From Candidatus Iainarchaeum sp. (GTDB lineage Archaea; Iainarchaeota; Iainarchaeia; Iainarchaeales; GCA-2688035), in contig JAFCCO010000011.1 in the NCBI GenBank assembly GCA_017610175.1, forward strand, positions 1 to 46,281: a DNA stretch of 46,281 bases, written 5' to 3'. Positions 1 through 46,281 of this stretch are shown here, in pieces (the first letter of the stretch is position 1; every line of letters starts with the position of its first letter). Made by a program: the position numbers and the translations under genes. Below the pieces are notes generated by a model, which saw only the letters and a list, made by a program, of their open reading frames with translations, made no database searches and was not told where the DNA came from.

Positions 1-1
1 T

Positions 2-3000
2 TCGGGAAAAACACTTATTGCAGAGCTTCTTGCCCTAAACAGCATTGTGAACAGGGGCAGAAAGGTTGTTTTCACCTGCCCGCTTAAGGCGCTTGCTTCA
101 GAGCATTTTGAGGGGTTCAAAAAAAAGTACTCAAAAGAGCTTAAAGTGAGGGCTGCGCTGAGCACAGGGGACATGGATTCAAGCAGCCGCTATCTGCAGG
201 ACTATGATTTGATTTTTTGCACCTACGAAAAGCTTGACTCCCTAATAAGGCACAGGGCGGACTGGCTTTCAACAGTTGGGCTTCTTGTGATTGACGAGGT
301 TCACGAGCTTGATTCAGGGAGAGGGGCGACACTGGAGGTCACAACCTGCAAGCTCAGGCAGTTGAACCCAAAAATGCAGGTGCTTGCCCTGTCGGCAACT
401 GTTCCAAATGCCGGGGAAATTTCAGGCTGGCTTGATGCCGAACTAGTTGAAAGTGACTACCGTCCGATTCCATTAAAGGAAGGGGTCTGCTTTAATCAGG
501 AAATTATGTATAATTCAAGTAAGTCTGAGACCATTGGGGGCGGGGCCCCTGTTGAAGCACTTGTTTCGGACACCCTTGGGGAAAAGAAAAAGCAGGCACT
601 TGTGTTTGCAAACACGAGAAGAAATGCCGAGGGAATGGCAAAGCGTTTGTCGGAAATTTCAGAAAAGGCACTGACTGCAGGGGAGAAGACTTCCCTTGCA
701 AAGGACGCCGGAAAGATTCTTCACGCACTTGAAGCCCCAACCGAGCAGTGCAGGAAGCTCGCGCTTTTTGTAGGCAAGGGTTCCGCTTTTCACCACGCCG
801 GCCTCATGCAGAAGCAGCGAACAATTGTTGAGAATGCGTTCAGGGAAAACCGCGTCAAGGTGATTTCGGCCACGCCAACGCTTTGTGTAGTTCCTGAAAC
901 AAGGTTGTGGCACGGTGTTGAGGATTTCCGTGTTGATTCCTTTAACTACAACCAGCGGCTTCTTGCGCTAAAGGCTAATAAGCTTGCCAGCATTAGGCCG
1001 CAAGCGATTGTTAAGAGGAAAAATAACAGGAGGATTGTAACTATTAAGGGCTGTTCTGGCTTTTCAATTAAATTAACCGAGAACCATCGGGTTTTAGTCA
1101 AAAGAAAGGGCCGAAAGCAACTGTTGGTTGCGGGAAAATGCAAAAAAGGGGATAAAATAGCGGTTGTGGGCAAATTGTGGAAAAAGCGTCCTGAAAAATT
1201 CAACATATCCCATTTTTCCACAAACCCGCCTGAACCGGAAGTACCCCTTACCGCGGATTTTTTCTATTTTATTGGGGCAATGCTTGGGGGTGGGCATTCC
1301 GGTGCCGAGATAAAAACAGGGAAACTCGTGCTTAAAGGGAGCCCTTGCCTGGTCGGGCATGACAAGGAAATATTTCAGGTTGCCAAAAGGGTGTGTGATT
1401 TTTATGGGATTCGGTATCGCGAAATAAAAAACCATTATGGGATACCGTCCTTGGTTTTATCCAAGGCAAAATGGGTCAGAACTTTACTGGTGCGCTGTGG
1501 GGTGCAAAAGGGTTCCAGCAAATTTATTGCACCGGAATTGATGCTCGGCAACAGTGCGCAAATAAAGGCATTGATCCAGGGCCTGTTTGATACAGATGGG
1601 TATGTCCAAAACGGAAGAGGCATAGGTTTCTCCAATATCTCGCTTAGTCTTATTAAGGGACTGCAACGCTTGTTGCTTTCCTTTGGTGTTGTTTCTAGGT
1701 TTAGAGAAAAGCCAGCAGGGGTAATGCAAATAACCCAAAAAAAGTATAGCACTAAAAAATGTTTTGAGTTGATTGTAAGCCAGAAGAAAGGCATACTTTC
1801 TTTCCATAAAAAAATTGGGTTTAGGGTAAAGCGTAAACAGGCTTCTTTGCTCTTGCTTGCAGATTCAATTTCTTCCAATTTGCATTACATTTCTTGCCCC
1901 ACCTGCAAATACAAGCTGTTTGGCGATTTGTTTTCCGGCAGAACCACACAGCAAAGAGATTGGGGTGAAAAGAAGCTTTCATTAATTAAGGTTTTGGGGC
2001 AAAATGGAAAATTAAACTCTTCAGAGCTAACAAAAAAGCTTGGATTCAGACCATACAAAAATGAACGCAGGTTGAATCACCATTTTGAATTAATTAACAG
2101 AGCCAGGGTTGGAAACAACAAGTTGTGGGAACTGAACGGGGTTGGAAAATACGTCTATCACCAACTGTTCGTAAAGGGGGTGAGTTTTGAAAAGGTAATT
2201 AAGCGGAAGGAATGCCCAATTTGCAGAAAAAAACTTTTAGTAAAGTTAAGGGGAGGCTGGAGAAAAAACGATTTTGAAGGCGATATTTTTTGGGATCTTG
2301 TTTCAGAGATTTCCACGAAAAGTGCGGTGTCCAGCCCATTTGTTTTTGACGTTGTTTTGCCTTCCAACGGCTCTAACGACCACCTGTTTGTTGCGGATGG
2401 ATTTATAATTCACAATTCAGCCGGAATAAATATGCCCGCCCACTCTGTGATAATTCCGTCACTCTACCGCTTTGGGGCGGCGGGGATGACGAGGATTCCT
2501 GTTCGAGAATTTAAGCAAATGCTGGGCCGCGCAGGCCGGCCAAAATATGATTCTGAGGGGCGGGGAATTGCGATTGCAAAAAGCGACTCCGACGCCGACG
2601 AAATAATGGAGCGCTATGTCAATGGGGAAATTGAGGAGGTAATGTCCAAGCTTGGGATTGAATCGGTTCTCAGAATGCATTTGCTTTCTCTAATCGCAAC
2701 AGGCTTTGTTTTTGACCTTGCAAGCATGGAGGAATTTTTCAAGTCAACACTTTACGCAAGGCAGTACGGCGACCTTGCTTCGCTCTTTGAAAAGGTTCAG
2801 GAAATTCTGGAGGAACTTGAGGCATGGGAGTTTATTGAGTCCGATGAGAAAAGAATTCTTGCAACCCCTGTGGGAAAAAGGGTAAGCGAGCTTTACTTGG
2901 ATCCGATGACAGCGCACGATTTAATTGAAGCTCTTTCATCCGAAAGAAAATTTTCACCGCTATCATACCTTTTCCTGTTTGCGCAGAGCACTGAATTTAC

Positions 3001-3523
3001 GCCATGGCTTTCGGTCCCAAAGAAAAAGGAGCCCGAGCTCTGGGAGGAAATGCAGCTTAATTCAAAGGAACTGCCGATTGATGTTGAGCGCGAAATGTAC
3101 CTTGACCTGAATCTTTTGCGCAAATTCAACAGCGCAATGCTTTTGCAGGACTGGGTTTCGGAAAAGAGCGAGCAGGACATAATGCTTGCATTCAACACGC
3201 AGCCCGGAATTGTTCACTCAAAGCTGAGAATCTGCGACTGGCTTTCATATGCTTCACTTGAGCTTGCAAAGCTTCTCAAGCTGGAGGAACACTTCGGGCC
3301 GCTTTCAAGGCTGAGGAAAAGAATGAAGTACGGTGTGAAAGAAGAGCTCGTGGTTCTCACAGAGGTTCGTGGAATTGGACGCGTTAGGGCAAGAAGACTG
3401 TGGAGGGCAAAGGTCAGAAGCATTGCTGAACTCAAAAATACAGACGAAAGGGACCTTGCCAGAATTCTTGGGGCAGGGGTTGCGGCAAAAATTAAGGAAG
3501 CAATCGGCCAAACAAAAAGGTAG
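2..3523 (+). CDS. hel308: Hel308/Ski2-like DNA helicase, 5'-truncated by window edge, intein-containing
   Basis: This is a superfamily 2 helicase of the Hel308 (Hjm) type, which unwinds forked DNA during replication restart. The frame is open to the left edge and the first codons read SGKT, the end of Walker A, so only the N-terminal residues are missing. Motif II is DEVH at nt 293-304, motif III is SAT near nt 392-400, and motif VI is QMLGRAGRP near nt 2516-2543. A winged-helix/ratchet region follows, and a C-terminal helix-hairpin-helix (VRGIGRVRARRL) lies near nt 3365-3400. The host reading TPTL-SAGINMPA (motif IV/V) is split by an in-frame intein (separate entry). The spliced product from this window would be about 663 residues, a normal Hel308 size once the missing start is added. 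It ends in TAG. Hel308 rather than another Ski2-like helicase is inferred from the C-terminal architecture. Confidence 0.93.
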   Translation, partial: SGKTLIAELLALNSIVNRGRKVVFTCPLKALASEHFEGFKKKYSKELKVRAALSTGDMDSSSRYLQDYDLIFCTYEKLDSLIRHRADWLSTVGLLVIDEVHELDSGRGATLEVTTCKLRQLNPKMQVLALSATVPNAGEISGWLDAELVESDYRPIPLKEGVCFNQEIMYNSSKSETIGGGAPVEALVSDTLGEKKKQALVFANTRRNAEGMAKRLSEISEKALTAGEKTSLAKDAGKILHALEAPTEQCRKLALFVGKGSAFHHAGLMQKQRTIVENAFRENRVKVISATPTLCVVPETRLWHGVEDFRVDSFNYNQRLLALKANKLASIRPQAIVKRKNNRRIVTIKGCSGFSIKLTENHRVLVKRKGRKQLLVAGKCKKGDKIAVVGKLWKKRPEKFNISHFSTNPPEPEVPLTADFFYFIGAMLGGGHSGAEIKTGKLVLKGSPCLVGHDKEIFQVAKRVCDFYGIRYREIKNHYGIPSLVLSKAKWVRTLLVRCGVQKGSSKFIAPELMLGNSAQIKALIQGLFDTDGYVQNGRGIGFSNISLSLIKGLQRLLLSFGVVSRFREKPAGVMQITQKKYSTKKCFELIVSQKKGILSFHKKIGFRVKRKQASLLLLADSISSNLHYISCPTCKYKLFGDLFSGRTTQQRDWGEKKLSLIKVLGQNGKLNSSELTKKLGFRPYKNERRLNHHFELINRARVGNNKLWELNGVGKYVYHQLFVKGVSFEKVIKRKECPICRKKLLVKLRGGWRKNDFEGDIFWDLVSEISTKSAVSSPFVFDVVLPSNGSNDHLFVADGFIIHNSAGINMPAHSVIIPSLYRFGAAGMTRIPVREFKQMLGRAGRPKYDSEGRGIAIAKSDSDADEIMERYVNGEIEEVMSKLGIESVLRMHLLSLIATGFVFDLASMEEFFKSTLYARQYGDLASLFEKVQEILEELEAWEFIESDEKRILATPVGKRVSELYLDPMTAHDLIEALSSERKFSPLSYLFLFAQSTEFTPWLSVPKKKEPELWEEMQLNSKELPIDVEREMYLDLNLLRKFNSAMLLQDWVSEKSEQDIMLAFNTQPGIVHSKLRICDWLSYASLELAKLLKLEEHFGPLSRLRKRMKYGVKEELVVLTEVRGIGRVRARRLWRAKVRSIAELKNTDERDLARILGAGVAAKIKEAIGQTKR
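884..2416 (+). other. intein with LAGLIDADG-type endonuclease domain, in the helicase
   Basis: This is a 511-residue protein-splicing element inserted between Leu and Ser of the helicase motif ATPTL/SAGINMPA. The first residue is Cys (CVVPETRLW, block A). Block B has the TxxH motif in KLTENHRVL. The element ends in FIIHN, with the penultimate His and terminal Asn, followed by Ser at +1, so the splicing residues are all present. The endonuclease has two LAGLIDADG-like blocks: FIGAMLGGGHSG near nt 1271-1303, where the usual acidic residue is Gly (codon GGT at 1289), and LIQGLFDTDGY near nt 1573-1605, which keeps its Asp. A CPTC and a CPIC knuckle (near nt 1897 and 2213) flank a helix-rich segment and may form a zinc-binding DNA-recognition domain. 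Splicing competence is inferred from motifs. Loss of endonuclease activity is inferred from the missing Asp. Confidence 0.95.
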
Positions 3524-3550
3524 CTTAAAGGAAAGCCTTATTAAGCAAAG

Positions 3551-3578
3551 ACGCATTTTTTTATTCACATCAAAGGTG
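3551..3578 (+). promoter_or_regulatory. T-rich element: helicase terminator and/or promoter of the surface operon
   Basis: A run of seven T followed by ATT (3556-3564) lies 33 nt after the helicase stop and about 29 nt before the next ATG. It could end helicase transcription and also serve as a TATA-like element for the surface operon. GGTG at 3575-3578 is a plausible ribosome site. Both roles are inferred from position and composition only. Confidence 0.35.
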
Positions 3579-3588
3579 TGAATGAACA

Positions 3589-6500
3589 ATGGATGTTTTG
3601 GCCCAGCTTAAAAAAATATACTACCTGTTTGAGGGGGGATATTACAATATCCTTGACAAGGTAAACCAAAAGGTTCCAATCTACAAAGTGATTGACCCAA
3701 TCGACAAAGTCTTTCCATCCTTTATTCTCTTAATAATACTTATAGCATTTTCAGTGGTGCTTGCAGCAATTGCACTTACCCCACCCCAGGTTTTTTCCGC
3801 AACAATTCTTGTGTCTGATTCACAGGGGAATGCCCTTGAGGGGGTTCCTGTGCAAATTTCAATTCAGGGACAGCAAATTGCGCTTGAAACAGATTTTTGG
3901 GGTGAGGCAAAACTTAATCTCCCAACCGAGGAAGTTGAAGCTGAAGCGGTTATTGAATTTGAGGGATTCAGCAAAATAAGCGAAACAATTACTTTGCGCG
4001 CAAACGAACTTATTGAGTTCAAGCTAAGTGCGCCCAAAATACTGCTTGAGTCCACAGAGCACACAATTTACGTTGTAAGCCTGGAGTCTGGAAGGCGGCG
4101 CATAATAAGCAAGCCGGTGCAGCTTGAGTTCAGCTGTGACTCAGGCCTGCCTGGGCCAGCCCCACTTACAAGGCCAAGCGGGGAATTCAAGAACATCGCG
4201 TCTCCAAACGGATGCGGAACCCTTATAGTAAAGGCCTCGGCGGAGGGATTTGAGCCAAAGAACAGCATTTCAATAACAAGAAAAACAACCTACATTGAGC
4301 TTTCCCCAATTGTGACAACAACCGCAATCACAGTTCTTGTAAGGGACCACGAGGGGGAAGTGGTCTCAGGGGCAATTGTAAAGCTGTTTGATTCAGACAA
4401 CGCGGTTTCAGGGCAAAAAACAAGCGATGAAAGCGGAGTTGCCCTCTTTGAGGAAATTGAAGCAGGAACATATTCCGCAAGTGCAATTCACTCGGACGGG
4501 CGGTTTGCGGAAAAAACCGCAATCAGCGCAAGGGCGGGCTCCCCGAAAACCGTTTCAATCCAGTTGCCTGAATTGCTTGAAGGCAGCAAGGTTTCAATCA
4601 GGGCAATCAGCTCAGACACGGATTCGGCAATTGGTGGCGCAAAGGTTTTCCTCTACGCAAACAACAGGCTTATTGCACAGGAAAACACAGACCCTGACGG
4701 AATATTTGAAAAGCCAATGATGGATGACGCCGCAGACCTTATCGCGGTTATAAGCCACGACAACTTTGTGACCAAGATTGAGCCCGGAGTTTCAATAATT
4801 GAAATGGCAAGCACAAATTCACAGGATGTGAAGCTTGATCCCCTCACCGCAAGCAACAACTCAAAGGCAATTGTAAAGGTAACAGATTACGAAACAGAGG
4901 AGACGGTGGAGGAGGCAAGTGTTTTCCTCTACAACTCGGATTACCCTGAACTGATACTCAATTACCCCTACAATTTCACAAATGCAGACGGAAACCTTCT
5001 TTTCTCACAACTTCCTGCCGGAAGCTATTTTGCAAAGGCAAGGAAGGACAACACAGGGGGTCAGAGCGAAACCAGGGCCCTTGCGGCAGGCTCGCTTGTA
5101 GAGCTCCCAGTTGTTCTTGTGTTAACAGAGGGGAATCTTGAGGTAAATGTGGTTGACCCAAAGCGCGGCCCGCTTGAGGGGGCTGAAATAAAAATATTTG
5201 ATGCATTTACCGACGCGCCACTCCAAAGCGGCTTAACCGATGAGGACGGGACATTTGAATCAGAAAAACTCAAGTCCGACAAAGTGGTTTACCTAAAGGT
5301 TTCAAAGGCAAATTATATAACATTTGTTTCACCACCGATTCCAATCATCGCAAAGGACACTGTTGAATTCAATGTTGAACTTATTTACAGCCTTGACGTT
5401 ACCGAGGAAAAAAGCATTGAGATTGAATTTGCCGGATTCTTTGATGACGCGCAGGCAGAGGACAAGGCCTCAAAGCTTGAGGCCGGGCAAAGCTACTTCC
5501 TCAAATTTTACCTCACCCTGCCGCAGGACGCAAACTATGACATGCTTGTTAATCACCTGCGCGTAGGTCCTGAATCAGTAGCAGGGGTTTCATTTGAGGA
5601 CTATGTGATAAGGGTTGCAAACGATGCAACTTCCTCACATCGCTCTTCAACAGTTTTCAGCACATCATTCGATTCCGCAGACCCGTTTTCAAACCCGCAG
5701 ATTACAAGCCTTGCCGCAAAGCAGTCAAACACTTTGTGGGAGAATCCGGAATCCGAAACAAGATATATTTTTATAGTAAAGGCGGAGACAGAGCAGGGCC
5801 TGGAAGACGATACAGATGTTGAAATAAGGTATATGGCAAAAGTTTTGGTCAACGGAACGGAATTTGCAACTCCCGAGTTCCTCAAAGTGTTCAGGATTGG
5901 GGAAACAATTTGCGAGCCGGGAATCAACTGCCCGGCAGCGGTTTGGCGCATATTCCTGCAGGAGCCGGGAGCAGAACCAGAAATGCTCAGCAACTTCTCG
6001 CTTGAGGAAAGCGTGAAGCTCAGCCTGTATTCAAACTACTCAATTTCATACGTTCTGCACAACACAAGCGGCGCAGACTTGGTGGCAACGCTTGAGGTAC
6101 AGAACCACGATCCGTCAGGGGTAATTGCAATTCAGGGCGATTCAAACGCCGTTGTGTTTGAGGACATTCCAATCGAGGCCGATACGGTTGTGGACATTGG
6201 TTCGCCGTTTGAAATTGAAACAATGAGGGAGGCTGCCGTAACCGAACTGAGGCTGAGGCTTAAGGAAGGGAACCAGCTTCTTGACGAGCAAACACTGTAC
6301 TTCAAGGTTGAGGCCGACGCAAATCTTGCGATAAGCCTTTCACCAGGATACCTTGTTCCAAACGACGGAAGCCAGATTATTTCAGGGATAATCACAGAAC
6401 CGGTTGACGGAAACCCGATTGCAAACGCCTCAGTAAGCATTTACCTCCGCGGAACCGAGCTTTACGAAACAATAACAACCGATGCAAACGGTTTCTTCAG

Positions 6501-8064
6501 AAGCAGCAGAAACTTTAATCTCCCCGCAAACTCAAGCGTTACAGTGGTTGCCAATGCCCCGCGTTACAGGGATACCGAAGCATCAATTCCGGTAAAGAGA
6601 AGCGACTTCTTTGACCAAAGATATGGCTGCATTGAGGTGGAGATGGATCCTTCCGAAGGGGATTTCAAGGAATTCTATCTGGCACCAAACCAAACAGGCT
6701 CTTTTACAGTGCTCTCAAACAACTGCTCTGAAAATGTTGAAATAAGATTCAACACAAAGCTTGTGGCAAGCCCGGAAAGCTTTTCCTTGGAGCCAGGGCG
6801 TTCAAGGGCTGTTCAGTTCACCGCAGACAACCCTGAATTTGGGGAAGAGGTTTATCTCGGCCAGTACCCGATTTATGTGCAGGCAAAGTTTGAGTCAGAC
6901 GTGCGATTCCTTAACGCGCTTAAGGTGCTTGTTTACATTGCGGACGAAGAGGGAAGCTGCCTTGCAATTGACAAAACAAGCTTCAATTTGTTTGACCAGC
7001 CCAAGGACTCAGCCAATCTAACAAACAACTGTGCGGTCAGATTCAATGATGCATGGAGGCCTGAAATTGCACTCGACACATTCAAAGCGCTTATCTCAAG
7101 AACGGATTTTGAGATTCCAGAGGTTGCAGAGTTTGACTGGAGTGTTACCGCAAAAATCCAGTACATTGACGTCAATCGCGCAATAGTTGAAGAGCTTGAG
7201 CCCGGCTGGAGAACATTTTACGTTGACACAGACCGCGTTGCAACAGGCGGGGCCGGAGACTATGACAACACAGTAACCGTTGAAATTGGAAACAGAATTC
7301 AGAATGTTGAGCAATTCAAATTCGAGTTCTACCAGCAGGAACACGGGGTCTGTGCACTTGCAGACAACGTTGCATTTGTGAAAGCAAACACAGTAACAGT
7401 AAACACCCCTACAGGCCAGCAAACTCTAACTGTTCCATGCACTGAAACAGAGTGCACTTGGGACAATGCGGACATGTGCATTAACAATGCGGAAGAGGGA
7501 GACTGTTCGGCCGAAAGGCTGCTTCCAATTGGCGCGCCATGCAAGCACGGTGAATTCACGGTTGCACTCAACGCAGACCGAATTGACAGCATTGAAATCC
7601 CAATATTCAACAAGGACAACAACGCAGGGCTTGTGATACAGTTGTACGGAGACGTGGTTGACCGGGTTGTTATTGAGGCAGTGGATTTTAACACAGAGGA
7701 CCTTGTGCTCGGGGAAGGAACCTCGGCAATTGTTCCGGTGAAAAATCTTGGATACGTGCTTGGCACAATAGACTTTGATTTGGAGGAAATTTTGGGCGGA
7801 AAAATATGGCTGGTTTACGACGTGAACTTTGTTTCGGAATCAGAGTCAAACGAGATTGAAACATGGATTGTTGACGACACGGTTTACGCAAAGTACATTG
7901 GAAACACAATGGATGCAAACGCAAACGCCTTTGATGCAAACACAGGCATTGTTGACGCAAACGCAGTTTCAGAGATTCCGTTTGAAATCACAAACCTGCT
8001 GCTCAATTCAAGGCAGTACAATTTAATTGTAGTAGATGATTATGTTAGTGAGCTGAGATCATGA
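3589..8064 (+). CDS. giant N-terminally anchored extracellular protein with carboxypeptidase-regulatory-like repeats (surface protein A)
   Basis: I do not recognise a named family for the whole protein (1491 aa). Residues 1-42 are a basic cytoplasmic head, residues 43-63 one transmembrane segment, and the rest should be extracellular (type II topology). The ectodomain has at least six repeats of the carboxypeptidase-regulatory/Ig-like type, each with a G-A/V-x-V-x-L/I strand and a D-x-G-x-F turn. Examples begin near residues 68, 245, 335, 425, 515 and 930. A Cys-containing region follows, and an Asn/Asp/Ala-rich tract lies near residues 1440-1465. There is no C-terminal anchor. The head motif PIYKxxDPIDKVFPSFILLI recurs at the start of the 2272-aa protein at 12685, so the two are paralogues. 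The gene heads an operon: its stop overlaps the next start as ATGA. A structural or adhesive surface role is inferred. Confidence 0.85.
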   Translation: MDVLAQLKKIYYLFEGGYYNILDKVNQKVPIYKVIDPIDKVFPSFILLIILIAFSVVLAAIALTPPQVFSATILVSDSQGNALEGVPVQISIQGQQIALETDFWGEAKLNLPTEEVEAEAVIEFEGFSKISETITLRANELIEFKLSAPKILLESTEHTIYVVSLESGRRRIISKPVQLEFSCDSGLPGPAPLTRPSGEFKNIASPNGCGTLIVKASAEGFEPKNSISITRKTTYIELSPIVTTTAITVLVRDHEGEVVSGAIVKLFDSDNAVSGQKTSDESGVALFEEIEAGTYSASAIHSDGRFAEKTAISARAGSPKTVSIQLPELLEGSKVSIRAISSDTDSAIGGAKVFLYANNRLIAQENTDPDGIFEKPMMDDAADLIAVISHDNFVTKIEPGVSIIEMASTNSQDVKLDPLTASNNSKAIVKVTDYETEETVEEASVFLYNSDYPELILNYPYNFTNADGNLLFSQLPAGSYFAKARKDNTGGQSETRALAAGSLVELPVVLVLTEGNLEVNVVDPKRGPLEGAEIKIFDAFTDAPLQSGLTDEDGTFESEKLKSDKVVYLKVSKANYITFVSPPIPIIAKDTVEFNVELIYSLDVTEEKSIEIEFAGFFDDAQAEDKASKLEAGQSYFLKFYLTLPQDANYDMLVNHLRVGPESVAGVSFEDYVIRVANDATSSHRSSTVFSTSFDSADPFSNPQITSLAAKQSNTLWENPESETRYIFIVKAETEQGLEDDTDVEIRYMAKVLVNGTEFATPEFLKVFRIGETICEPGINCPAAVWRIFLQEPGAEPEMLSNFSLEESVKLSLYSNYSISYVLHNTSGADLVATLEVQNHDPSGVIAIQGDSNAVVFEDIPIEADTVVDIGSPFEIETMREAAVTELRLRLKEGNQLLDEQTLYFKVEADANLAISLSPGYLVPNDGSQIISGIITEPVDGNPIANASVSIYLRGTELYETITTDANGFFRSSRNFNLPANSSVTVVANAPRYRDTEASIPVKRSDFFDQRYGCIEVEMDPSEGDFKEFYLAPNQTGSFTVLSNNCSENVEIRFNTKLVASPESFSLEPGRSRAVQFTADNPEFGEEVYLGQYPIYVQAKFESDVRFLNALKVLVYIADEEGSCLAIDKTSFNLFDQPKDSANLTNNCAVRFNDAWRPEIALDTFKALISRTDFEIPEVAEFDWSVTAKIQYIDVNRAIVEELEPGWRTFYVDTDRVATGGAGDYDNTVTVEIGNRIQNVEQFKFEFYQQEHGVCALADNVAFVKANTVTVNTPTGQQTLTVPCTETECTWDNADMCINNAEEGDCSAERLLPIGAPCKHGEFTVALNADRIDSIEIPIFNKDNNAGLVIQLYGDVVDRVVIEAVDFNTEDLVLGEGTSAIVPVKNLGYVLGTIDFDLEEILGGKIWLVYDVNFVSESESNEIETWIVDDTVYAKYIGNTMDANANAFDANTGIVDANAVSEIPFEITNLLLNSRQYNLIVVDDYVSELRS

Positions 8065-9791
8065 ACGGGAAAATAATTGCATTGGTTGCATTGCTTTTCA
8101 TGGCAAGCCTTGTTCAGGCAGAAAGCCTTTTTTACACAGGGGACATGGCAATAAAGCTCAACAAGGAAGTCTTCCTTCCAGGTGACGAGCTAAAGGCAAC
8201 AATTACGCTTTCAAACGTTGAATCAATTCCGATTGCCGATGCATATATAGTAGTTGACCTTGTTGCAGGAAAGGATTATTATTACCCGTCACAAACAAGC
8301 GATGCGGACAACATTTTTGCAGAGAAAAAAATAACCGGAATAAACATTGAGGGCGGCGGAAAGGTTTCAAAAGAATTCACTTACACTCTTCCCGCGAATC
8401 TTGCGGGCGGAGATTACAGAATTGATGCATATGCAAAAACAGGAAGAACACACATAATTGGAGTCCCACACATCTTTGCATCCCCTGAAATGAAACAATT
8501 CAGGGTGCGCTCAGGCGAATCCAACGAGTTTCCGCAGGCAAACATTGTGAGAACCAAAACAAAGTTCCACGAATTCCTTGGACCAATTGGTCCGGGAATT
8601 GACCCAGGCGCTAACATTGAAAACGAAGTGTTTGTAAAGAACACATCTTCTCGCGAACTCAAAAACCTTTCACTCTTTGTTGGGTTGTGCGAGTGGGACG
8701 ACACCTACTGCGAAAGCTTTGAAAGCGAGGACACAAAAACAATTGCATCCCTCAAGGCAGGAGAGGAAAAGGCAGTAAGCGTTTCACTTAAAGCAGGAGC
8801 AATACCGGATGCTTATGCAATAAGGCTTGAATTGCGCAACAGTGAAGGGGAACTGCTTTCATTTTACAGAAACAGAAGCGTGGTTTACGGGGAGACCGCA
8901 AAAATCCACAAGCTCAATGTAAACGACTACATGTTCAAGCAGGACGACACTGTAAAGATTTCAGTTCTTGTGGGTGCAAGCCCTGACCACTACCGATGGC
9001 CAACGTTTGAAAATTTCACGCTCAAGGCATGGGTTGAAGACCTTGAATCCGGAGCGGTTGTTGGAAGCGGCGAAAGGGTTCTTAAATCAATTTACGGAGC
9101 AGAGCAGCTTAAAGTGAATTTTGAATTCCCAACAAGTAATGCCCTGAACCTATTCAAAGTATGTGCCTCAATCGAAAAGCAGAACGTTGAGCACGAAAAC
9201 TACTGTTACACGGTTGATGCCTCACTTTTTCCCCCAAAGAAAGAGGGAAGCGAGCTTGAGGCAGTGTGGACTTATGATTACACTGAGAGAAAGCTTGACA
9301 TCACGTTCTCAAACAAGGAATCCGGAATCCAAAACATTGACGCCGCATTTTTGCTAATGAATCTCTCCCGAAACGGGCTTGCAGGCCAAGGGGTTTTGCA
9401 GGGCACCACCCCAATTGCTGCTTCGGTAAAAACAGAGCCAAGCAATTTCCTGCTTATAGTAAACAACTTTGCAATCGGAAAACAGCAGAAGTTTGACATA
9501 GTGCTTGACTCAAGTGCAATTGCAACTTCCCCCAAAAACTGCGCAGAGCTTGGCGGGACAATTTGTACAGCAAGCAAGCTTTGTGAAAATCCGCTAAGGC
9601 AGGAAGAGGAAGGAATTTGCTGCGCAAGCAAGTGCATTGAACCAATTGAAACAAAGGCTCTTCCAACCCTGCCAAAAGACCTTTCAGACATTCTATTAAT
9701 TATGGGTGCTGTGCTTGTAATCATAATACTGGTTTACAATGTTTACAGGAAAAAGACAAAGGAGCCCAGCCTCGGTGATTTCAATGCATAA
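8061..9791 (+). CDS. type I membrane surface protein with CARDB-like beta domains (surface protein B)
   Basis: A 576-residue protein of unknown function. Residues 1-20 form a clear signal peptide ending VQA before Glu-Ser. Several beta-sandwich segments of the CARDB/Ig type follow (for example LPGDELKATITLSN near residue 37). A Cys-rich stretch near residues 493-528 contains about eight Cys. A C-terminal transmembrane helix at about 543-561 is followed by a Lys-rich cytoplasmic tail. It is therefore anchored opposite to protein A, with its N-terminus outside. It overlaps gene A by 4 nt and gene C by 8 nt, so the three are translationally coupled and probably form one surface complex. Tail sequence before the helix shows no recognised archaeosortase signal, so processing by the archaeosortase in this window is unsupported. 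Function is inferred only from topology and context. Confidence 0.83.
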   Translation: MNGKIIALVALLFMASLVQAESLFYTGDMAIKLNKEVFLPGDELKATITLSNVESIPIADAYIVVDLVAGKDYYYPSQTSDADNIFAEKKITGINIEGGGKVSKEFTYTLPANLAGGDYRIDAYAKTGRTHIIGVPHIFASPEMKQFRVRSGESNEFPQANIVRTKTKFHEFLGPIGPGIDPGANIENEVFVKNTSSRELKNLSLFVGLCEWDDTYCESFESEDTKTIASLKAGEEKAVSVSLKAGAIPDAYAIRLELRNSEGELLSFYRNRSVVYGETAKIHKLNVNDYMFKQDDTVKISVLVGASPDHYRWPTFENFTLKAWVEDLESGAVVGSGERVLKSIYGAEQLKVNFEFPTSNALNLFKVCASIEKQNVEHENYCYTVDASLFPPKKEGSELEAVWTYDYTERKLDITFSNKESGIQNIDAAFLLMNLSRNGLAGQGVLQGTTPIAASVKTEPSNFLLIVNNFAIGKQQKFDIVLDSSAIATSPKNCAELGGTICTASKLCENPLRQEEEGICCASKCIEPIETKALPTLPKDLSDILLIMGAVLVIIILVYNVYRKKTKEPSLGDFNA

Positions 9792-12588
9792 GACACTTAT
9801 TGCATTAATGCTTTGCCTGCTGTTGGCGTCACTTGCAATGGCTGCACAGCCGGAGCTTCCTGACGCAAACGTTGATGCCAACGCAAACGCTGGGGTGGAC
9901 GCAAACGCCGGAGTGGATGTAAATGCGGACGCAAACCAGGAAGAGCCCCTGCCGGACGAGTGCTTTGCAGTTGGCCCGCCGTCATTTGATGACCCTGAAC
10001 TGGTTGCAACATGCGAAAAGCTTTCAACAGGCGGATGCACAGGACCCATTTTTGGGGGAGAACACTGCAGTTACAACAATGACTGGATGGCGCTGAGAAC
10101 CGGCGCAAAGGTTCTTACATTTAATATGGGGTGGACTCCTGATGTGGCGGTTGGAATTGACGGAAACACCTTTGTTGTGCCAATCTTTACAACACTAACG
10201 GTTGGCACTTTCACTGAATTTATTGCACTGTGCTTGGATGGTGCTTCTGGAGCATCATACCCGCACTCGGTTGACATGTATGTGGACGGGGACAGGATGA
10301 GCAGAAACTGGGATATAGCCGGCAGAGGCAGCTGTTTCGGGGGGTACATTCTTAGATTTATGGACAAGGATTTGAACTACACTTTCAACGTGCCGGGCTT
10401 CCACTATGTACGCCTTATCTTTGACACACAGCTAAATGGAATGTGCGCAAAGAACTTTGAGGACGGCGAGTTTGCAGTAATTGTAGTGCACCCGCTCCTC
10501 ACAATCAACGGAACAGACGACCAAATACTTTCATTTGAGGACGATGAAGAAACCAAAACAACTTATGTTACCTGGACCCTAAGAAACGCGGGGTCATCGC
10601 TTGCAAGAGTAAAGAGTGTTAGTCCAACAGGCTGTGAAGCAGGGGTTTCATGTGAAATTCTTGGCTTTGGGGTTGTTCGCGACTATGATGTGAAATGGGA
10701 AGTTGCCGCACTCGTAACCCTTGACGACGGAAACACAATGGATGTGTTTGAGTCGGGGGAGGGGGACTCAAATTTCTCAGTTACAATTGTTGCGGACGAG
10801 AACAGGGCAATCCAAAACGTCGAAATAGTTTCTGTTTCACCCGCAAATTCTGCTTTCTCGGAAACAATTGTGCAAAATGATGACAACACCTGGACTGTAA
10901 GCGGAGACGTAAATGTTGTTGACCAGGTTGGGGTTGCAATGGATTTGGAGCCCAACGAAAGCCTTGTGCTTGTCCAAAAAGTAACGGCCTCAAAACCGTC
11001 CTCCGCCGTTGCAAACAATTATTTGGGATTGGACGTTGAATACACCGATGAATTTGATGCAGGAACATTCTTCAAGTCAGGGGATGAGGTAAGAATTTCA
11101 AGGCTCTGGCTTGAAAGGCAGAAATTCCACGTTGAACTCTATGGGGGGGCCCAAGAGGCATGCATTGGAAAGGACGGAAGGCTTGGCAGCACAGGCCCGG
11201 GAGATGTTCCGCGCGTGCTCTTTGACTGGAGCTGGCCAACAATAAAAAGCGACACCTGCAACAAGAAGTTCGAGGGGCAGACAGACTTTGTATACTGTGA
11301 CCAAACCCAGTTTATGATGTCGCTGATTAACAGGCTGCACGAAATGGACAGGTTTGCAATGGACGGTAATTTAGACCGCGCGGCTTCACTTGAACACTTC
11401 CAGGCATACCTAATGGGCGGAACGTTCAATTCAGATTTCAGAAAGGACTTTGACAACTTCAACAGAAACATTGAAATAGAAACAGTGCAATGGTATCACC
11501 TTGATTCGGAAAAACCGTGGTACAAGTATGTTTTGAATGAAGAAAGCCTTGTGTTTGACGCGGATGAGATAACAACCGGATTGTATGATGTAAGCATTGA
11601 AATAGAGTTCCACCGCGACAAGTATGACTTCTTCCGCGAAGGCAAGCAACTTGCCGACATTAAGGTAAAGTTTACCAAAATAAGAAGCCCGTATTTTAAG
11701 AACCCGTTCTACTATCTCCCGCTCAACGGGGAAGTTGGATACTACCGCGTTGACGAGGACGGTTCTGTTGGAAGAAAAGGTTATGGGCTTGGGTTTGAAG
11801 GGGATGTTCTCACAATAGACAGCGGGGCATGGCTTTCAACCGAAACCGCAGATGGGAGTGCAATTGAAGGGCAAGACATGATTTCAACAAATTACAGCAG
11901 TGACTTTGACTCCCTTAACATAGCAAAGCGCGGAATTCTTCTCTCAGTATATCCCATAGGGGAACAGGTGTCTGCAATAGAATTCTCACCATCAGACGCC
12001 ACCCCTGTAATACTGCGCATTGACGGTGAAGGAAACGAGCGCATTGACGGTTATTACCAGCTTGTGGAGGAACCAAACAACCTAGTTTCATCACAGCACA
12101 ACTACCTGTCCCTTTGGACAGGGTTTGCTTCAAACCCAATGCAGTGCCTGAATTTTGACGAGTCCGCACTGCACTACCGCATGCCTGACTTAAGAGGCCA
12201 GGCCCAAACCGCTTCATCCCCAACAACAGCATACGGGTTTAGCTGGGCAGATGTTTCTGAGGAAAACAGGTCAGGAAGCCTGTTTATGCAGTCAGTGTTC
12301 TACACCCCAATAGACAAGGCAATGTCCCTAAGCACCGAATCTGCAAATATTGCGCTATTTGGCCCGGATGGTGGAGCCCCGACAATTGCACTGGATTACA
12401 TGCAAATGCAGCACACGCTTGAAAGCGTCTTCGAGCTTGTGGAACAGGGTTATGTTTGTTCAAGCATTGAGGGTGACGCGCTTGAATTCTGGTGGAACCC
12501 GCAGATGCTTAGAAGCGACCTTGACGCGGTTAAGGATGCGGAGATTGAGGAAAGCTGGATTTGCCAGGTTGAAACAGAGATAACATAG
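9784..12588 (+). CDS. secreted large protein with Asp-Ala-Asn-rich N-terminus (surface protein C)
   Basis: A 934-residue protein of unknown function. I chose ATG 9784 because it gives a typical signal peptide (MHKTLIALML..., cleavage after about residue 20) and an 8-nt overlap with gene B (ATGCATAA). The longer frame from 9739 would put charged residues in front. After cleavage comes a tract rich in Asp-Ala-Asn triplets (residues about 25-48), then beta-rich domains. From about residue 450 to the end it matches the C-terminal 540 residues of the 2272-aa protein: shared features include YCDxTQFxxSLxxRL, DFRKD and a WWNPQ/RWNPQ ending. There is no transmembrane segment, so it is either released or held by proteins A and B. 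It is the last gene of the three-gene operon, with AT-rich DNA after its TAG stop. Confidence 0.84.
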   Translation: MHKTLIALMLCLLLASLAMAAQPELPDANVDANANAGVDANAGVDVNADANQEEPLPDECFAVGPPSFDDPELVATCEKLSTGGCTGPIFGGEHCSYNNDWMALRTGAKVLTFNMGWTPDVAVGIDGNTFVVPIFTTLTVGTFTEFIALCLDGASGASYPHSVDMYVDGDRMSRNWDIAGRGSCFGGYILRFMDKDLNYTFNVPGFHYVRLIFDTQLNGMCAKNFEDGEFAVIVVHPLLTINGTDDQILSFEDDEETKTTYVTWTLRNAGSSLARVKSVSPTGCEAGVSCEILGFGVVRDYDVKWEVAALVTLDDGNTMDVFESGEGDSNFSVTIVADENRAIQNVEIVSVSPANSAFSETIVQNDDNTWTVSGDVNVVDQVGVAMDLEPNESLVLVQKVTASKPSSAVANNYLGLDVEYTDEFDAGTFFKSGDEVRISRLWLERQKFHVELYGGAQEACIGKDGRLGSTGPGDVPRVLFDWSWPTIKSDTCNKKFEGQTDFVYCDQTQFMMSLINRLHEMDRFAMDGNLDRAASLEHFQAYLMGGTFNSDFRKDFDNFNRNIEIETVQWYHLDSEKPWYKYVLNEESLVFDADEITTGLYDVSIEIEFHRDKYDFFREGKQLADIKVKFTKIRSPYFKNPFYYLPLNGEVGYYRVDEDGSVGRKGYGLGFEGDVLTIDSGAWLSTETADGSAIEGQDMISTNYSSDFDSLNIAKRGILLSVYPIGEQVSAIEFSPSDATPVILRIDGEGNERIDGYYQLVEEPNNLVSSQHNYLSLWTGFASNPMQCLNFDESALHYRMPDLRGQAQTASSPTTAYGFSWADVSEENRSGSLFMQSVFYTPIDKAMSLSTESANIALFGPDGGAPTIALDYMQMQHTLESVFELVEQGYVCSSIEGDALEFWWNPQMLRSDLDAVKDAEIEESWICQVETEIT

Positions 12589-12626
12589 CTGTTCAGCCCC
12601 CAAAACAAAAATTTATTAATACTAAA

Positions 12627-12664
12627 AGTATTCTTATTTAACATTAGTATTCTTATTTAGTGTT
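12627..12664 (+). repeat. two tandem 19-bp repeats ahead of the giant gene (operator/promoter candidate)
   Basis: The 14-mer AGTATTCTTATTTA occurs at 12627-12640 and again at 12646-12659, a 19-bp period. The following 5 nt of the two units (ACATT, GTGTT) are also similar. Just upstream, AATACT-aaa-AGTATT (12618-12632) forms an inverted repeat sharing the first half-site. The second copy holds a TATA-like TTATTTA about 30 nt before the ATG at 12685. A doubled core promoter or a regulator site spaced about two helical turns apart is inferred. Confidence 0.55.
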
Positions 12665-12684
12665 AAAAGGACTGTGATTAAGGA

Positions 12685-15600
12685 ATGGATGCGGGCGGTA
12701 CTGACATAGTAGGGGCAATAAAGAAGGGCTATTACTTCTTTGAGGACCGTTACTACAAGGTCTTGGACAAAATAAACAAGGTCATCCCGATTTACAAGAT
12801 AGTGGATCCGATTGACAAGGTTTTCCCTTCATTTATTTTGTTAATTTCGCTTGTGCTCTTTACCCTGCTTTTATTCCTAATAGTTAATCCCTTTGCACCG
12901 GGACTGCAGTACACAACAATTCTCAAGGTAACGGACCAAAGCAACAAGGTGCTGGAGGGCGCAACAATAGTTGTAAGTTCTGACTTTTTAGCCAAAAGCA
13001 TTGAGGACGAAACCGATGATTTCGGGGAACTTTCAGTGTCCATTCCTGCAGATGAATTTGGGGCGACAGTTTCGGTTTCATTGGACGGTTATGCTACAGT
13101 GGAAAAGGAAATAACCCTGACAGACGGGGACACAAAGACAATTAAGCTATCCAGGGCCACTGTTGAGTTTGAGGGAAAGGCTGAGCAGAGAACAATTCTC
13201 CTCTACAACTCGGTCACAGGGAGAAAGATTGACATTGAGGCAACCGTTGAATTCAGCTGTGCAAGCGGGCAAGGAAACCCGATTTCCCAAACAAGAAGTG
13301 ACGGCACATTTAAGGTAACCCAGCCGGCAAACTGCGGCAGATTAACAGCAACAGCCAGGGCAAACGGCTTCAAAAGCAAAAGCCGCGCCATAAGCCAGTC
13401 CCTCACCAGAATAAACCTCGAGTCTGAGGAAACAACTGGAAAAATTCTTGTTACGGTTAAAACATCTGAGGGTGATAATGCACCGGACGTCTCACTCTCC
13501 TTGCTTGACTCCACCACAAATTCCGAGGTTGCTTCAGGAAGCACATCCTCAAGCGGCACCTTCCAGTTTACTGATGTGCAGCCAGGAACATACAAAATAA
13601 ATGCCGCACCGCTCGCGGGTGCACCAACCACAAAAACAGGAATCAACGTTCAGGCAGGGCGCTCTGAAAGCGTGGTAATAAGCCTGCCTGAAGTGCTTGA
13701 GGGAAAAAACCTTTTCATAAAAGTTATTGATGCAAATGCAGGTACCAAGGTTGTGAACGCAAAAGTTGTTTTCTACAGTGGGGCAGAGCCCCTCAACTCA
13801 GGTGCGACACAGGTGGACGGCACAATCAGGCAGCAAATTTCAGATGCAAGCGCGCCCTACAGTGCTGTCGTAACCCACCCTGATTTCCTGACCTCAATTG
13901 TTCCAAGCGTTCCGGTTCAGGACGCGGCAGAAACCGAACCGTTTGAGGTTGAGCTTACAAGAAAAACAATAGCACCCCCCCACAATTATCCCCTGATTTT
14001 TGTGAAAGTTATTGACGAGGAAAGTGTTCCGGTTTCAGGGGCATCAATAGTTATTTACCACAAGGATTACCCTAATCTTCCGCTGAACTATCCTGCGGTG
14101 CAGTCAAATGCAGACGGAAACTACGTGTTTGATTCCCTGCATGAGGGCACGTACTTTGTGCTTGCCAGCAAAAACGAGGCAAGCGGCGAATCGGAGGAAT
14201 TCTTTGCCCCGAAAAACGAAAGCGTTTTCATAAGCGTGGTTGTTGTTTTGGGCGAAGGGGATGTGGAGGTTGTTGTAAGCCGGGCAGGAAGCGAGGAAAT
14301 GGTTGAAAATGCGACGGTTGAGTTCATCAATGTTGCCACAAACGAAGTTCTGGACAGCTGCACAACCGACATTGACGGTGAATGTGCGTCAAACCAAATT
14401 CCCGCAGACAAAAAGGTTTATGTAAAAGCGTCAGCCCCAACTTTCTTATCATCCCTTGGGTCGCGCGAAATAGACATTGTAAACAATTCAACTGCCGAAG
14501 AGCACATTGAGCTAATAAGCCTGAGTGACCTTCCAACCGACCAGGACATTATGGTTGAGTTTGTTAAAATTTGCGATGATGCGACCTGTGACGGGGAAGT
14601 CAATGTTCTTGAAAGCGACGCAGATGTAACGCTTTCATACTTTGCACGCTTCAATCTTTTGCTTCTAAAGGACTCGGTAACTTTTGACGAGGTAGTCCAG
14701 CACATCAGGGCAGGCTCAAATACGCAGCAGGAACTGCCTTCCGCAGGTTATGGAATAAGGCTTGAGGAAGGGGACCTTCCAGCCGCAGGAGGAATCCCAA
14801 GCTATTTAAGCTGCTGGGACAACACAAGCAATTTCTTTGAAAGGACCGACTGCACTGACAGGGGAAGCTACAAGATGGTTAATTTCCACTGGACTGACCT
14901 TGGCCAGATTTTAATTCCGGTAACCGTAAAATTCAACATAGAACCAGGCCTTGAAGACGGTGAAGAGATAAGGCTCTACTATGAGGGGCAGGCCGATACA
15001 AACACAGACACGCTTTCAACCCCTGAAAAGGTTGAGATTTTTTCAATAGGCGAGGTTTTCTGCGGTGACAACACAAGCTTTGCATGGCGCTTTGAGCTTG
15101 AAAATGAGGAAACAAACGAACGAACCAGAATTTCTGCAGGGGATGACGATGATGCAGTTCCAATTCAGGTGAATTCAAGATATGTCCTGGATTACTGGGT
15201 ATACAATTGCTCGGGTGGCAGAGTCAGTTCAGCCGTGCTGAATGCAGAAAACATTCATCCAAACGACAACAAGCCAATTGAATTCAGGGACGGGGCAGGG
15301 CAAGCGCTGGCGTCCGATGTTCCAATCGAACTTTTCTCACAGGCATTTCCAAACAGCACTGATTTGAACAGTGCGACAGGGGACGTTGACGGCATAAACA
15401 TGTTCACTGTGTTTGAAACAGGCGGAAGCCCAACCGAAGTCAGGCTGAGACTTACCGCGGACGGGGACGCACCAAACCAGAACGACGGTTCAGAGCAAAA
15501 CATATTCTTTGAAATAGAGGCTTCAGGGGAACTTGATTTAAGGTCGGTTCCTGAAAAGCTTTCAAACGTTGCACTGCACCCCGGGCTTGAGGGAATAGTT

Positions 15601-18600
15601 GTTGACAGGGCCACAGGCCTGCCAATTGAGGGGGCGTCGGTTAAGGTAACCATTCCAACAGCACCGGAACAGGAAATAACCGCACTTAATCCGACGAGCG
15701 CAACCGGTTTGTTTACATTTGGCGAAAGCATCCCGCAGCTTTTGTCGGTTAACAAAGTTACCCTTGAGGTAAGAAAGGCGGGCTATGCAATTCTGGAGCA
15801 GGATATTGATGTAGGGGGAATAGCCGTCATTTGGAACCCCGATTTTGACTGCATTGACATTGATCCTGTGGAAATTTCACTCAGAAGGGATCGGCCACAG
15901 AACATGGGTGACTTAACGATAAATACACAGGACTGCAACCGCGATGTCGAGATTTTGATTGAAAGCCCGCTTGTTGTAAGCGAAGACACTTTTACGCTTG
16001 CAAGCACGGATTCATACACAATAACTGTTGCCGCACAACATCCCCTCAACTACGGTTACCCCCTTGGAATAGGCGAATACCCCGTTTATGTAAGGGCACG
16101 CTTTGACGAGGATGAAGACGGCCAGTTTAATGCATTGGACGGCCCGCACAGCGGAAACCTCAAGAGGGCAAGAATATTCCTAACAGACCCGACAGTCTGC
16201 TTCAGGCTGGCCGACCCGGACGATCCGACAAATGAGGGCGCAATGAAAAGCAGCTTTGACTTAAGGGGCGAGCCTGATTCAGGGCTTATAGTTAATGATG
16301 AAGACGACTGTTTCCGATACATTGAGGACAGCTCACTTCCAATGCTTGCTCCACACTATCTTGAGCCCCCAATGAACGAGGGCGCTTTCTTAATTGACAT
16401 GGCCGAACTTAGAAGGGATCCGCCTGAAAAGGTTGTAATGACTGAGGTTTTAAGCAACCTGCATATCACTCCCGGTCACAATTATGAGGCAAGCGTTACT
16501 CCAAACGGGGGCTTTGTTTCACTGCAGTGGGTTGACTTCCTAATGACAGACGGTTCACACAATGGGGGGGACACACACAGGGTTTGGGCGCAGAGAATGA
16601 GGGACGGCTGCCAGGAGTCACTTACAGGTTCGGTTGTGGGCGATTGCTTCAACATCACAGGGCAATACCCTTACACTGCAGCACAATCGGGATGCAGAGA
16701 TGCTAGGCAGGCGGCGGACAAATGCCCGATTCCTGCACACCCAATTATTAGCAATGACACCGATCCGCAGAAAGACGGCTGGGTTGACACAGACACATAC
16801 CATCCAAACGACGCGGTCTACGAAACACAGGTAAGCGGTGCACCAATCTGGCAGGCAAGGCACAATATTTGCAACAACCAAACAGAATGCACTGTTGACG
16901 GCATTGGCCCAAAGCAATACTTTGTTGGAAAGAACGCGGACAAGTTTATTCTTGAGGTAGTGGGTGAAAGCACCGTGCTGAGCAAAGTGCAGTGGGAATA
17001 CTGGAATTACGACATTGACCACGAGGGGCAGATTGAATTTGAACTGGTCAACAATTCCGTTGTTGGCGAAAACTATGCCCTGCTAAAGGTCACTGACACA
17101 ATAAAGGAGCCGGGCGAGGTTGAAAACGAGGACGTTTCCTTTGACTGGGTTGTCACTGCAATCGGAAGCAAAGACTGGGTGGAGTTAGACAGCGTAATTG
17201 CTCCGGCCAATGCGGTTGAAATCCTGAGCACCAAAGTGCTTGGTGTTGCGGCAAGTGCGGACACAACCCCGCGAACCAAGGTATACAATTTTGACACATC
17301 GCTCAACCTTCACGGAAACCTCAATGATTTCTTCAATGACGAGCAATTCCAGCTGCTTGTGGCGGATTTGGGGGCAAACGAAATTGACATTGACGACTTT
17401 GCGCTGAAATTTTCACAAAATGCCACCTGCAAAACCAATGAGTGCATGAACAGCTTGTTTGTGCTGTTTTACACAGGCTCATGGGACTTTGCCCTAAATG
17501 GCGCAGACATGATTGATGGGAACGGGGAACTAATAAATGACGGCATATTCACAATGGACTTCCTTGAGATACAGGGTGCGCCGCAAAACATCAGGGCTTA
17601 CGCAATTATCCATGACGGCGAGCAAAGCGGAAGATTTACAGTGGAATCCCTTGACCAGAATACCGCATTCAGTGAGGAAGAGACAAATCTTGCAACTGCA
17701 AGCGGAACAGGGGTTATTCCCGCAGGGCAAAGCAAGTCATCTGCAATAAGCTTTAGTGTTGACATTCCGGACTCAAATGGCTACGAAATTGAGTATTATG
17801 TAAGTACCGACGCAGCCGGAGTTTCTGCCTTCTTTGATGAAATCGGAGCGCCGACAAGTACAAGCGACCCAAATGCGCAGATAATCGGTGAAATCTCAAC
17901 AAGAAAAGTTGCGAGAGTGGAAAACGTTGACTATATCCACGTAAGGCTTGTCGGGCAGGAAGCCATGGACTGCATTGGGTTTGACAACGCCATTGGCGCA
18001 ACCGGTGAGAAAAACAAGCCGCGTGTGCGCTTCAACTGGCAGTGGGACCTAATTGACAAGGACTTATGCAGCCAGGGCAACGAGAATTACATTTACTGTG
18101 ACTCAACACAGTTCACAATTTCACTGCTGCACAGGCTTGAGGAAATAAGGGCCCTTGCGCAGCTGGGAATTAATGAAGCAAACCTTGCCACAATACATGA
18201 GCTAAGGGAATTCAACGCATACCTTATAGAGGACAGTATCACAGAGGACTTTAGGAAAGACCTCAAGGATTATTTGATTAATGTTGCCTCTCCCGATCCG
18301 CAGGAAAGCCTGCTGGCTGATGACCATCCGTGGCAGGAGTATCTTGAGCAGGGAGACGATTATTCAAGGCTTAATTTCAGCAACACAGTTCTTGAAGCAG
18401 GCCTTTACAATGTATCCATAAGCTTCAGCTTTGACTTGCCGCAGCTCCAGTACAACTTTTTCGGCGGGGACTGCATACCGGACTGTGGGAGCAAGGACCT
18501 CATTGGAACAATTAATGTCTCCCTTGAAAAGATTTCGGGCCCACCGGTTAACAGCCCGTTCTACAGGCTGCCTTTCGACGGGTCGGTTGGGGAGCTTGCA

Positions 18601-19503
18601 GACGGGGGCTTTGACAGGCAAGGATACGGTGTGTTCTTTACAAATGTGGATTCCCCGATTGTTTTGATTGGGGACCTGGAAAGTGAAGAGGACTATCTGC
18701 GCACTGTCTCAGACTCAGGTTTCAAAGAGCTTGTAACAATTTTTGAGGAAGACATCTCCTTCCTGAATGCAGAGGAAGCAACAAAGGGACAGCTTTTGAC
18801 CATTACAAAAGAGGAGAGCCCGACAATGGAGTTCTCTCCAAGTATTGCAACACCTGTGCTTCTTGAAATGAACTCACCGGGCGGGGCATCGGAGGCATTC
18901 TATTACTTGCTTAAGACCGATACCGCACTTACATCCGGTGGAATAATGAGCATGTGGTTTGGAACAGGCAGCACTATGGGTGACGGCCCAAGCCAGTGCA
19001 GAACATTTGGCGGGGCACAAATGCCTTACATACAAAAGGACCAGTCTGCCCAGAACTTCCCGGGTGCATGTGCCGCAGAACTTCCACAGTCATTCTACAA
19101 TGCATCATACGGCTTCAAGTACGACGGTGTTGAAGTGGATGAGAAAGTCTTCTTTGAAACAGTGTTCTTTATTCCTGAAAGCATGAAGAAAGAGGTTGTG
19201 TTGATTGACAGCTGCGGCAACAGCAGCAGTGCAGTGTTCCACGCCCCATCTGCAAGCACTGCCGGAACCGCTCAGCTTGACATAAGCATGGAGAGCCAAA
19301 ACCGCATTGTTTCCGTGCAGGATGTAATTGACTTTGTGGGAGACGGCCGTGTATGTGTTTACGAGGATTCAGACAAGATTTCGTTCAGGTGGAACCCGCA
19401 GAGGCTAATTGATGATTTGGACGAGGTCAAGGCAAACATCCCGGGCATTGTTGACTGGGAAACGGATGCACGCTGCAACGTAAAGAGGCCGGGCGTATCC
19501 TAA
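12685..19503 (+). CDS. 2272-aa N-terminally anchored surface protein, apparent fusion of A-like and C-like parts (surface protein D)
   Basis: A paralogue of the upstream surface proteins. Residues 1-48 are a cytoplasmic head with the same PIYKxxDPIDKVFPSFILLI motif as protein A, and residues 49-67 are a transmembrane segment. The ectodomain begins with carboxypeptidase-regulatory-like repeats. Its middle matches protein A, for example GLEDGEEIRLYY against GLEDDTDVEIRY, and GEYPVYVRARF against GQYPIYVQAKF. From about residue 1740 to the end it matches protein C from residue 450 on. Residues about 1390-1700 look specific to D. It has many Cys and N-x-S/T sites, compatible with disulfides and N-glycosylation. 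It has its own upstream repeat region and is followed after 9 nt by a prepilin-type peptidase gene. I do not recognise a named family. A cell-envelope or contact role is inferred. Confidence 0.85.
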   Translation: MDAGGTDIVGAIKKGYYFFEDRYYKVLDKINKVIPIYKIVDPIDKVFPSFILLISLVLFTLLLFLIVNPFAPGLQYTTILKVTDQSNKVLEGATIVVSSDFLAKSIEDETDDFGELSVSIPADEFGATVSVSLDGYATVEKEITLTDGDTKTIKLSRATVEFEGKAEQRTILLYNSVTGRKIDIEATVEFSCASGQGNPISQTRSDGTFKVTQPANCGRLTATARANGFKSKSRAISQSLTRINLESEETTGKILVTVKTSEGDNAPDVSLSLLDSTTNSEVASGSTSSSGTFQFTDVQPGTYKINAAPLAGAPTTKTGINVQAGRSESVVISLPEVLEGKNLFIKVIDANAGTKVVNAKVVFYSGAEPLNSGATQVDGTIRQQISDASAPYSAVVTHPDFLTSIVPSVPVQDAAETEPFEVELTRKTIAPPHNYPLIFVKVIDEESVPVSGASIVIYHKDYPNLPLNYPAVQSNADGNYVFDSLHEGTYFVLASKNEASGESEEFFAPKNESVFISVVVVLGEGDVEVVVSRAGSEEMVENATVEFINVATNEVLDSCTTDIDGECASNQIPADKKVYVKASAPTFLSSLGSREIDIVNNSTAEEHIELISLSDLPTDQDIMVEFVKICDDATCDGEVNVLESDADVTLSYFARFNLLLLKDSVTFDEVVQHIRAGSNTQQELPSAGYGIRLEEGDLPAAGGIPSYLSCWDNTSNFFERTDCTDRGSYKMVNFHWTDLGQILIPVTVKFNIEPGLEDGEEIRLYYEGQADTNTDTLSTPEKVEIFSIGEVFCGDNTSFAWRFELENEETNERTRISAGDDDDAVPIQVNSRYVLDYWVYNCSGGRVSSAVLNAENIHPNDNKPIEFRDGAGQALASDVPIELFSQAFPNSTDLNSATGDVDGINMFTVFETGGSPTEVRLRLTADGDAPNQNDGSEQNIFFEIEASGELDLRSVPEKLSNVALHPGLEGIVVDRATGLPIEGASVKVTIPTAPEQEITALNPTSATGLFTFGESIPQLLSVNKVTLEVRKAGYAILEQDIDVGGIAVIWNPDFDCIDIDPVEISLRRDRPQNMGDLTINTQDCNRDVEILIESPLVVSEDTFTLASTDSYTITVAAQHPLNYGYPLGIGEYPVYVRARFDEDEDGQFNALDGPHSGNLKRARIFLTDPTVCFRLADPDDPTNEGAMKSSFDLRGEPDSGLIVNDEDDCFRYIEDSSLPMLAPHYLEPPMNEGAFLIDMAELRRDPPEKVVMTEVLSNLHITPGHNYEASVTPNGGFVSLQWVDFLMTDGSHNGGDTHRVWAQRMRDGCQESLTGSVVGDCFNITGQYPYTAAQSGCRDARQAADKCPIPAHPIISNDTDPQKDGWVDTDTYHPNDAVYETQVSGAPIWQARHNICNNQTECTVDGIGPKQYFVGKNADKFILEVVGESTVLSKVQWEYWNYDIDHEGQIEFELVNNSVVGENYALLKVTDTIKEPGEVENEDVSFDWVVTAIGSKDWVELDSVIAPANAVEILSTKVLGVAASADTTPRTKVYNFDTSLNLHGNLNDFFNDEQFQLLVADLGANEIDIDDFALKFSQNATCKTNECMNSLFVLFYTGSWDFALNGADMIDGNGELINDGIFTMDFLEIQGAPQNIRAYAIIHDGEQSGRFTVESLDQNTAFSEEETNLATASGTGVIPAGQSKSSAISFSVDIPDSNGYEIEYYVSTDAAGVSAFFDEIGAPTSTSDPNAQIIGEISTRKVARVENVDYIHVRLVGQEAMDCIGFDNAIGATGEKNKPRVRFNWQWDLIDKDLCSQGNENYIYCDSTQFTISLLHRLEEIRALAQLGINEANLATIHELREFNAYLIEDSITEDFRKDLKDYLINVASPDPQESLLADDHPWQEYLEQGDDYSRLNFSNTVLEAGLYNVSISFSFDLPQLQYNFFGGDCIPDCGSKDLIGTINVSLEKISGPPVNSPFYRLPFDGSVGELADGGFDRQGYGVFFTNVDSPIVLIGDLESEEDYLRTVSDSGFKELVTIFEEDISFLNAEEATKGQLLTITKEESPTMEFSPSIATPVLLEMNSPGGASEAFYYLLKTDTALTSGGIMSMWFGTGSTMGDGPSQCRTFGGAQMPYIQKDQSAQNFPGACAAELPQSFYNASYGFKYDGVEVDEKVFFETVFFIPESMKKEVVLIDSCGNSSSAVFHAPSASTAGTAQLDISMESQNRIVSVQDVIDFVGDGRVCVYEDSDKISFRWNPQRLIDDLDEVKANIPGIVDWETDARCNVKRPGVS

Positions 19504-19512
19504 TTCATTTCA

Positions 19513-20574
19513 GTGGCTGATTGCATGCTTTTTTTCTATGCAAGTGTTTTTCTGGTTTCCCTGCTTGGGGCACTTTCGTCCTACACAGACATAAGGTTTG
19601 GAAAAATTCGCAATATATTTGTTTTTCCCGCAATCATTGCGGGAATTGTGATTGCAGTTCTTTCAGGCGCAAACCCTGTTGCCTTTTTTGCAAATGCATT
19701 TCTTGCCTTTGCGTTCGGCTTTGTGCTTTACCTTGCCCGCCTGTGGAGTGCAGGGGACAGCAAGCTCTTTCTTGCGTTTGCAATTCTTTTCCCGTTCAAC
19801 TTATACTCGCAGGGATTTGCCCTCTTTCCCGCATTCTCAATCCTGCTCAATTCATTCATTCCGGCATTTGTGGTCCTGTTCATTGCGTCAATTGTGAAAA
19901 CAAGTTCCAAGGAAAAGTTTGCGGCACTTGAAAAGGCCCTTGACCCAAAGTCACTGGCGTCAATTGCGATAATTCTCTTTGCGTTCTACTGGCTTGTAAA
20001 CATGCTTTTTTCAGCTCTTGCAATCCCCGCAGATTTCTTTCTTGTGGTGATTATTTTGTTCCTGTTCATTTCAATTCTTGAAAAGGCGTTTCCCAAAAGA
20101 ATAGTGCTTGTTTCGGCAATACTGTCAGGCCTATTGGGTGCATTGAACCTAAACGAGCTTTTGCAGCCCGATTTCTGGCTCATATTCGCTTTTATTTTCA
20201 TTTCGATGATTTTCCTGCGTTTTTTCATACTCTACCTTGGCTTTTTTGCCTTTGGGCAAAGGGTTGAGGTCAAGGACTTAAAGTCTGGAATGGTGCTTTT
20301 GGAGGGGGTTTATGAGAAAAACGGCTTTTTTGAGAAAAAAAAGCTTTTCTTCCCCTCAATTGTGAATGCGCTTCAGGACATTAAAACAAAGTATGTTTTT
20401 AACCTTTCTTCAAAGGGGCTGAGTGAGGAAGATGTTGAACTGCTTCGCAGTAAAAACAAGGCAAGAATGTTGAGTTTCCACTCCCTTCTTGTTCAGGAAA
20501 CAATTCCCTTTGCCCCGCTTTTGTTTGTGGGAACTTTGCTTACTTTTGCCTGCTCCATTATTCCCTGGTGCTGA
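19513..20574 (+). CDS. type IV prepilin/preflagellin-type aspartic peptidase (FlaK/PibD-like)
   Basis: A polytopic membrane protein of the A24 peptidase family, which in archaea cuts class III signal peptides of pilins and archaellins on the cytoplasmic side. The two expected Asp are visible: D26 in YTDIRFGKIRN after the first helix, and D82 in SAGDSKL, equivalent to the family GxGD, with Ser replacing the first Gly. About seven further hydrophobic segments follow, so at 353 aa it is longer than the minimal archaeal enzymes. GTG 19513 gives this length, and an ATG at 19525 is an alternative with little effect. It follows the 2272-aa gene by 9 nt and is probably cotranscribed. No pilin-like gene is visible in the window, so its substrate is unknown. 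Confidence 0.85.
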   Translation: MADCMLFFYASVFLVSLLGALSSYTDIRFGKIRNIFVFPAIIAGIVIAVLSGANPVAFFANAFLAFAFGFVLYLARLWSAGDSKLFLAFAILFPFNLYSQGFALFPAFSILLNSFIPAFVVLFIASIVKTSSKEKFAALEKALDPKSLASIAIILFAFYWLVNMLFSALAIPADFFLVVIILFLFISILEKAFPKRIVLVSAILSGLLGALNLNELLQPDFWLIFAFIFISMIFLRFFILYLGFFAFGQRVEVKDLKSGMVLLEGVYEKNGFFEKKKLFFPSIVNALQDIKTKYVFNLSSKGLSEEDVELLRSKNKARMLSFHSLLVQETIPFAPLLFVGTLLTFACSIIPWC

Positions 20575-20580
20575 GATTTG

Positions 20581-20614
20581 TTTAAATTGCTTTCACACCC
20601 TTAATTTTACGGTG
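20581..20614 (+). promoter_or_regulatory. promoter and ribosome site of the hxs operon
   Basis: TTTAAATT at 20581-20588 lies about 35 nt before the hxsD ATG, right for an archaeal TATA box giving a leader of under 10 nt. GGTG at 20611-20614 sits 4 nt before the ATG. It begins 7 nt after the peptidase stop, so the hxs genes can be transcribed independently of the surface cluster. Confidence 0.55.
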
Positions 20615-20618
20615 CACA

Positions 20619-20939
20619 ATGGCTTTGGAAAACTTTGAAATAAACAAGACCGAGAATTACGCCCTTGTTTCGGTAAATCCGAAAATTTATTCCCTGGGGG
20701 TTGTTTTTGCAGCATCCTATGCTCTGCTTGAAAAGGCGTTTGTTGTAATAGATGGGGATCCCGCCGACCAAATAATTGTTTCAATAAGGCCAAAGAGTGG
20801 AAATGGAATTGAGGGGCTTGCAAACGAATTCAACGAACAGCTAATCAATTTTGCGGTAAACTTTGACCAAAGCGAGAAGACAAAGAACATTAGGGAAGAA
20901 TTCATAAAGCAGGCCTTTATGGGGCACTCGTGCGAGTAG
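20619..20939 (+). CDS. hxsD: His-Xaa-Ser system protein HxsD
   Basis: A 106-residue protein of the HxsD family, the small conserved partner of the two radical SAM enzymes in His-Xaa-Ser systems. Its biochemical role is not known to me. Family features visible here are an N-terminal strand with NPKIYSLGVVFAASY, a second strand block (ADQIIVSIRPK), and a C-terminal helical region with ANEFNEQLINF and IREEFIKQAF near residues 67-100. These resemble the Asn-Glu-Leu-Leu and Arg-Glu-x-Ile-x-x-x-Ala-Phe signature I associate with HxsD. It has its own TATA box. The TAG stop is followed immediately, without a gap and in the same frame, by the next gene. Assignment rests on sequence pattern and on context (hxsB, hxsA and hxsC downstream). 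Confidence 0.8.
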   Translation: MALENFEINKTENYALVSVNPKIYSLGVVFAASYALLEKAFVVIDGDPADQIIVSIRPKSGNGIEGLANEFNEQLINFAVNFDQSEKTKNIREEFIKQAFMGHSCE

Positions 20940-21188
20940 GTGTTTTGCATATACCAAATCAAGGCAGACCAAGGCAGCGGAAAGGCATTTCTTGACCTGA
21001 ACCCGTTTTTTTACCCTCCTGAAGCAATTGAAAAAACTGTGGAGGCATTCAAGGAACTGTGCAGCATCAAAACAATCAGGCAGGGGCAGAGGCTTGAGCT
21101 TGAACTTAGCGCGGTCAACAAAGCGGACTGCGAAACAATCGCGCTCAATTTTCTCAACTATGCGCTCTCTCTCAGGCGGGAGATGTAA
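20940..21188 (+). CDS. second HxsD-like protein
   Basis: An 82-residue protein that lines up with HxsD: FLDLNPFFYPPEAIEKTVEAF against VSVNPKIYSLGVVFAASYAL, then a basic hairpin, a strand (RLELELSAV) and a helix (ALNFLNYALSLR). It lacks the C-terminal IREEFIKQAF helix of the first copy. The start is GTG, directly after the upstream TAG; AGTAGGTG overlapping the junction may act as ribosome site. Its TAA stop is likewise followed directly by the hxsB ATG. It is probably a diverged duplicate of hxsD that could form a heterodimer with it, or an adaptor for the radical SAM enzymes. Both roles are inference. Confidence 0.7.
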   Translation: MFCIYQIKADQGSGKAFLDLNPFFYPPEAIEKTVEAFKELCSIKTIRQGQRLELELSAVNKADCETIALNFLNYALSLRREM

Positions 21189-22556
21189 ATGCAGTTTGCA
21201 AAATACTTTACTCACCGGGTTGGAAACCGGTTTGTGCTGATTACCGACACCGGAAACTGGGTTGATGTTTCAAAAAGCGAGCTTGAAAGGATCAAAGCAG
21301 GAAAGCCAGGCCCGGAGCTTGAAAAAAAGCTTGAGGAAAAGAGAATTGCAATAACCGACTCCAACAAGCGGGCAATGCAGGAGGATTACTCCAAAATGTA
21401 TTCGCATTTAACTCACGGGGTTTCGCTTCACATAGTCAATCCCTCAATGCGGTGCAACCACTCCTGCCCCTACTGCTATGCAGAAGCGCACCCTATGAAA
21501 AGCAAGGGCTTTGATTTGGATGAGAAGACCGCAAAGAAAATAATTGATTTCATCTGGGAAACCAAGAGAAAAAACTTTGTGATTGAGTTCCAGGGCGGAG
21601 AGCCGCTTGCAAACTTTGAAGTAATCCAGTTCATAATGGATTACGCAAAAAAGAAGGGCAAAAAGAACGTGCACTGGAGGATGGTAAGCAACCTTTCCTT
21701 AATGGATGAAACAATTGCATCATGGATGAAGAAAAACGGACTGCTTGACATCTGCACAAGCCTTGACGGACCCGCAAAGATTCACAACAAAAACAGGCCG
21801 CTTGAGGGCGGAAGCCATGCAAAGGTTGTGCACTGGATTGACTCGCTGAGAAAAGACTTTGGGTTTGAAAATATTGGAGTGCTCTGCACTGTAACAAAGC
21901 ACAGCCTTCCGTACGCGGATGAAATTGTGCAACAATACCTTGACCTTGGCCTGCACGACATTACCCCTGTTCCAATAAGAAAAATTGGGCGTGCGCGGGA
22001 AACCTGGAGCAGCATTGGCTACGAGCCAGGGGAATACATTCCGTTCTGGGAAGAAACTGTAAACAAATGCATTGAGAGCACAAAGCAGGGGACACCAATA
22101 ACCGAGCAGTTTGCGCTCATGGTTCTGCAGAAAGTTTACGGGCGAAGAACAGCTTTCCACACCTGTTTCAGCAAGCCGTGCGGAGCCGCTTTAATGCAGG
22201 CGTCCTACCAGCCGGACGGAAGCATTTACACCTGTGACGAGGGAAAGGCATGCGAACTGTTCAAGATAGGGGATGTTTCGCAGAAATACAGCGAAGTTTT
22301 CACTTCCCCGAATGCGCTGAACATGGTTTCATTAAGCTCCTCCCTTGGGCTGCTGTGCAACGAATGCAAGTGGACGGCATTCTGCTCATTTTGCCCTGTG
22401 ATGGCATATGCGTCGGAAGGAAGCCCTATTCCGGTTCTCTACAAAAATGCGGACTGTGTAATAAGAAAGGCACAGTTTGAATTCGTGTTCAAAGGAATTT
22501 TTTCAGGCAACAAACCCGTTTTTGAGCAATGGCTTGGTGCAAGCAAAGATTTATAA
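21189..22556 (+). CDS. hxsB: radical SAM/SPASM peptide-modifying enzyme HxsB
   Basis: A 455-aa radical SAM enzyme expected to modify the HxsA peptide. The [4Fe-4S]-SAM motif is CNHSCPYC (C89, C93, C96), followed by FQGGEPL for SAM binding. A C-terminal SPASM-type region carries many Cys (about residues 324-430, including HTCFSKPCG, YTCDEGKAC, LLCNECKWTAFCSFC and NADCVI), fitting auxiliary clusters. Residues 1-55 form a small domain that resembles the PqqD-like recognition region found at the start of many peptide-modifying enzymes. This is inferred. The SD-like GGGAGATG overlaps the end of the previous gene, and the ATG follows its TAA directly. Among radical SAM/SPASM families, HxsB is chosen because of the flanking HxsD and HxS peptide. 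The chemistry is not predictable from sequence. Confidence 0.85.
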   Translation: MQFAKYFTHRVGNRFVLITDTGNWVDVSKSELERIKAGKPGPELEKKLEEKRIAITDSNKRAMQEDYSKMYSHLTHGVSLHIVNPSMRCNHSCPYCYAEAHPMKSKGFDLDEKTAKKIIDFIWETKRKNFVIEFQGGEPLANFEVIQFIMDYAKKKGKKNVHWRMVSNLSLMDETIASWMKKNGLLDICTSLDGPAKIHNKNRPLEGGSHAKVVHWIDSLRKDFGFENIGVLCTVTKHSLPYADEIVQQYLDLGLHDITPVPIRKIGRARETWSSIGYEPGEYIPFWEETVNKCIESTKQGTPITEQFALMVLQKVYGRRTAFHTCFSKPCGAALMQASYQPDGSIYTCDEGKACELFKIGDVSQKYSEVFTSPNALNMVSLSSSLGLLCNECKWTAFCSFCPVMAYASEGSPIPVLYKNADCVIRKAQFEFVFKGIFSGNKPVFEQWLGASKDL

Positions 22557-22586
22557 AACGCGAAACCGTTTATTATAACGGTTGAT
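22552..22586 (+). promoter_or_regulatory. hxsA promoter with 7-bp inverted repeat, shared with the beta-propeller gene
   Basis: TATAAA at 22552-22557 overlaps the hxsB stop. Sixteen nt after its first base comes GTTTATTATAA, then GGTTGATA running into the ATG at 22587. The same blocks at the same spacing precede the propeller gene at 23902. A perfect inverted repeat, AACCGTT-tattat-AACGGTT (22564-22583), covers the expected transcription start and could be an operator or a 5' hairpin. It gives hxsA its own promoter, which fits higher expression of the substrate than of the enzymes. Confidence 0.6.
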
Positions 22587-22805
22587 ATGGTGGAAATTCC
22601 CGAAATCAGGAAAACAATCTCAAGCTATTTAACTGACGAAACTGGTCGAATTACAAAGCACTCCGTGCTCTCGCTTGGGGCAATCCTTGCAAGTGCGGCA
22701 ATTGTTTCCTCAAAGCTTAAAGAGGTTAGTGCCCAAACACTGCATAACCACTCCCATTTGAGCTATGTTCCCCACACAAGCCACAGCAGCCACGGCTCAT
22801 ATTAA
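22587..22805 (+). CDS. hxsA: HxsA, His-Xaa-Ser repeat peptide (modification substrate)
   Basis: A 72-residue peptide between two radical SAM genes. Its first 30 residues are charged and helical, like a leader. A hydrophobic segment follows (VLSLGAILASAAIVSS, about residues 27-42). The C-terminal 20 residues are rich in His and Ser, with four H-x-S triplets (HLS, HTS, HSS, HGS), and the peptide ends in Tyr. This is the hallmark of HxsA, the presumed target of HxsB and HxsC. The hydrophobic segment may be a membrane anchor or secretion signal. Whether the tail is cut off is unknown: no double-Gly or other protease motif is evident. It has its own promoter with an inverted repeat. The assignment is strong from composition and position; the modification itself is inference. 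Confidence 0.85.
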   Translation: MVEIPEIRKTISSYLTDETGRITKHSVLSLGAILASAAIVSSKLKEVSAQTLHNHSHLSYVPHTSHSSHGSY

Positions 22806-22837
22806 TTTTTATTAACTTCAAGCAACTCTATTTTTAC
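22806..22837 (+). promoter_or_regulatory. hxsC promoter, near-leaderless
   Basis: TTTTTATTAA at 22807-22816 follows the hxsA stop directly and sits about 26 nt before the ATG at 22838. Transcription would start at or just before the ATG. No ribosome site is visible, as expected for a leaderless archaeal mRNA. Confidence 0.45.
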
Positions 22838-23845
22838 ATGGGCTTAGCCAAACCTTTTGAGGTTATAATCGAAACAAACGTTTCCTGCAATTATTCCTGC
22901 AGCTTCTGCTTTGCAAAGAATTTTGGGCAAAGGCCAAAACAGGCCTCTGACCGGGATTTGAGAAAGGTTCTTGACTGCATTGCTGCAGAGGGAATTAATC
23001 GGGTAAGATTTACCGGGGGCGAACCTCTTTTGAGGGCTGGCCTGCCCGAACTTGTGGAGCACGCAAAGGAACTTGGGCTCTTCACAAGCCTTAACACAAA
23101 CGCATCCCTTGTTTCAAACAAAATTATCAAACAGCTTGCGGGAAACCTGGATGACGTGCTTGTTTCAATGCACTGCCCGAATGCTGAGTTGGAGGAAAAG
23201 TTTTCAAGCAAGGGCTCTTTTGAAAAAAAAATCAATGCAATCCAGGGCCTGGCGGGCGAAGGGGTTTTTGTGAGGGCTGCAACAATTCTTTCGCCAGAAA
23301 ACATTGCAATATTTGATGAATTGAGGCAATTGGTGCAGAGCCAGCAGATTTCACAGTGGGTTCTTCTCAGGCCAATTCCAAACCCGCTTAACACTTCCCC
23401 AATTTCCCGCATTGAAATTGAGAATGCGGTTGAAAAAGTTGCGGAATTAAATGCCGGCCGAAAAAAAGCAGAATACACAATCATAGAGAATGCGCTTCCG
23501 TTCTGCTGCGGCTCGCCGTCCAAAGTTTCACAGAACGCGCTTGGCGGGTTAAGGGAGGACGGCCACAGCTCGCTCTTCATTGATTCCTCGCTTGCAATAA
23601 AGCCAAGTTACTTTTTGGACGTTTCCCTTGGAAATGCAATAGGCGATTCGATAATGGAGGCATGGAATTCGGATTTTATGGGGCGAATGCACTCGCTTGA
23701 ATTCATCGCAGAACCCTGCCACAAATGTCGCTTTGTCAAAAAATGTATGGGTGGAAGCAGGTTTTCAGCCCTTCTTTGCAACCACAGCCTCTACGCCCTT
23801 GACCCGCTTGCAAACCCGGAAAAACACGCTTCCGAATTGTTCTGA
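22838..23845 (+). CDS. hxsC: radical SAM enzyme HxsC
   Basis: A 335-aa radical SAM protein, the second paired enzyme of the His-Xaa-Ser system. The cluster motif is CNYSCSFC (C17, C21, C24), with FTGGEPL for SAM binding. The C-terminal part has PFCCGSPSKV and CHKCRFVKKCMGG (about residues 225-310), a twitch/SPASM-like set of auxiliary-cluster Cys. It is shorter than HxsB, as in known HxsB/HxsC pairs. It lies 32 nt after hxsA with its own TATA-like element. The division of work between the two enzymes is unknown. MoaA/PqqE-type alternatives are less likely given the neighbouring HxS peptide. Confidence 0.82.
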   Translation: MGLAKPFEVIIETNVSCNYSCSFCFAKNFGQRPKQASDRDLRKVLDCIAAEGINRVRFTGGEPLLRAGLPELVEHAKELGLFTSLNTNASLVSNKIIKQLAGNLDDVLVSMHCPNAELEEKFSSKGSFEKKINAIQGLAGEGVFVRAATILSPENIAIFDELRQLVQSQQISQWVLLRPIPNPLNTSPISRIEIENAVEKVAELNAGRKKAEYTIIENALPFCCGSPSKVSQNALGGLREDGHSSLFIDSSLAIKPSYFLDVSLGNAIGDSIMEAWNSDFMGRMHSLEFIAEPCHKCRFVKKCMGGSRFSALLCNHSLYALDPLANPEKHASELF

Positions 23846-23860
23846 ACTGCGAGCGAAAGC

Positions 23861-23901
23861 TATAAATACCGTGGCTGTTTATTATAAACTGGTTGATACT
23901 A
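23861..23901 (+). promoter_or_regulatory. promoter of the beta-propeller gene, hxsA-like
   Basis: TATAAA at 23861-23866, GTTTATTATAA starting 16 nt later at 23877, then GGTTGATA at 23891-23898 before the ATG at 23902. The block order and the TATA-to-block spacing are identical to the hxsA promoter. GGTTGAT may double as ribosome site. Confidence 0.6.
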
Positions 23902-25905
23902 ATGCCTCAGGAAAATGCAGCATCCGGCCCGCAAAGCGTTGATGAAATCCGCGAAATGGTTCAGCAGGCCGCAAAACAGGACAGCAACAAGAAAAAAGTG
24001 CTTATTGCTGTTGCAATTCTGCTGCTTATTGCATTTATTGCAATAGCATTTGTGATTTTCCAGCCAGCCCAACCAGTTCCACCGGCTCCGCATGAGCTGT
24101 GCGAAAACGGATTGCAGGATGCAGGGGAGGATGGAGTTGACTGCGGAGGCAATTGTGAACAGCCGTGTGTTCCTGACTTTATCCAGTACTTTGCTGTAAA
24201 GCCCGCATCGGTTACTGATGTGGCGGTGAATGAAGCTGCGGGCAGGATTTATGTTGTAGATGAGGCAAGGCATTATGTGATGATTTACGACCTTGAGCTC
24301 AATCACATCTTAAACATTGGGGAAATTGGAGACGAAGAAACTTACAAAAGCGGAAGCAAGGAAAAAGGGGCATTATTTATTCCGGCGGCAATAGCGCTTG
24401 ACTCGCAGGGAAACGTTCACATTCTGGACCGTGACAAAAGAGTCCAAAAGTTCTCAAGTGAGGGAGAATTCATTAGCGAAACAAGGTTTGAGGCCAACAT
24501 TCTTGAAACCTTCCCGAAAATGGAGGACGCCCCGCACATTGACGGGGCGGGAATTTCAATGGCGCTGGCAAACAACGGGAAATATTACATTTCGGACGAA
24601 TTAAGCAGCATTGTTGCAGTCTTTTCGTCAGACTTAAAGCTTGAGAAGGCAATTGGCGGAAGAGGTTCTGGAAACGAACAGCTTGTTTTCCCAGGGCAAA
24701 TAACACTGCAAGGGGACAAGGTGTATGTTGCGGATTCCGGAAACGGACGCGTTCAAATTTTTGATTTGGAACTCAATTACTTCCACTCACTTACGGGTCC
24801 GCTGAAAAGACCCTATGCACTTGATGTTGATAAGGCCGGAAACATTTACGTGCTTGATGCATGGGACAGCAAGCTAAGGGTTTTTGGGGAAAGCTATGCG
24901 CTTAAGGAAGAAACAGGCGGTCTTGGAATGGAAATTGAAATGTTCTACAATCCCTCAAGCATTAAGATTGCTTCAAGCGGAAAGATTTACATTGCGGAGC
25001 AGGGAACTGTGCGTGTTCAAATCCTTGGCGCTGATTTGAAGAACGTTAATACAATTGACGGGATATTTGGGGGAAGCGTTACAGGCTTTCCCGTATTTTA
25101 CGTTGCGGTTGCGCCTGACGGGCGAATTGCTGTAAGTGAGCCAACAAATAACAGGGTAAGCGTATTCAGTTCAACAGGCAGGCACATTAAAAGTATTGGA
25201 AAAATGGGATTTGGAAACGAAGAATTCAACATGCCAAAAGGCGTTGCATTTGACTCACAGAACAGACTGTTTGTAGGGGACTCCTGGAACCACAGAATAC
25301 AGGTTTTCTCCAAAGACCTTGAGTATGTTACGTCTATTACACACCCTGAACTGTACTGGCCTGTGGAGGTCGAGGTTGCAGATGACGGAAGAATTTACGT
25401 TGCAGAGGACACATCAAAGAAAGTTTTAATGTTTGACAAACTCGGGGAATTCATTGGGGAAATTTCCGCGTCAAACGGAATCACCCTGCCGCTTGGAATT
25501 CTTGCAGAGGGAGACAGGCTTTACATCACAGACGACCTTGAAAAAACAATTGAGGTCTTTGACAAGGACCTTGTTCCGATTGAAAGCATTGGTGGGATAG
25601 ATGAGGGTACCGGAGCCCATGTGGAATTTAATGAAAGCCTTGCGCTTGATTCGCAGGGAAGAATAATGTTTTGCGACAACCGAAACAGAGCAGTTGTTGT
25701 GTACGACTTTGGAACAAAGCAGTTCTCAACATTCGGAGACTTTGGGGCTTCGGCAGATGAATTAAGTGTGCTGGAAATTGACATCTCTGAGGACAAGAAA
25801 ACAATTGTGGTTTCAGACCTCTACAACAAGATGGTTGTTCTATTTGATGGGACAGGCAAGCAAATAGGCGAAATCACGGTTGAAAACATTCCAATCTATT
25901 CATAG
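23902..25905 (+). CDS. membrane-anchored NHL-repeat beta-propeller protein
   Basis: A 667-aa extracellular protein. ATG 23902 is chosen over an upstream TTG at 23893 because the TTG lies inside the SD-like GGTTGATA block. Residues 1-31 are a cytoplasmic Gln/Lys-rich head and residues 32-54 a transmembrane helix. A small Cys motif follows (CENGLQDAGEDGVDCGGNC and a further Cys, residues 67-89), of a kind seen between anchors and ectodomains. The rest is a series of NHL-type blades, with recurring G-x-I/V-Y-V-A/T-D-x-x-N/D-x-R-V-Q-V-F motifs, at least ten in number. NHL propellers usually bind proteins, peptides or glycans. The promoter matches that of hxsA, so a link to the HxS peptide is possible but unproven. 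The 3' end overlaps the opposite-strand gene by 10 nt. Confidence 0.85.
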   Translation: MPQENAASGPQSVDEIREMVQQAAKQDSNKKKVLIAVAILLLIAFIAIAFVIFQPAQPVPPAPHELCENGLQDAGEDGVDCGGNCEQPCVPDFIQYFAVKPASVTDVAVNEAAGRIYVVDEARHYVMIYDLELNHILNIGEIGDEETYKSGSKEKGALFIPAAIALDSQGNVHILDRDKRVQKFSSEGEFISETRFEANILETFPKMEDAPHIDGAGISMALANNGKYYISDELSSIVAVFSSDLKLEKAIGGRGSGNEQLVFPGQITLQGDKVYVADSGNGRVQIFDLELNYFHSLTGPLKRPYALDVDKAGNIYVLDAWDSKLRVFGESYALKEETGGLGMEIEMFYNPSSIKIASSGKIYIAEQGTVRVQILGADLKNVNTIDGIFGGSVTGFPVFYVAVAPDGRIAVSEPTNNRVSVFSSTGRHIKSIGKMGFGNEEFNMPKGVAFDSQNRLFVGDSWNHRIQVFSKDLEYVTSITHPELYWPVEVEVADDGRIYVAEDTSKKVLMFDKLGEFIGEISASNGITLPLGILAEGDRLYITDDLEKTIEVFDKDLVPIESIGGIDEGTGAHVEFNESLALDSQGRIMFCDNRNRAVVVYDFGTKQFSTFGDFGASADELSVLEIDISEDKKTIVVSDLYNKMVVLFDGTGKQIGEITVENIPIYS

Positions 25906-27197
25906 AGGAACTTTCTTGCAACCTCGTCGTGGAAAAACAGGCCGTTTGGCAAAAGCGCAAGCCCTGAATTGTCGCTTTTAACAAGCCCGATTGATTCAAG
26001 CTCTTCAATTTGCCTGCCAAACACCGCATCAAGTCCTTTTCCAAAACGCTGTTCAAATTTGGCCTTGTTGATTCCGGCGTTCTTCCTGTTCAAACCACTT
26101 TTCTTCAGGCCCAAAGCAACAAACCGCTTTTCGGCTTCCTCTCCTAAAAGCTTTTTTCCCTGCGATGCGGAAATTCCGTTTTCACCAACCGCTTTCAGGT
26201 ACTCTTCAGAGCCAAGGGCGTTGTTGAAATCGTACCCCGCAATAAAAGAGCAGGAGCTTGCTCCAAACCCAACAAATTCGCCACTGCTCCACTGGTTTTC
26301 AAGAAAATTCATTTCCCTTCCCTTCTTTACAAACTGGTAGGGGAACTGCTGCACAAATCCCGCTCCCTCAAAGGTTTCCGCAAAGGCGTAGTACATTTTT
26401 CTCATCTCGCTTATTGCGGGAAATTCACTCTTTGTTATGTAGAAGTTAGGGGTGTTTTTTTGGACACGCAGATCGGATGCCGTAACGCTTTCAAGCTCAA
26501 GTGCAAGAGTCTGCTCTATTGTCGCGTTCCATCCCTCGCTGCTTTGCCCTGGCAGGCCGTAAAGCAAATCCATGTTAATATTATCAAAGCCGGCAGCCCT
26601 TGCCGCACTTACCGCATCTTTCACCTGTTTAGGGGTGTGCGCACGGCCGGCTTTTTTGAGAACCTTTTCGTCAAAGGACTGTGCTCCGATGCTCAGCCTG
26701 TTAAACCCTCCGGTCCTCAGTGCGGAAAGCTTTGCTCTGTTCAGTGTTTCCGGGCTGCTTTCAATCGAAACCTCGGTCCCGTCCATGAATGGAAATTTTT
26801 CGCGCAGAAAAGCAAGCAATTCATTAAGCTCTCTTGCCTGCAGAAGTGTGGGGGTTCCGCCTCCAAAGAAAACGCTTTGAACCTCAACGTCCCCCTGGAT
26901 TAATGTTGAGTATGCTGCAATTTCCCCTTTGAGCGCAACAAGGTATTTTTCAATCCCGTCCCTTGAAAATTTTGATTCCTTGTAATAGTGGCAGAAGTTG
27001 CATTCCTTTGAGCAGAACGGAATGTGGAAATAGAATGCAAGGCTTTTTTTGCCCCAGCCTGCAATTGCTTCCCCCAATTCCCTTGAATCAAGGGAGGGCA
27101 TGTTTTTTGATTCAGGAAACCTGTACACAAAATCGTGCCCAAAAGGGTCCTTTTCAATGCCTTTTTCTTTCAAAAAAGCAAGGTCAAGCAGTTCCAT
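25896..27197 (-). CDS. HemW/HemN-like radical SAM protein
   Basis: A 433-aa member of the coproporphyrinogen III oxidase-like radical SAM family. The motif FHIPFCSKECNFCHYY (C62, C66, C69) has the family layout (I-H-I-P-F-C-x3-C-x2-C), followed by FFGGGTPTLL for SAM binding, SIESSPETL, RLSIGAQSFDE and MDLLYGLPGQ. The C-terminal region has ENQWSSGEFVGFGASS in place of the HemW Asn-x-x-Tyr-Trp segment, and ends in a winged-helix-like part. True HemN oxidizes coproporphyrinogen, HemW carries heme, and others are methyltransferases; the sequence does not decide. It is divergent from the U32 gene pair across 66 nt. ATG 27197 is close behind a TATA element. Confidence 0.82.
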   Translation of the reverse strand: MELLDLAFLKEKGIEKDPFGHDFVYRFPESKNMPSLDSRELGEAIAGWGKKSLAFYFHIPFCSKECNFCHYYKESKFSRDGIEKYLVALKGEIAAYSTLIQGDVEVQSVFFGGGTPTLLQARELNELLAFLREKFPFMDGTEVSIESSPETLNRAKLSALRTGGFNRLSIGAQSFDEKVLKKAGRAHTPKQVKDAVSAARAAGFDNINMDLLYGLPGQSSEGWNATIEQTLALELESVTASDLRVQKNTPNFYITKSEFPAISEMRKMYYAFAETFEGAGFVQQFPYQFVKKGREMNFLENQWSSGEFVGFGASSCSFIAGYDFNNALGSEEYLKAVGENGISASQGKKLLGEEAEKRFVALGLKKSGLNRKNAGINKAKFEQRFGKGLDAVFGRQIEELESIGLVKSDNSGLALLPNGLFFHDEVARKFLYE

Positions 27198-27263
27198 GCC
27201 ATTAATTCTGGTGCAAAAAGTGTTATAATTGTTTGATTCCCTTATAACTATAGGGGGAATTGG
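27198..27263. promoter_or_regulatory. divergent promoter region of the HemW-like and U32 genes
   Basis: The palindromic TTATAA at 27223-27228 lies about 29 nt before the minus-strand ATG (27197) and about 38 nt before the plus-strand ATG (27264), so one element may serve both genes. A second TTATAA (27242-27247) lies closer to the plus gene. The GGGGG run at 27253-27257 is the ribosome site for the plus gene. Confidence 0.5.
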
Positions 27264-28235
27264 ATGGATATTCTTGCTCCTTTTTCAAAGCAGGAAGAGG
27301 TTGAAAAACTTGTTAATGCGGGCGCCACAGAGCTCTACTGCGGGCTTGTGGATGCAAACTGGAACAAAAAATACAGCCTTGTAAGCAGCATTAATCTTCG
27401 GCACGACCAAATCGCAAACCTTTCATCCTTTGGGGCGCTGGGGGAATCGATTGAATCAGCCCACTCTGCAAAAGCCAAGGTCTTCCTGACCCTTAACGCA
27501 CATTTCTATTCCGAAAAGCAACTCCCTTTAGTTCTCAAGCAGGCTGAGAAAGCCGTTTCTTTGGGGATTGATTCCCTAATTGTTGCGGATTCAGGGCTTA
27601 TTCCAAAGCTTGCAAACGAATTTGATGTGGAGATTTCTCTCAGCACCGGAAACCCTGTGTTCAATTCAAAGGCCCTTGAATTCTTCAAGGAACTTGGAGT
27701 GGGCCGCGTTGTTTTTCCAAGGCACTTGACTGTGAAAGAAGCTGTTTCGCTTGCGGCTCACGCTAAAAAACTTGGTCTGAAAACAGAGTGCTTTGTCCTA
27801 AACGTAATCTGTCCGTACATAGACGGGCTGTGCACTTTCCAGCATATTGTTGAGAAAAACCTTTCATTTGTTCCGGTTGGGCCGCTTGCCTGCCGCGCCG
27901 ACTTCAAGGCAACGGCGATTGGAAGCGCAAGCCCTGAAAAAAAGTTTATTGCCGAGAACCACGCAATGCTTTGGAGCAATTCAATTTCAAGGGACTGCGG
28001 GCTCTGCGCAATTGATGAATTCAAGGGGGGCGGGGTTGACTGCGTAAAGATTGCTGGGCGGGCCCATTCAATTGAAAAAAAGCTTGCAGACGTTAATGCG
28101 GTGAAGGCCGCAATTGATGCCGCCGGTTCAAAGGGATTTAAGGGAACTGCAAGAGAGCTTTACTTCAGGCTGTTTCACAATAAGTGCGATTATCCAAATT
28201 GCTATTATGGGGGTGTGGGTTTTGGGGAAAGTTGA
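27264..28235 (+). CDS. U32 family protein, UbiU-like
   Basis: A 323-aa U32 (collagenase-like) family protein. It starts MDILAPFSKQEEVEKLVNAGATELYCG, the typical first strand and helix of this TIM-barrel family. Cys residues follow the U32 iron-sulfur pattern: CPYIDGLC (spacing of six, as in UbiU), then LACRADF, CGLC and VDCVKIAGR, plus a C-terminal CDYPNC. In bacteria UbiU and UbiV form a heterodimer for oxygen-independent ubiquinone hydroxylation, and other U32 proteins hydroxylate or modify RNA. Archaea lack ubiquinone, so the substrate must differ. The next gene is a second U32-like protein overlapping its 3' end, so a heterodimer is likely. Confidence 0.83.
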   Translation: MDILAPFSKQEEVEKLVNAGATELYCGLVDANWNKKYSLVSSINLRHDQIANLSSFGALGESIESAHSAKAKVFLTLNAHFYSEKQLPLVLKQAEKAVSLGIDSLIVADSGLIPKLANEFDVEISLSTGNPVFNSKALEFFKELGVGRVVFPRHLTVKEAVSLAAHAKKLGLKTECFVLNVICPYIDGLCTFQHIVEKNLSFVPVGPLACRADFKATAIGSASPEKKFIAENHAMLWSNSISRDCGLCAIDEFKGGGVDCVKIAGRAHSIEKKLADVNAVKAAIDAAGSKGFKGTARELYFRLFHNKCDYPNCYYGGVGFGES

Positions 28236-29034
28236 GCGTGCAATATTCTCGGACTCCCTTGAACTGCTTGCGGCAGAAGTAGGTTCCGGCTACAAAAGAA
28301 TTTACTTCGGGCACGAAAGCTGTGAGCGAAGAATTCCCTCCCTAAGCGAGCTTAAAAAAGCAAAGAAGTTGTGCGAGGAAAACTGCAATTCCTTCTCCCT
28401 TATAACTCCTTTCTGTACGGACGCGGGTTTGAAGAAAATTGGGCCATTGCTTAAGGGGCTTTCAAGCTATGACGAGGTGATTGTGAACGATTTCGGTGTT
28501 CTAAAGCTTGCTGCTGAAAAAACCCGCGCGTCCCTTGTTTGCGGAAGAATCCTTAACCGGCAGTACCGTGACCCCAGAATTGCAAACTTTAAGAACGCCC
28601 CGAATGATATGGTGGAGCATTTGCGTTCAAGCGCCGCTTCAAGCGGTTTGTTTCGCGATTTGCTTGAGAAGCTGAATGTGCGGCGCATTGAGTTTGACAA
28701 CTTGCTGCAGGGCATTGGAACCGATTTGGGCGGCACCCATTTTAGTGCGTCACTCTATTACCCTTTTGTGTTTGTGGCGGGAACAAGGTTTTGCCTTACG
28801 GCAAACTGCTCAAAGCTTTCGCATGCAGGCAGGGTTGGAATATTTTCGTGTGGAAAAGAGTGCCTTGATTTCAAATTCAGGCTTGAAAATAAGAATTTTG
28901 GGGACTCCCTTTACATGGCGGGAAACGCCCTTTACTTTGAGAACAAAAAACTGCCTTCCCCTCTCCCTGCAAAGGTTGACAGGCTTGTTTTTACAGCAGG
29001 AATATCACAAACAAAAGTGCGGCAGTCAGAATAA
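28207..29034 (+). CDS. second U32-like protein, UbiV-like partner
   Basis: A 275-aa protein taken from ATG 28207, which overlaps the upstream stop by 29 nt. GTG 28213 or TTG 28222, just after a G-run, are alternatives. The frame is open further upstream but only as a shadow of the previous gene. It has a diverged U32 barrel (IFSDSLELLAAEVGSGYKRIYFG, then LITPFCTDAGL and DEVIVNDFGVLKLA) and late Cys: FCLTANC and SCGKEC, a C-x3-C pair like that in UbiV. Adjacent U32 genes of unequal type recall the bacterial ubiU-ubiV pair. Its 3' end overlaps the opposite-strand gene by 44 nt. Its function in this organism is unknown. Confidence 0.74.
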   Translation: MGVWVLGKVERAIFSDSLELLAAEVGSGYKRIYFGHESCERRIPSLSELKKAKKLCEENCNSFSLITPFCTDAGLKKIGPLLKGLSSYDEVIVNDFGVLKLAAEKTRASLVCGRILNRQYRDPRIANFKNAPNDMVEHLRSSAASSGLFRDLLEKLNVRRIEFDNLLQGIGTDLGGTHFSASLYYPFVFVAGTRFCLTANCSKLSHAGRVGIFSCGKECLDFKFRLENKNFGDSLYMAGNALYFENKKLPSPLPAKVDRLVFTAGISQTKVRQSE

Positions 29035-29743
29035 GCAGCACAGCCCAAAGCAGGTGCCCTGAAACAAAGTTTTTGATTTTCAGTGCCTCTGTGTGTTCGC
29101 CTTTTGAGGCAAGCTCAATTATTTCCTTGGAATACCTTAGCCATGCCTTTGGGTCCTTGAGTTCGTTGAATGTTTCCCTTGCGATTTCCTCGGCACTTTT
29201 TTCACGGTGGGGAATTTTTCCTTTCTCAACGATGTTTCCGGAGGAGGCGCTTACATGCAGCATTATTTGCTGTTCTCCGATTAAAACACGCATTTCCCAG
29301 AGGGGTGCGTAAAATTTTAGCACATTTTCAATGATTATGCGGTTGAGCGGCTGTTCAAGCAATTCGGCTGTTTTGAGCTGGCAAATTTTTTCAGCGCGCT
29401 CTTCATCAAGCCCTGATTTTTTTACCTCTAACTTGATTTCATCCGCAATCTCGTTTAGCATCTCGCGTTCAGAGGGAAGGCTTTCAGCCACATCCTCCAC
29501 AATGTCGTTTGTTTCGGGGTTGAGAACGAGCTGTTTTCTTTCAACGCCTGTGACAATTTTTTCCCCGTGTCTTTCTTCCTCCCTGTAAGTGCTGTACTCG
29601 AAGAGAAAGTAGGGAACCAAAATTAGTTTTTCGGCGGAAACAGATATCTCTTTCCAATTCTTTTCTGCAAACGCGTTCTTTAAAAGTTCCCCGGCTTTTT
29701 TCCCGTCAATTAAGACAGGGAGGGAAGGGTTGCCCAAAAACAT
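28991..29743 (-). CDS. tail-anchored membrane protein of unknown function
   Basis: A 250-aa protein I do not recognise. Residues 1-220 are soluble with mixed alpha/beta character: an early strand-rich part with LVPYFLFEYSTYRE, then a charged helical middle (about 85-130). A second strand pair follows (YAPLWEMRVLIGEQQIMLHV), typical of small secretion- or peptidase-linked domains. It ends in a single C-terminal transmembrane helix (about 231-250) with no tail. It follows sepF by 11 nt on the same strand, so the two are probably one operon and the protein may act at the division site. That is inference from position. Its 3' end overlaps the U32-like gene on the other strand. Confidence 0.78.
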   Translation of the reverse strand: MFLGNPSLPVLIDGKKAGELLKNAFAEKNWKEISVSAEKLILVPYFLFEYSTYREEERHGEKIVTGVERKQLVLNPETNDIVEDVAESLPSEREMLNEIADEIKLEVKKSGLDEERAEKICQLKTAELLEQPLNRIIIENVLKFYAPLWEMRVLIGEQQIMLHVSASSGNIVEKGKIPHREKSAEEIARETFNELKDPKAWLRYSKEIIELASKGEHTEALKIKNFVSGHLLWAVLLILTAALLFVIFLL

Positions 29744-29754
29744 AGTTATCTATC

Positions 29755-30114
29755 TTATTGGGTCTCTTTCCTTTTTATAATTTTCACTTTGCTTGGTGTT
29801 ACAAGAATCCTTTCATGTGAAATTCTTGCAATATCCCCGTCTATTTCGTCAATTGCTTCCTTTATTTTTGTGACGAGTTCCTTGAGTTTTATTGCGTTTC
29901 TTCTGCTTAAGCTGTCAACATTCAGCAAAATTATGTTTCCCTGCTTTGCTTCCTTTGTGACCGCTTCAACGTCTTCCTCTGTATTGAGCTGCATTGGCTT
30001 CACAAATGCCTCTGCATCCTCGTAAATGTCGGTGTCTTCCGCATCCAAATTGTTCAAAAACTCTTCTACGTCAATTTCGTCCTCTTTTCCAAGAACCTTT
30101 TCCAAAAAAGTCAT
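29755..30114 (-). CDS. sepF: SepF-like cell division protein
   Basis: A 119-aa archaeal SepF homologue, the membrane anchor for FtsZ. The N-terminus MTFLEKVLG can form the membrane-binding amphipathic helix. An acidic linker covers residues about 11-35. The core runs from about residue 36 (FVKPMQLNTEEDVEAVTKEAKQGNI) through ILLNVDSLSRRNAIKLKELV to the final strands (ARISHERILVTPSKVKII). The length and core match archaeal SepF. It has a good TATA box and a strong ribosome site, and is divergent from orc1/cdc6. No ftsZ is in the window. Confidence 0.88.
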   Translation of the reverse strand: MTFLEKVLGKEDEIDVEEFLNNLDAEDTDIYEDAEAFVKPMQLNTEEDVEAVTKEAKQGNIILLNVDSLSRRNAIKLKELVTKIKEAIDEIDGDIARISHERILVTPSKVKIIKRKETQ

Positions 30115-30120
30115 CTAGGC

Positions 30121-30156
30121 ATCACCCCTCCTGAGAAAAAACTCATATTATATAAA
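30121..30156 (-). promoter_or_regulatory. sepF promoter and strong ribosome site
   Basis: On the minus strand TTTATATAA (30156-30148) precedes GGAGGGGTGAT (30131-30121) and the ATG at 30114. This is the longest Shine-Dalgarno match I noticed in the window. Confidence 0.65.
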
Positions 30157-30336
30157 GCCCTAGATTGTTATTTTAAATCTAATGCAGGCAATAAACATAA
30201 TTCTGTGCTGGGGCCTGTGCTGGCTCAAGGTATGAAACCCAAACCTGATTAGTGGAAGTGGTTTGCTTCCACAACTCCAAACAGTTTTATTTGTTCCCAA
30301 TCTATTATTATTGCCACTTTTTGTGGGGGGCGTTGA
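30157..30336. other. AT-rich spacer between sepF and orc1/cdc6, candidate replication origin region
   Basis: The 222-nt gap between the two divergent genes (30115-30336) is long for this window. Outside the sepF promoter it holds TAGATT-n9-AATCTA (30161-30181) and GTGGAAG-n7-CTTCCAC (30252-30272), both perfect inverted repeats, plus AT-rich stretches near 30283-30313 that include the orc1 promoter. Archaeal origins are often next to orc1/cdc6, and PolD genes follow here. I found no convincing ORB consensus, so the origin role is inference. Confidence 0.35.
30252..30272. repeat. inverted repeat GTGGAAG/CTTCCAC
   Basis: A perfect 7-bp inverted repeat with a 7-nt spacer (TGGTTTG), 64 nt before the orc1/cdc6 ATG. 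It could bind the initiator, bind a dimeric regulator, or fold as RNA. It does not match the ORB consensus that I know. Confidence 0.5.
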
Positions 30337-31539
30337 ATGGGCAATATTTTTGAATCTGTTATCTTAAAGGAAAGTGTTTTTCTTGACCGAAACATAGTCA
30401 GTCCGCACTATACCCCCAAAAATCTGCCGTTTCGCGAAAAGCAGATAAGTGACATTACCCTTGTTTTGGGCAATACCCTCAAGGGCGGCCGTGCCGACAA
30501 CCTGTTTGTTTACGGCAAAGTTGGGACCGGAAAAACCGTAACCGTTAGGTATGTTTTGCAGCAGCTGGAGGAATTTTCGGCACAAAACAGCTCAGGGGCC
30601 GAAACCGCTTATGTAAACTGCAGAACCCACAACAGCAAGTACAAAGTGCTGCTTATTGCGCTTAGAAGATTCTACCCTGACGAGAACTTCATCGGCTTTT
30701 CATCGGCATTTGTTTACGAAAAGCTGCTGGAGTATGCAAACAAGAACAAGAAGCAGGTAATCCTTGCGCTGGACGAAATTGACAAGGTTAAGGATGTGGA
30801 CGAACTCATTTACGGCTTGAACAGGGGTAATGACGAGCTTAAGAGCGGTGGAATTTCACTGATTGGAATTAGCAACAACCTTTTGTTCAAGGACAGGCTT
30901 GACCCCAGGACAAAGAGCAGTTTGTGTGAGAAGGAAATGGTTTTTTCGCCCTACAACGCAGAGGAACTTAGGGCGATTCTCAAAGACCGGTGCTCAAAGG
31001 CTTTTGTTGAGGGTGCGGTTGAGGAAAGCGCGATAAACTGTGCTGCCGCATTTGCCGCACAGGAATCGGGCGATGCAAGAACCGCTGTAATGCTTTTGCT
31101 TAGGGCAGGGGAAATTGCAGACAAAGCTGAAAGCAAAACGGTAACCGATTCAGATGTTCGTAGGGCAAAGATTAGGGTTGAGGGAGAAATTATTTTCAAC
31201 ATGATTAAGACACTGCCAAGCCAGCAGCAGCTTGTGCTTTACGCGATTGCTTCGCTTTCCGCTGAAAATAAGGGGATTAGAAGAATTACCGGCGAGCAGG
31301 AGAAGGGAATTCTTTTCTCAGGCGAGATTTACGAGGAGTACAGAAGAATTGCAAAGTCCATTGGGGACAACGTAATTAGCAGCAGGTGGTACAGGCAATA
31401 CATTAACGAGCTTGAAATTTACGGGCTGATTGTTACAACCCACAGTGGAAAGGGAATTCGCGGTTCAACCAGGCTCATAAAGCTTGGTTTTGATGCAAAG
31501 AAAATCAAGGCCGCGCTAGAAGCCGAAATTTTTTCCTAA
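30337..31539 (+). CDS. orc1/cdc6: Orc1/Cdc6 replication initiator AAA+ ATPase
   Basis: A 400-aa origin-binding initiator. An N-terminal lead-in precedes Walker A GKVGTGKT (residues 60-67, with GKVGTGKT in the Cdc6 context NLFVYGK). Walker B is LALDEID (D146, E147), followed by sensor-1 LIGISNN and the DPRTKSSL segment typical of Orc1/Cdc6. A lid region follows, and a C-terminal winged helix from about residue 285 ends with GLIVTTHSGKGIRGST. ATG 30337 is preceded by a GGGGGG run that can act as ribosome site. Its stop codon abuts the stop of the opposite-strand DP2 gene with no base between. Its likely role is to bind the origin and load MCM. Confidence 0.95.
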   Translation: MGNIFESVILKESVFLDRNIVSPHYTPKNLPFREKQISDITLVLGNTLKGGRADNLFVYGKVGTGKTVTVRYVLQQLEEFSAQNSSGAETAYVNCRTHNSKYKVLLIALRRFYPDENFIGFSSAFVYEKLLEYANKNKKQVILALDEIDKVKDVDELIYGLNRGNDELKSGGISLIGISNNLLFKDRLDPRTKSSLCEKEMVFSPYNAEELRAILKDRCSKAFVEGAVEESAINCAAAFAAQESGDARTAVMLLLRAGEIADKAESKTVTDSDVRRAKIRVEGEIIFNMIKTLPSQQQLVLYAIASLSAENKGIRRITGEQEKGILFSGEIYEEYRRIAKSIGDNVISSRWYRQYINELEIYGLIVTTHSGKGIRGSTRLIKLGFDAKKIKAALEAEIFS

Positions 31540-34500
31540 TCAAACATATTCAAACAGGTTTTTCTGTTCAACCTTGTCGTTTGTAAAAACGCTGTTTATT
31601 TCTTCCTCTATGAGGTCAAGCCTTTGCTTCAAATAATCGCTTAAGCCGTATGTTTGCGTAATCCTTTTTGCAATCGCAACATACTTTCTTACACCGCCCT
31701 CTGAAATGGTCAGGATTATTTTGTCCTTTCCGCATTTGGAGCACTTGCCGTTGAGCGGGGGCCTCCTGAATTTTTCATTGCAGTTCGTGCACCTGAATTT
31801 TTGCCTGCTGAATGAACGGGTGTTTCCAATAATGTCGGGCATGAAGTGGGTAACCATCACCCGCTCCAATGCATCCTTTCCGTCAACCGCTGCAATTCTG
31901 TTCTGGAGGTTTGCCTGCATTATGATTTTTTCCTCCATTGTTTTAAGCTCAACATACTTTGACATTGACGGCCCGGCATCATACTGGCTTGTTGTGTGCG
32001 TAATCCCAAAGCCACTGTACTGCCTGTCTGTTCCAAGGGCGTCAAGCACTGTTTCAACCCCGTCAACCTCTGCAGGGGTAAGGTTTAGCGCGCTTTCGTA
32101 GAGCGCAAGAGGGTATTCCCAGCACCGCTCCATATTGTGGCATTCCTCGTCGATTTCGTTCGGGTTTAGTGCGACTGTAAACACAAGCGGGGCGTCCATC
32201 CTCCCTCCCCTGCTGTTGGGAAGGTATTCGTGCGAAAAGTTCAGCAGCCCGTCCATCAACAGCATTAGGCTGTCCTGGTCGCCGTCAATGTTTCTTCTCT
32301 TTGTTTGGTGGAAGTAAACGTGCCCAAAGCAGGCCCTTGCCTTTGTGTAGCCGACTATTCTTGCAACAATTGCGGCGGAGGTGTGCGGCGCCAACCCCAG
32401 AAGAAGCTCTCCAACAAGGTCCTGCCTGTTTTTTGCATTAAAATAGGGCTCAATTTTGTAGAATTTTTTAAGCAGGTCGTCAACGAACTGCGTAACCTTC
32501 ACAAACCAGTCTCCGCCCGCTTCGTTTATCACAATGTCCTGCGGGAACAGCTCAACAAGCTGGTCATCCCTTTCCAGCGGCTTGCCGTGAATGTCCTTTT
32601 CATAACCCAGTTCCTTTAATTTTTCAATGCTTGTTTTTATTTCGCATGGCTTGAAGTGGTCAAGCGGGGCATTGATGGCTTCATATCTTATTGTTGCGTC
32701 CCTGAAAACGTGCAGGTCGTACTTTGCGCGAAGCAGCCCTTTTTCAATGGGTTCAGCAATTTTTGCCCTGTTGATTATTCCCTTCACCCCTTTCACAAGG
32801 TCCGGAACCCTCATTCCAAGGTTTTGTGCGGCGTCCTGCACGATTTTTTCAAGGTCTATTGTCCGCTTGTTTTGCGGGAAGCATTCGTTTTTGCATTTTG
32901 GGCATGTTTTTTCAAGAGATTCAGAACCGCAGCCTTTGCAGATGTAAAAGGAAACTGTTCTTTCGCCGCAGTCGTGGCAGTAGGCCGCCTCTTTTATTTG
33001 CTTGCATTTCGGGCACTTGAATAAATGGAGGTCAACCTCTATGTTTCCCTTTGCCGTTGAGTGCGTTGTGTAATCCATTGCCTTGTTAATGCTTCTGGTG
33101 TTTCCACCGTGCAGCCCTATTGGAAAAAGCACATGCGGGTTTCCGGCCATTTTTCTTGGCTTGCTGGCTTCAGGCCTGCCCATTCTGCTTCCAATAAACG
33201 TTCCCGCCTTGTCCCTTATGTCCAGGCCCGAGAGTTTTGCCGCAAGCTCCACTGAGTCTTTGCAGCTTTCAGCTATTTTTCCCGCGTCAAGTGCCGAATC
33301 CAGTGCAAGTGTTTCCAAGAGCGCAAGGCTTGTTCCCTTGCTTAAAACAATTCGGTTGTTTTCTATTCTGTGCAGAATTCCCGCCTTTTCAAGCAGGCTC
33401 TTTAGCCTGTCATCTTTTTCAATTTTTAGTTCTTCCCCTTTCTCCGCTTTTTTGAGAAGGTTGCGCATTTCAATGAGTTCGCTTTTTTCAAGAATCTTGT
33501 AGTAAAACAGGGCGTTTGGGTGAAGGGGAAGCGAGTGCTTTTTGCTTATTTCAAATGCACGCTCCACACTCACATCTCTGTGATTTTCAATGTCTTTTGC
33601 AAGCTCCCCGCCTGCGGCATTGATTTTCTTAAGAATTGATTCGCATTCGAGCTTCCACCATTCAGAGCAGTACCCTGCAGGAATCAGTGGGTGTGCGCTG
33701 TACTTAAAGTCCCCGTAGCTTATCAGCATGTCTCCCAGGAAAAGAATCTTTTCAATTTTTCTCTTGATTTCCTTTGCTTCGTCAAGTGTGTTTGCCTGAA
33801 CAACGTCCCCGTTCAGCAGCCTTACAATCGGGCCCTCTATGCTGTCAACCGCACTTATTCCGGCAGCCTTTCCCGGCCTTTCAACCTTTACCTGTGTTGC
33901 CTGTGCAATGAACCCGTCAAGTACATGCATGGTTGCGGGGTGAATTCCCTTTCCCATTATTCCCATGTTTCTTGTCCGCCCATACCTTAGCCTGAATCCG
34001 CCCGGCCTCATTGGGTAGCTAAAGATTGGTCGCCCTGCAGCTGTTCCCTCCAAGTATTTCCACTTGGGTTTTAGCTCAATTTTTCCCGAATCGCTTTTTT
34101 CAACCTTGATGATTTTTTCAAGCCAGCTCCAGTCAAGCTTAAGCATTTTGCTGAATTTGAGAATCTTTCTTGCCTTGAGCGCAATTCCTTCCCCAATAAC
34201 AAGGCACATTCCGCCCCTTATTTTGTTTGACTTAACCCTTTGAATGTCCCTGTGCACACCCACTTCCCTTTCCTCTGTTGGGTCCCCGTTAACGCACACA
34301 GGGCAGCCTCTCACAATTGTTCTTACCTCGTCATCACTTAGCTTGTACTGCCTTGAAACGATTTCGTCGTAGATTGAGCACTCCTCAACATAGCGCTCAA
34401 CCTCGTCCTCTGTTGGCTTGTACTTGTCAAGCTTCATTAGGATTCTTGCGTAGTCCCCGAGAATAACGGGGAGCACGGCAGATGTTCCGCCCGCGGCCCT

Positions 34501-34968
34501 GATTGGCCCTGCGTAATAAATATCGATGTACTTGCTTCCGTCCGGGTTTTCGCTGATGTCAACTTTGGGCACACCGTCCAGCGGGGCAACAACAACGCCT
34601 TCTGTGTTAATCACAAGCGCTGTTTTTATTGCCTGCTCAACCCTTTTTGCAGGATCCTCTATTTTGAACCAGTCCTGTTCAATCATTTCGCGGAACAGCT
34701 TGAAGATTACCTGCATTCTGTCCCCATTCAGTTCCTTCATGTCCTTCCTGTAGTGCTCTGCAATTCCAGGTGGCCCGATAATTGTTTCTGTCCTGTCCGC
34801 AAGGTCTGACACCGGGACGGTTTCAACATAGTCCTTTATGTCAAATCCTCTTGCCCTTGCCTTTGTTGCGCGCTCAAGCTGTTCGGTGGTTCTTTGTGCA
34901 AGCTTTTCATAGTAGCGCTTTACATGCGGCTCTGCGTGCTCAACCATTATGTTTATTTTTTTAGACAT
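31540..34968 (-). CDS. polC: DNA polymerase II (PolD) large subunit DP2
   Basis: The 1142-aa catalytic subunit of archaeal replicative PolD. ATG 34968 is chosen because it overlaps the DP1 stop by 8 nt (ATGTCTAA); ATG 34977 or TTG 34983 are possible. Visible features are the N-terminal HAEPHVKRYYEKL segment, GPIRAAGGTSAVLPVILGDY, and a zinc-binding cluster at about residues 653-700 (CPKCK, CHDCG, CKGCG, CPKCK). The catalytic block NIDGDQDS near residue 893 holds the Asp pair. A second zinc knuckle lies at about 1058-1083 (CTNC, CSKC), and QKNLFEYV at the C-terminus is a likely PCNA-binding peptide. No intein is present, unlike many DP2 genes. It forms a heterodimer with DP1 from the adjoining gene. 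Confidence 0.96.
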   Translation of the reverse strand: MSKKINIMVEHAEPHVKRYYEKLAQRTTEQLERATKARARGFDIKDYVETVPVSDLADRTETIIGPPGIAEHYRKDMKELNGDRMQVIFKLFREMIEQDWFKIEDPAKRVEQAIKTALVINTEGVVVAPLDGVPKVDISENPDGSKYIDIYYAGPIRAAGGTSAVLPVILGDYARILMKLDKYKPTEDEVERYVEECSIYDEIVSRQYKLSDDEVRTIVRGCPVCVNGDPTEEREVGVHRDIQRVKSNKIRGGMCLVIGEGIALKARKILKFSKMLKLDWSWLEKIIKVEKSDSGKIELKPKWKYLEGTAAGRPIFSYPMRPGGFRLRYGRTRNMGIMGKGIHPATMHVLDGFIAQATQVKVERPGKAAGISAVDSIEGPIVRLLNGDVVQANTLDEAKEIKRKIEKILFLGDMLISYGDFKYSAHPLIPAGYCSEWWKLECESILKKINAAGGELAKDIENHRDVSVERAFEISKKHSLPLHPNALFYYKILEKSELIEMRNLLKKAEKGEELKIEKDDRLKSLLEKAGILHRIENNRIVLSKGTSLALLETLALDSALDAGKIAESCKDSVELAAKLSGLDIRDKAGTFIGSRMGRPEASKPRKMAGNPHVLFPIGLHGGNTRSINKAMDYTTHSTAKGNIEVDLHLFKCPKCKQIKEAAYCHDCGERTVSFYICKGCGSESLEKTCPKCKNECFPQNKRTIDLEKIVQDAAQNLGMRVPDLVKGVKGIINRAKIAEPIEKGLLRAKYDLHVFRDATIRYEAINAPLDHFKPCEIKTSIEKLKELGYEKDIHGKPLERDDQLVELFPQDIVINEAGGDWFVKVTQFVDDLLKKFYKIEPYFNAKNRQDLVGELLLGLAPHTSAAIVARIVGYTKARACFGHVYFHQTKRRNIDGDQDSLMLLMDGLLNFSHEYLPNSRGGRMDAPLVFTVALNPNEIDEECHNMERCWEYPLALYESALNLTPAEVDGVETVLDALGTDRQYSGFGITHTTSQYDAGPSMSKYVELKTMEEKIIMQANLQNRIAAVDGKDALERVMVTHFMPDIIGNTRSFSRQKFRCTNCNEKFRRPPLNGKCSKCGKDKIILTISEGGVRKYVAIAKRITQTYGLSDYLKQRLDLIEEEINSVFTNDKVEQKNLFEYV

Positions 34969-36472
34969 CTGCTTCATTCCCAATAAATCTTGTCTGGTTT
35001 ATTTTTCTGGTGTGCAAATCAATTATTGGAACAAGTCCGGGGGTTGGGGTATGCCCAAGCTTTACCTGGTAATCTGTTTGGGCCTGCCAGGTTCCGTTGT
35101 GAATAACCGTTGTTCCCCTGTAGTTTGCAAACCCTGAGTGGTGCATGTCTCCCAGGAAAACAAGGTCCGGTTCCTCTCTTACAATCATAAAGTCCTTTTT
35201 TTCCGGAACATACGGGTGCCTTAATCCATAGGCTGACATCAGGTCCCTTTTTTTCAGCAGCTCAACGGTTGCGTCTTCCGGCTTGCTTGACTTAAGAAAA
35301 GACATTTTGGATATCAGGTCGTGCAATGAGTCCCCGTGGTAGAGTAGGGTTTTTAGGCCCTCTATCTCAACCCAGCCGGGGGACCCTATAAAGTGGAAGT
35401 TTTCCCTGTCACTGAGCTCTTTGACAAATTCTTTTGGGATGGCCGGCTTTGGGTCCGCCCACCTGACCGCATCGTGCTGCCCGGGGCAAATTATGACCTC
35501 GATGTAGTCGGGAATTTCCATCATCATTTTTGTGAATTTGTCATACTGCTTGTTTATGTCCCTAATGTTTAGTTCATCAAACTGTTTTGGGTAAATTCCG
35601 ATTCCGTCCACATTGTCCCCTACAACCAGCAGGTACTTTATGTTGCCGACCTTTTCCTTTTCTTTCTCTGAACCAATTCGTCCGTTTATCCAGTCAAGGA
35701 ACCTGTAAAAGTCCTTTTCAAGGAACAATTTGCTTCCAACGTGCAGGTCACTTATGCTTGCAAGGCTTACTTTTCTTTCAGATGTTTTTGCAGGCCTCAT
35801 TGGAAGGTCGGGCCAAAGGATTTCTTTTGCAATCAGGAACTGGTCCCCGAACTTTACGCCCTTAACGCCTATTACGTCGTCCAGCATTATGTGCGCCGCA
35901 ATCTCGGTTAGCTTGGGGTCATTTTTCATCACAAGCACTACGCACTTGTCCTCCAAATCCTCTATTCTGAATGCAAGGTGCCCGTTTTTGCTGGTCCACT
36001 GTTCGTAAACCATCCCTACAACATCAACTTTCTCGTTTTTTGCAACGCCATTAAGCCTTTTAATCGGCTTTGGGGCTAAGTGGTGCCTGTTCTTGAGCAT
36101 TCCGGAAAGTGCTTCAAACTTGCTTCTGAACAGGTGCATGAAATCACTCACCTTTCCTTCACTGCAGCTTTGCCCGGTTACATCCAGCTCTTTCATTATG
36201 CGAAAGTTTGGCTCCATGTCCTTTGCCCTTGGCTTGAAGCCTTTTGCGGTCCCTGTAACAGCAACCCTTTGCTTTACCTTGCTTTTCGGGGCCTCTTTGA
36301 GTAGTGCGTTCTTCTGCGAAACGATTTCCTCAGTTACCATGAACGCGTTTTCTATTTCGAGGGAATCAAGTATTTTTTTGTAGTCAATGGATTTGGCAAG
36401 TGCCTCAAGCGCTTTTCCCTGAAGCATCATCTGCTTTTTGCCTGCGTATTCGAGAATTTCTTTCTCAATCAA
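34961..36472 (-). CDS. polB: DNA polymerase II (PolD) small subunit DP1
   Basis: A 503-aa subunit carrying the 3'-5' proofreading phosphoesterase of PolD. The N-terminal helical part is followed by an OB fold (about residues 140-230). The Mre11-like phosphoesterase motifs come next: SDLHVGSK, VVGDNVDG, PGQHD, YHGDSLHD and LGDMHHSG. All metal ligands expected appear present. The start is TTG at 36472, supported by GGAGATGG about 4-11 nt upstream; no in-frame ATG lies nearby. It is cotranscribed with DP2 (8-nt overlap) and probably with the UPF0147 gene 20 nt upstream. Confidence 0.95.
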   Translation of the reverse strand: MIEKEILEYAGKKQMMLQGKALEALAKSIDYKKILDSLEIENAFMVTEEIVSQKNALLKEAPKSKVKQRVAVTGTAKGFKPRAKDMEPNFRIMKELDVTGQSCSEGKVSDFMHLFRSKFEALSGMLKNRHHLAPKPIKRLNGVAKNEKVDVVGMVYEQWTSKNGHLAFRIEDLEDKCVVLVMKNDPKLTEIAAHIMLDDVIGVKGVKFGDQFLIAKEILWPDLPMRPAKTSERKVSLASISDLHVGSKLFLEKDFYRFLDWINGRIGSEKEKEKVGNIKYLLVVGDNVDGIGIYPKQFDELNIRDINKQYDKFTKMMMEIPDYIEVIICPGQHDAVRWADPKPAIPKEFVKELSDRENFHFIGSPGWVEIEGLKTLLYHGDSLHDLISKMSFLKSSKPEDATVELLKKRDLMSAYGLRHPYVPEKKDFMIVREEPDLVFLGDMHHSGFANYRGTTVIHNGTWQAQTDYQVKLGHTPTPGLVPIIDLHTRKINQTRFIGNEADV

Positions 36473-36492
36473 TTAGCCATCTCCAAAACCGG

Positions 36493-36762
36493 TCACTTCA
36501 TCAATTCTTTGATTGCTTCCAGTTTAGAGATAATTTCCCAAATATCGGTTCTTGTGTGCGGCGGCATGTTGATGTCATTGCTTATGTCATCAAGCAGGTA
36601 GATTGCCGAGCTGAAATTCATTTCATCCGCATTCTCTGCCGCTGTCTTGTTCCTTGCCTGTTCAATAATTCCGCGGATGTTTCTTGGAACGCCCCGGTCG
36701 TCAAGGATTTCGTCCATTAGTTCGTAGACTTCCTTAATCCGTTTTTTTATGTCTTCTGTCAT
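36493..36762 (-). CDS. UPF0147 family protein
   Basis: An 89-aa small helical protein of the archaeal UPF0147 family, of unknown function. Typical segments are LMDEILDDRGVPRNIR near residue 15 and the helix around AIYLLDDISNDINMPPHTRT. It has a good ribosome site, GGTGAAAGA directly before the ATG, and a TATA-like TTTTAATTAAA about 35 nt upstream. It is the first gene of the run leading into DP1 and DP2. The link to replication is positional only. Confidence 0.85.
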   Translation of the reverse strand: MTEDIKKRIKEVYELMDEILDDRGVPRNIRGIIEQARNKTAAENADEMNFSSAIYLLDDISNDINMPPHTRTDIWEIISKLEAIKELMK

Positions 36763-36840
36763 TCTTTCACCTGAGAAACCAGCACTAAACGGAAAGTTTA
36801 ATTAAAATCCCTTTAGCTTAATTCGATTTGTGCACAGAAA

Positions 36841-37833
36841 TCAATTTAAAGGAACCTTTGGCGGGATTCTTTTCGAGATTTTTTCGCGCATTTCCTCAAT
36901 CGGGGCGTTTAAAACAGGGTATCCCTTTGCCCTCTTCCTTGCGTTATCTTCAGCCTCTTTGCTTGAAATGTCAAGCTTGCTCAAATAAATAATTACTTTT
37001 CTTTTTCCAAACTCGCGCGCTATCCCGCTTAAAAGCCTTGCCTGGTCAGCCCTTGTAAAGCCGCAGTTTTCGGTTGGGTCAAACACAAACACAATCAGTG
37101 AGGCAAGGTGCTTCAAGGCGGCTGTTCCCTTTTTTTCAATCAAATTTCGCCTGCTTTGCGGCCTGTCAAGCAGGCCGGGGGTATCAATTAACTGGTATTC
37201 GGAGTACTTTTGCTTGAAGTATCCGATTTCAAGTTTTTGCGTTGTGAATGCGTAACTTGCGACCTTTGGCTGGCTTTTGGTAATTTTTCCGAGCAAGGTG
37301 CTTTTTCCGACATTTGGGTGGCCTGCAATAATTACGGACGGCAGGTTTGTTTTGATGTGGGGAAGTTCGCGCAGTTTCACAACAGCCCTGTTGTAATCGC
37401 CAATGCTGTTTTTCAGGCTTTTAACAAGGGAGGAAAGCCGCCCGATAAAGCGGGAGCTTTCAGGCTTTGCTTTGCCCTCACTTCCCCGCCCCATTTTGTT
37501 GATTCTTATCAGGTGCTCCCTTTTGAGTTTCTTAATTATTTTTGCAACAGCTTGCATTCTTGCAATTGCCTTTTTCACCGAATCGGTGTCTATTGTAATC
37601 AATAATAGTTCGCGGTAAAAGTCAGTCATTTGGTCAATGTTTGGAAACTCGCTTACCGAGAGCTCCAGCCTCTTAACCACGTAGTTGGCCGCAACCTCTA
37701 TTCGCCTCTTTTCCTTCTCTTTTTCGTGCTTGAGCCTTGAATTGTGCTTTCCAATGGTCGAGGACTCTTTTCTTCCGCGCCTAAGGGCGATATCAAGCAG
37801 TTCATTGGGCTCTGGCACTTTTCCAAGATTCAT
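36841..37833 (-). CDS. NOG1-type GTPase, ribosome biogenesis
   Basis: A 330-aa GTPase of the Nog1/Obg-like group, which in eukaryotes acts in 60S maturation. A charged N-terminal helical domain (residues 1-165, with FYRELLLITIDTDSVKKAI) is typical of NOG1. It is followed by a G domain: G1 GHPNVGKST near residue 173, G3 DTPGLLDRP near residue 218, and G4 read as SKLD instead of NKxD. No C-terminal extension follows, as in archaeal forms. The ribosome site GGAGTGA sits ahead of the ATG. It diverges from secF. Confidence 0.88.
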   Translation of the reverse strand: MNLGKVPEPNELLDIALRRGRKESSTIGKHNSRLKHEKEKEKRRIEVAANYVVKRLELSVSEFPNIDQMTDFYRELLLITIDTDSVKKAIARMQAVAKIIKKLKREHLIRINKMGRGSEGKAKPESSRFIGRLSSLVKSLKNSIGDYNRAVVKLRELPHIKTNLPSVIIAGHPNVGKSTLLGKITKSQPKVASYAFTTQKLEIGYFKQKYSEYQLIDTPGLLDRPQSRRNLIEKKGTAALKHLASLIVFVFDPTENCGFTRADQARLLSGIAREFGKRKVIIYLSKLDISSKEAEDNARKRAKGYPVLNAPIEEMREKISKRIPPKVPLN

Positions 37834-37912
37834 TCAAGTCACTCCAAAAGCATTTTAAAACCTTGCAGATTAACATCTTAATGTTCCTTTTTGTTTAAAA
37901 TAGGTGTTGATA

Positions 37913-38983
37913 GTGGATTTTTTAACAAAACTTTACAGCGGAAATTACAAGAAATTACTGGCAATTCCCCTGCTTATTTTGATAATAACAGGAGGTCTTG
38001 CCTTTGTTTTTCCGACCGTTCCAAGGGGGATTGACCTAAGCGGCGGAACACTAATGCTTATTCGCTCAGACAAGGATCTTGACGCAAAGCGTACGGAAGA
38101 ACTTTTGTCCGAAAACTTTGAACTAACGGATTTGAGCGTTGTTTCAACATCCTCGCCTCTTGGGGGAAACGGCCTTACAATCAGGTTTGCCCAAAACAAG
38201 TTAATCTCAAGTGCTGAAGCGGAGGTTTCCTTGGCTACTGCGGCGCTCAAAAATTCGCCTGATCAGGCAATGGTTCACGCAAACAATATTGTTCAAATTC
38301 TTGCACCATTTGCGCAAGTACCAATTCTCTCCACTGAACCGGGGCTGGCAGTGCAGCAGGCAAAGGAAATGCTTGTTGATGCAAAAGAGGGGTTCAGCAA
38401 CCGCGTGCAGGAATTAATTTCACAGGAATTCGGCCTTGAAAAGGGAATGGCGTTCCAGAAAAAAGAGGTTTCCCCGACACTTGGAAGCGCGTTCTACGGA
38501 ACAGCACTCAATGTTGGATTCTTTGCAATTCTTTTTGTAACAATTGTGATATTTCTTTTCTTCAGAAAGATTGTGCCAAGCGCTGCTGTTATTGCGTCAG
38601 CCTTCCTTGACGTTATAGGCGCTCTTGGGCTAATGGCATTGTTCAACATCCCGCTCACCCTAAGCTCAATTCCGGCTCTCTTAATGCTTATCGGTTACAG
38701 TGTTGACACAGATGTTATGCTTACAACAAAGCTTTTGAAAAGAACCGAGCAAACAATTGGAAACCGCATTCAGGACGCGCTTAAAACAGGGCTGACAATG
38801 AACATAACAACAATTGCGGCACTAACGGCAATGCTTATTCTTTCATATTTTACACAAATGCTTATTATTTTTGAAATATCGGCGGTTCTGCTTTTCGGGC
38901 TGATTGTGGACCTTTCGTCAACCTGGTTCATGAACGCGCCTGTGCTGCTTTGGTATATGGAAAGGGAGCGTGCCAAAAAATGA
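37913..38983 (+). CDS. secF: protein export protein SecF
   Basis: A 356-aa RND-type membrane protein that works with SecD in translocation across the membrane. GTG 37913 is taken because GGTG (37903-37906) sits 6 nt upstream; GTG 37904 is an alternative. TM1 is at about residues 14-33. The periplasm-like loop starts with PRGIDLSGGT. The C-terminal five-helix bundle contains the archaeal SecF motif GYSVDTDVMLTTKLLKR, followed by NITTIAALTAM. The stop overlaps the secD start as ATGA. Confidence 0.92.
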   Translation: MDFLTKLYSGNYKKLLAIPLLILIITGGLAFVFPTVPRGIDLSGGTLMLIRSDKDLDAKRTEELLSENFELTDLSVVSTSSPLGGNGLTIRFAQNKLISSAEAEVSLATAALKNSPDQAMVHANNIVQILAPFAQVPILSTEPGLAVQQAKEMLVDAKEGFSNRVQELISQEFGLEKGMAFQKKEVSPTLGSAFYGTALNVGFFAILFVTIVIFLFFRKIVPSAAVIASAFLDVIGALGLMALFNIPLTLSSIPALLMLIGYSVDTDVMLTTKLLKRTEQTIGNRIQDALKTGLTMNITTIAALTAMLILSYFTQMLIIFEISAVLLFGLIVDLSSTWFMNAPVLLWYMERERAKK

Positions 38984-40596
38984 CCGCGCTACTCAAAAAC
39001 TATAAGATTCTCTTAATGCTTGCCTTCCTGCTTATAAGTTTCCTGATTATTGGAATGCGGGGCGTGGAATTTGGAATCGACTTCAAGGGAGGGACAATGT
39101 TCCAGATTGAACTGGATGAACCGGTAGCAGATGTCGATGAAAGGGTCAGAATTACAAGCATTGTTTCACAGAGGCTGGACTGGACAGGCCTGCGGGACAC
39201 GACCGTTAACTTTTTTGGGGACAGCTTTGTAATTGCACAGATTGCGGAAACGGATCCCGAAACCGTTGAACGAATTGAATCGCTTCTCATGAAACAGGGG
39301 AGATTTGAGGCAACAATAGACGGGGAAACGATTTTTACAGGCGAAGGCATAATCGAACTGGTTAAGGACCCAAGAAGGCAGTACAAAATAATTTCACAGG
39401 ACGGCTTTTCACAGTGGTTTTTGCCATTCCTGCTTAGAACAGACGCGGCAGAGAATTTCAAAAATTTGACCTGGCACAAGTGTGTGCTCTCGGGATTTGA
39501 CCCGAGTGCTGGAAAGCTCTACGATTGTGACAGGACATATTTCTACATTGACAGGCCAAAGGACGCTGTCCTAATAATTTCACGCGCAGGCTTTGAAGCA
39601 GACAAGCTTCTTCTCTTAGAGGGCAATTACGAGGAAAACATTTCCCTCGAAACAGACATTGAGGAAGTTTTGACAAATTCGGCAATGCCCTACATTATAG
39701 TTGAGGACAATGAGTTTACCCCTGAACAGGTTTTGGAACTTCAGTCAATTGTTCTTGAAAAGAAAAAGGCAATTGTTTCACAGTTCCTTAATGAATCGCT
39801 CAACGAAGAGCTTGAATCAATCGGCTTTGATACTGCAGAAACAATTCCCCCCACCGGAATTCCGTTTGTTTGGGCGGCAACAGGTGTTAAGCAATCAATT
39901 TCACTTAAAGAGGATGTCACACACATGGACATCCCTGACGAGCAAAAGGCCTCAACAGAGCCGATTTCAGCTCTTGTAATTCAGGGGGTTGCAACAAGCG
40001 ACCTTGATGCCCTTGAAAGAAGGGCGGACCTTGAAATACTGCTTGAAAGCGGTTCACTCCCTGTCGGGGTTAAAAGCATCAGCAAGGAAACAATTTCCCC
40101 CCTTCTTGGAGAGAATTTCCTGTTCAACGCAGGCATAATTGGAATTGTTGCGCTTCTCGTTGTCGCGCTTGTGATTTTCCTGCGCTACCGCGTTATCAAG
40201 CTTACAGCACCAATAATCTTCATCGGGCTAAGCGAAGTGTTCATAACAGTTGCACTTGTTTCCATGATAAGCAAGTTTGATTTGGGTGCTGTTGCGGGAA
40301 TCCTTGCCGCGGTTGGAACAGGTGTGGACGACCAGATAATAATTACGGACGAGCTCATGAAGGGAAGCGAGGCCGGAGAAGGAAGCCTAATGACCAGGGT
40401 GAGGCGCGCGTTCTTTATGGTAATTGCAGCGGCAGCAACAACGATTGCAACAATGCTTCCAATAATTGTCATAGGGTTCGGGCTGGGAAAGCTTGTTGGC
40501 TTTGCAATAACTACAACAGTCGGAGTGCTTGTTGGAGTCCTTATAACAAGGCCTGCATTCGGAGAGATTGCAAAGGAAATAATCTCCAAATACTGA
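38980..40596 (+). CDS. secD: protein export protein SecD
   Basis: A 538-aa partner of SecF, started at ATG 38980, which overlaps the secF stop by 4 nt. TM1 is at about residues 8-26, followed by EFGIDFKGGTMFQIEL and a large extracytoplasmic domain of about 340 residues. The C-terminal helices include GTGVDDQIIITDELMKG, the archaeal SecD form of the RND transmembrane motif. Order secF then secD is common in archaea. These proteins probably serve the export of the large surface proteins in this window. Confidence 0.92.
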   Translation: MTALLKNYKILLMLAFLLISFLIIGMRGVEFGIDFKGGTMFQIELDEPVADVDERVRITSIVSQRLDWTGLRDTTVNFFGDSFVIAQIAETDPETVERIESLLMKQGRFEATIDGETIFTGEGIIELVKDPRRQYKIISQDGFSQWFLPFLLRTDAAENFKNLTWHKCVLSGFDPSAGKLYDCDRTYFYIDRPKDAVLIISRAGFEADKLLLLEGNYEENISLETDIEEVLTNSAMPYIIVEDNEFTPEQVLELQSIVLEKKKAIVSQFLNESLNEELESIGFDTAETIPPTGIPFVWAATGVKQSISLKEDVTHMDIPDEQKASTEPISALVIQGVATSDLDALERRADLEILLESGSLPVGVKSISKETISPLLGENFLFNAGIIGIVALLVVALVIFLRYRVIKLTAPIIFIGLSEVFITVALVSMISKFDLGAVAGILAAVGTGVDDQIIITDELMKGSEAGEGSLMTRVRRAFFMVIAAAATTIATMLPIIVIGFGLGKLVGFAITTTVGVLVGVLITRPAFGEIAKEIISKY

Positions 40597-40620
40597 CTTG
40601 CTTTAGTTCAGGGCACTGAC

Positions 40621-41097
40621 TCACATCAGTTCAGAGAAATCGTCTATTTTTGCAAGCCTCTTTGTCCCAACATACCACAGGATGAGAACAAGAACCGCCG
40701 TACTGAACCAGCTTACTGTGTGGGCAAGCTCCGCAAGCTCCACACCGTAACCGATTGCAATTGCAAGAACAAGGTAAACGCGTGCAAAGTTAAGCAAAAA
40801 CAATACAACAGCCCCCACCGCAAACAAAACCACCTTTTCCTTTGCCGCCGGCTTTTTCAGTGAAAAAACAACCGCCGCAAGCACGCTTGCCGAAACAAGG
40901 CCTGTGCAGCTTGCACTAATCTCAAAAAACCCGTTGCCTGCCTGCACAATATTCCCTGCAGTGTTCAGGCCAAGCCACCCGGCTTCAACTGCGGCAATAA
41001 GTTGCTGAAGTGCCCCAAGTGGTGCGGCAAGGACAAGCCACTGCAGCACAAAGTATATCGCAAAAAATTTTGCCAAAAAAACAAGTTCCTTTCTCAC
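40621..41097 (-). CDS. archaeosortase/exosortase family protein
   Basis: A 158-aa polytopic membrane protein with the catalytic triad of the exosortase/archaeosortase family: Cys64 in EISASCTGLVSA, Arg106 in LLNFARVYLVL, and His126 in LAHTVSW. About five transmembrane segments are predicted by eye. These enzymes cut C-terminal sorting signals and, in haloarchaea, join proteins to a lipid. The start is GTG 41097, with GGTGATTT six bases ahead and overlapping the stop of the CDP-archaeol synthase gene, so the two are coupled. No matching PGF-type substrate is evident in the window. Confidence 0.86.
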   Translation of the reverse strand: MRKELVFLAKFFAIYFVLQWLVLAAPLGALQQLIAAVEAGWLGLNTAGNIVQAGNGFFEISASCTGLVSASVLAAVVFSLKKPAAKEKVVLFAVGAVVLFLLNFARVYLVLAIAIGYGVELAELAHTVSWFSTAVLVLILWYVGTKRLAKIDDFSELM

Positions 41098-41103
41098 AGC
41101 AAA

Positions 41104-41628
41104 TCACCAGGGCACGTTTTTAATCCTGGTTTTGAATGCAACAACGTTTGCAAACTTGTGGATTGAAATCGTGAAAATTGCAAGGAAGGCAACAACCGCA
41201 AATGGTGGCGTAAACACAACCATTCCAAGCAAAATGCTTCCAACCAAAAAGTCAAGCTGGTCGAGGAGGAACACGGTTTCACCACGTTCTACCTTAAGCC
41301 TTCTTTTAATAAAGCTTGCCGTGATATCCCCAAGCATTGCCCCTAATGAAAGAAAAAAGCCGTACACTACGTAGTTTGTGTCAAGCAAAAGCGTTAGGTT
41401 TGGGAAAAGGATGCTTGCAACAACCCCTCCAAGAGTTCCGAATGCGATTCCTGCAATTGTTCCCTTAAAGGTCTTTCCGCCCCCAAAAAGGGGCCTTTTG
41501 TCAAAAAACTTTTTTCCAAAGTCAAGCGGGGTTTCTCCCCCGAAAAACAGGGCCATGCCGTTGCTTAAGTAAATGGGGATTGCTATAAGGCAAATAATTG
41601 CCGCAAATTCGGTTAAATTTCCTATCAT
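41104..41628 (-). CDS. carS: CDP-2,3-bis-(O-geranylgeranyl)-sn-glycerol synthase (CDP-archaeol synthase)
   Basis: A 174-aa membrane enzyme of archaeal phospholipid synthesis that joins CTP to unsaturated archaetidic acid. Family motifs are LDFGKKFFDKRPLFGGGKTFKG after the first helix, GAMLGDITASFIKRRL, and ERGETVFLLDQLDF. The remaining sequence is hydrophobic with about five helices. It is transcribed from a region shared with sppA and followed after 6 nt by the archaeosortase gene. Confidence 0.93.
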   Translation of the reverse strand: MIGNLTEFAAIICLIAIPIYLSNGMALFFGGETPLDFGKKFFDKRPLFGGGKTFKGTIAGIAFGTLGGVVASILFPNLTLLLDTNYVVYGFFLSLGAMLGDITASFIKRRLKVERGETVFLLDQLDFLVGSILLGMVVFTPPFAVVAFLAIFTISIHKFANVVAFKTRIKNVPW

Positions 41629-41693
41629 TCAGAAAAAAACAACCCTGATTAGATTTTTATACATTTGCTGTGTTGTTCAATCAGGTAATCTGG
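41629..41693. promoter_or_regulatory. divergent promoter region of carS and sppA
   Basis: TTTTTATA on the plus strand at 41654-41661 reads TATAAAAA on the minus strand. It lies about 30 nt from the carS ATG (41628) and about 36 nt from the sppA GTG (41694), so one element may serve both. This distance argues for GTG 41694 rather than GTG 41670 as the sppA start. Confidence 0.5.
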
Positions 41694-42593
41694 GTGAAAA
41701 AGGCAATAGTTGTTTTGGGAATCGGGCTTATTGTGCTAATTGGTGCCGCATTAATTCTTTCGCTTGCCTTCTCGGGTGCCGGAAACTTTTCATTTAAGCC
41801 AAGGGGAATCGCCATAATTCCTGTAAAGGGCGAAATTGTTTTGGACGGAAGCGCTTTTTCACAGGAAATGACCGCAATTGAAATCTCAAATGCAATTGAG
41901 GAAGCGGTGGACAACCCTTCAATTGGCGCAATTTTTCTTGAAATTAATTCAGGGGGCGGAAGTGCGGTTGCCTCAAGGCAGGTTGTTGAGACAGTTCGCA
42001 TTGCACGCGAGTCAAAGCCGGTTGTTTCATGGATTTCAGAAATGGGCGCAAGCGGAGGGTACTATATTGCGGCCTCATCAGACTACATTGTTGCAGACTA
42101 CGACAGCTTCACGGGAAGTATTGGAGCTGTTAGCGCAATTGCAAATGTGGAGGGCCTGCTTGAAAAGCTTGGGGTAGAGGTCCAAATTGTAAAAGCAGGG
42201 GACCACAAGGCAATGGGCTCAATGTTCAAGGGATTAACAGAGGGGGAACAGCAGCTTTTCCAGACAATTGTGGAGGACTCATTCCTTAGGTTTAAGCAGG
42301 ACATAATTGATTTTAGGGGGGACAAGCTGAACCAAAGGCAGTTTGATGTAATTGCTGATGGAAGAATAATAAGCGGGCAGCAGGCATTAGGGTACGGTTT
42401 GGTTGATGAAATCGGGACAAGAAAGGAAGCCATTGCAATCGCGGCAGGGCTTGCGCAAATTTCCGATCCGATTGAATTTGATTTTGGAAAATCAGAGCCA
42501 TCTGTTTTAGAGCTTTTTACTTCTGCAGGCTACAGCTTTGGCCTTGGCTTCAAGCAGGGAATGCTTCACTACGAAACAGGCCTGCGTTCATAA
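41694..42593 (+). CDS. sppA: signal peptide peptidase SppA-like serine protease (S49)
   Basis: A 299-aa membrane-bound protease that degrades cleaved signal peptides. An N-terminal helix (residues 4-26) is followed by the ClpP-like fold. Catalytic Ser120 lies in SEMGASGGYYIA and Lys172 in GDHKAMGSMF, the Ser-Lys dyad of the short SppA forms. The length fits a single-domain archaeal enzyme. GTG 41694 is chosen from the TATA distance. The 3' end overlaps the DUF92 gene by 6 nt. Confidence 0.9.
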   Translation: MKKAIVVLGIGLIVLIGAALILSLAFSGAGNFSFKPRGIAIIPVKGEIVLDGSAFSQEMTAIEISNAIEEAVDNPSIGAIFLEINSGGGSAVASRQVVETVRIARESKPVVSWISEMGASGGYYIAASSDYIVADYDSFTGSIGAVSAIANVEGLLEKLGVEVQIVKAGDHKAMGSMFKGLTEGEQQLFQTIVEDSFLRFKQDIIDFRGDKLNQRQFDVIADGRIISGQQALGYGLVDEIGTRKEAIAIAAGLAQISDPIEFDFGKSEPSVLELFTSAGYSFGLGFKQGMLHYETGLRS

Positions 42594-43259
42594 CATCAGT
42601 GAAAGCAGGAAAGCAAGCAATGCCCCCGCTCCCGAACCAAGGAAATTAACCTGGGTGTTTCCAAGCGATTTGCTTCTTTCAAAAACCGCTCCAAAGAATG
42701 AGTCAACCATTGACCCAAAGATTCCGGCAAGAATCAAAACTATAAACAAGTAGATGTTTTGGTAAATTGCAAAGTGAATGCTTGCAATTATTGTTCCGCC
42801 CAAAAGGGAACTCCACATTCCAAGCGCGCTAACCCCTCCATCAGTTCCCGCCTCGACAGGCTTAAGGGTTGTAATCAAAACAGGCTTTGTTTTTGAAAGC
42901 ATTCCGATTTCTGATGAGAGCGTGTCGGCAAGAGCCGCTGCCATTGCCCCGAAGAATGCAATCGGGGAACTGAGCGCAAGCGCAATTATTGCAACCCCGC
43001 TGTTTCCAAAAATATTTCCGATTGTGCGCCTTTCATGCGGGGCCTTATTTTTTGAGGAAAGCCTTGTGCTTGCCTCTGCAACAATAAAGAACAGCACTGT
43101 TAGAAGGAAGTAATTGAATCCACCCAAATAGAATACTGCAAGGCCAACCATATTTGCGATTAAGACTCCCGCAAAGTCAAGCGCTTTTTTTCTAAGGGAA
43201 AATAGTGAAAAGAAAACAAGTATTGCGATAAGCAGAAATAATTCCCAAAGATAAGGCAT
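42588..43259 (-). CDS. DUF92 family membrane protein
   Basis: A 223-aa polytopic protein of the DUF92 family, whose plant relative VTE6 is a phytyl-phosphate kinase. The conserved block NSGVAIIALALSSPIAFFGA, then ALADTLSSEIG and TDGGVSALGM, is clear. A polyprenyl-phosphate kinase role in archaeal lipid salvage is plausible but unproven. ATG 43259 is preferred over the TTG at 43265. It follows the eS1 gene within 6 nt as the last gene of that operon. Confidence 0.85.
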   Translation of the reverse strand: MPYLWELFLLIAILVFFSLFSLRKKALDFAGVLIANMVGLAVFYLGGFNYFLLTVLFFIVAEASTRLSSKNKAPHERRTIGNIFGNSGVAIIALALSSPIAFFGAMAAALADTLSSEIGMLSKTKPVLITTLKPVEAGTDGGVSALGMWSSLLGGTIIASIHFAIYQNIYLFIVLILAGIFGSMVDSFFGAVFERSKSLGNTQVNFLGSGAGALLAFLLSLML

Positions 43260-43265
43260 TGCCAA

Positions 43266-43859
43266 TCATTCCAAGACAAGGGCTCTTGCGATTTCAACCC
43301 TTTTCAGGGGTGCGATTTTCTTAAGATCCTTAAACATCTTTGAGGCAAGCACACCAAACACAACAAGCTGGATGAATGGTGAAAAGTCCTTTTCTGCGGC
43401 GCTTTTTTCAATTCCATCAATCAATCCCTTTCTAATTGCCGTTTCCTGCCTTTTGTCAAGCTTCTTCTGTGAAAGTGCAATTGTCTTAATTTTCATCTTC
43501 TTGCCGTCCTTTGTTGTAACCGTTTGCACAGCCTCTATCTTGCTGCTTCTTCGCCTAACCAATCTGATTACATAGCCGGGTGTAACAACGTGTTCAACAA
43601 GCTGGGTGTGGGCCATCTGCCCCTGAACTTCAAATACCTTAAATTTGACTGTGATGTGCCTTTTCTGCCTTTCACCTGTAAGGTCCCCAAGGTTTGCCTT
43701 GATAGTTCTTCCCATGACTGTTTTTTCTTTTTCGGCAGGGGTTTCCGCCAATTCCTTGTTGTCAAATTCCTTTGGGGCAATAACCTTGAACCATTTCTTC
43801 CTCTTCCACTTGTCAACGGTTCTTTTTGCAGAAGCCCTTTTTTTCTTGTTGTCAGCCAT
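43266..43859 (-). CDS. rps3ae: 30S ribosomal protein eS1 (S3Ae)
   Basis: A 197-aa protein of the small ribosomal subunit. The basic start KRTVDKWKRKKWFKVIAPKEFDN, GRTIKANLGDLTGE, VRRRSSKIEAVQTVTTKDGKK and the C-terminal helices are characteristic. GTGAT lies shortly before its ATG. It is cotranscribed with uS15 and a 45-codon gene. Confidence 0.95.
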   Translation of the reverse strand: MADNKKKRASAKRTVDKWKRKKWFKVIAPKEFDNKELAETPAEKEKTVMGRTIKANLGDLTGERQKRHITVKFKVFEVQGQMAHTQLVEHVVTPGYVIRLVRRRSSKIEAVQTVTTKDGKKMKIKTIALSQKKLDKRQETAIRKGLIDGIEKSAAEKDFSPFIQLVVFGVLASKMFKDLKKIAPLKRVEIARALVLE

Positions 43860-43865
43860 TTAAAA

Positions 43866-44003
43866 TCACTTTTTTTCTGAATCAATTTCCTTTTTTACAA
43901 CACGGTCGAGTTCGGATAATATTTCTTCAACACTGCTTTCGCCTTTTTGCTCAAACAACTTTTTGCCGTTTTTTTCGATTACAGCGTCAAATTGCATTGC
44001 CAT
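43866..44003 (-). CDS. 45-aa small protein between uS15 and eS1
   Basis: A short gene whose ATG overlaps the uS15 stop as TGATG and whose TGA ends 6 nt before the eS1 start. The 45-residue product begins MAMQFDAVIEKNGKK and is highly charged, with a helix around VEEILSELDRVVKKEI. A second ATG (43997) would remove two residues. In some archaea this position holds the KEOPS subunit Pcc1 (about 80 aa), but the sequence is too short and I see no Pcc1 match. Tight coupling on both sides supports translation. Function unknown. Confidence 0.6.
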   Translation of the reverse strand: MAMQFDAVIEKNGKKLFEQKGESSVEEILSELDRVVKKEIDSEKK

Positions 44004-44458
44004 CACTTCACAAGCAGTGCAGCGGTGTCCTCACTGTACCTCCATGTTTTAGGCAATCTTTTCTTGCCCTTGTTGTACTTTGCAAGCCTTCTTATCTTAC
44101 TAACTGTAAGCTGGTATCCACGCTTTGCGGTGTAATCTTTCTTGTTTGTTTCCATATGGGTCTTTAGCATGACACTCTTCCTAATGAGGTTCATCAAATC
44201 CTCCGGTATCTCGGGGAGAAGCTTGTGTTCTTCAAGAATCTGCTCTATTTTCTTGCCGGTAACTGCCTTAATGTCCGGGACGCCGTACTGGTCGCGAAGC
44301 ATTCCGCCAATTTCGGACTGTGAGTGGCCTGCGTTTGCAAGGTTAATTACTGCCTCTTCAATTTCCTTTGGCTTAAGCTCTACCCATGAGGGTGCTTTCT
44401 TTGCCGGGGGCTTGCTGCTTCTGCTTTTTCCCTTTGAACCTGAGTGCATTCTTGCCAT
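44003..44458 (-). CDS. rps15: 30S ribosomal protein uS15
   Basis: A 151-aa archaeal/eukaryotic-type S15 with the N-terminal extension (MARMHSGSKGKSRSSKP), then PSWVELKPKEIEE, the QSEIGGMLRDQYGVPDIK segment, and the C-terminal S15 helices with LRKS-like and RRLAKYNKGKKRLPKTW. It heads the uS15, 45-aa protein, eS1, DUF92 operon. The upstream region has a TATA-like element and a hairpin. Confidence 0.95.
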   Translation of the reverse strand: MARMHSGSKGKSRSSKPPAKKAPSWVELKPKEIEEAVINLANAGHSQSEIGGMLRDQYGVPDIKAVTGKKIEQILEEHKLLPEIPEDLMNLIRKSVMLKTHMETNKKDYTAKRGYQLTVSKIRRLAKYNKGKKRLPKTWRYSEDTAALLVK

Positions 44459-44470
44459 TCAAATCAAACC

Positions 44471-44517
44471 TTTAAAATAAATTAAAATCTCACCTTCCAG
44501 CCCTAACGGCGCTGGAA
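44471..44517 (-). promoter_or_regulatory. uS15 promoter and upstream hairpin
   Basis: On the minus strand a perfect stem TTCCAGC-n9-GCTGGAA (44517-44495), with inner pairs possible, is followed by the T-rich ATTTTAATTTATTTTAAA (44488-44471) before the uS15 ATG at 44458. The hairpin plus T-run could terminate the Bud32 transcript (stop at 44595). The AT block is also placed as a TATA box for a leaderless uS15 mRNA. Either or both are possible. Confidence 0.45.
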
Positions 44518-44594
44518 AGAATAACACAATTTGTAAATTAATTGGATTAAGAAAGGTTTAAAAAGCAAAGCTTGAAGGGCTAAAACAGTTGCAT

Positions 44595-45203
44595 TTAGTG
44601 GTATCTTGCCCTTTTTTCGATTTTCTCAATCTGCTTGACAATTGCTTCCGCATCCTTTGCCTTTGCGCTGTATCCGGCAATAATTTTTTCCCAACCCGCT
44701 GGCATCAAGTCTGCGTGGGTTGCCTCAAAGGTTTTCTTGAACACAAGCAAATCAACCGCCTTGTCCTCGATTTTCTTGCTGTTGCTTCCCAATCCGAAAT
44801 CAATGAAAGTAAGCCTTCCGTTATGTATAAGAATGTTGCTTGTGGTAAGGTCCCCGTGCACCAAATCGTAGGCGTGAAGCCTTGCAATATCTTCCCCGAT
44901 ATCTGTGCAGATGGTCTCGAAGTTTTTCTTGGTGAGCGCGTCCTTTACGCGTGTTCCTGAAATAAATTCCATTAGGATTGAGTGCTCTTCAAGGTCTGTG
45001 TCATACACCTGCGGTGTTGCAACCCCCAACTTTCTTGCCTTTGCAAGAAACCTTGACTCAAGCCTTGTTCTGCTCTTCCTGATTTCGTCATCGAGTTCCT
45101 TGTTTCTGTAATTCTTCGGAACCCTTTTTTTGAGCAGCGCTCCCTTGTTTTCAAATTCGGTCAGGTAGAGCTCTGCCTCTGCGCCTTTTCTAAGCAGTTT
45201 CAT
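44595..45203 (-). CDS. bud32: Bud32/PRPK kinase of the KEOPS complex
   Basis: A 202-aa small atypical protein kinase/ATPase that supports t6A tRNA modification with Kae1. The lid segment GAEAELYL replaces a full Gly-rich loop, followed by KKRVPKNYRNKELD, the catalytic HGDLTTSN and the metal-binding DFGLG, with the C-terminus ending ERRAR-like (IEKRARYH). It is a stand-alone gene, not fused to kae1, and starts 9 nt after the lipoprotein gene. Confidence 0.94.
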   Translation of the reverse strand: MKLLRKGAEAELYLTEFENKGALLKKRVPKNYRNKELDDEIRKSRTRLESRFLAKARKLGVATPQVYDTDLEEHSILMEFISGTRVKDALTKKNFETICTDIGEDIARLHAYDLVHGDLTTSNILIHNGRLTFIDFGLGSNSKKIEDKAVDLLVFKKTFEATHADLMPAGWEKIIAGYSAKAKDAEAIVKQIEKIEKRARYH

Positions 45204-45212
45204 AAATAGAGT

Positions 45213-45725
45213 TCAGCAGACAAGTTGCTTTAAATTGTTTACGTAAACGATGTTGTTTTCAACCTGGAGAACGCGTGAGCTCACAGGTTCCACTTCAAGC
45301 AGTGCCGTTCCTGTCTCTCTGGGGTAATTTCTCTGGAAATTTTCAATTAGTTCAACGGCCTCTTTTCCATTCCTTTCCGCAGACTTAAGCAGCCCAAGCC
45401 CTTCATCCAGTTCTGCGCAGTCGATTTCCGAGAGGTTAATGCGAAGCAGTTTCACCCTTGCCTTTGCAATATTCAGCTGCATTTCAATTGCCGTAACTTC
45501 CGCATCAAGGTATGCCTTAACCACCTGGTTTGAGGCGGTGTCCCTCAATGAAGTCATGTCCGCAAGCAGCAGTTCAAGCTCTGCTTTGCCCTCCGGCAAA
45601 AACTGGCTTCCTGAAACATATCTTTCCTTTGCCTGCTTTGCTTCCAAAAAGCCTGCATCAAATGTCTGGATGCAGCCTGAAAGCAATACAATTCCCAGAA
45701 TTAAAACAATCGGCAGTTTCTTCAT
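45213..45725 (-). CDS. predicted lipoprotein of unknown function
   Basis: A 170-aa protein. Residues 1-18 are a signal peptide ending in the lipobox LLSGC, so Cys18 would be lipid-modified. The rest is mostly helical and charged (two long helices, about residues 45-120), with two further Cys, at IDCAEL and at the very C-terminus. Family not recognised. It is probably cotranscribed with bud32. Confidence 0.78.
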   Translation of the reverse strand: MKKLPIVLILGIVLLSGCIQTFDAGFLEAKQAKERYVSGSQFLPEGKAELELLLADMTSLRDTASNQVVKAYLDAEVTAIEMQLNIAKARVKLLRINLSEIDCAELDEGLGLLKSAERNGKEAVELIENFQRNYPRETGTALLEVEPVSSRVLQVENNIVYVNNLKQLVC

Positions 45726-45730
45726 TTAAA

Positions 45731-45763
45731 CACCGATTATAATAGAGTTTAATAGTATTTAAA
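45731..45763 (-). promoter_or_regulatory. promoter of the lipoprotein-bud32 operon
   Basis: On the minus strand TTTAAATA (45763-45756) lies about 35 nt before the ATG at 45725, and CGGTG (45735-45731) is a short ribosome site. Both fit an archaeal promoter with a leader near 10 nt. Confidence 0.5.
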
Positions 45764-45892
45764 TTTTTTCAATGGACGGGCGGTGTAGAAATTCTTGATT
45801 CTGCATAAAAATAACCGCCGGTCTCTTTTTTTTTAATTGTTTGGTTTATGTGCCGGGATTTGTGGGCTATTGTTTCGGCTGTTACTTGCGGA

Positions 45893-46281
45893 TCACTGTT
45901 TTTTGTAGTAGTATGCTATTGCTCCGATGATTAGCAGTATTGCTATTGCGAGGTAGGTTGTTGTGTTGTTGTTTCCTGCTTCAATTATGCTTTTTTCGAT
46001 TTCAGTGCATTCTGCTTGGTTGCATTCTAGTCCGTAGCCGCAGTTTGTTCCGTTTGGGTGGGGTATGAAGCTGCATTGGCTGTTTATGCATAGTTGGTTT
46101 GTGCAGGGTTCTTGGTCGTCGCAGTCTGCGTCAATTGTGCAGGTTGTTGGTTTTGGGGTGACTTCTGTTGCTGCTGTGGGTATTGGCGGAATCCATTCTG
46201 CTAGTTCTGCTTGTTCTACTTTTTTTTCAACGAAGTATGTTACTTCTGCTTCTTCTCCTGCTTCAAGCTTGGCAATTGTGA
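45893..46281 (-). CDS. C-terminal part of a Cys-rich, C-terminally anchored surface protein, truncated by window edge
   Basis: An open frame enters from the right edge and ends at TGA 45895-45893, giving the last 128 residues. Visible parts are an acidic strand segment, a Pro-rich linker (WIPPIPTAATEVTPKP), and a Cys-rich module with nine Cys, opening CTIDADCDDQEPCTNQLC. A short Asn/Thr spacer leads to one transmembrane helix and YYYKKQ at the end. The start is outside the window. DADCDD-type modules are common in secreted proteins of archaea and delta-proteobacteria. Function unknown. Confidence 0.75.
   Translation of the reverse strand, partial: TIAKLEAGEEAEVTYFVEKKVEQAELAEWIPPIPTAATEVTPKPTTCTIDADCDDQEPCTNQLCINSQCSFIPHPNGTNCGYGLECNQAECTEIEKSIIEAGNNNTTTYLAIAILLIIGAIAYYYKKQ

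Follow-up and report, generated by a model that had tools for sequence, protein, structure and literature searches.

A variant Hxs cassette in a Diapherotrites archaeon with a prepilin-like precursor leader and its own A24 peptidase

A 46,281-nucleotide stretch of a Diapherotrites genome (hereafter, the window) carries a variant Hxs system in which the precursor peptide, HxsA, begins with a prepilin-like leader and a prepilin-type A24 peptidase gene forms part of the cluster. We propose that HxsA is a pilin-like RiPP of DPANN archaea whose HxS triplets are modified by radical SAM enzymes and which the cassette's own A24 peptidase cleaves, a reading to which we assign a probability of about 60%. 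That a dedicated pilin-type peptidase travels with the cassette, here and in relatives, suggests a small-pilin architecture for the peptide. The lifestyle of DPANN archaea places them on or next to other cells, yet, to our knowledge, little is known about the surface peptides that they make. If the proposal is correct, RiPP leader removal would gain a further class of protease, pilin-like surface peptides would include a previously unknown kind, the EEG-KISK leader could be used to find further precursors of this type, and the uncharacterised Hxs system would gain a concrete and testable maturation route.

Gene content of the cassette

The host is a member of the Diapherotrites (DPANN) represented by a metagenome-assembled genome of 1.24 Mb that is 90% complete, in line with its earlier recognition as an archaeon. 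The initial annotation had placed a complete HxsA-D set in five open reading frames. All five were found at their reported positions, including a 72-aa peptide with four C-terminal HxS triplets (22587-22805) and the HxsD and HxsD-like genes that accompany it, but the cassette as a whole is larger than had been proposed, since the A24 peptidase gene directly upstream (19513-20574) also belongs to it. The features are as follows.

19513..20574, + strand: A24 prepilin/preflagellin-type membrane aspartic peptidase with an Arc_PepC C-terminal domain (PF01478 30.9 bits, cut-off 26.5; PF06819 25.4 bits, also above cut-off)
20581..20588, + strand: TATA-like box TTTAAATT, about 31-38 nt 5' of the HxsD start, kept in most close relatives
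20619..20939, + strand: HxsD homologue, 106 aa (TIGR03976 41.5 bits, E 1.2e-10, cut-off 50)
20940..21188, + strand: HxsD-like paralogue, 82 aa, GTG start (NF038315 52.4 bits, passing the cut-off of 41)
21189..22556, + strand: HxsB-type radical SAM/SPASM maturase, 455 aa (TIGR03978 330 bits, cut-off 370)
22550..22558, + strand: TATA-like box TTTATAAAA 5' of the HxsA precursor, kept in close relatives
22587..22805, + strand: HxsA precursor, 72 aa, HxsA3-like, four HxS triplets, C-terminal HGSY (NF038309 38.1 bits, cut-off 65)
22587..22646, + strand: prepilin-like leader MVEIPEIRKTISSYLTDETG within the precursor, with predicted A24 cleavage after Gly20
22838..23845, + strand: further radical SAM protein, 335 aa, whose C-terminal Cys set is short; rejected as HxsC (TIGR03977)
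23893..25905, + strand: membrane-anchored NHL-repeat beta-propeller protein (PF01436, six stretches); ATG 23902 is the likelier start

Because orthologues of the cassette reading frames lie in the same order in about a dozen Diapherotrites genomes, we regard them as genes and not chance reading frames. The order A24-HxsD-HxsD-like-HxsB-HxsA was seen repeatedly across the surveyed loci. In the window, the HxsD, HxsD-like and HxsB genes abut (20939/20940 and 21188/21189). The archaeal TATA boxes that had been reported were recovered as TATA-like boxes 5' of HxsD and HxsA; given the conserved box 5' of HxsA, this gene seems to be expressed from a separate promoter, an arrangement that would fit a precursor needed in excess.

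Judged by sequence, four of the five genes are Hxs-related (HxsD, HxsD-like, HxsB and HxsA) and the fifth is not HxsC. The profiles bore out only part of the proposed HxsA-D set. Under the refutation rule given with the initial annotation, the classic assignment fails for HxsC; HxsB and HxsD fell below their cut-offs yet had Hxs models as their best matches, the HxsD-like protein passed its cut-off, and the HxS precursor matched HxsA3 best, below cut-off. The product of the gene at 22838 scored 32.5 bits against TIGR03977, for which the cut-off is 267.9, while two unrelated radical SAM proteins of the same genome scored 39 and 33.6, and we rejected it as HxsC. No protein in the genome passed 267.9. 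The set thus differs from the classic A-B-C-D complement, and the cassette is a variant Hxs system.

TIGR03978 was by far the best NCBIfam match of HxsB, with the next family at 116 bits. The radical SAM motif C89xxxC93xxC96 is followed by C331...G344...C349 and C390xxC393x5C399xxC402...C423, a Cys set that is invariant in 15 homologues and follows the full SPASM-type pattern. The PDB relatives of HxsB were peptide- and sulfatase-modifying radical SAM enzymes, including the radical SAM domain protein 5wgg (CteB), sulfatase maturases and others.

For the HxsD homologue, TIGR03976 was the sole family match in the NCBIfam search, and no sequence relatives were found in the PDB. Its AlphaFold model (pLDDT 91) reads beta-beta-alpha-beta-beta-alpha-alpha. 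The order of strands and helices is identical in the model of the HxsD-like protein, and the two families retrieve each other in iterative HMM searches. We considered HxsD as a PqqD-like recognition element and rejected it, as the predicted fold is of the beta-beta-alpha-beta-beta-alpha type and not a winged helix. The common predicted fold weakly resembles RpoL/Rpb11, Pcc1 and DCoH (best E 2e-3 and 1e-2, TM about 0.5), which are families that pair; a heterodimer of HxsD and HxsD-like is plausible.

The precursor tail, HLSYVPHTSHSSHGSY, consists of the four HxS triplets. Despite these, the precursor had no match to TIGR03979 (HxsA), and it scored 21.4 bits against HxsA4 (NF038313, cut-off 55). 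HxsA3 (NF038309), its best match, was matched by 30/30 sampled precursor homologues (E<=0.01). Since NCBIfam holds models for HxsA3 and the HxsD-like protein, curators already knew these protein families.

The second radical SAM protein has C17xxxC21xxC24 plus C294, C297 and C303. Its best NCBIfam matches, TIGR04053 (91.8 bits, cut-off 395) and GeoRSP (86), lie far below cut-offs and are generic radical SAM/SPASM families. Orthologues with 44-63% identity were present in nine relatives. Other DPANN carry tandem arrays of HxsC-related radical SAM proteins that score up to 209 bits, none over the cut-off. Runs of about 5-6 radical SAM genes in tandem, many of them HxsC-related below cut-off, flank HxsB in the loci L064, L066, L113, L115 and L119, which belong to Micrarchaeota, Woesearchaeota and CPR.

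The A24 peptidase and the precursor leader

Genome contigs were scanned with an HxsB alignment, and the best 80 of 559 relatives (69 archaeal and 11 bacterial loci) formed a survey set that is biased towards the query. Within the flank covered, an A24 gene was present in 57/80 of these loci (54/69 archaeal and 3/11 bacterial), directly upstream of HxsD in 41 and directly after HxsB in 6. In a tree of the 57 linked and 18 unlinked A24 peptidases, the latter from Diapherotrites, 56 linked sequences form one clade (support 100/100), and the one left outside it is an additional, bystander A24 of L113. Nearly all Hxs-linked enzymes conserve the catalytic D26 and D82, with L102 as an exception, and in most of them the second Asp motif reads W[STP]AGDxKLF, against GGGD in the other A24 peptidases of the phylum. 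No relatives of the A24 peptidase were found among PDB sequences.

Across 87 Diapherotrites genomes, full-scoring HxsB matches (>640 bits) occurred in 19, a count that excludes a 310-bit match in G075, and NF038315 was over its cut-off in about 17-18. Hxs-type A24 genes were called with a profile built on the linked enzymes, whose whole-length scores leave a gap between 147 and 124 bits, and were present in 18/19 genomes with HxsB and in 0/68 without it (Fisher 1e-17, a value that ignores relatedness). In the sole exception, G034, the contig is short and breaks off next to HxsD. Genomes with HxsB have 2.8 A24 genes on average and those without have 1.8. Of 20 genomes checked because their locus flank lacked A24, 8 carry the Hxs type elsewhere, and the remainder are mostly bacteria. 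Judging from these distributions, an A24 peptidase of this type is dedicated to the Hxs cassette.

The peptidase might instead serve another protein, such as the lineage-specific giant surface proteins or pilins encoded elsewhere, and adjoin HxsD for other reasons. Genes upstream in the window do encode giant CarboxypepD_reg surface proteins, and 13 loci with A24 had no recognisable HxsA within the flank covered. The giants, however, occur in a single Diapherotrites group. The association of A24 with Hxs extends over many lineages of DPANN and some CPR, and no other family recurs equally widely in the loci. We consider this explanation quite improbable.

Two degenerate Hxs-type enzymes were also observed. 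In the A24 at L102:6556-7602, YDQL marks the loss of the first catalytic Asp and SSD stands at the site of the second, and HxsA was not recognised in the locus; this pairing of a degenerate enzyme with precursor loss is a single case in a limited stretch, and we set it aside as unusable. At G017:C31:4195-5020 (in L075), the gene is broken into two reading frames.

The leader is the second part of the argument. Among 55 distinct precursors, the consensus is KxIxSFLxxEEG/KISK or near (the slash marks the presumed cut), followed by a hydrophobic run, and the motif E-x-G-x-[IML]-[ST]-K is found in nearly all of them. The presumed -1 residue is G in 53/55 and A in 2/55; the pattern search demanded G or A here, no precursor failed, and an independent alignment agrees. 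E stands at -3 in 54/55, I, M or L at +2, S or T at +3 in 52/55, K or R at +4 in 55/55 and G at +11 in 51/55. Compared with prepilins, the residues that are mostly K or R at +1 and K at +4 are atypical, as is Glu at +5 in only 9/55. The window precursor reads DETG/RITK and shows the charged N-terminus, G/A at -1 and hydrophobic segment of class III signals, with atypical residues from +1 to +5. Pfam pilin models did not match HxsA. In three bacterial loci (L091, L109 and L110), the leader is present in genomes with only ordinary A24 or none, which counts against the proposed pairing of leader and peptidase.

When A24 enzymes cut class III signals, the charged part is removed and some 20 hydrophobic residues stay with the product (PMC4858521). 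The precursor and HxsB are adjacent in most surveyed loci, and apart from HxsD no non-enzyme family other than HxsA is widespread among them. Taken together, the prepilin-like leader, the known cutting by A24 enzymes and this recurrence point to HxsA as the natural substrate of the peptidase.

An ordinary secreted RiPP would look similar in some respects. The hydrophobic segment of HxsA would then be a Sec signal, with signal peptidase I cutting at the AxA-like site, the N-terminal block would be only a docking leader for HxsD and HxsB, and A24 would only degrade or trim the remnant. AxA-like residues do follow the hydrophobic segment and precede the His-rich part in many homologues, and in classic bacterial HxsA2 the corresponding position is taken by a plain signal peptide. 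The AxA-like site is poorly kept, however, in comparison with the nearly invariant EEG motif, and a dedicated, monophyletic and nearly constant A24 with an intact active site would be left unexplained. We regard this reading as unlikely.

The tails are far more variable than the leader, from 37 HxS triplets (L079) down to none. In a further alternative, HxsA would stay unmodified and bind metals as a His-rich membrane peptide, and the radical SAM enzymes would act on another target. HxS/HxH repeats could bind metals, and some precursors have lost HxS repeats (PPPPPPHYSY, PPPKPTHASY) in loci that retain the enzymes. Against this, HxsB lies next to the precursor in most loci, many precursors still end in HxS[YW], and in RiPP clusters repeat peptides beside SPASM enzymes usually serve as their substrates. 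We consider an unmodified peptide highly improbable.

Several precursors depart from the common form. In the Diapherotrites loci L025 (genome G027), L027 and L040, proline-rich stretches replace the HxS repeats and the C-terminal HxSY is kept. The second radical SAM gene is absent beside HxsA in G027, and we considered its loss as the cause of repeat loss; two of the three repeat-poor precursors keep the enzyme, and the idea was dropped. At the other extreme, precursors of L037, L079 and L082 have 26 to 37 triplets in near-pure SHGSHSSHGSH tails. The HxsA leader is also fused to long proteins at L073:4104-5741 (545 aa, with a Ser/Thr repeat tract) and L097:3977-5368 (463 aa).

Known systems and a proposed maturation route

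Classic Hxs systems (HxsA/HxsA2-HxsD-HxsB-HxsC; TIGR03976-TIGR03979, NF038296) share with the window cassette a cluster of HxsB, HxsD homologues and an HxS-repeat precursor. The window cassette differs in that HxsD is present as a pair of paralogues, HxsC is absent, an A24 peptidase is added, and the hydrophobic segment of the precursor follows a long, charged EEG leader. In the classic plasmid loci that we examined, at most a single HxsD is annotated, HxsC is present, A24 is absent and the precursor has a plain signal peptide; two classic bacterial precursors begin with an ordinary short one. The NCBIfam variant families (NF038309, NF038313, NF038315, NF038332) come closer, in that the HxsD-like protein passes and HxsA3 is the best match of the precursor, but the precursor remains under the HxsA3 cut-off (38/65) and the protein at 22838 is far under that of HxsC4 (NF038332, 49 bits against 500).

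Archaeal type IV pilin and archaellin processing (PibD/FlaK and EppA, with class III signals) likewise combines an A24 enzyme that has both catalytic Asp residues with Gly at -1 before a hydrophobic segment. The Hxs enzymes, in contrast, read xAGD where the phylum's other A24 peptidases read GGGD, and they form a separate clade; in HxsA, K or R occupies +1 and K occupies +4, and no ATPase or platform gene was found in the locus. No pilus ATPase or platform gene was found to recur in the surveyed loci either, which is a weak point of the pilin-like reading.

The chemistry of HxsB can be approached by analogy. Known products of SPASM enzymes include His(i)-Cbeta(i+2) and Phe-Cbeta(Ser) crosslinks, with Phe-Ser and His-Ala as examples (PMC11002830). 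The triceptide or three-residue cyclophane enzymes MscB and HaaB link an aromatic residue i to the i+2 beta carbon, with His and Ser among the partners, which matches HxS spacing. Because such i to i+2 crosslinks are known, the HxS triplet suits a His-Ser crosslink, and this would be the likeliest product of HxsB, although HxsB is another SPASM family than MscB and HaaB and its chemistry is proposed here by that analogy.

We envision the following route. HxsA would be made from its own promoter, and HxsD and its paralogue, probably as a heterodimer, would present it to HxsB and, in this cassette, also to the second radical SAM enzyme. The two enzymes would modify the His-rich tail, most likely by a triceptide-like bond from His to the Ser beta carbon (i to i+2) within every HxS triplet. 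The hydrophobic segment would insert into the membrane, where the dedicated A24 peptidase would cut off the charged leader after the conserved Gly (EEG/KISK in general, DETG/RITK here). What remains would be a short pilin-like helix with its modified tail outside the cell, presumably on the surface.

To the wider proposal, that DPANN and some CPR make radical-SAM-modified, pilin-like peptides by a RiPP pathway merged with type IV prepilin processing in which the cassette's own A24 is the leader peptidase, we would give even odds. The A24 protease class is absent from a review of RiPP leader proteases (PMC10885120). Our searches of open-licence papers (Hxs in archaea; A24 with radical SAM) found nothing relevant, and within that literature no published account of an A24 partner or prepilin-like leader of Hxs was found. 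Both the dedicated prepilin-type peptidase and the prepilin-like leader of Hxs thus appear to be unreported within open-licence papers.

Spread and neighbourhood of the cassette

The best 80 of 559 HxsB loci come mostly from DPANN (Diapherotrites, Woese-/Nano-, Aenigmat-, Micr- and Altiarchaeota and nanohaloarchaea), together with some CPR, Myxococcota and Schekmanbacteria. An HxsB tree, which the initial annotation had called for, was built; the window sequence falls inside a 13-member Diapherotrites clade (support 100/99) within an archaeal block, and the plasmid HxsB of classic systems is placed among bacteria. This clade and the gene order common to the family argue that the cassette is long established, as had been suggested. 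The view that Hxs is mainly bacterial did not hold, given the close HxsB relatives across many DPANN lineages and the existence of NCBIfam models for the variant parts. Three loci titled Chloroflexota, Thaumarchaeota and Falkowbacteria (L054, L057 and L058) carry Diapherotrites-type Hxs contigs and group with Diapherotrites; these are likely mislabelled bins.

The NHL-repeat protein downstream adjoins the cassette in one Diapherotrites group only, and we regard it as lineage-specific and at most a putative member. On the other side, positions 3589-19503 of the window encode large secreted proteins (1491, 576, 949 and 2272 aa) with CarboxypepD_reg and Ig-like domains, and a giant protein lies upstream of the cassette in about ten related loci. 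Farther upstream, at 2-3523, is an archaeal Hel308-like helicase split by an intein with a LAGLIDADG domain.
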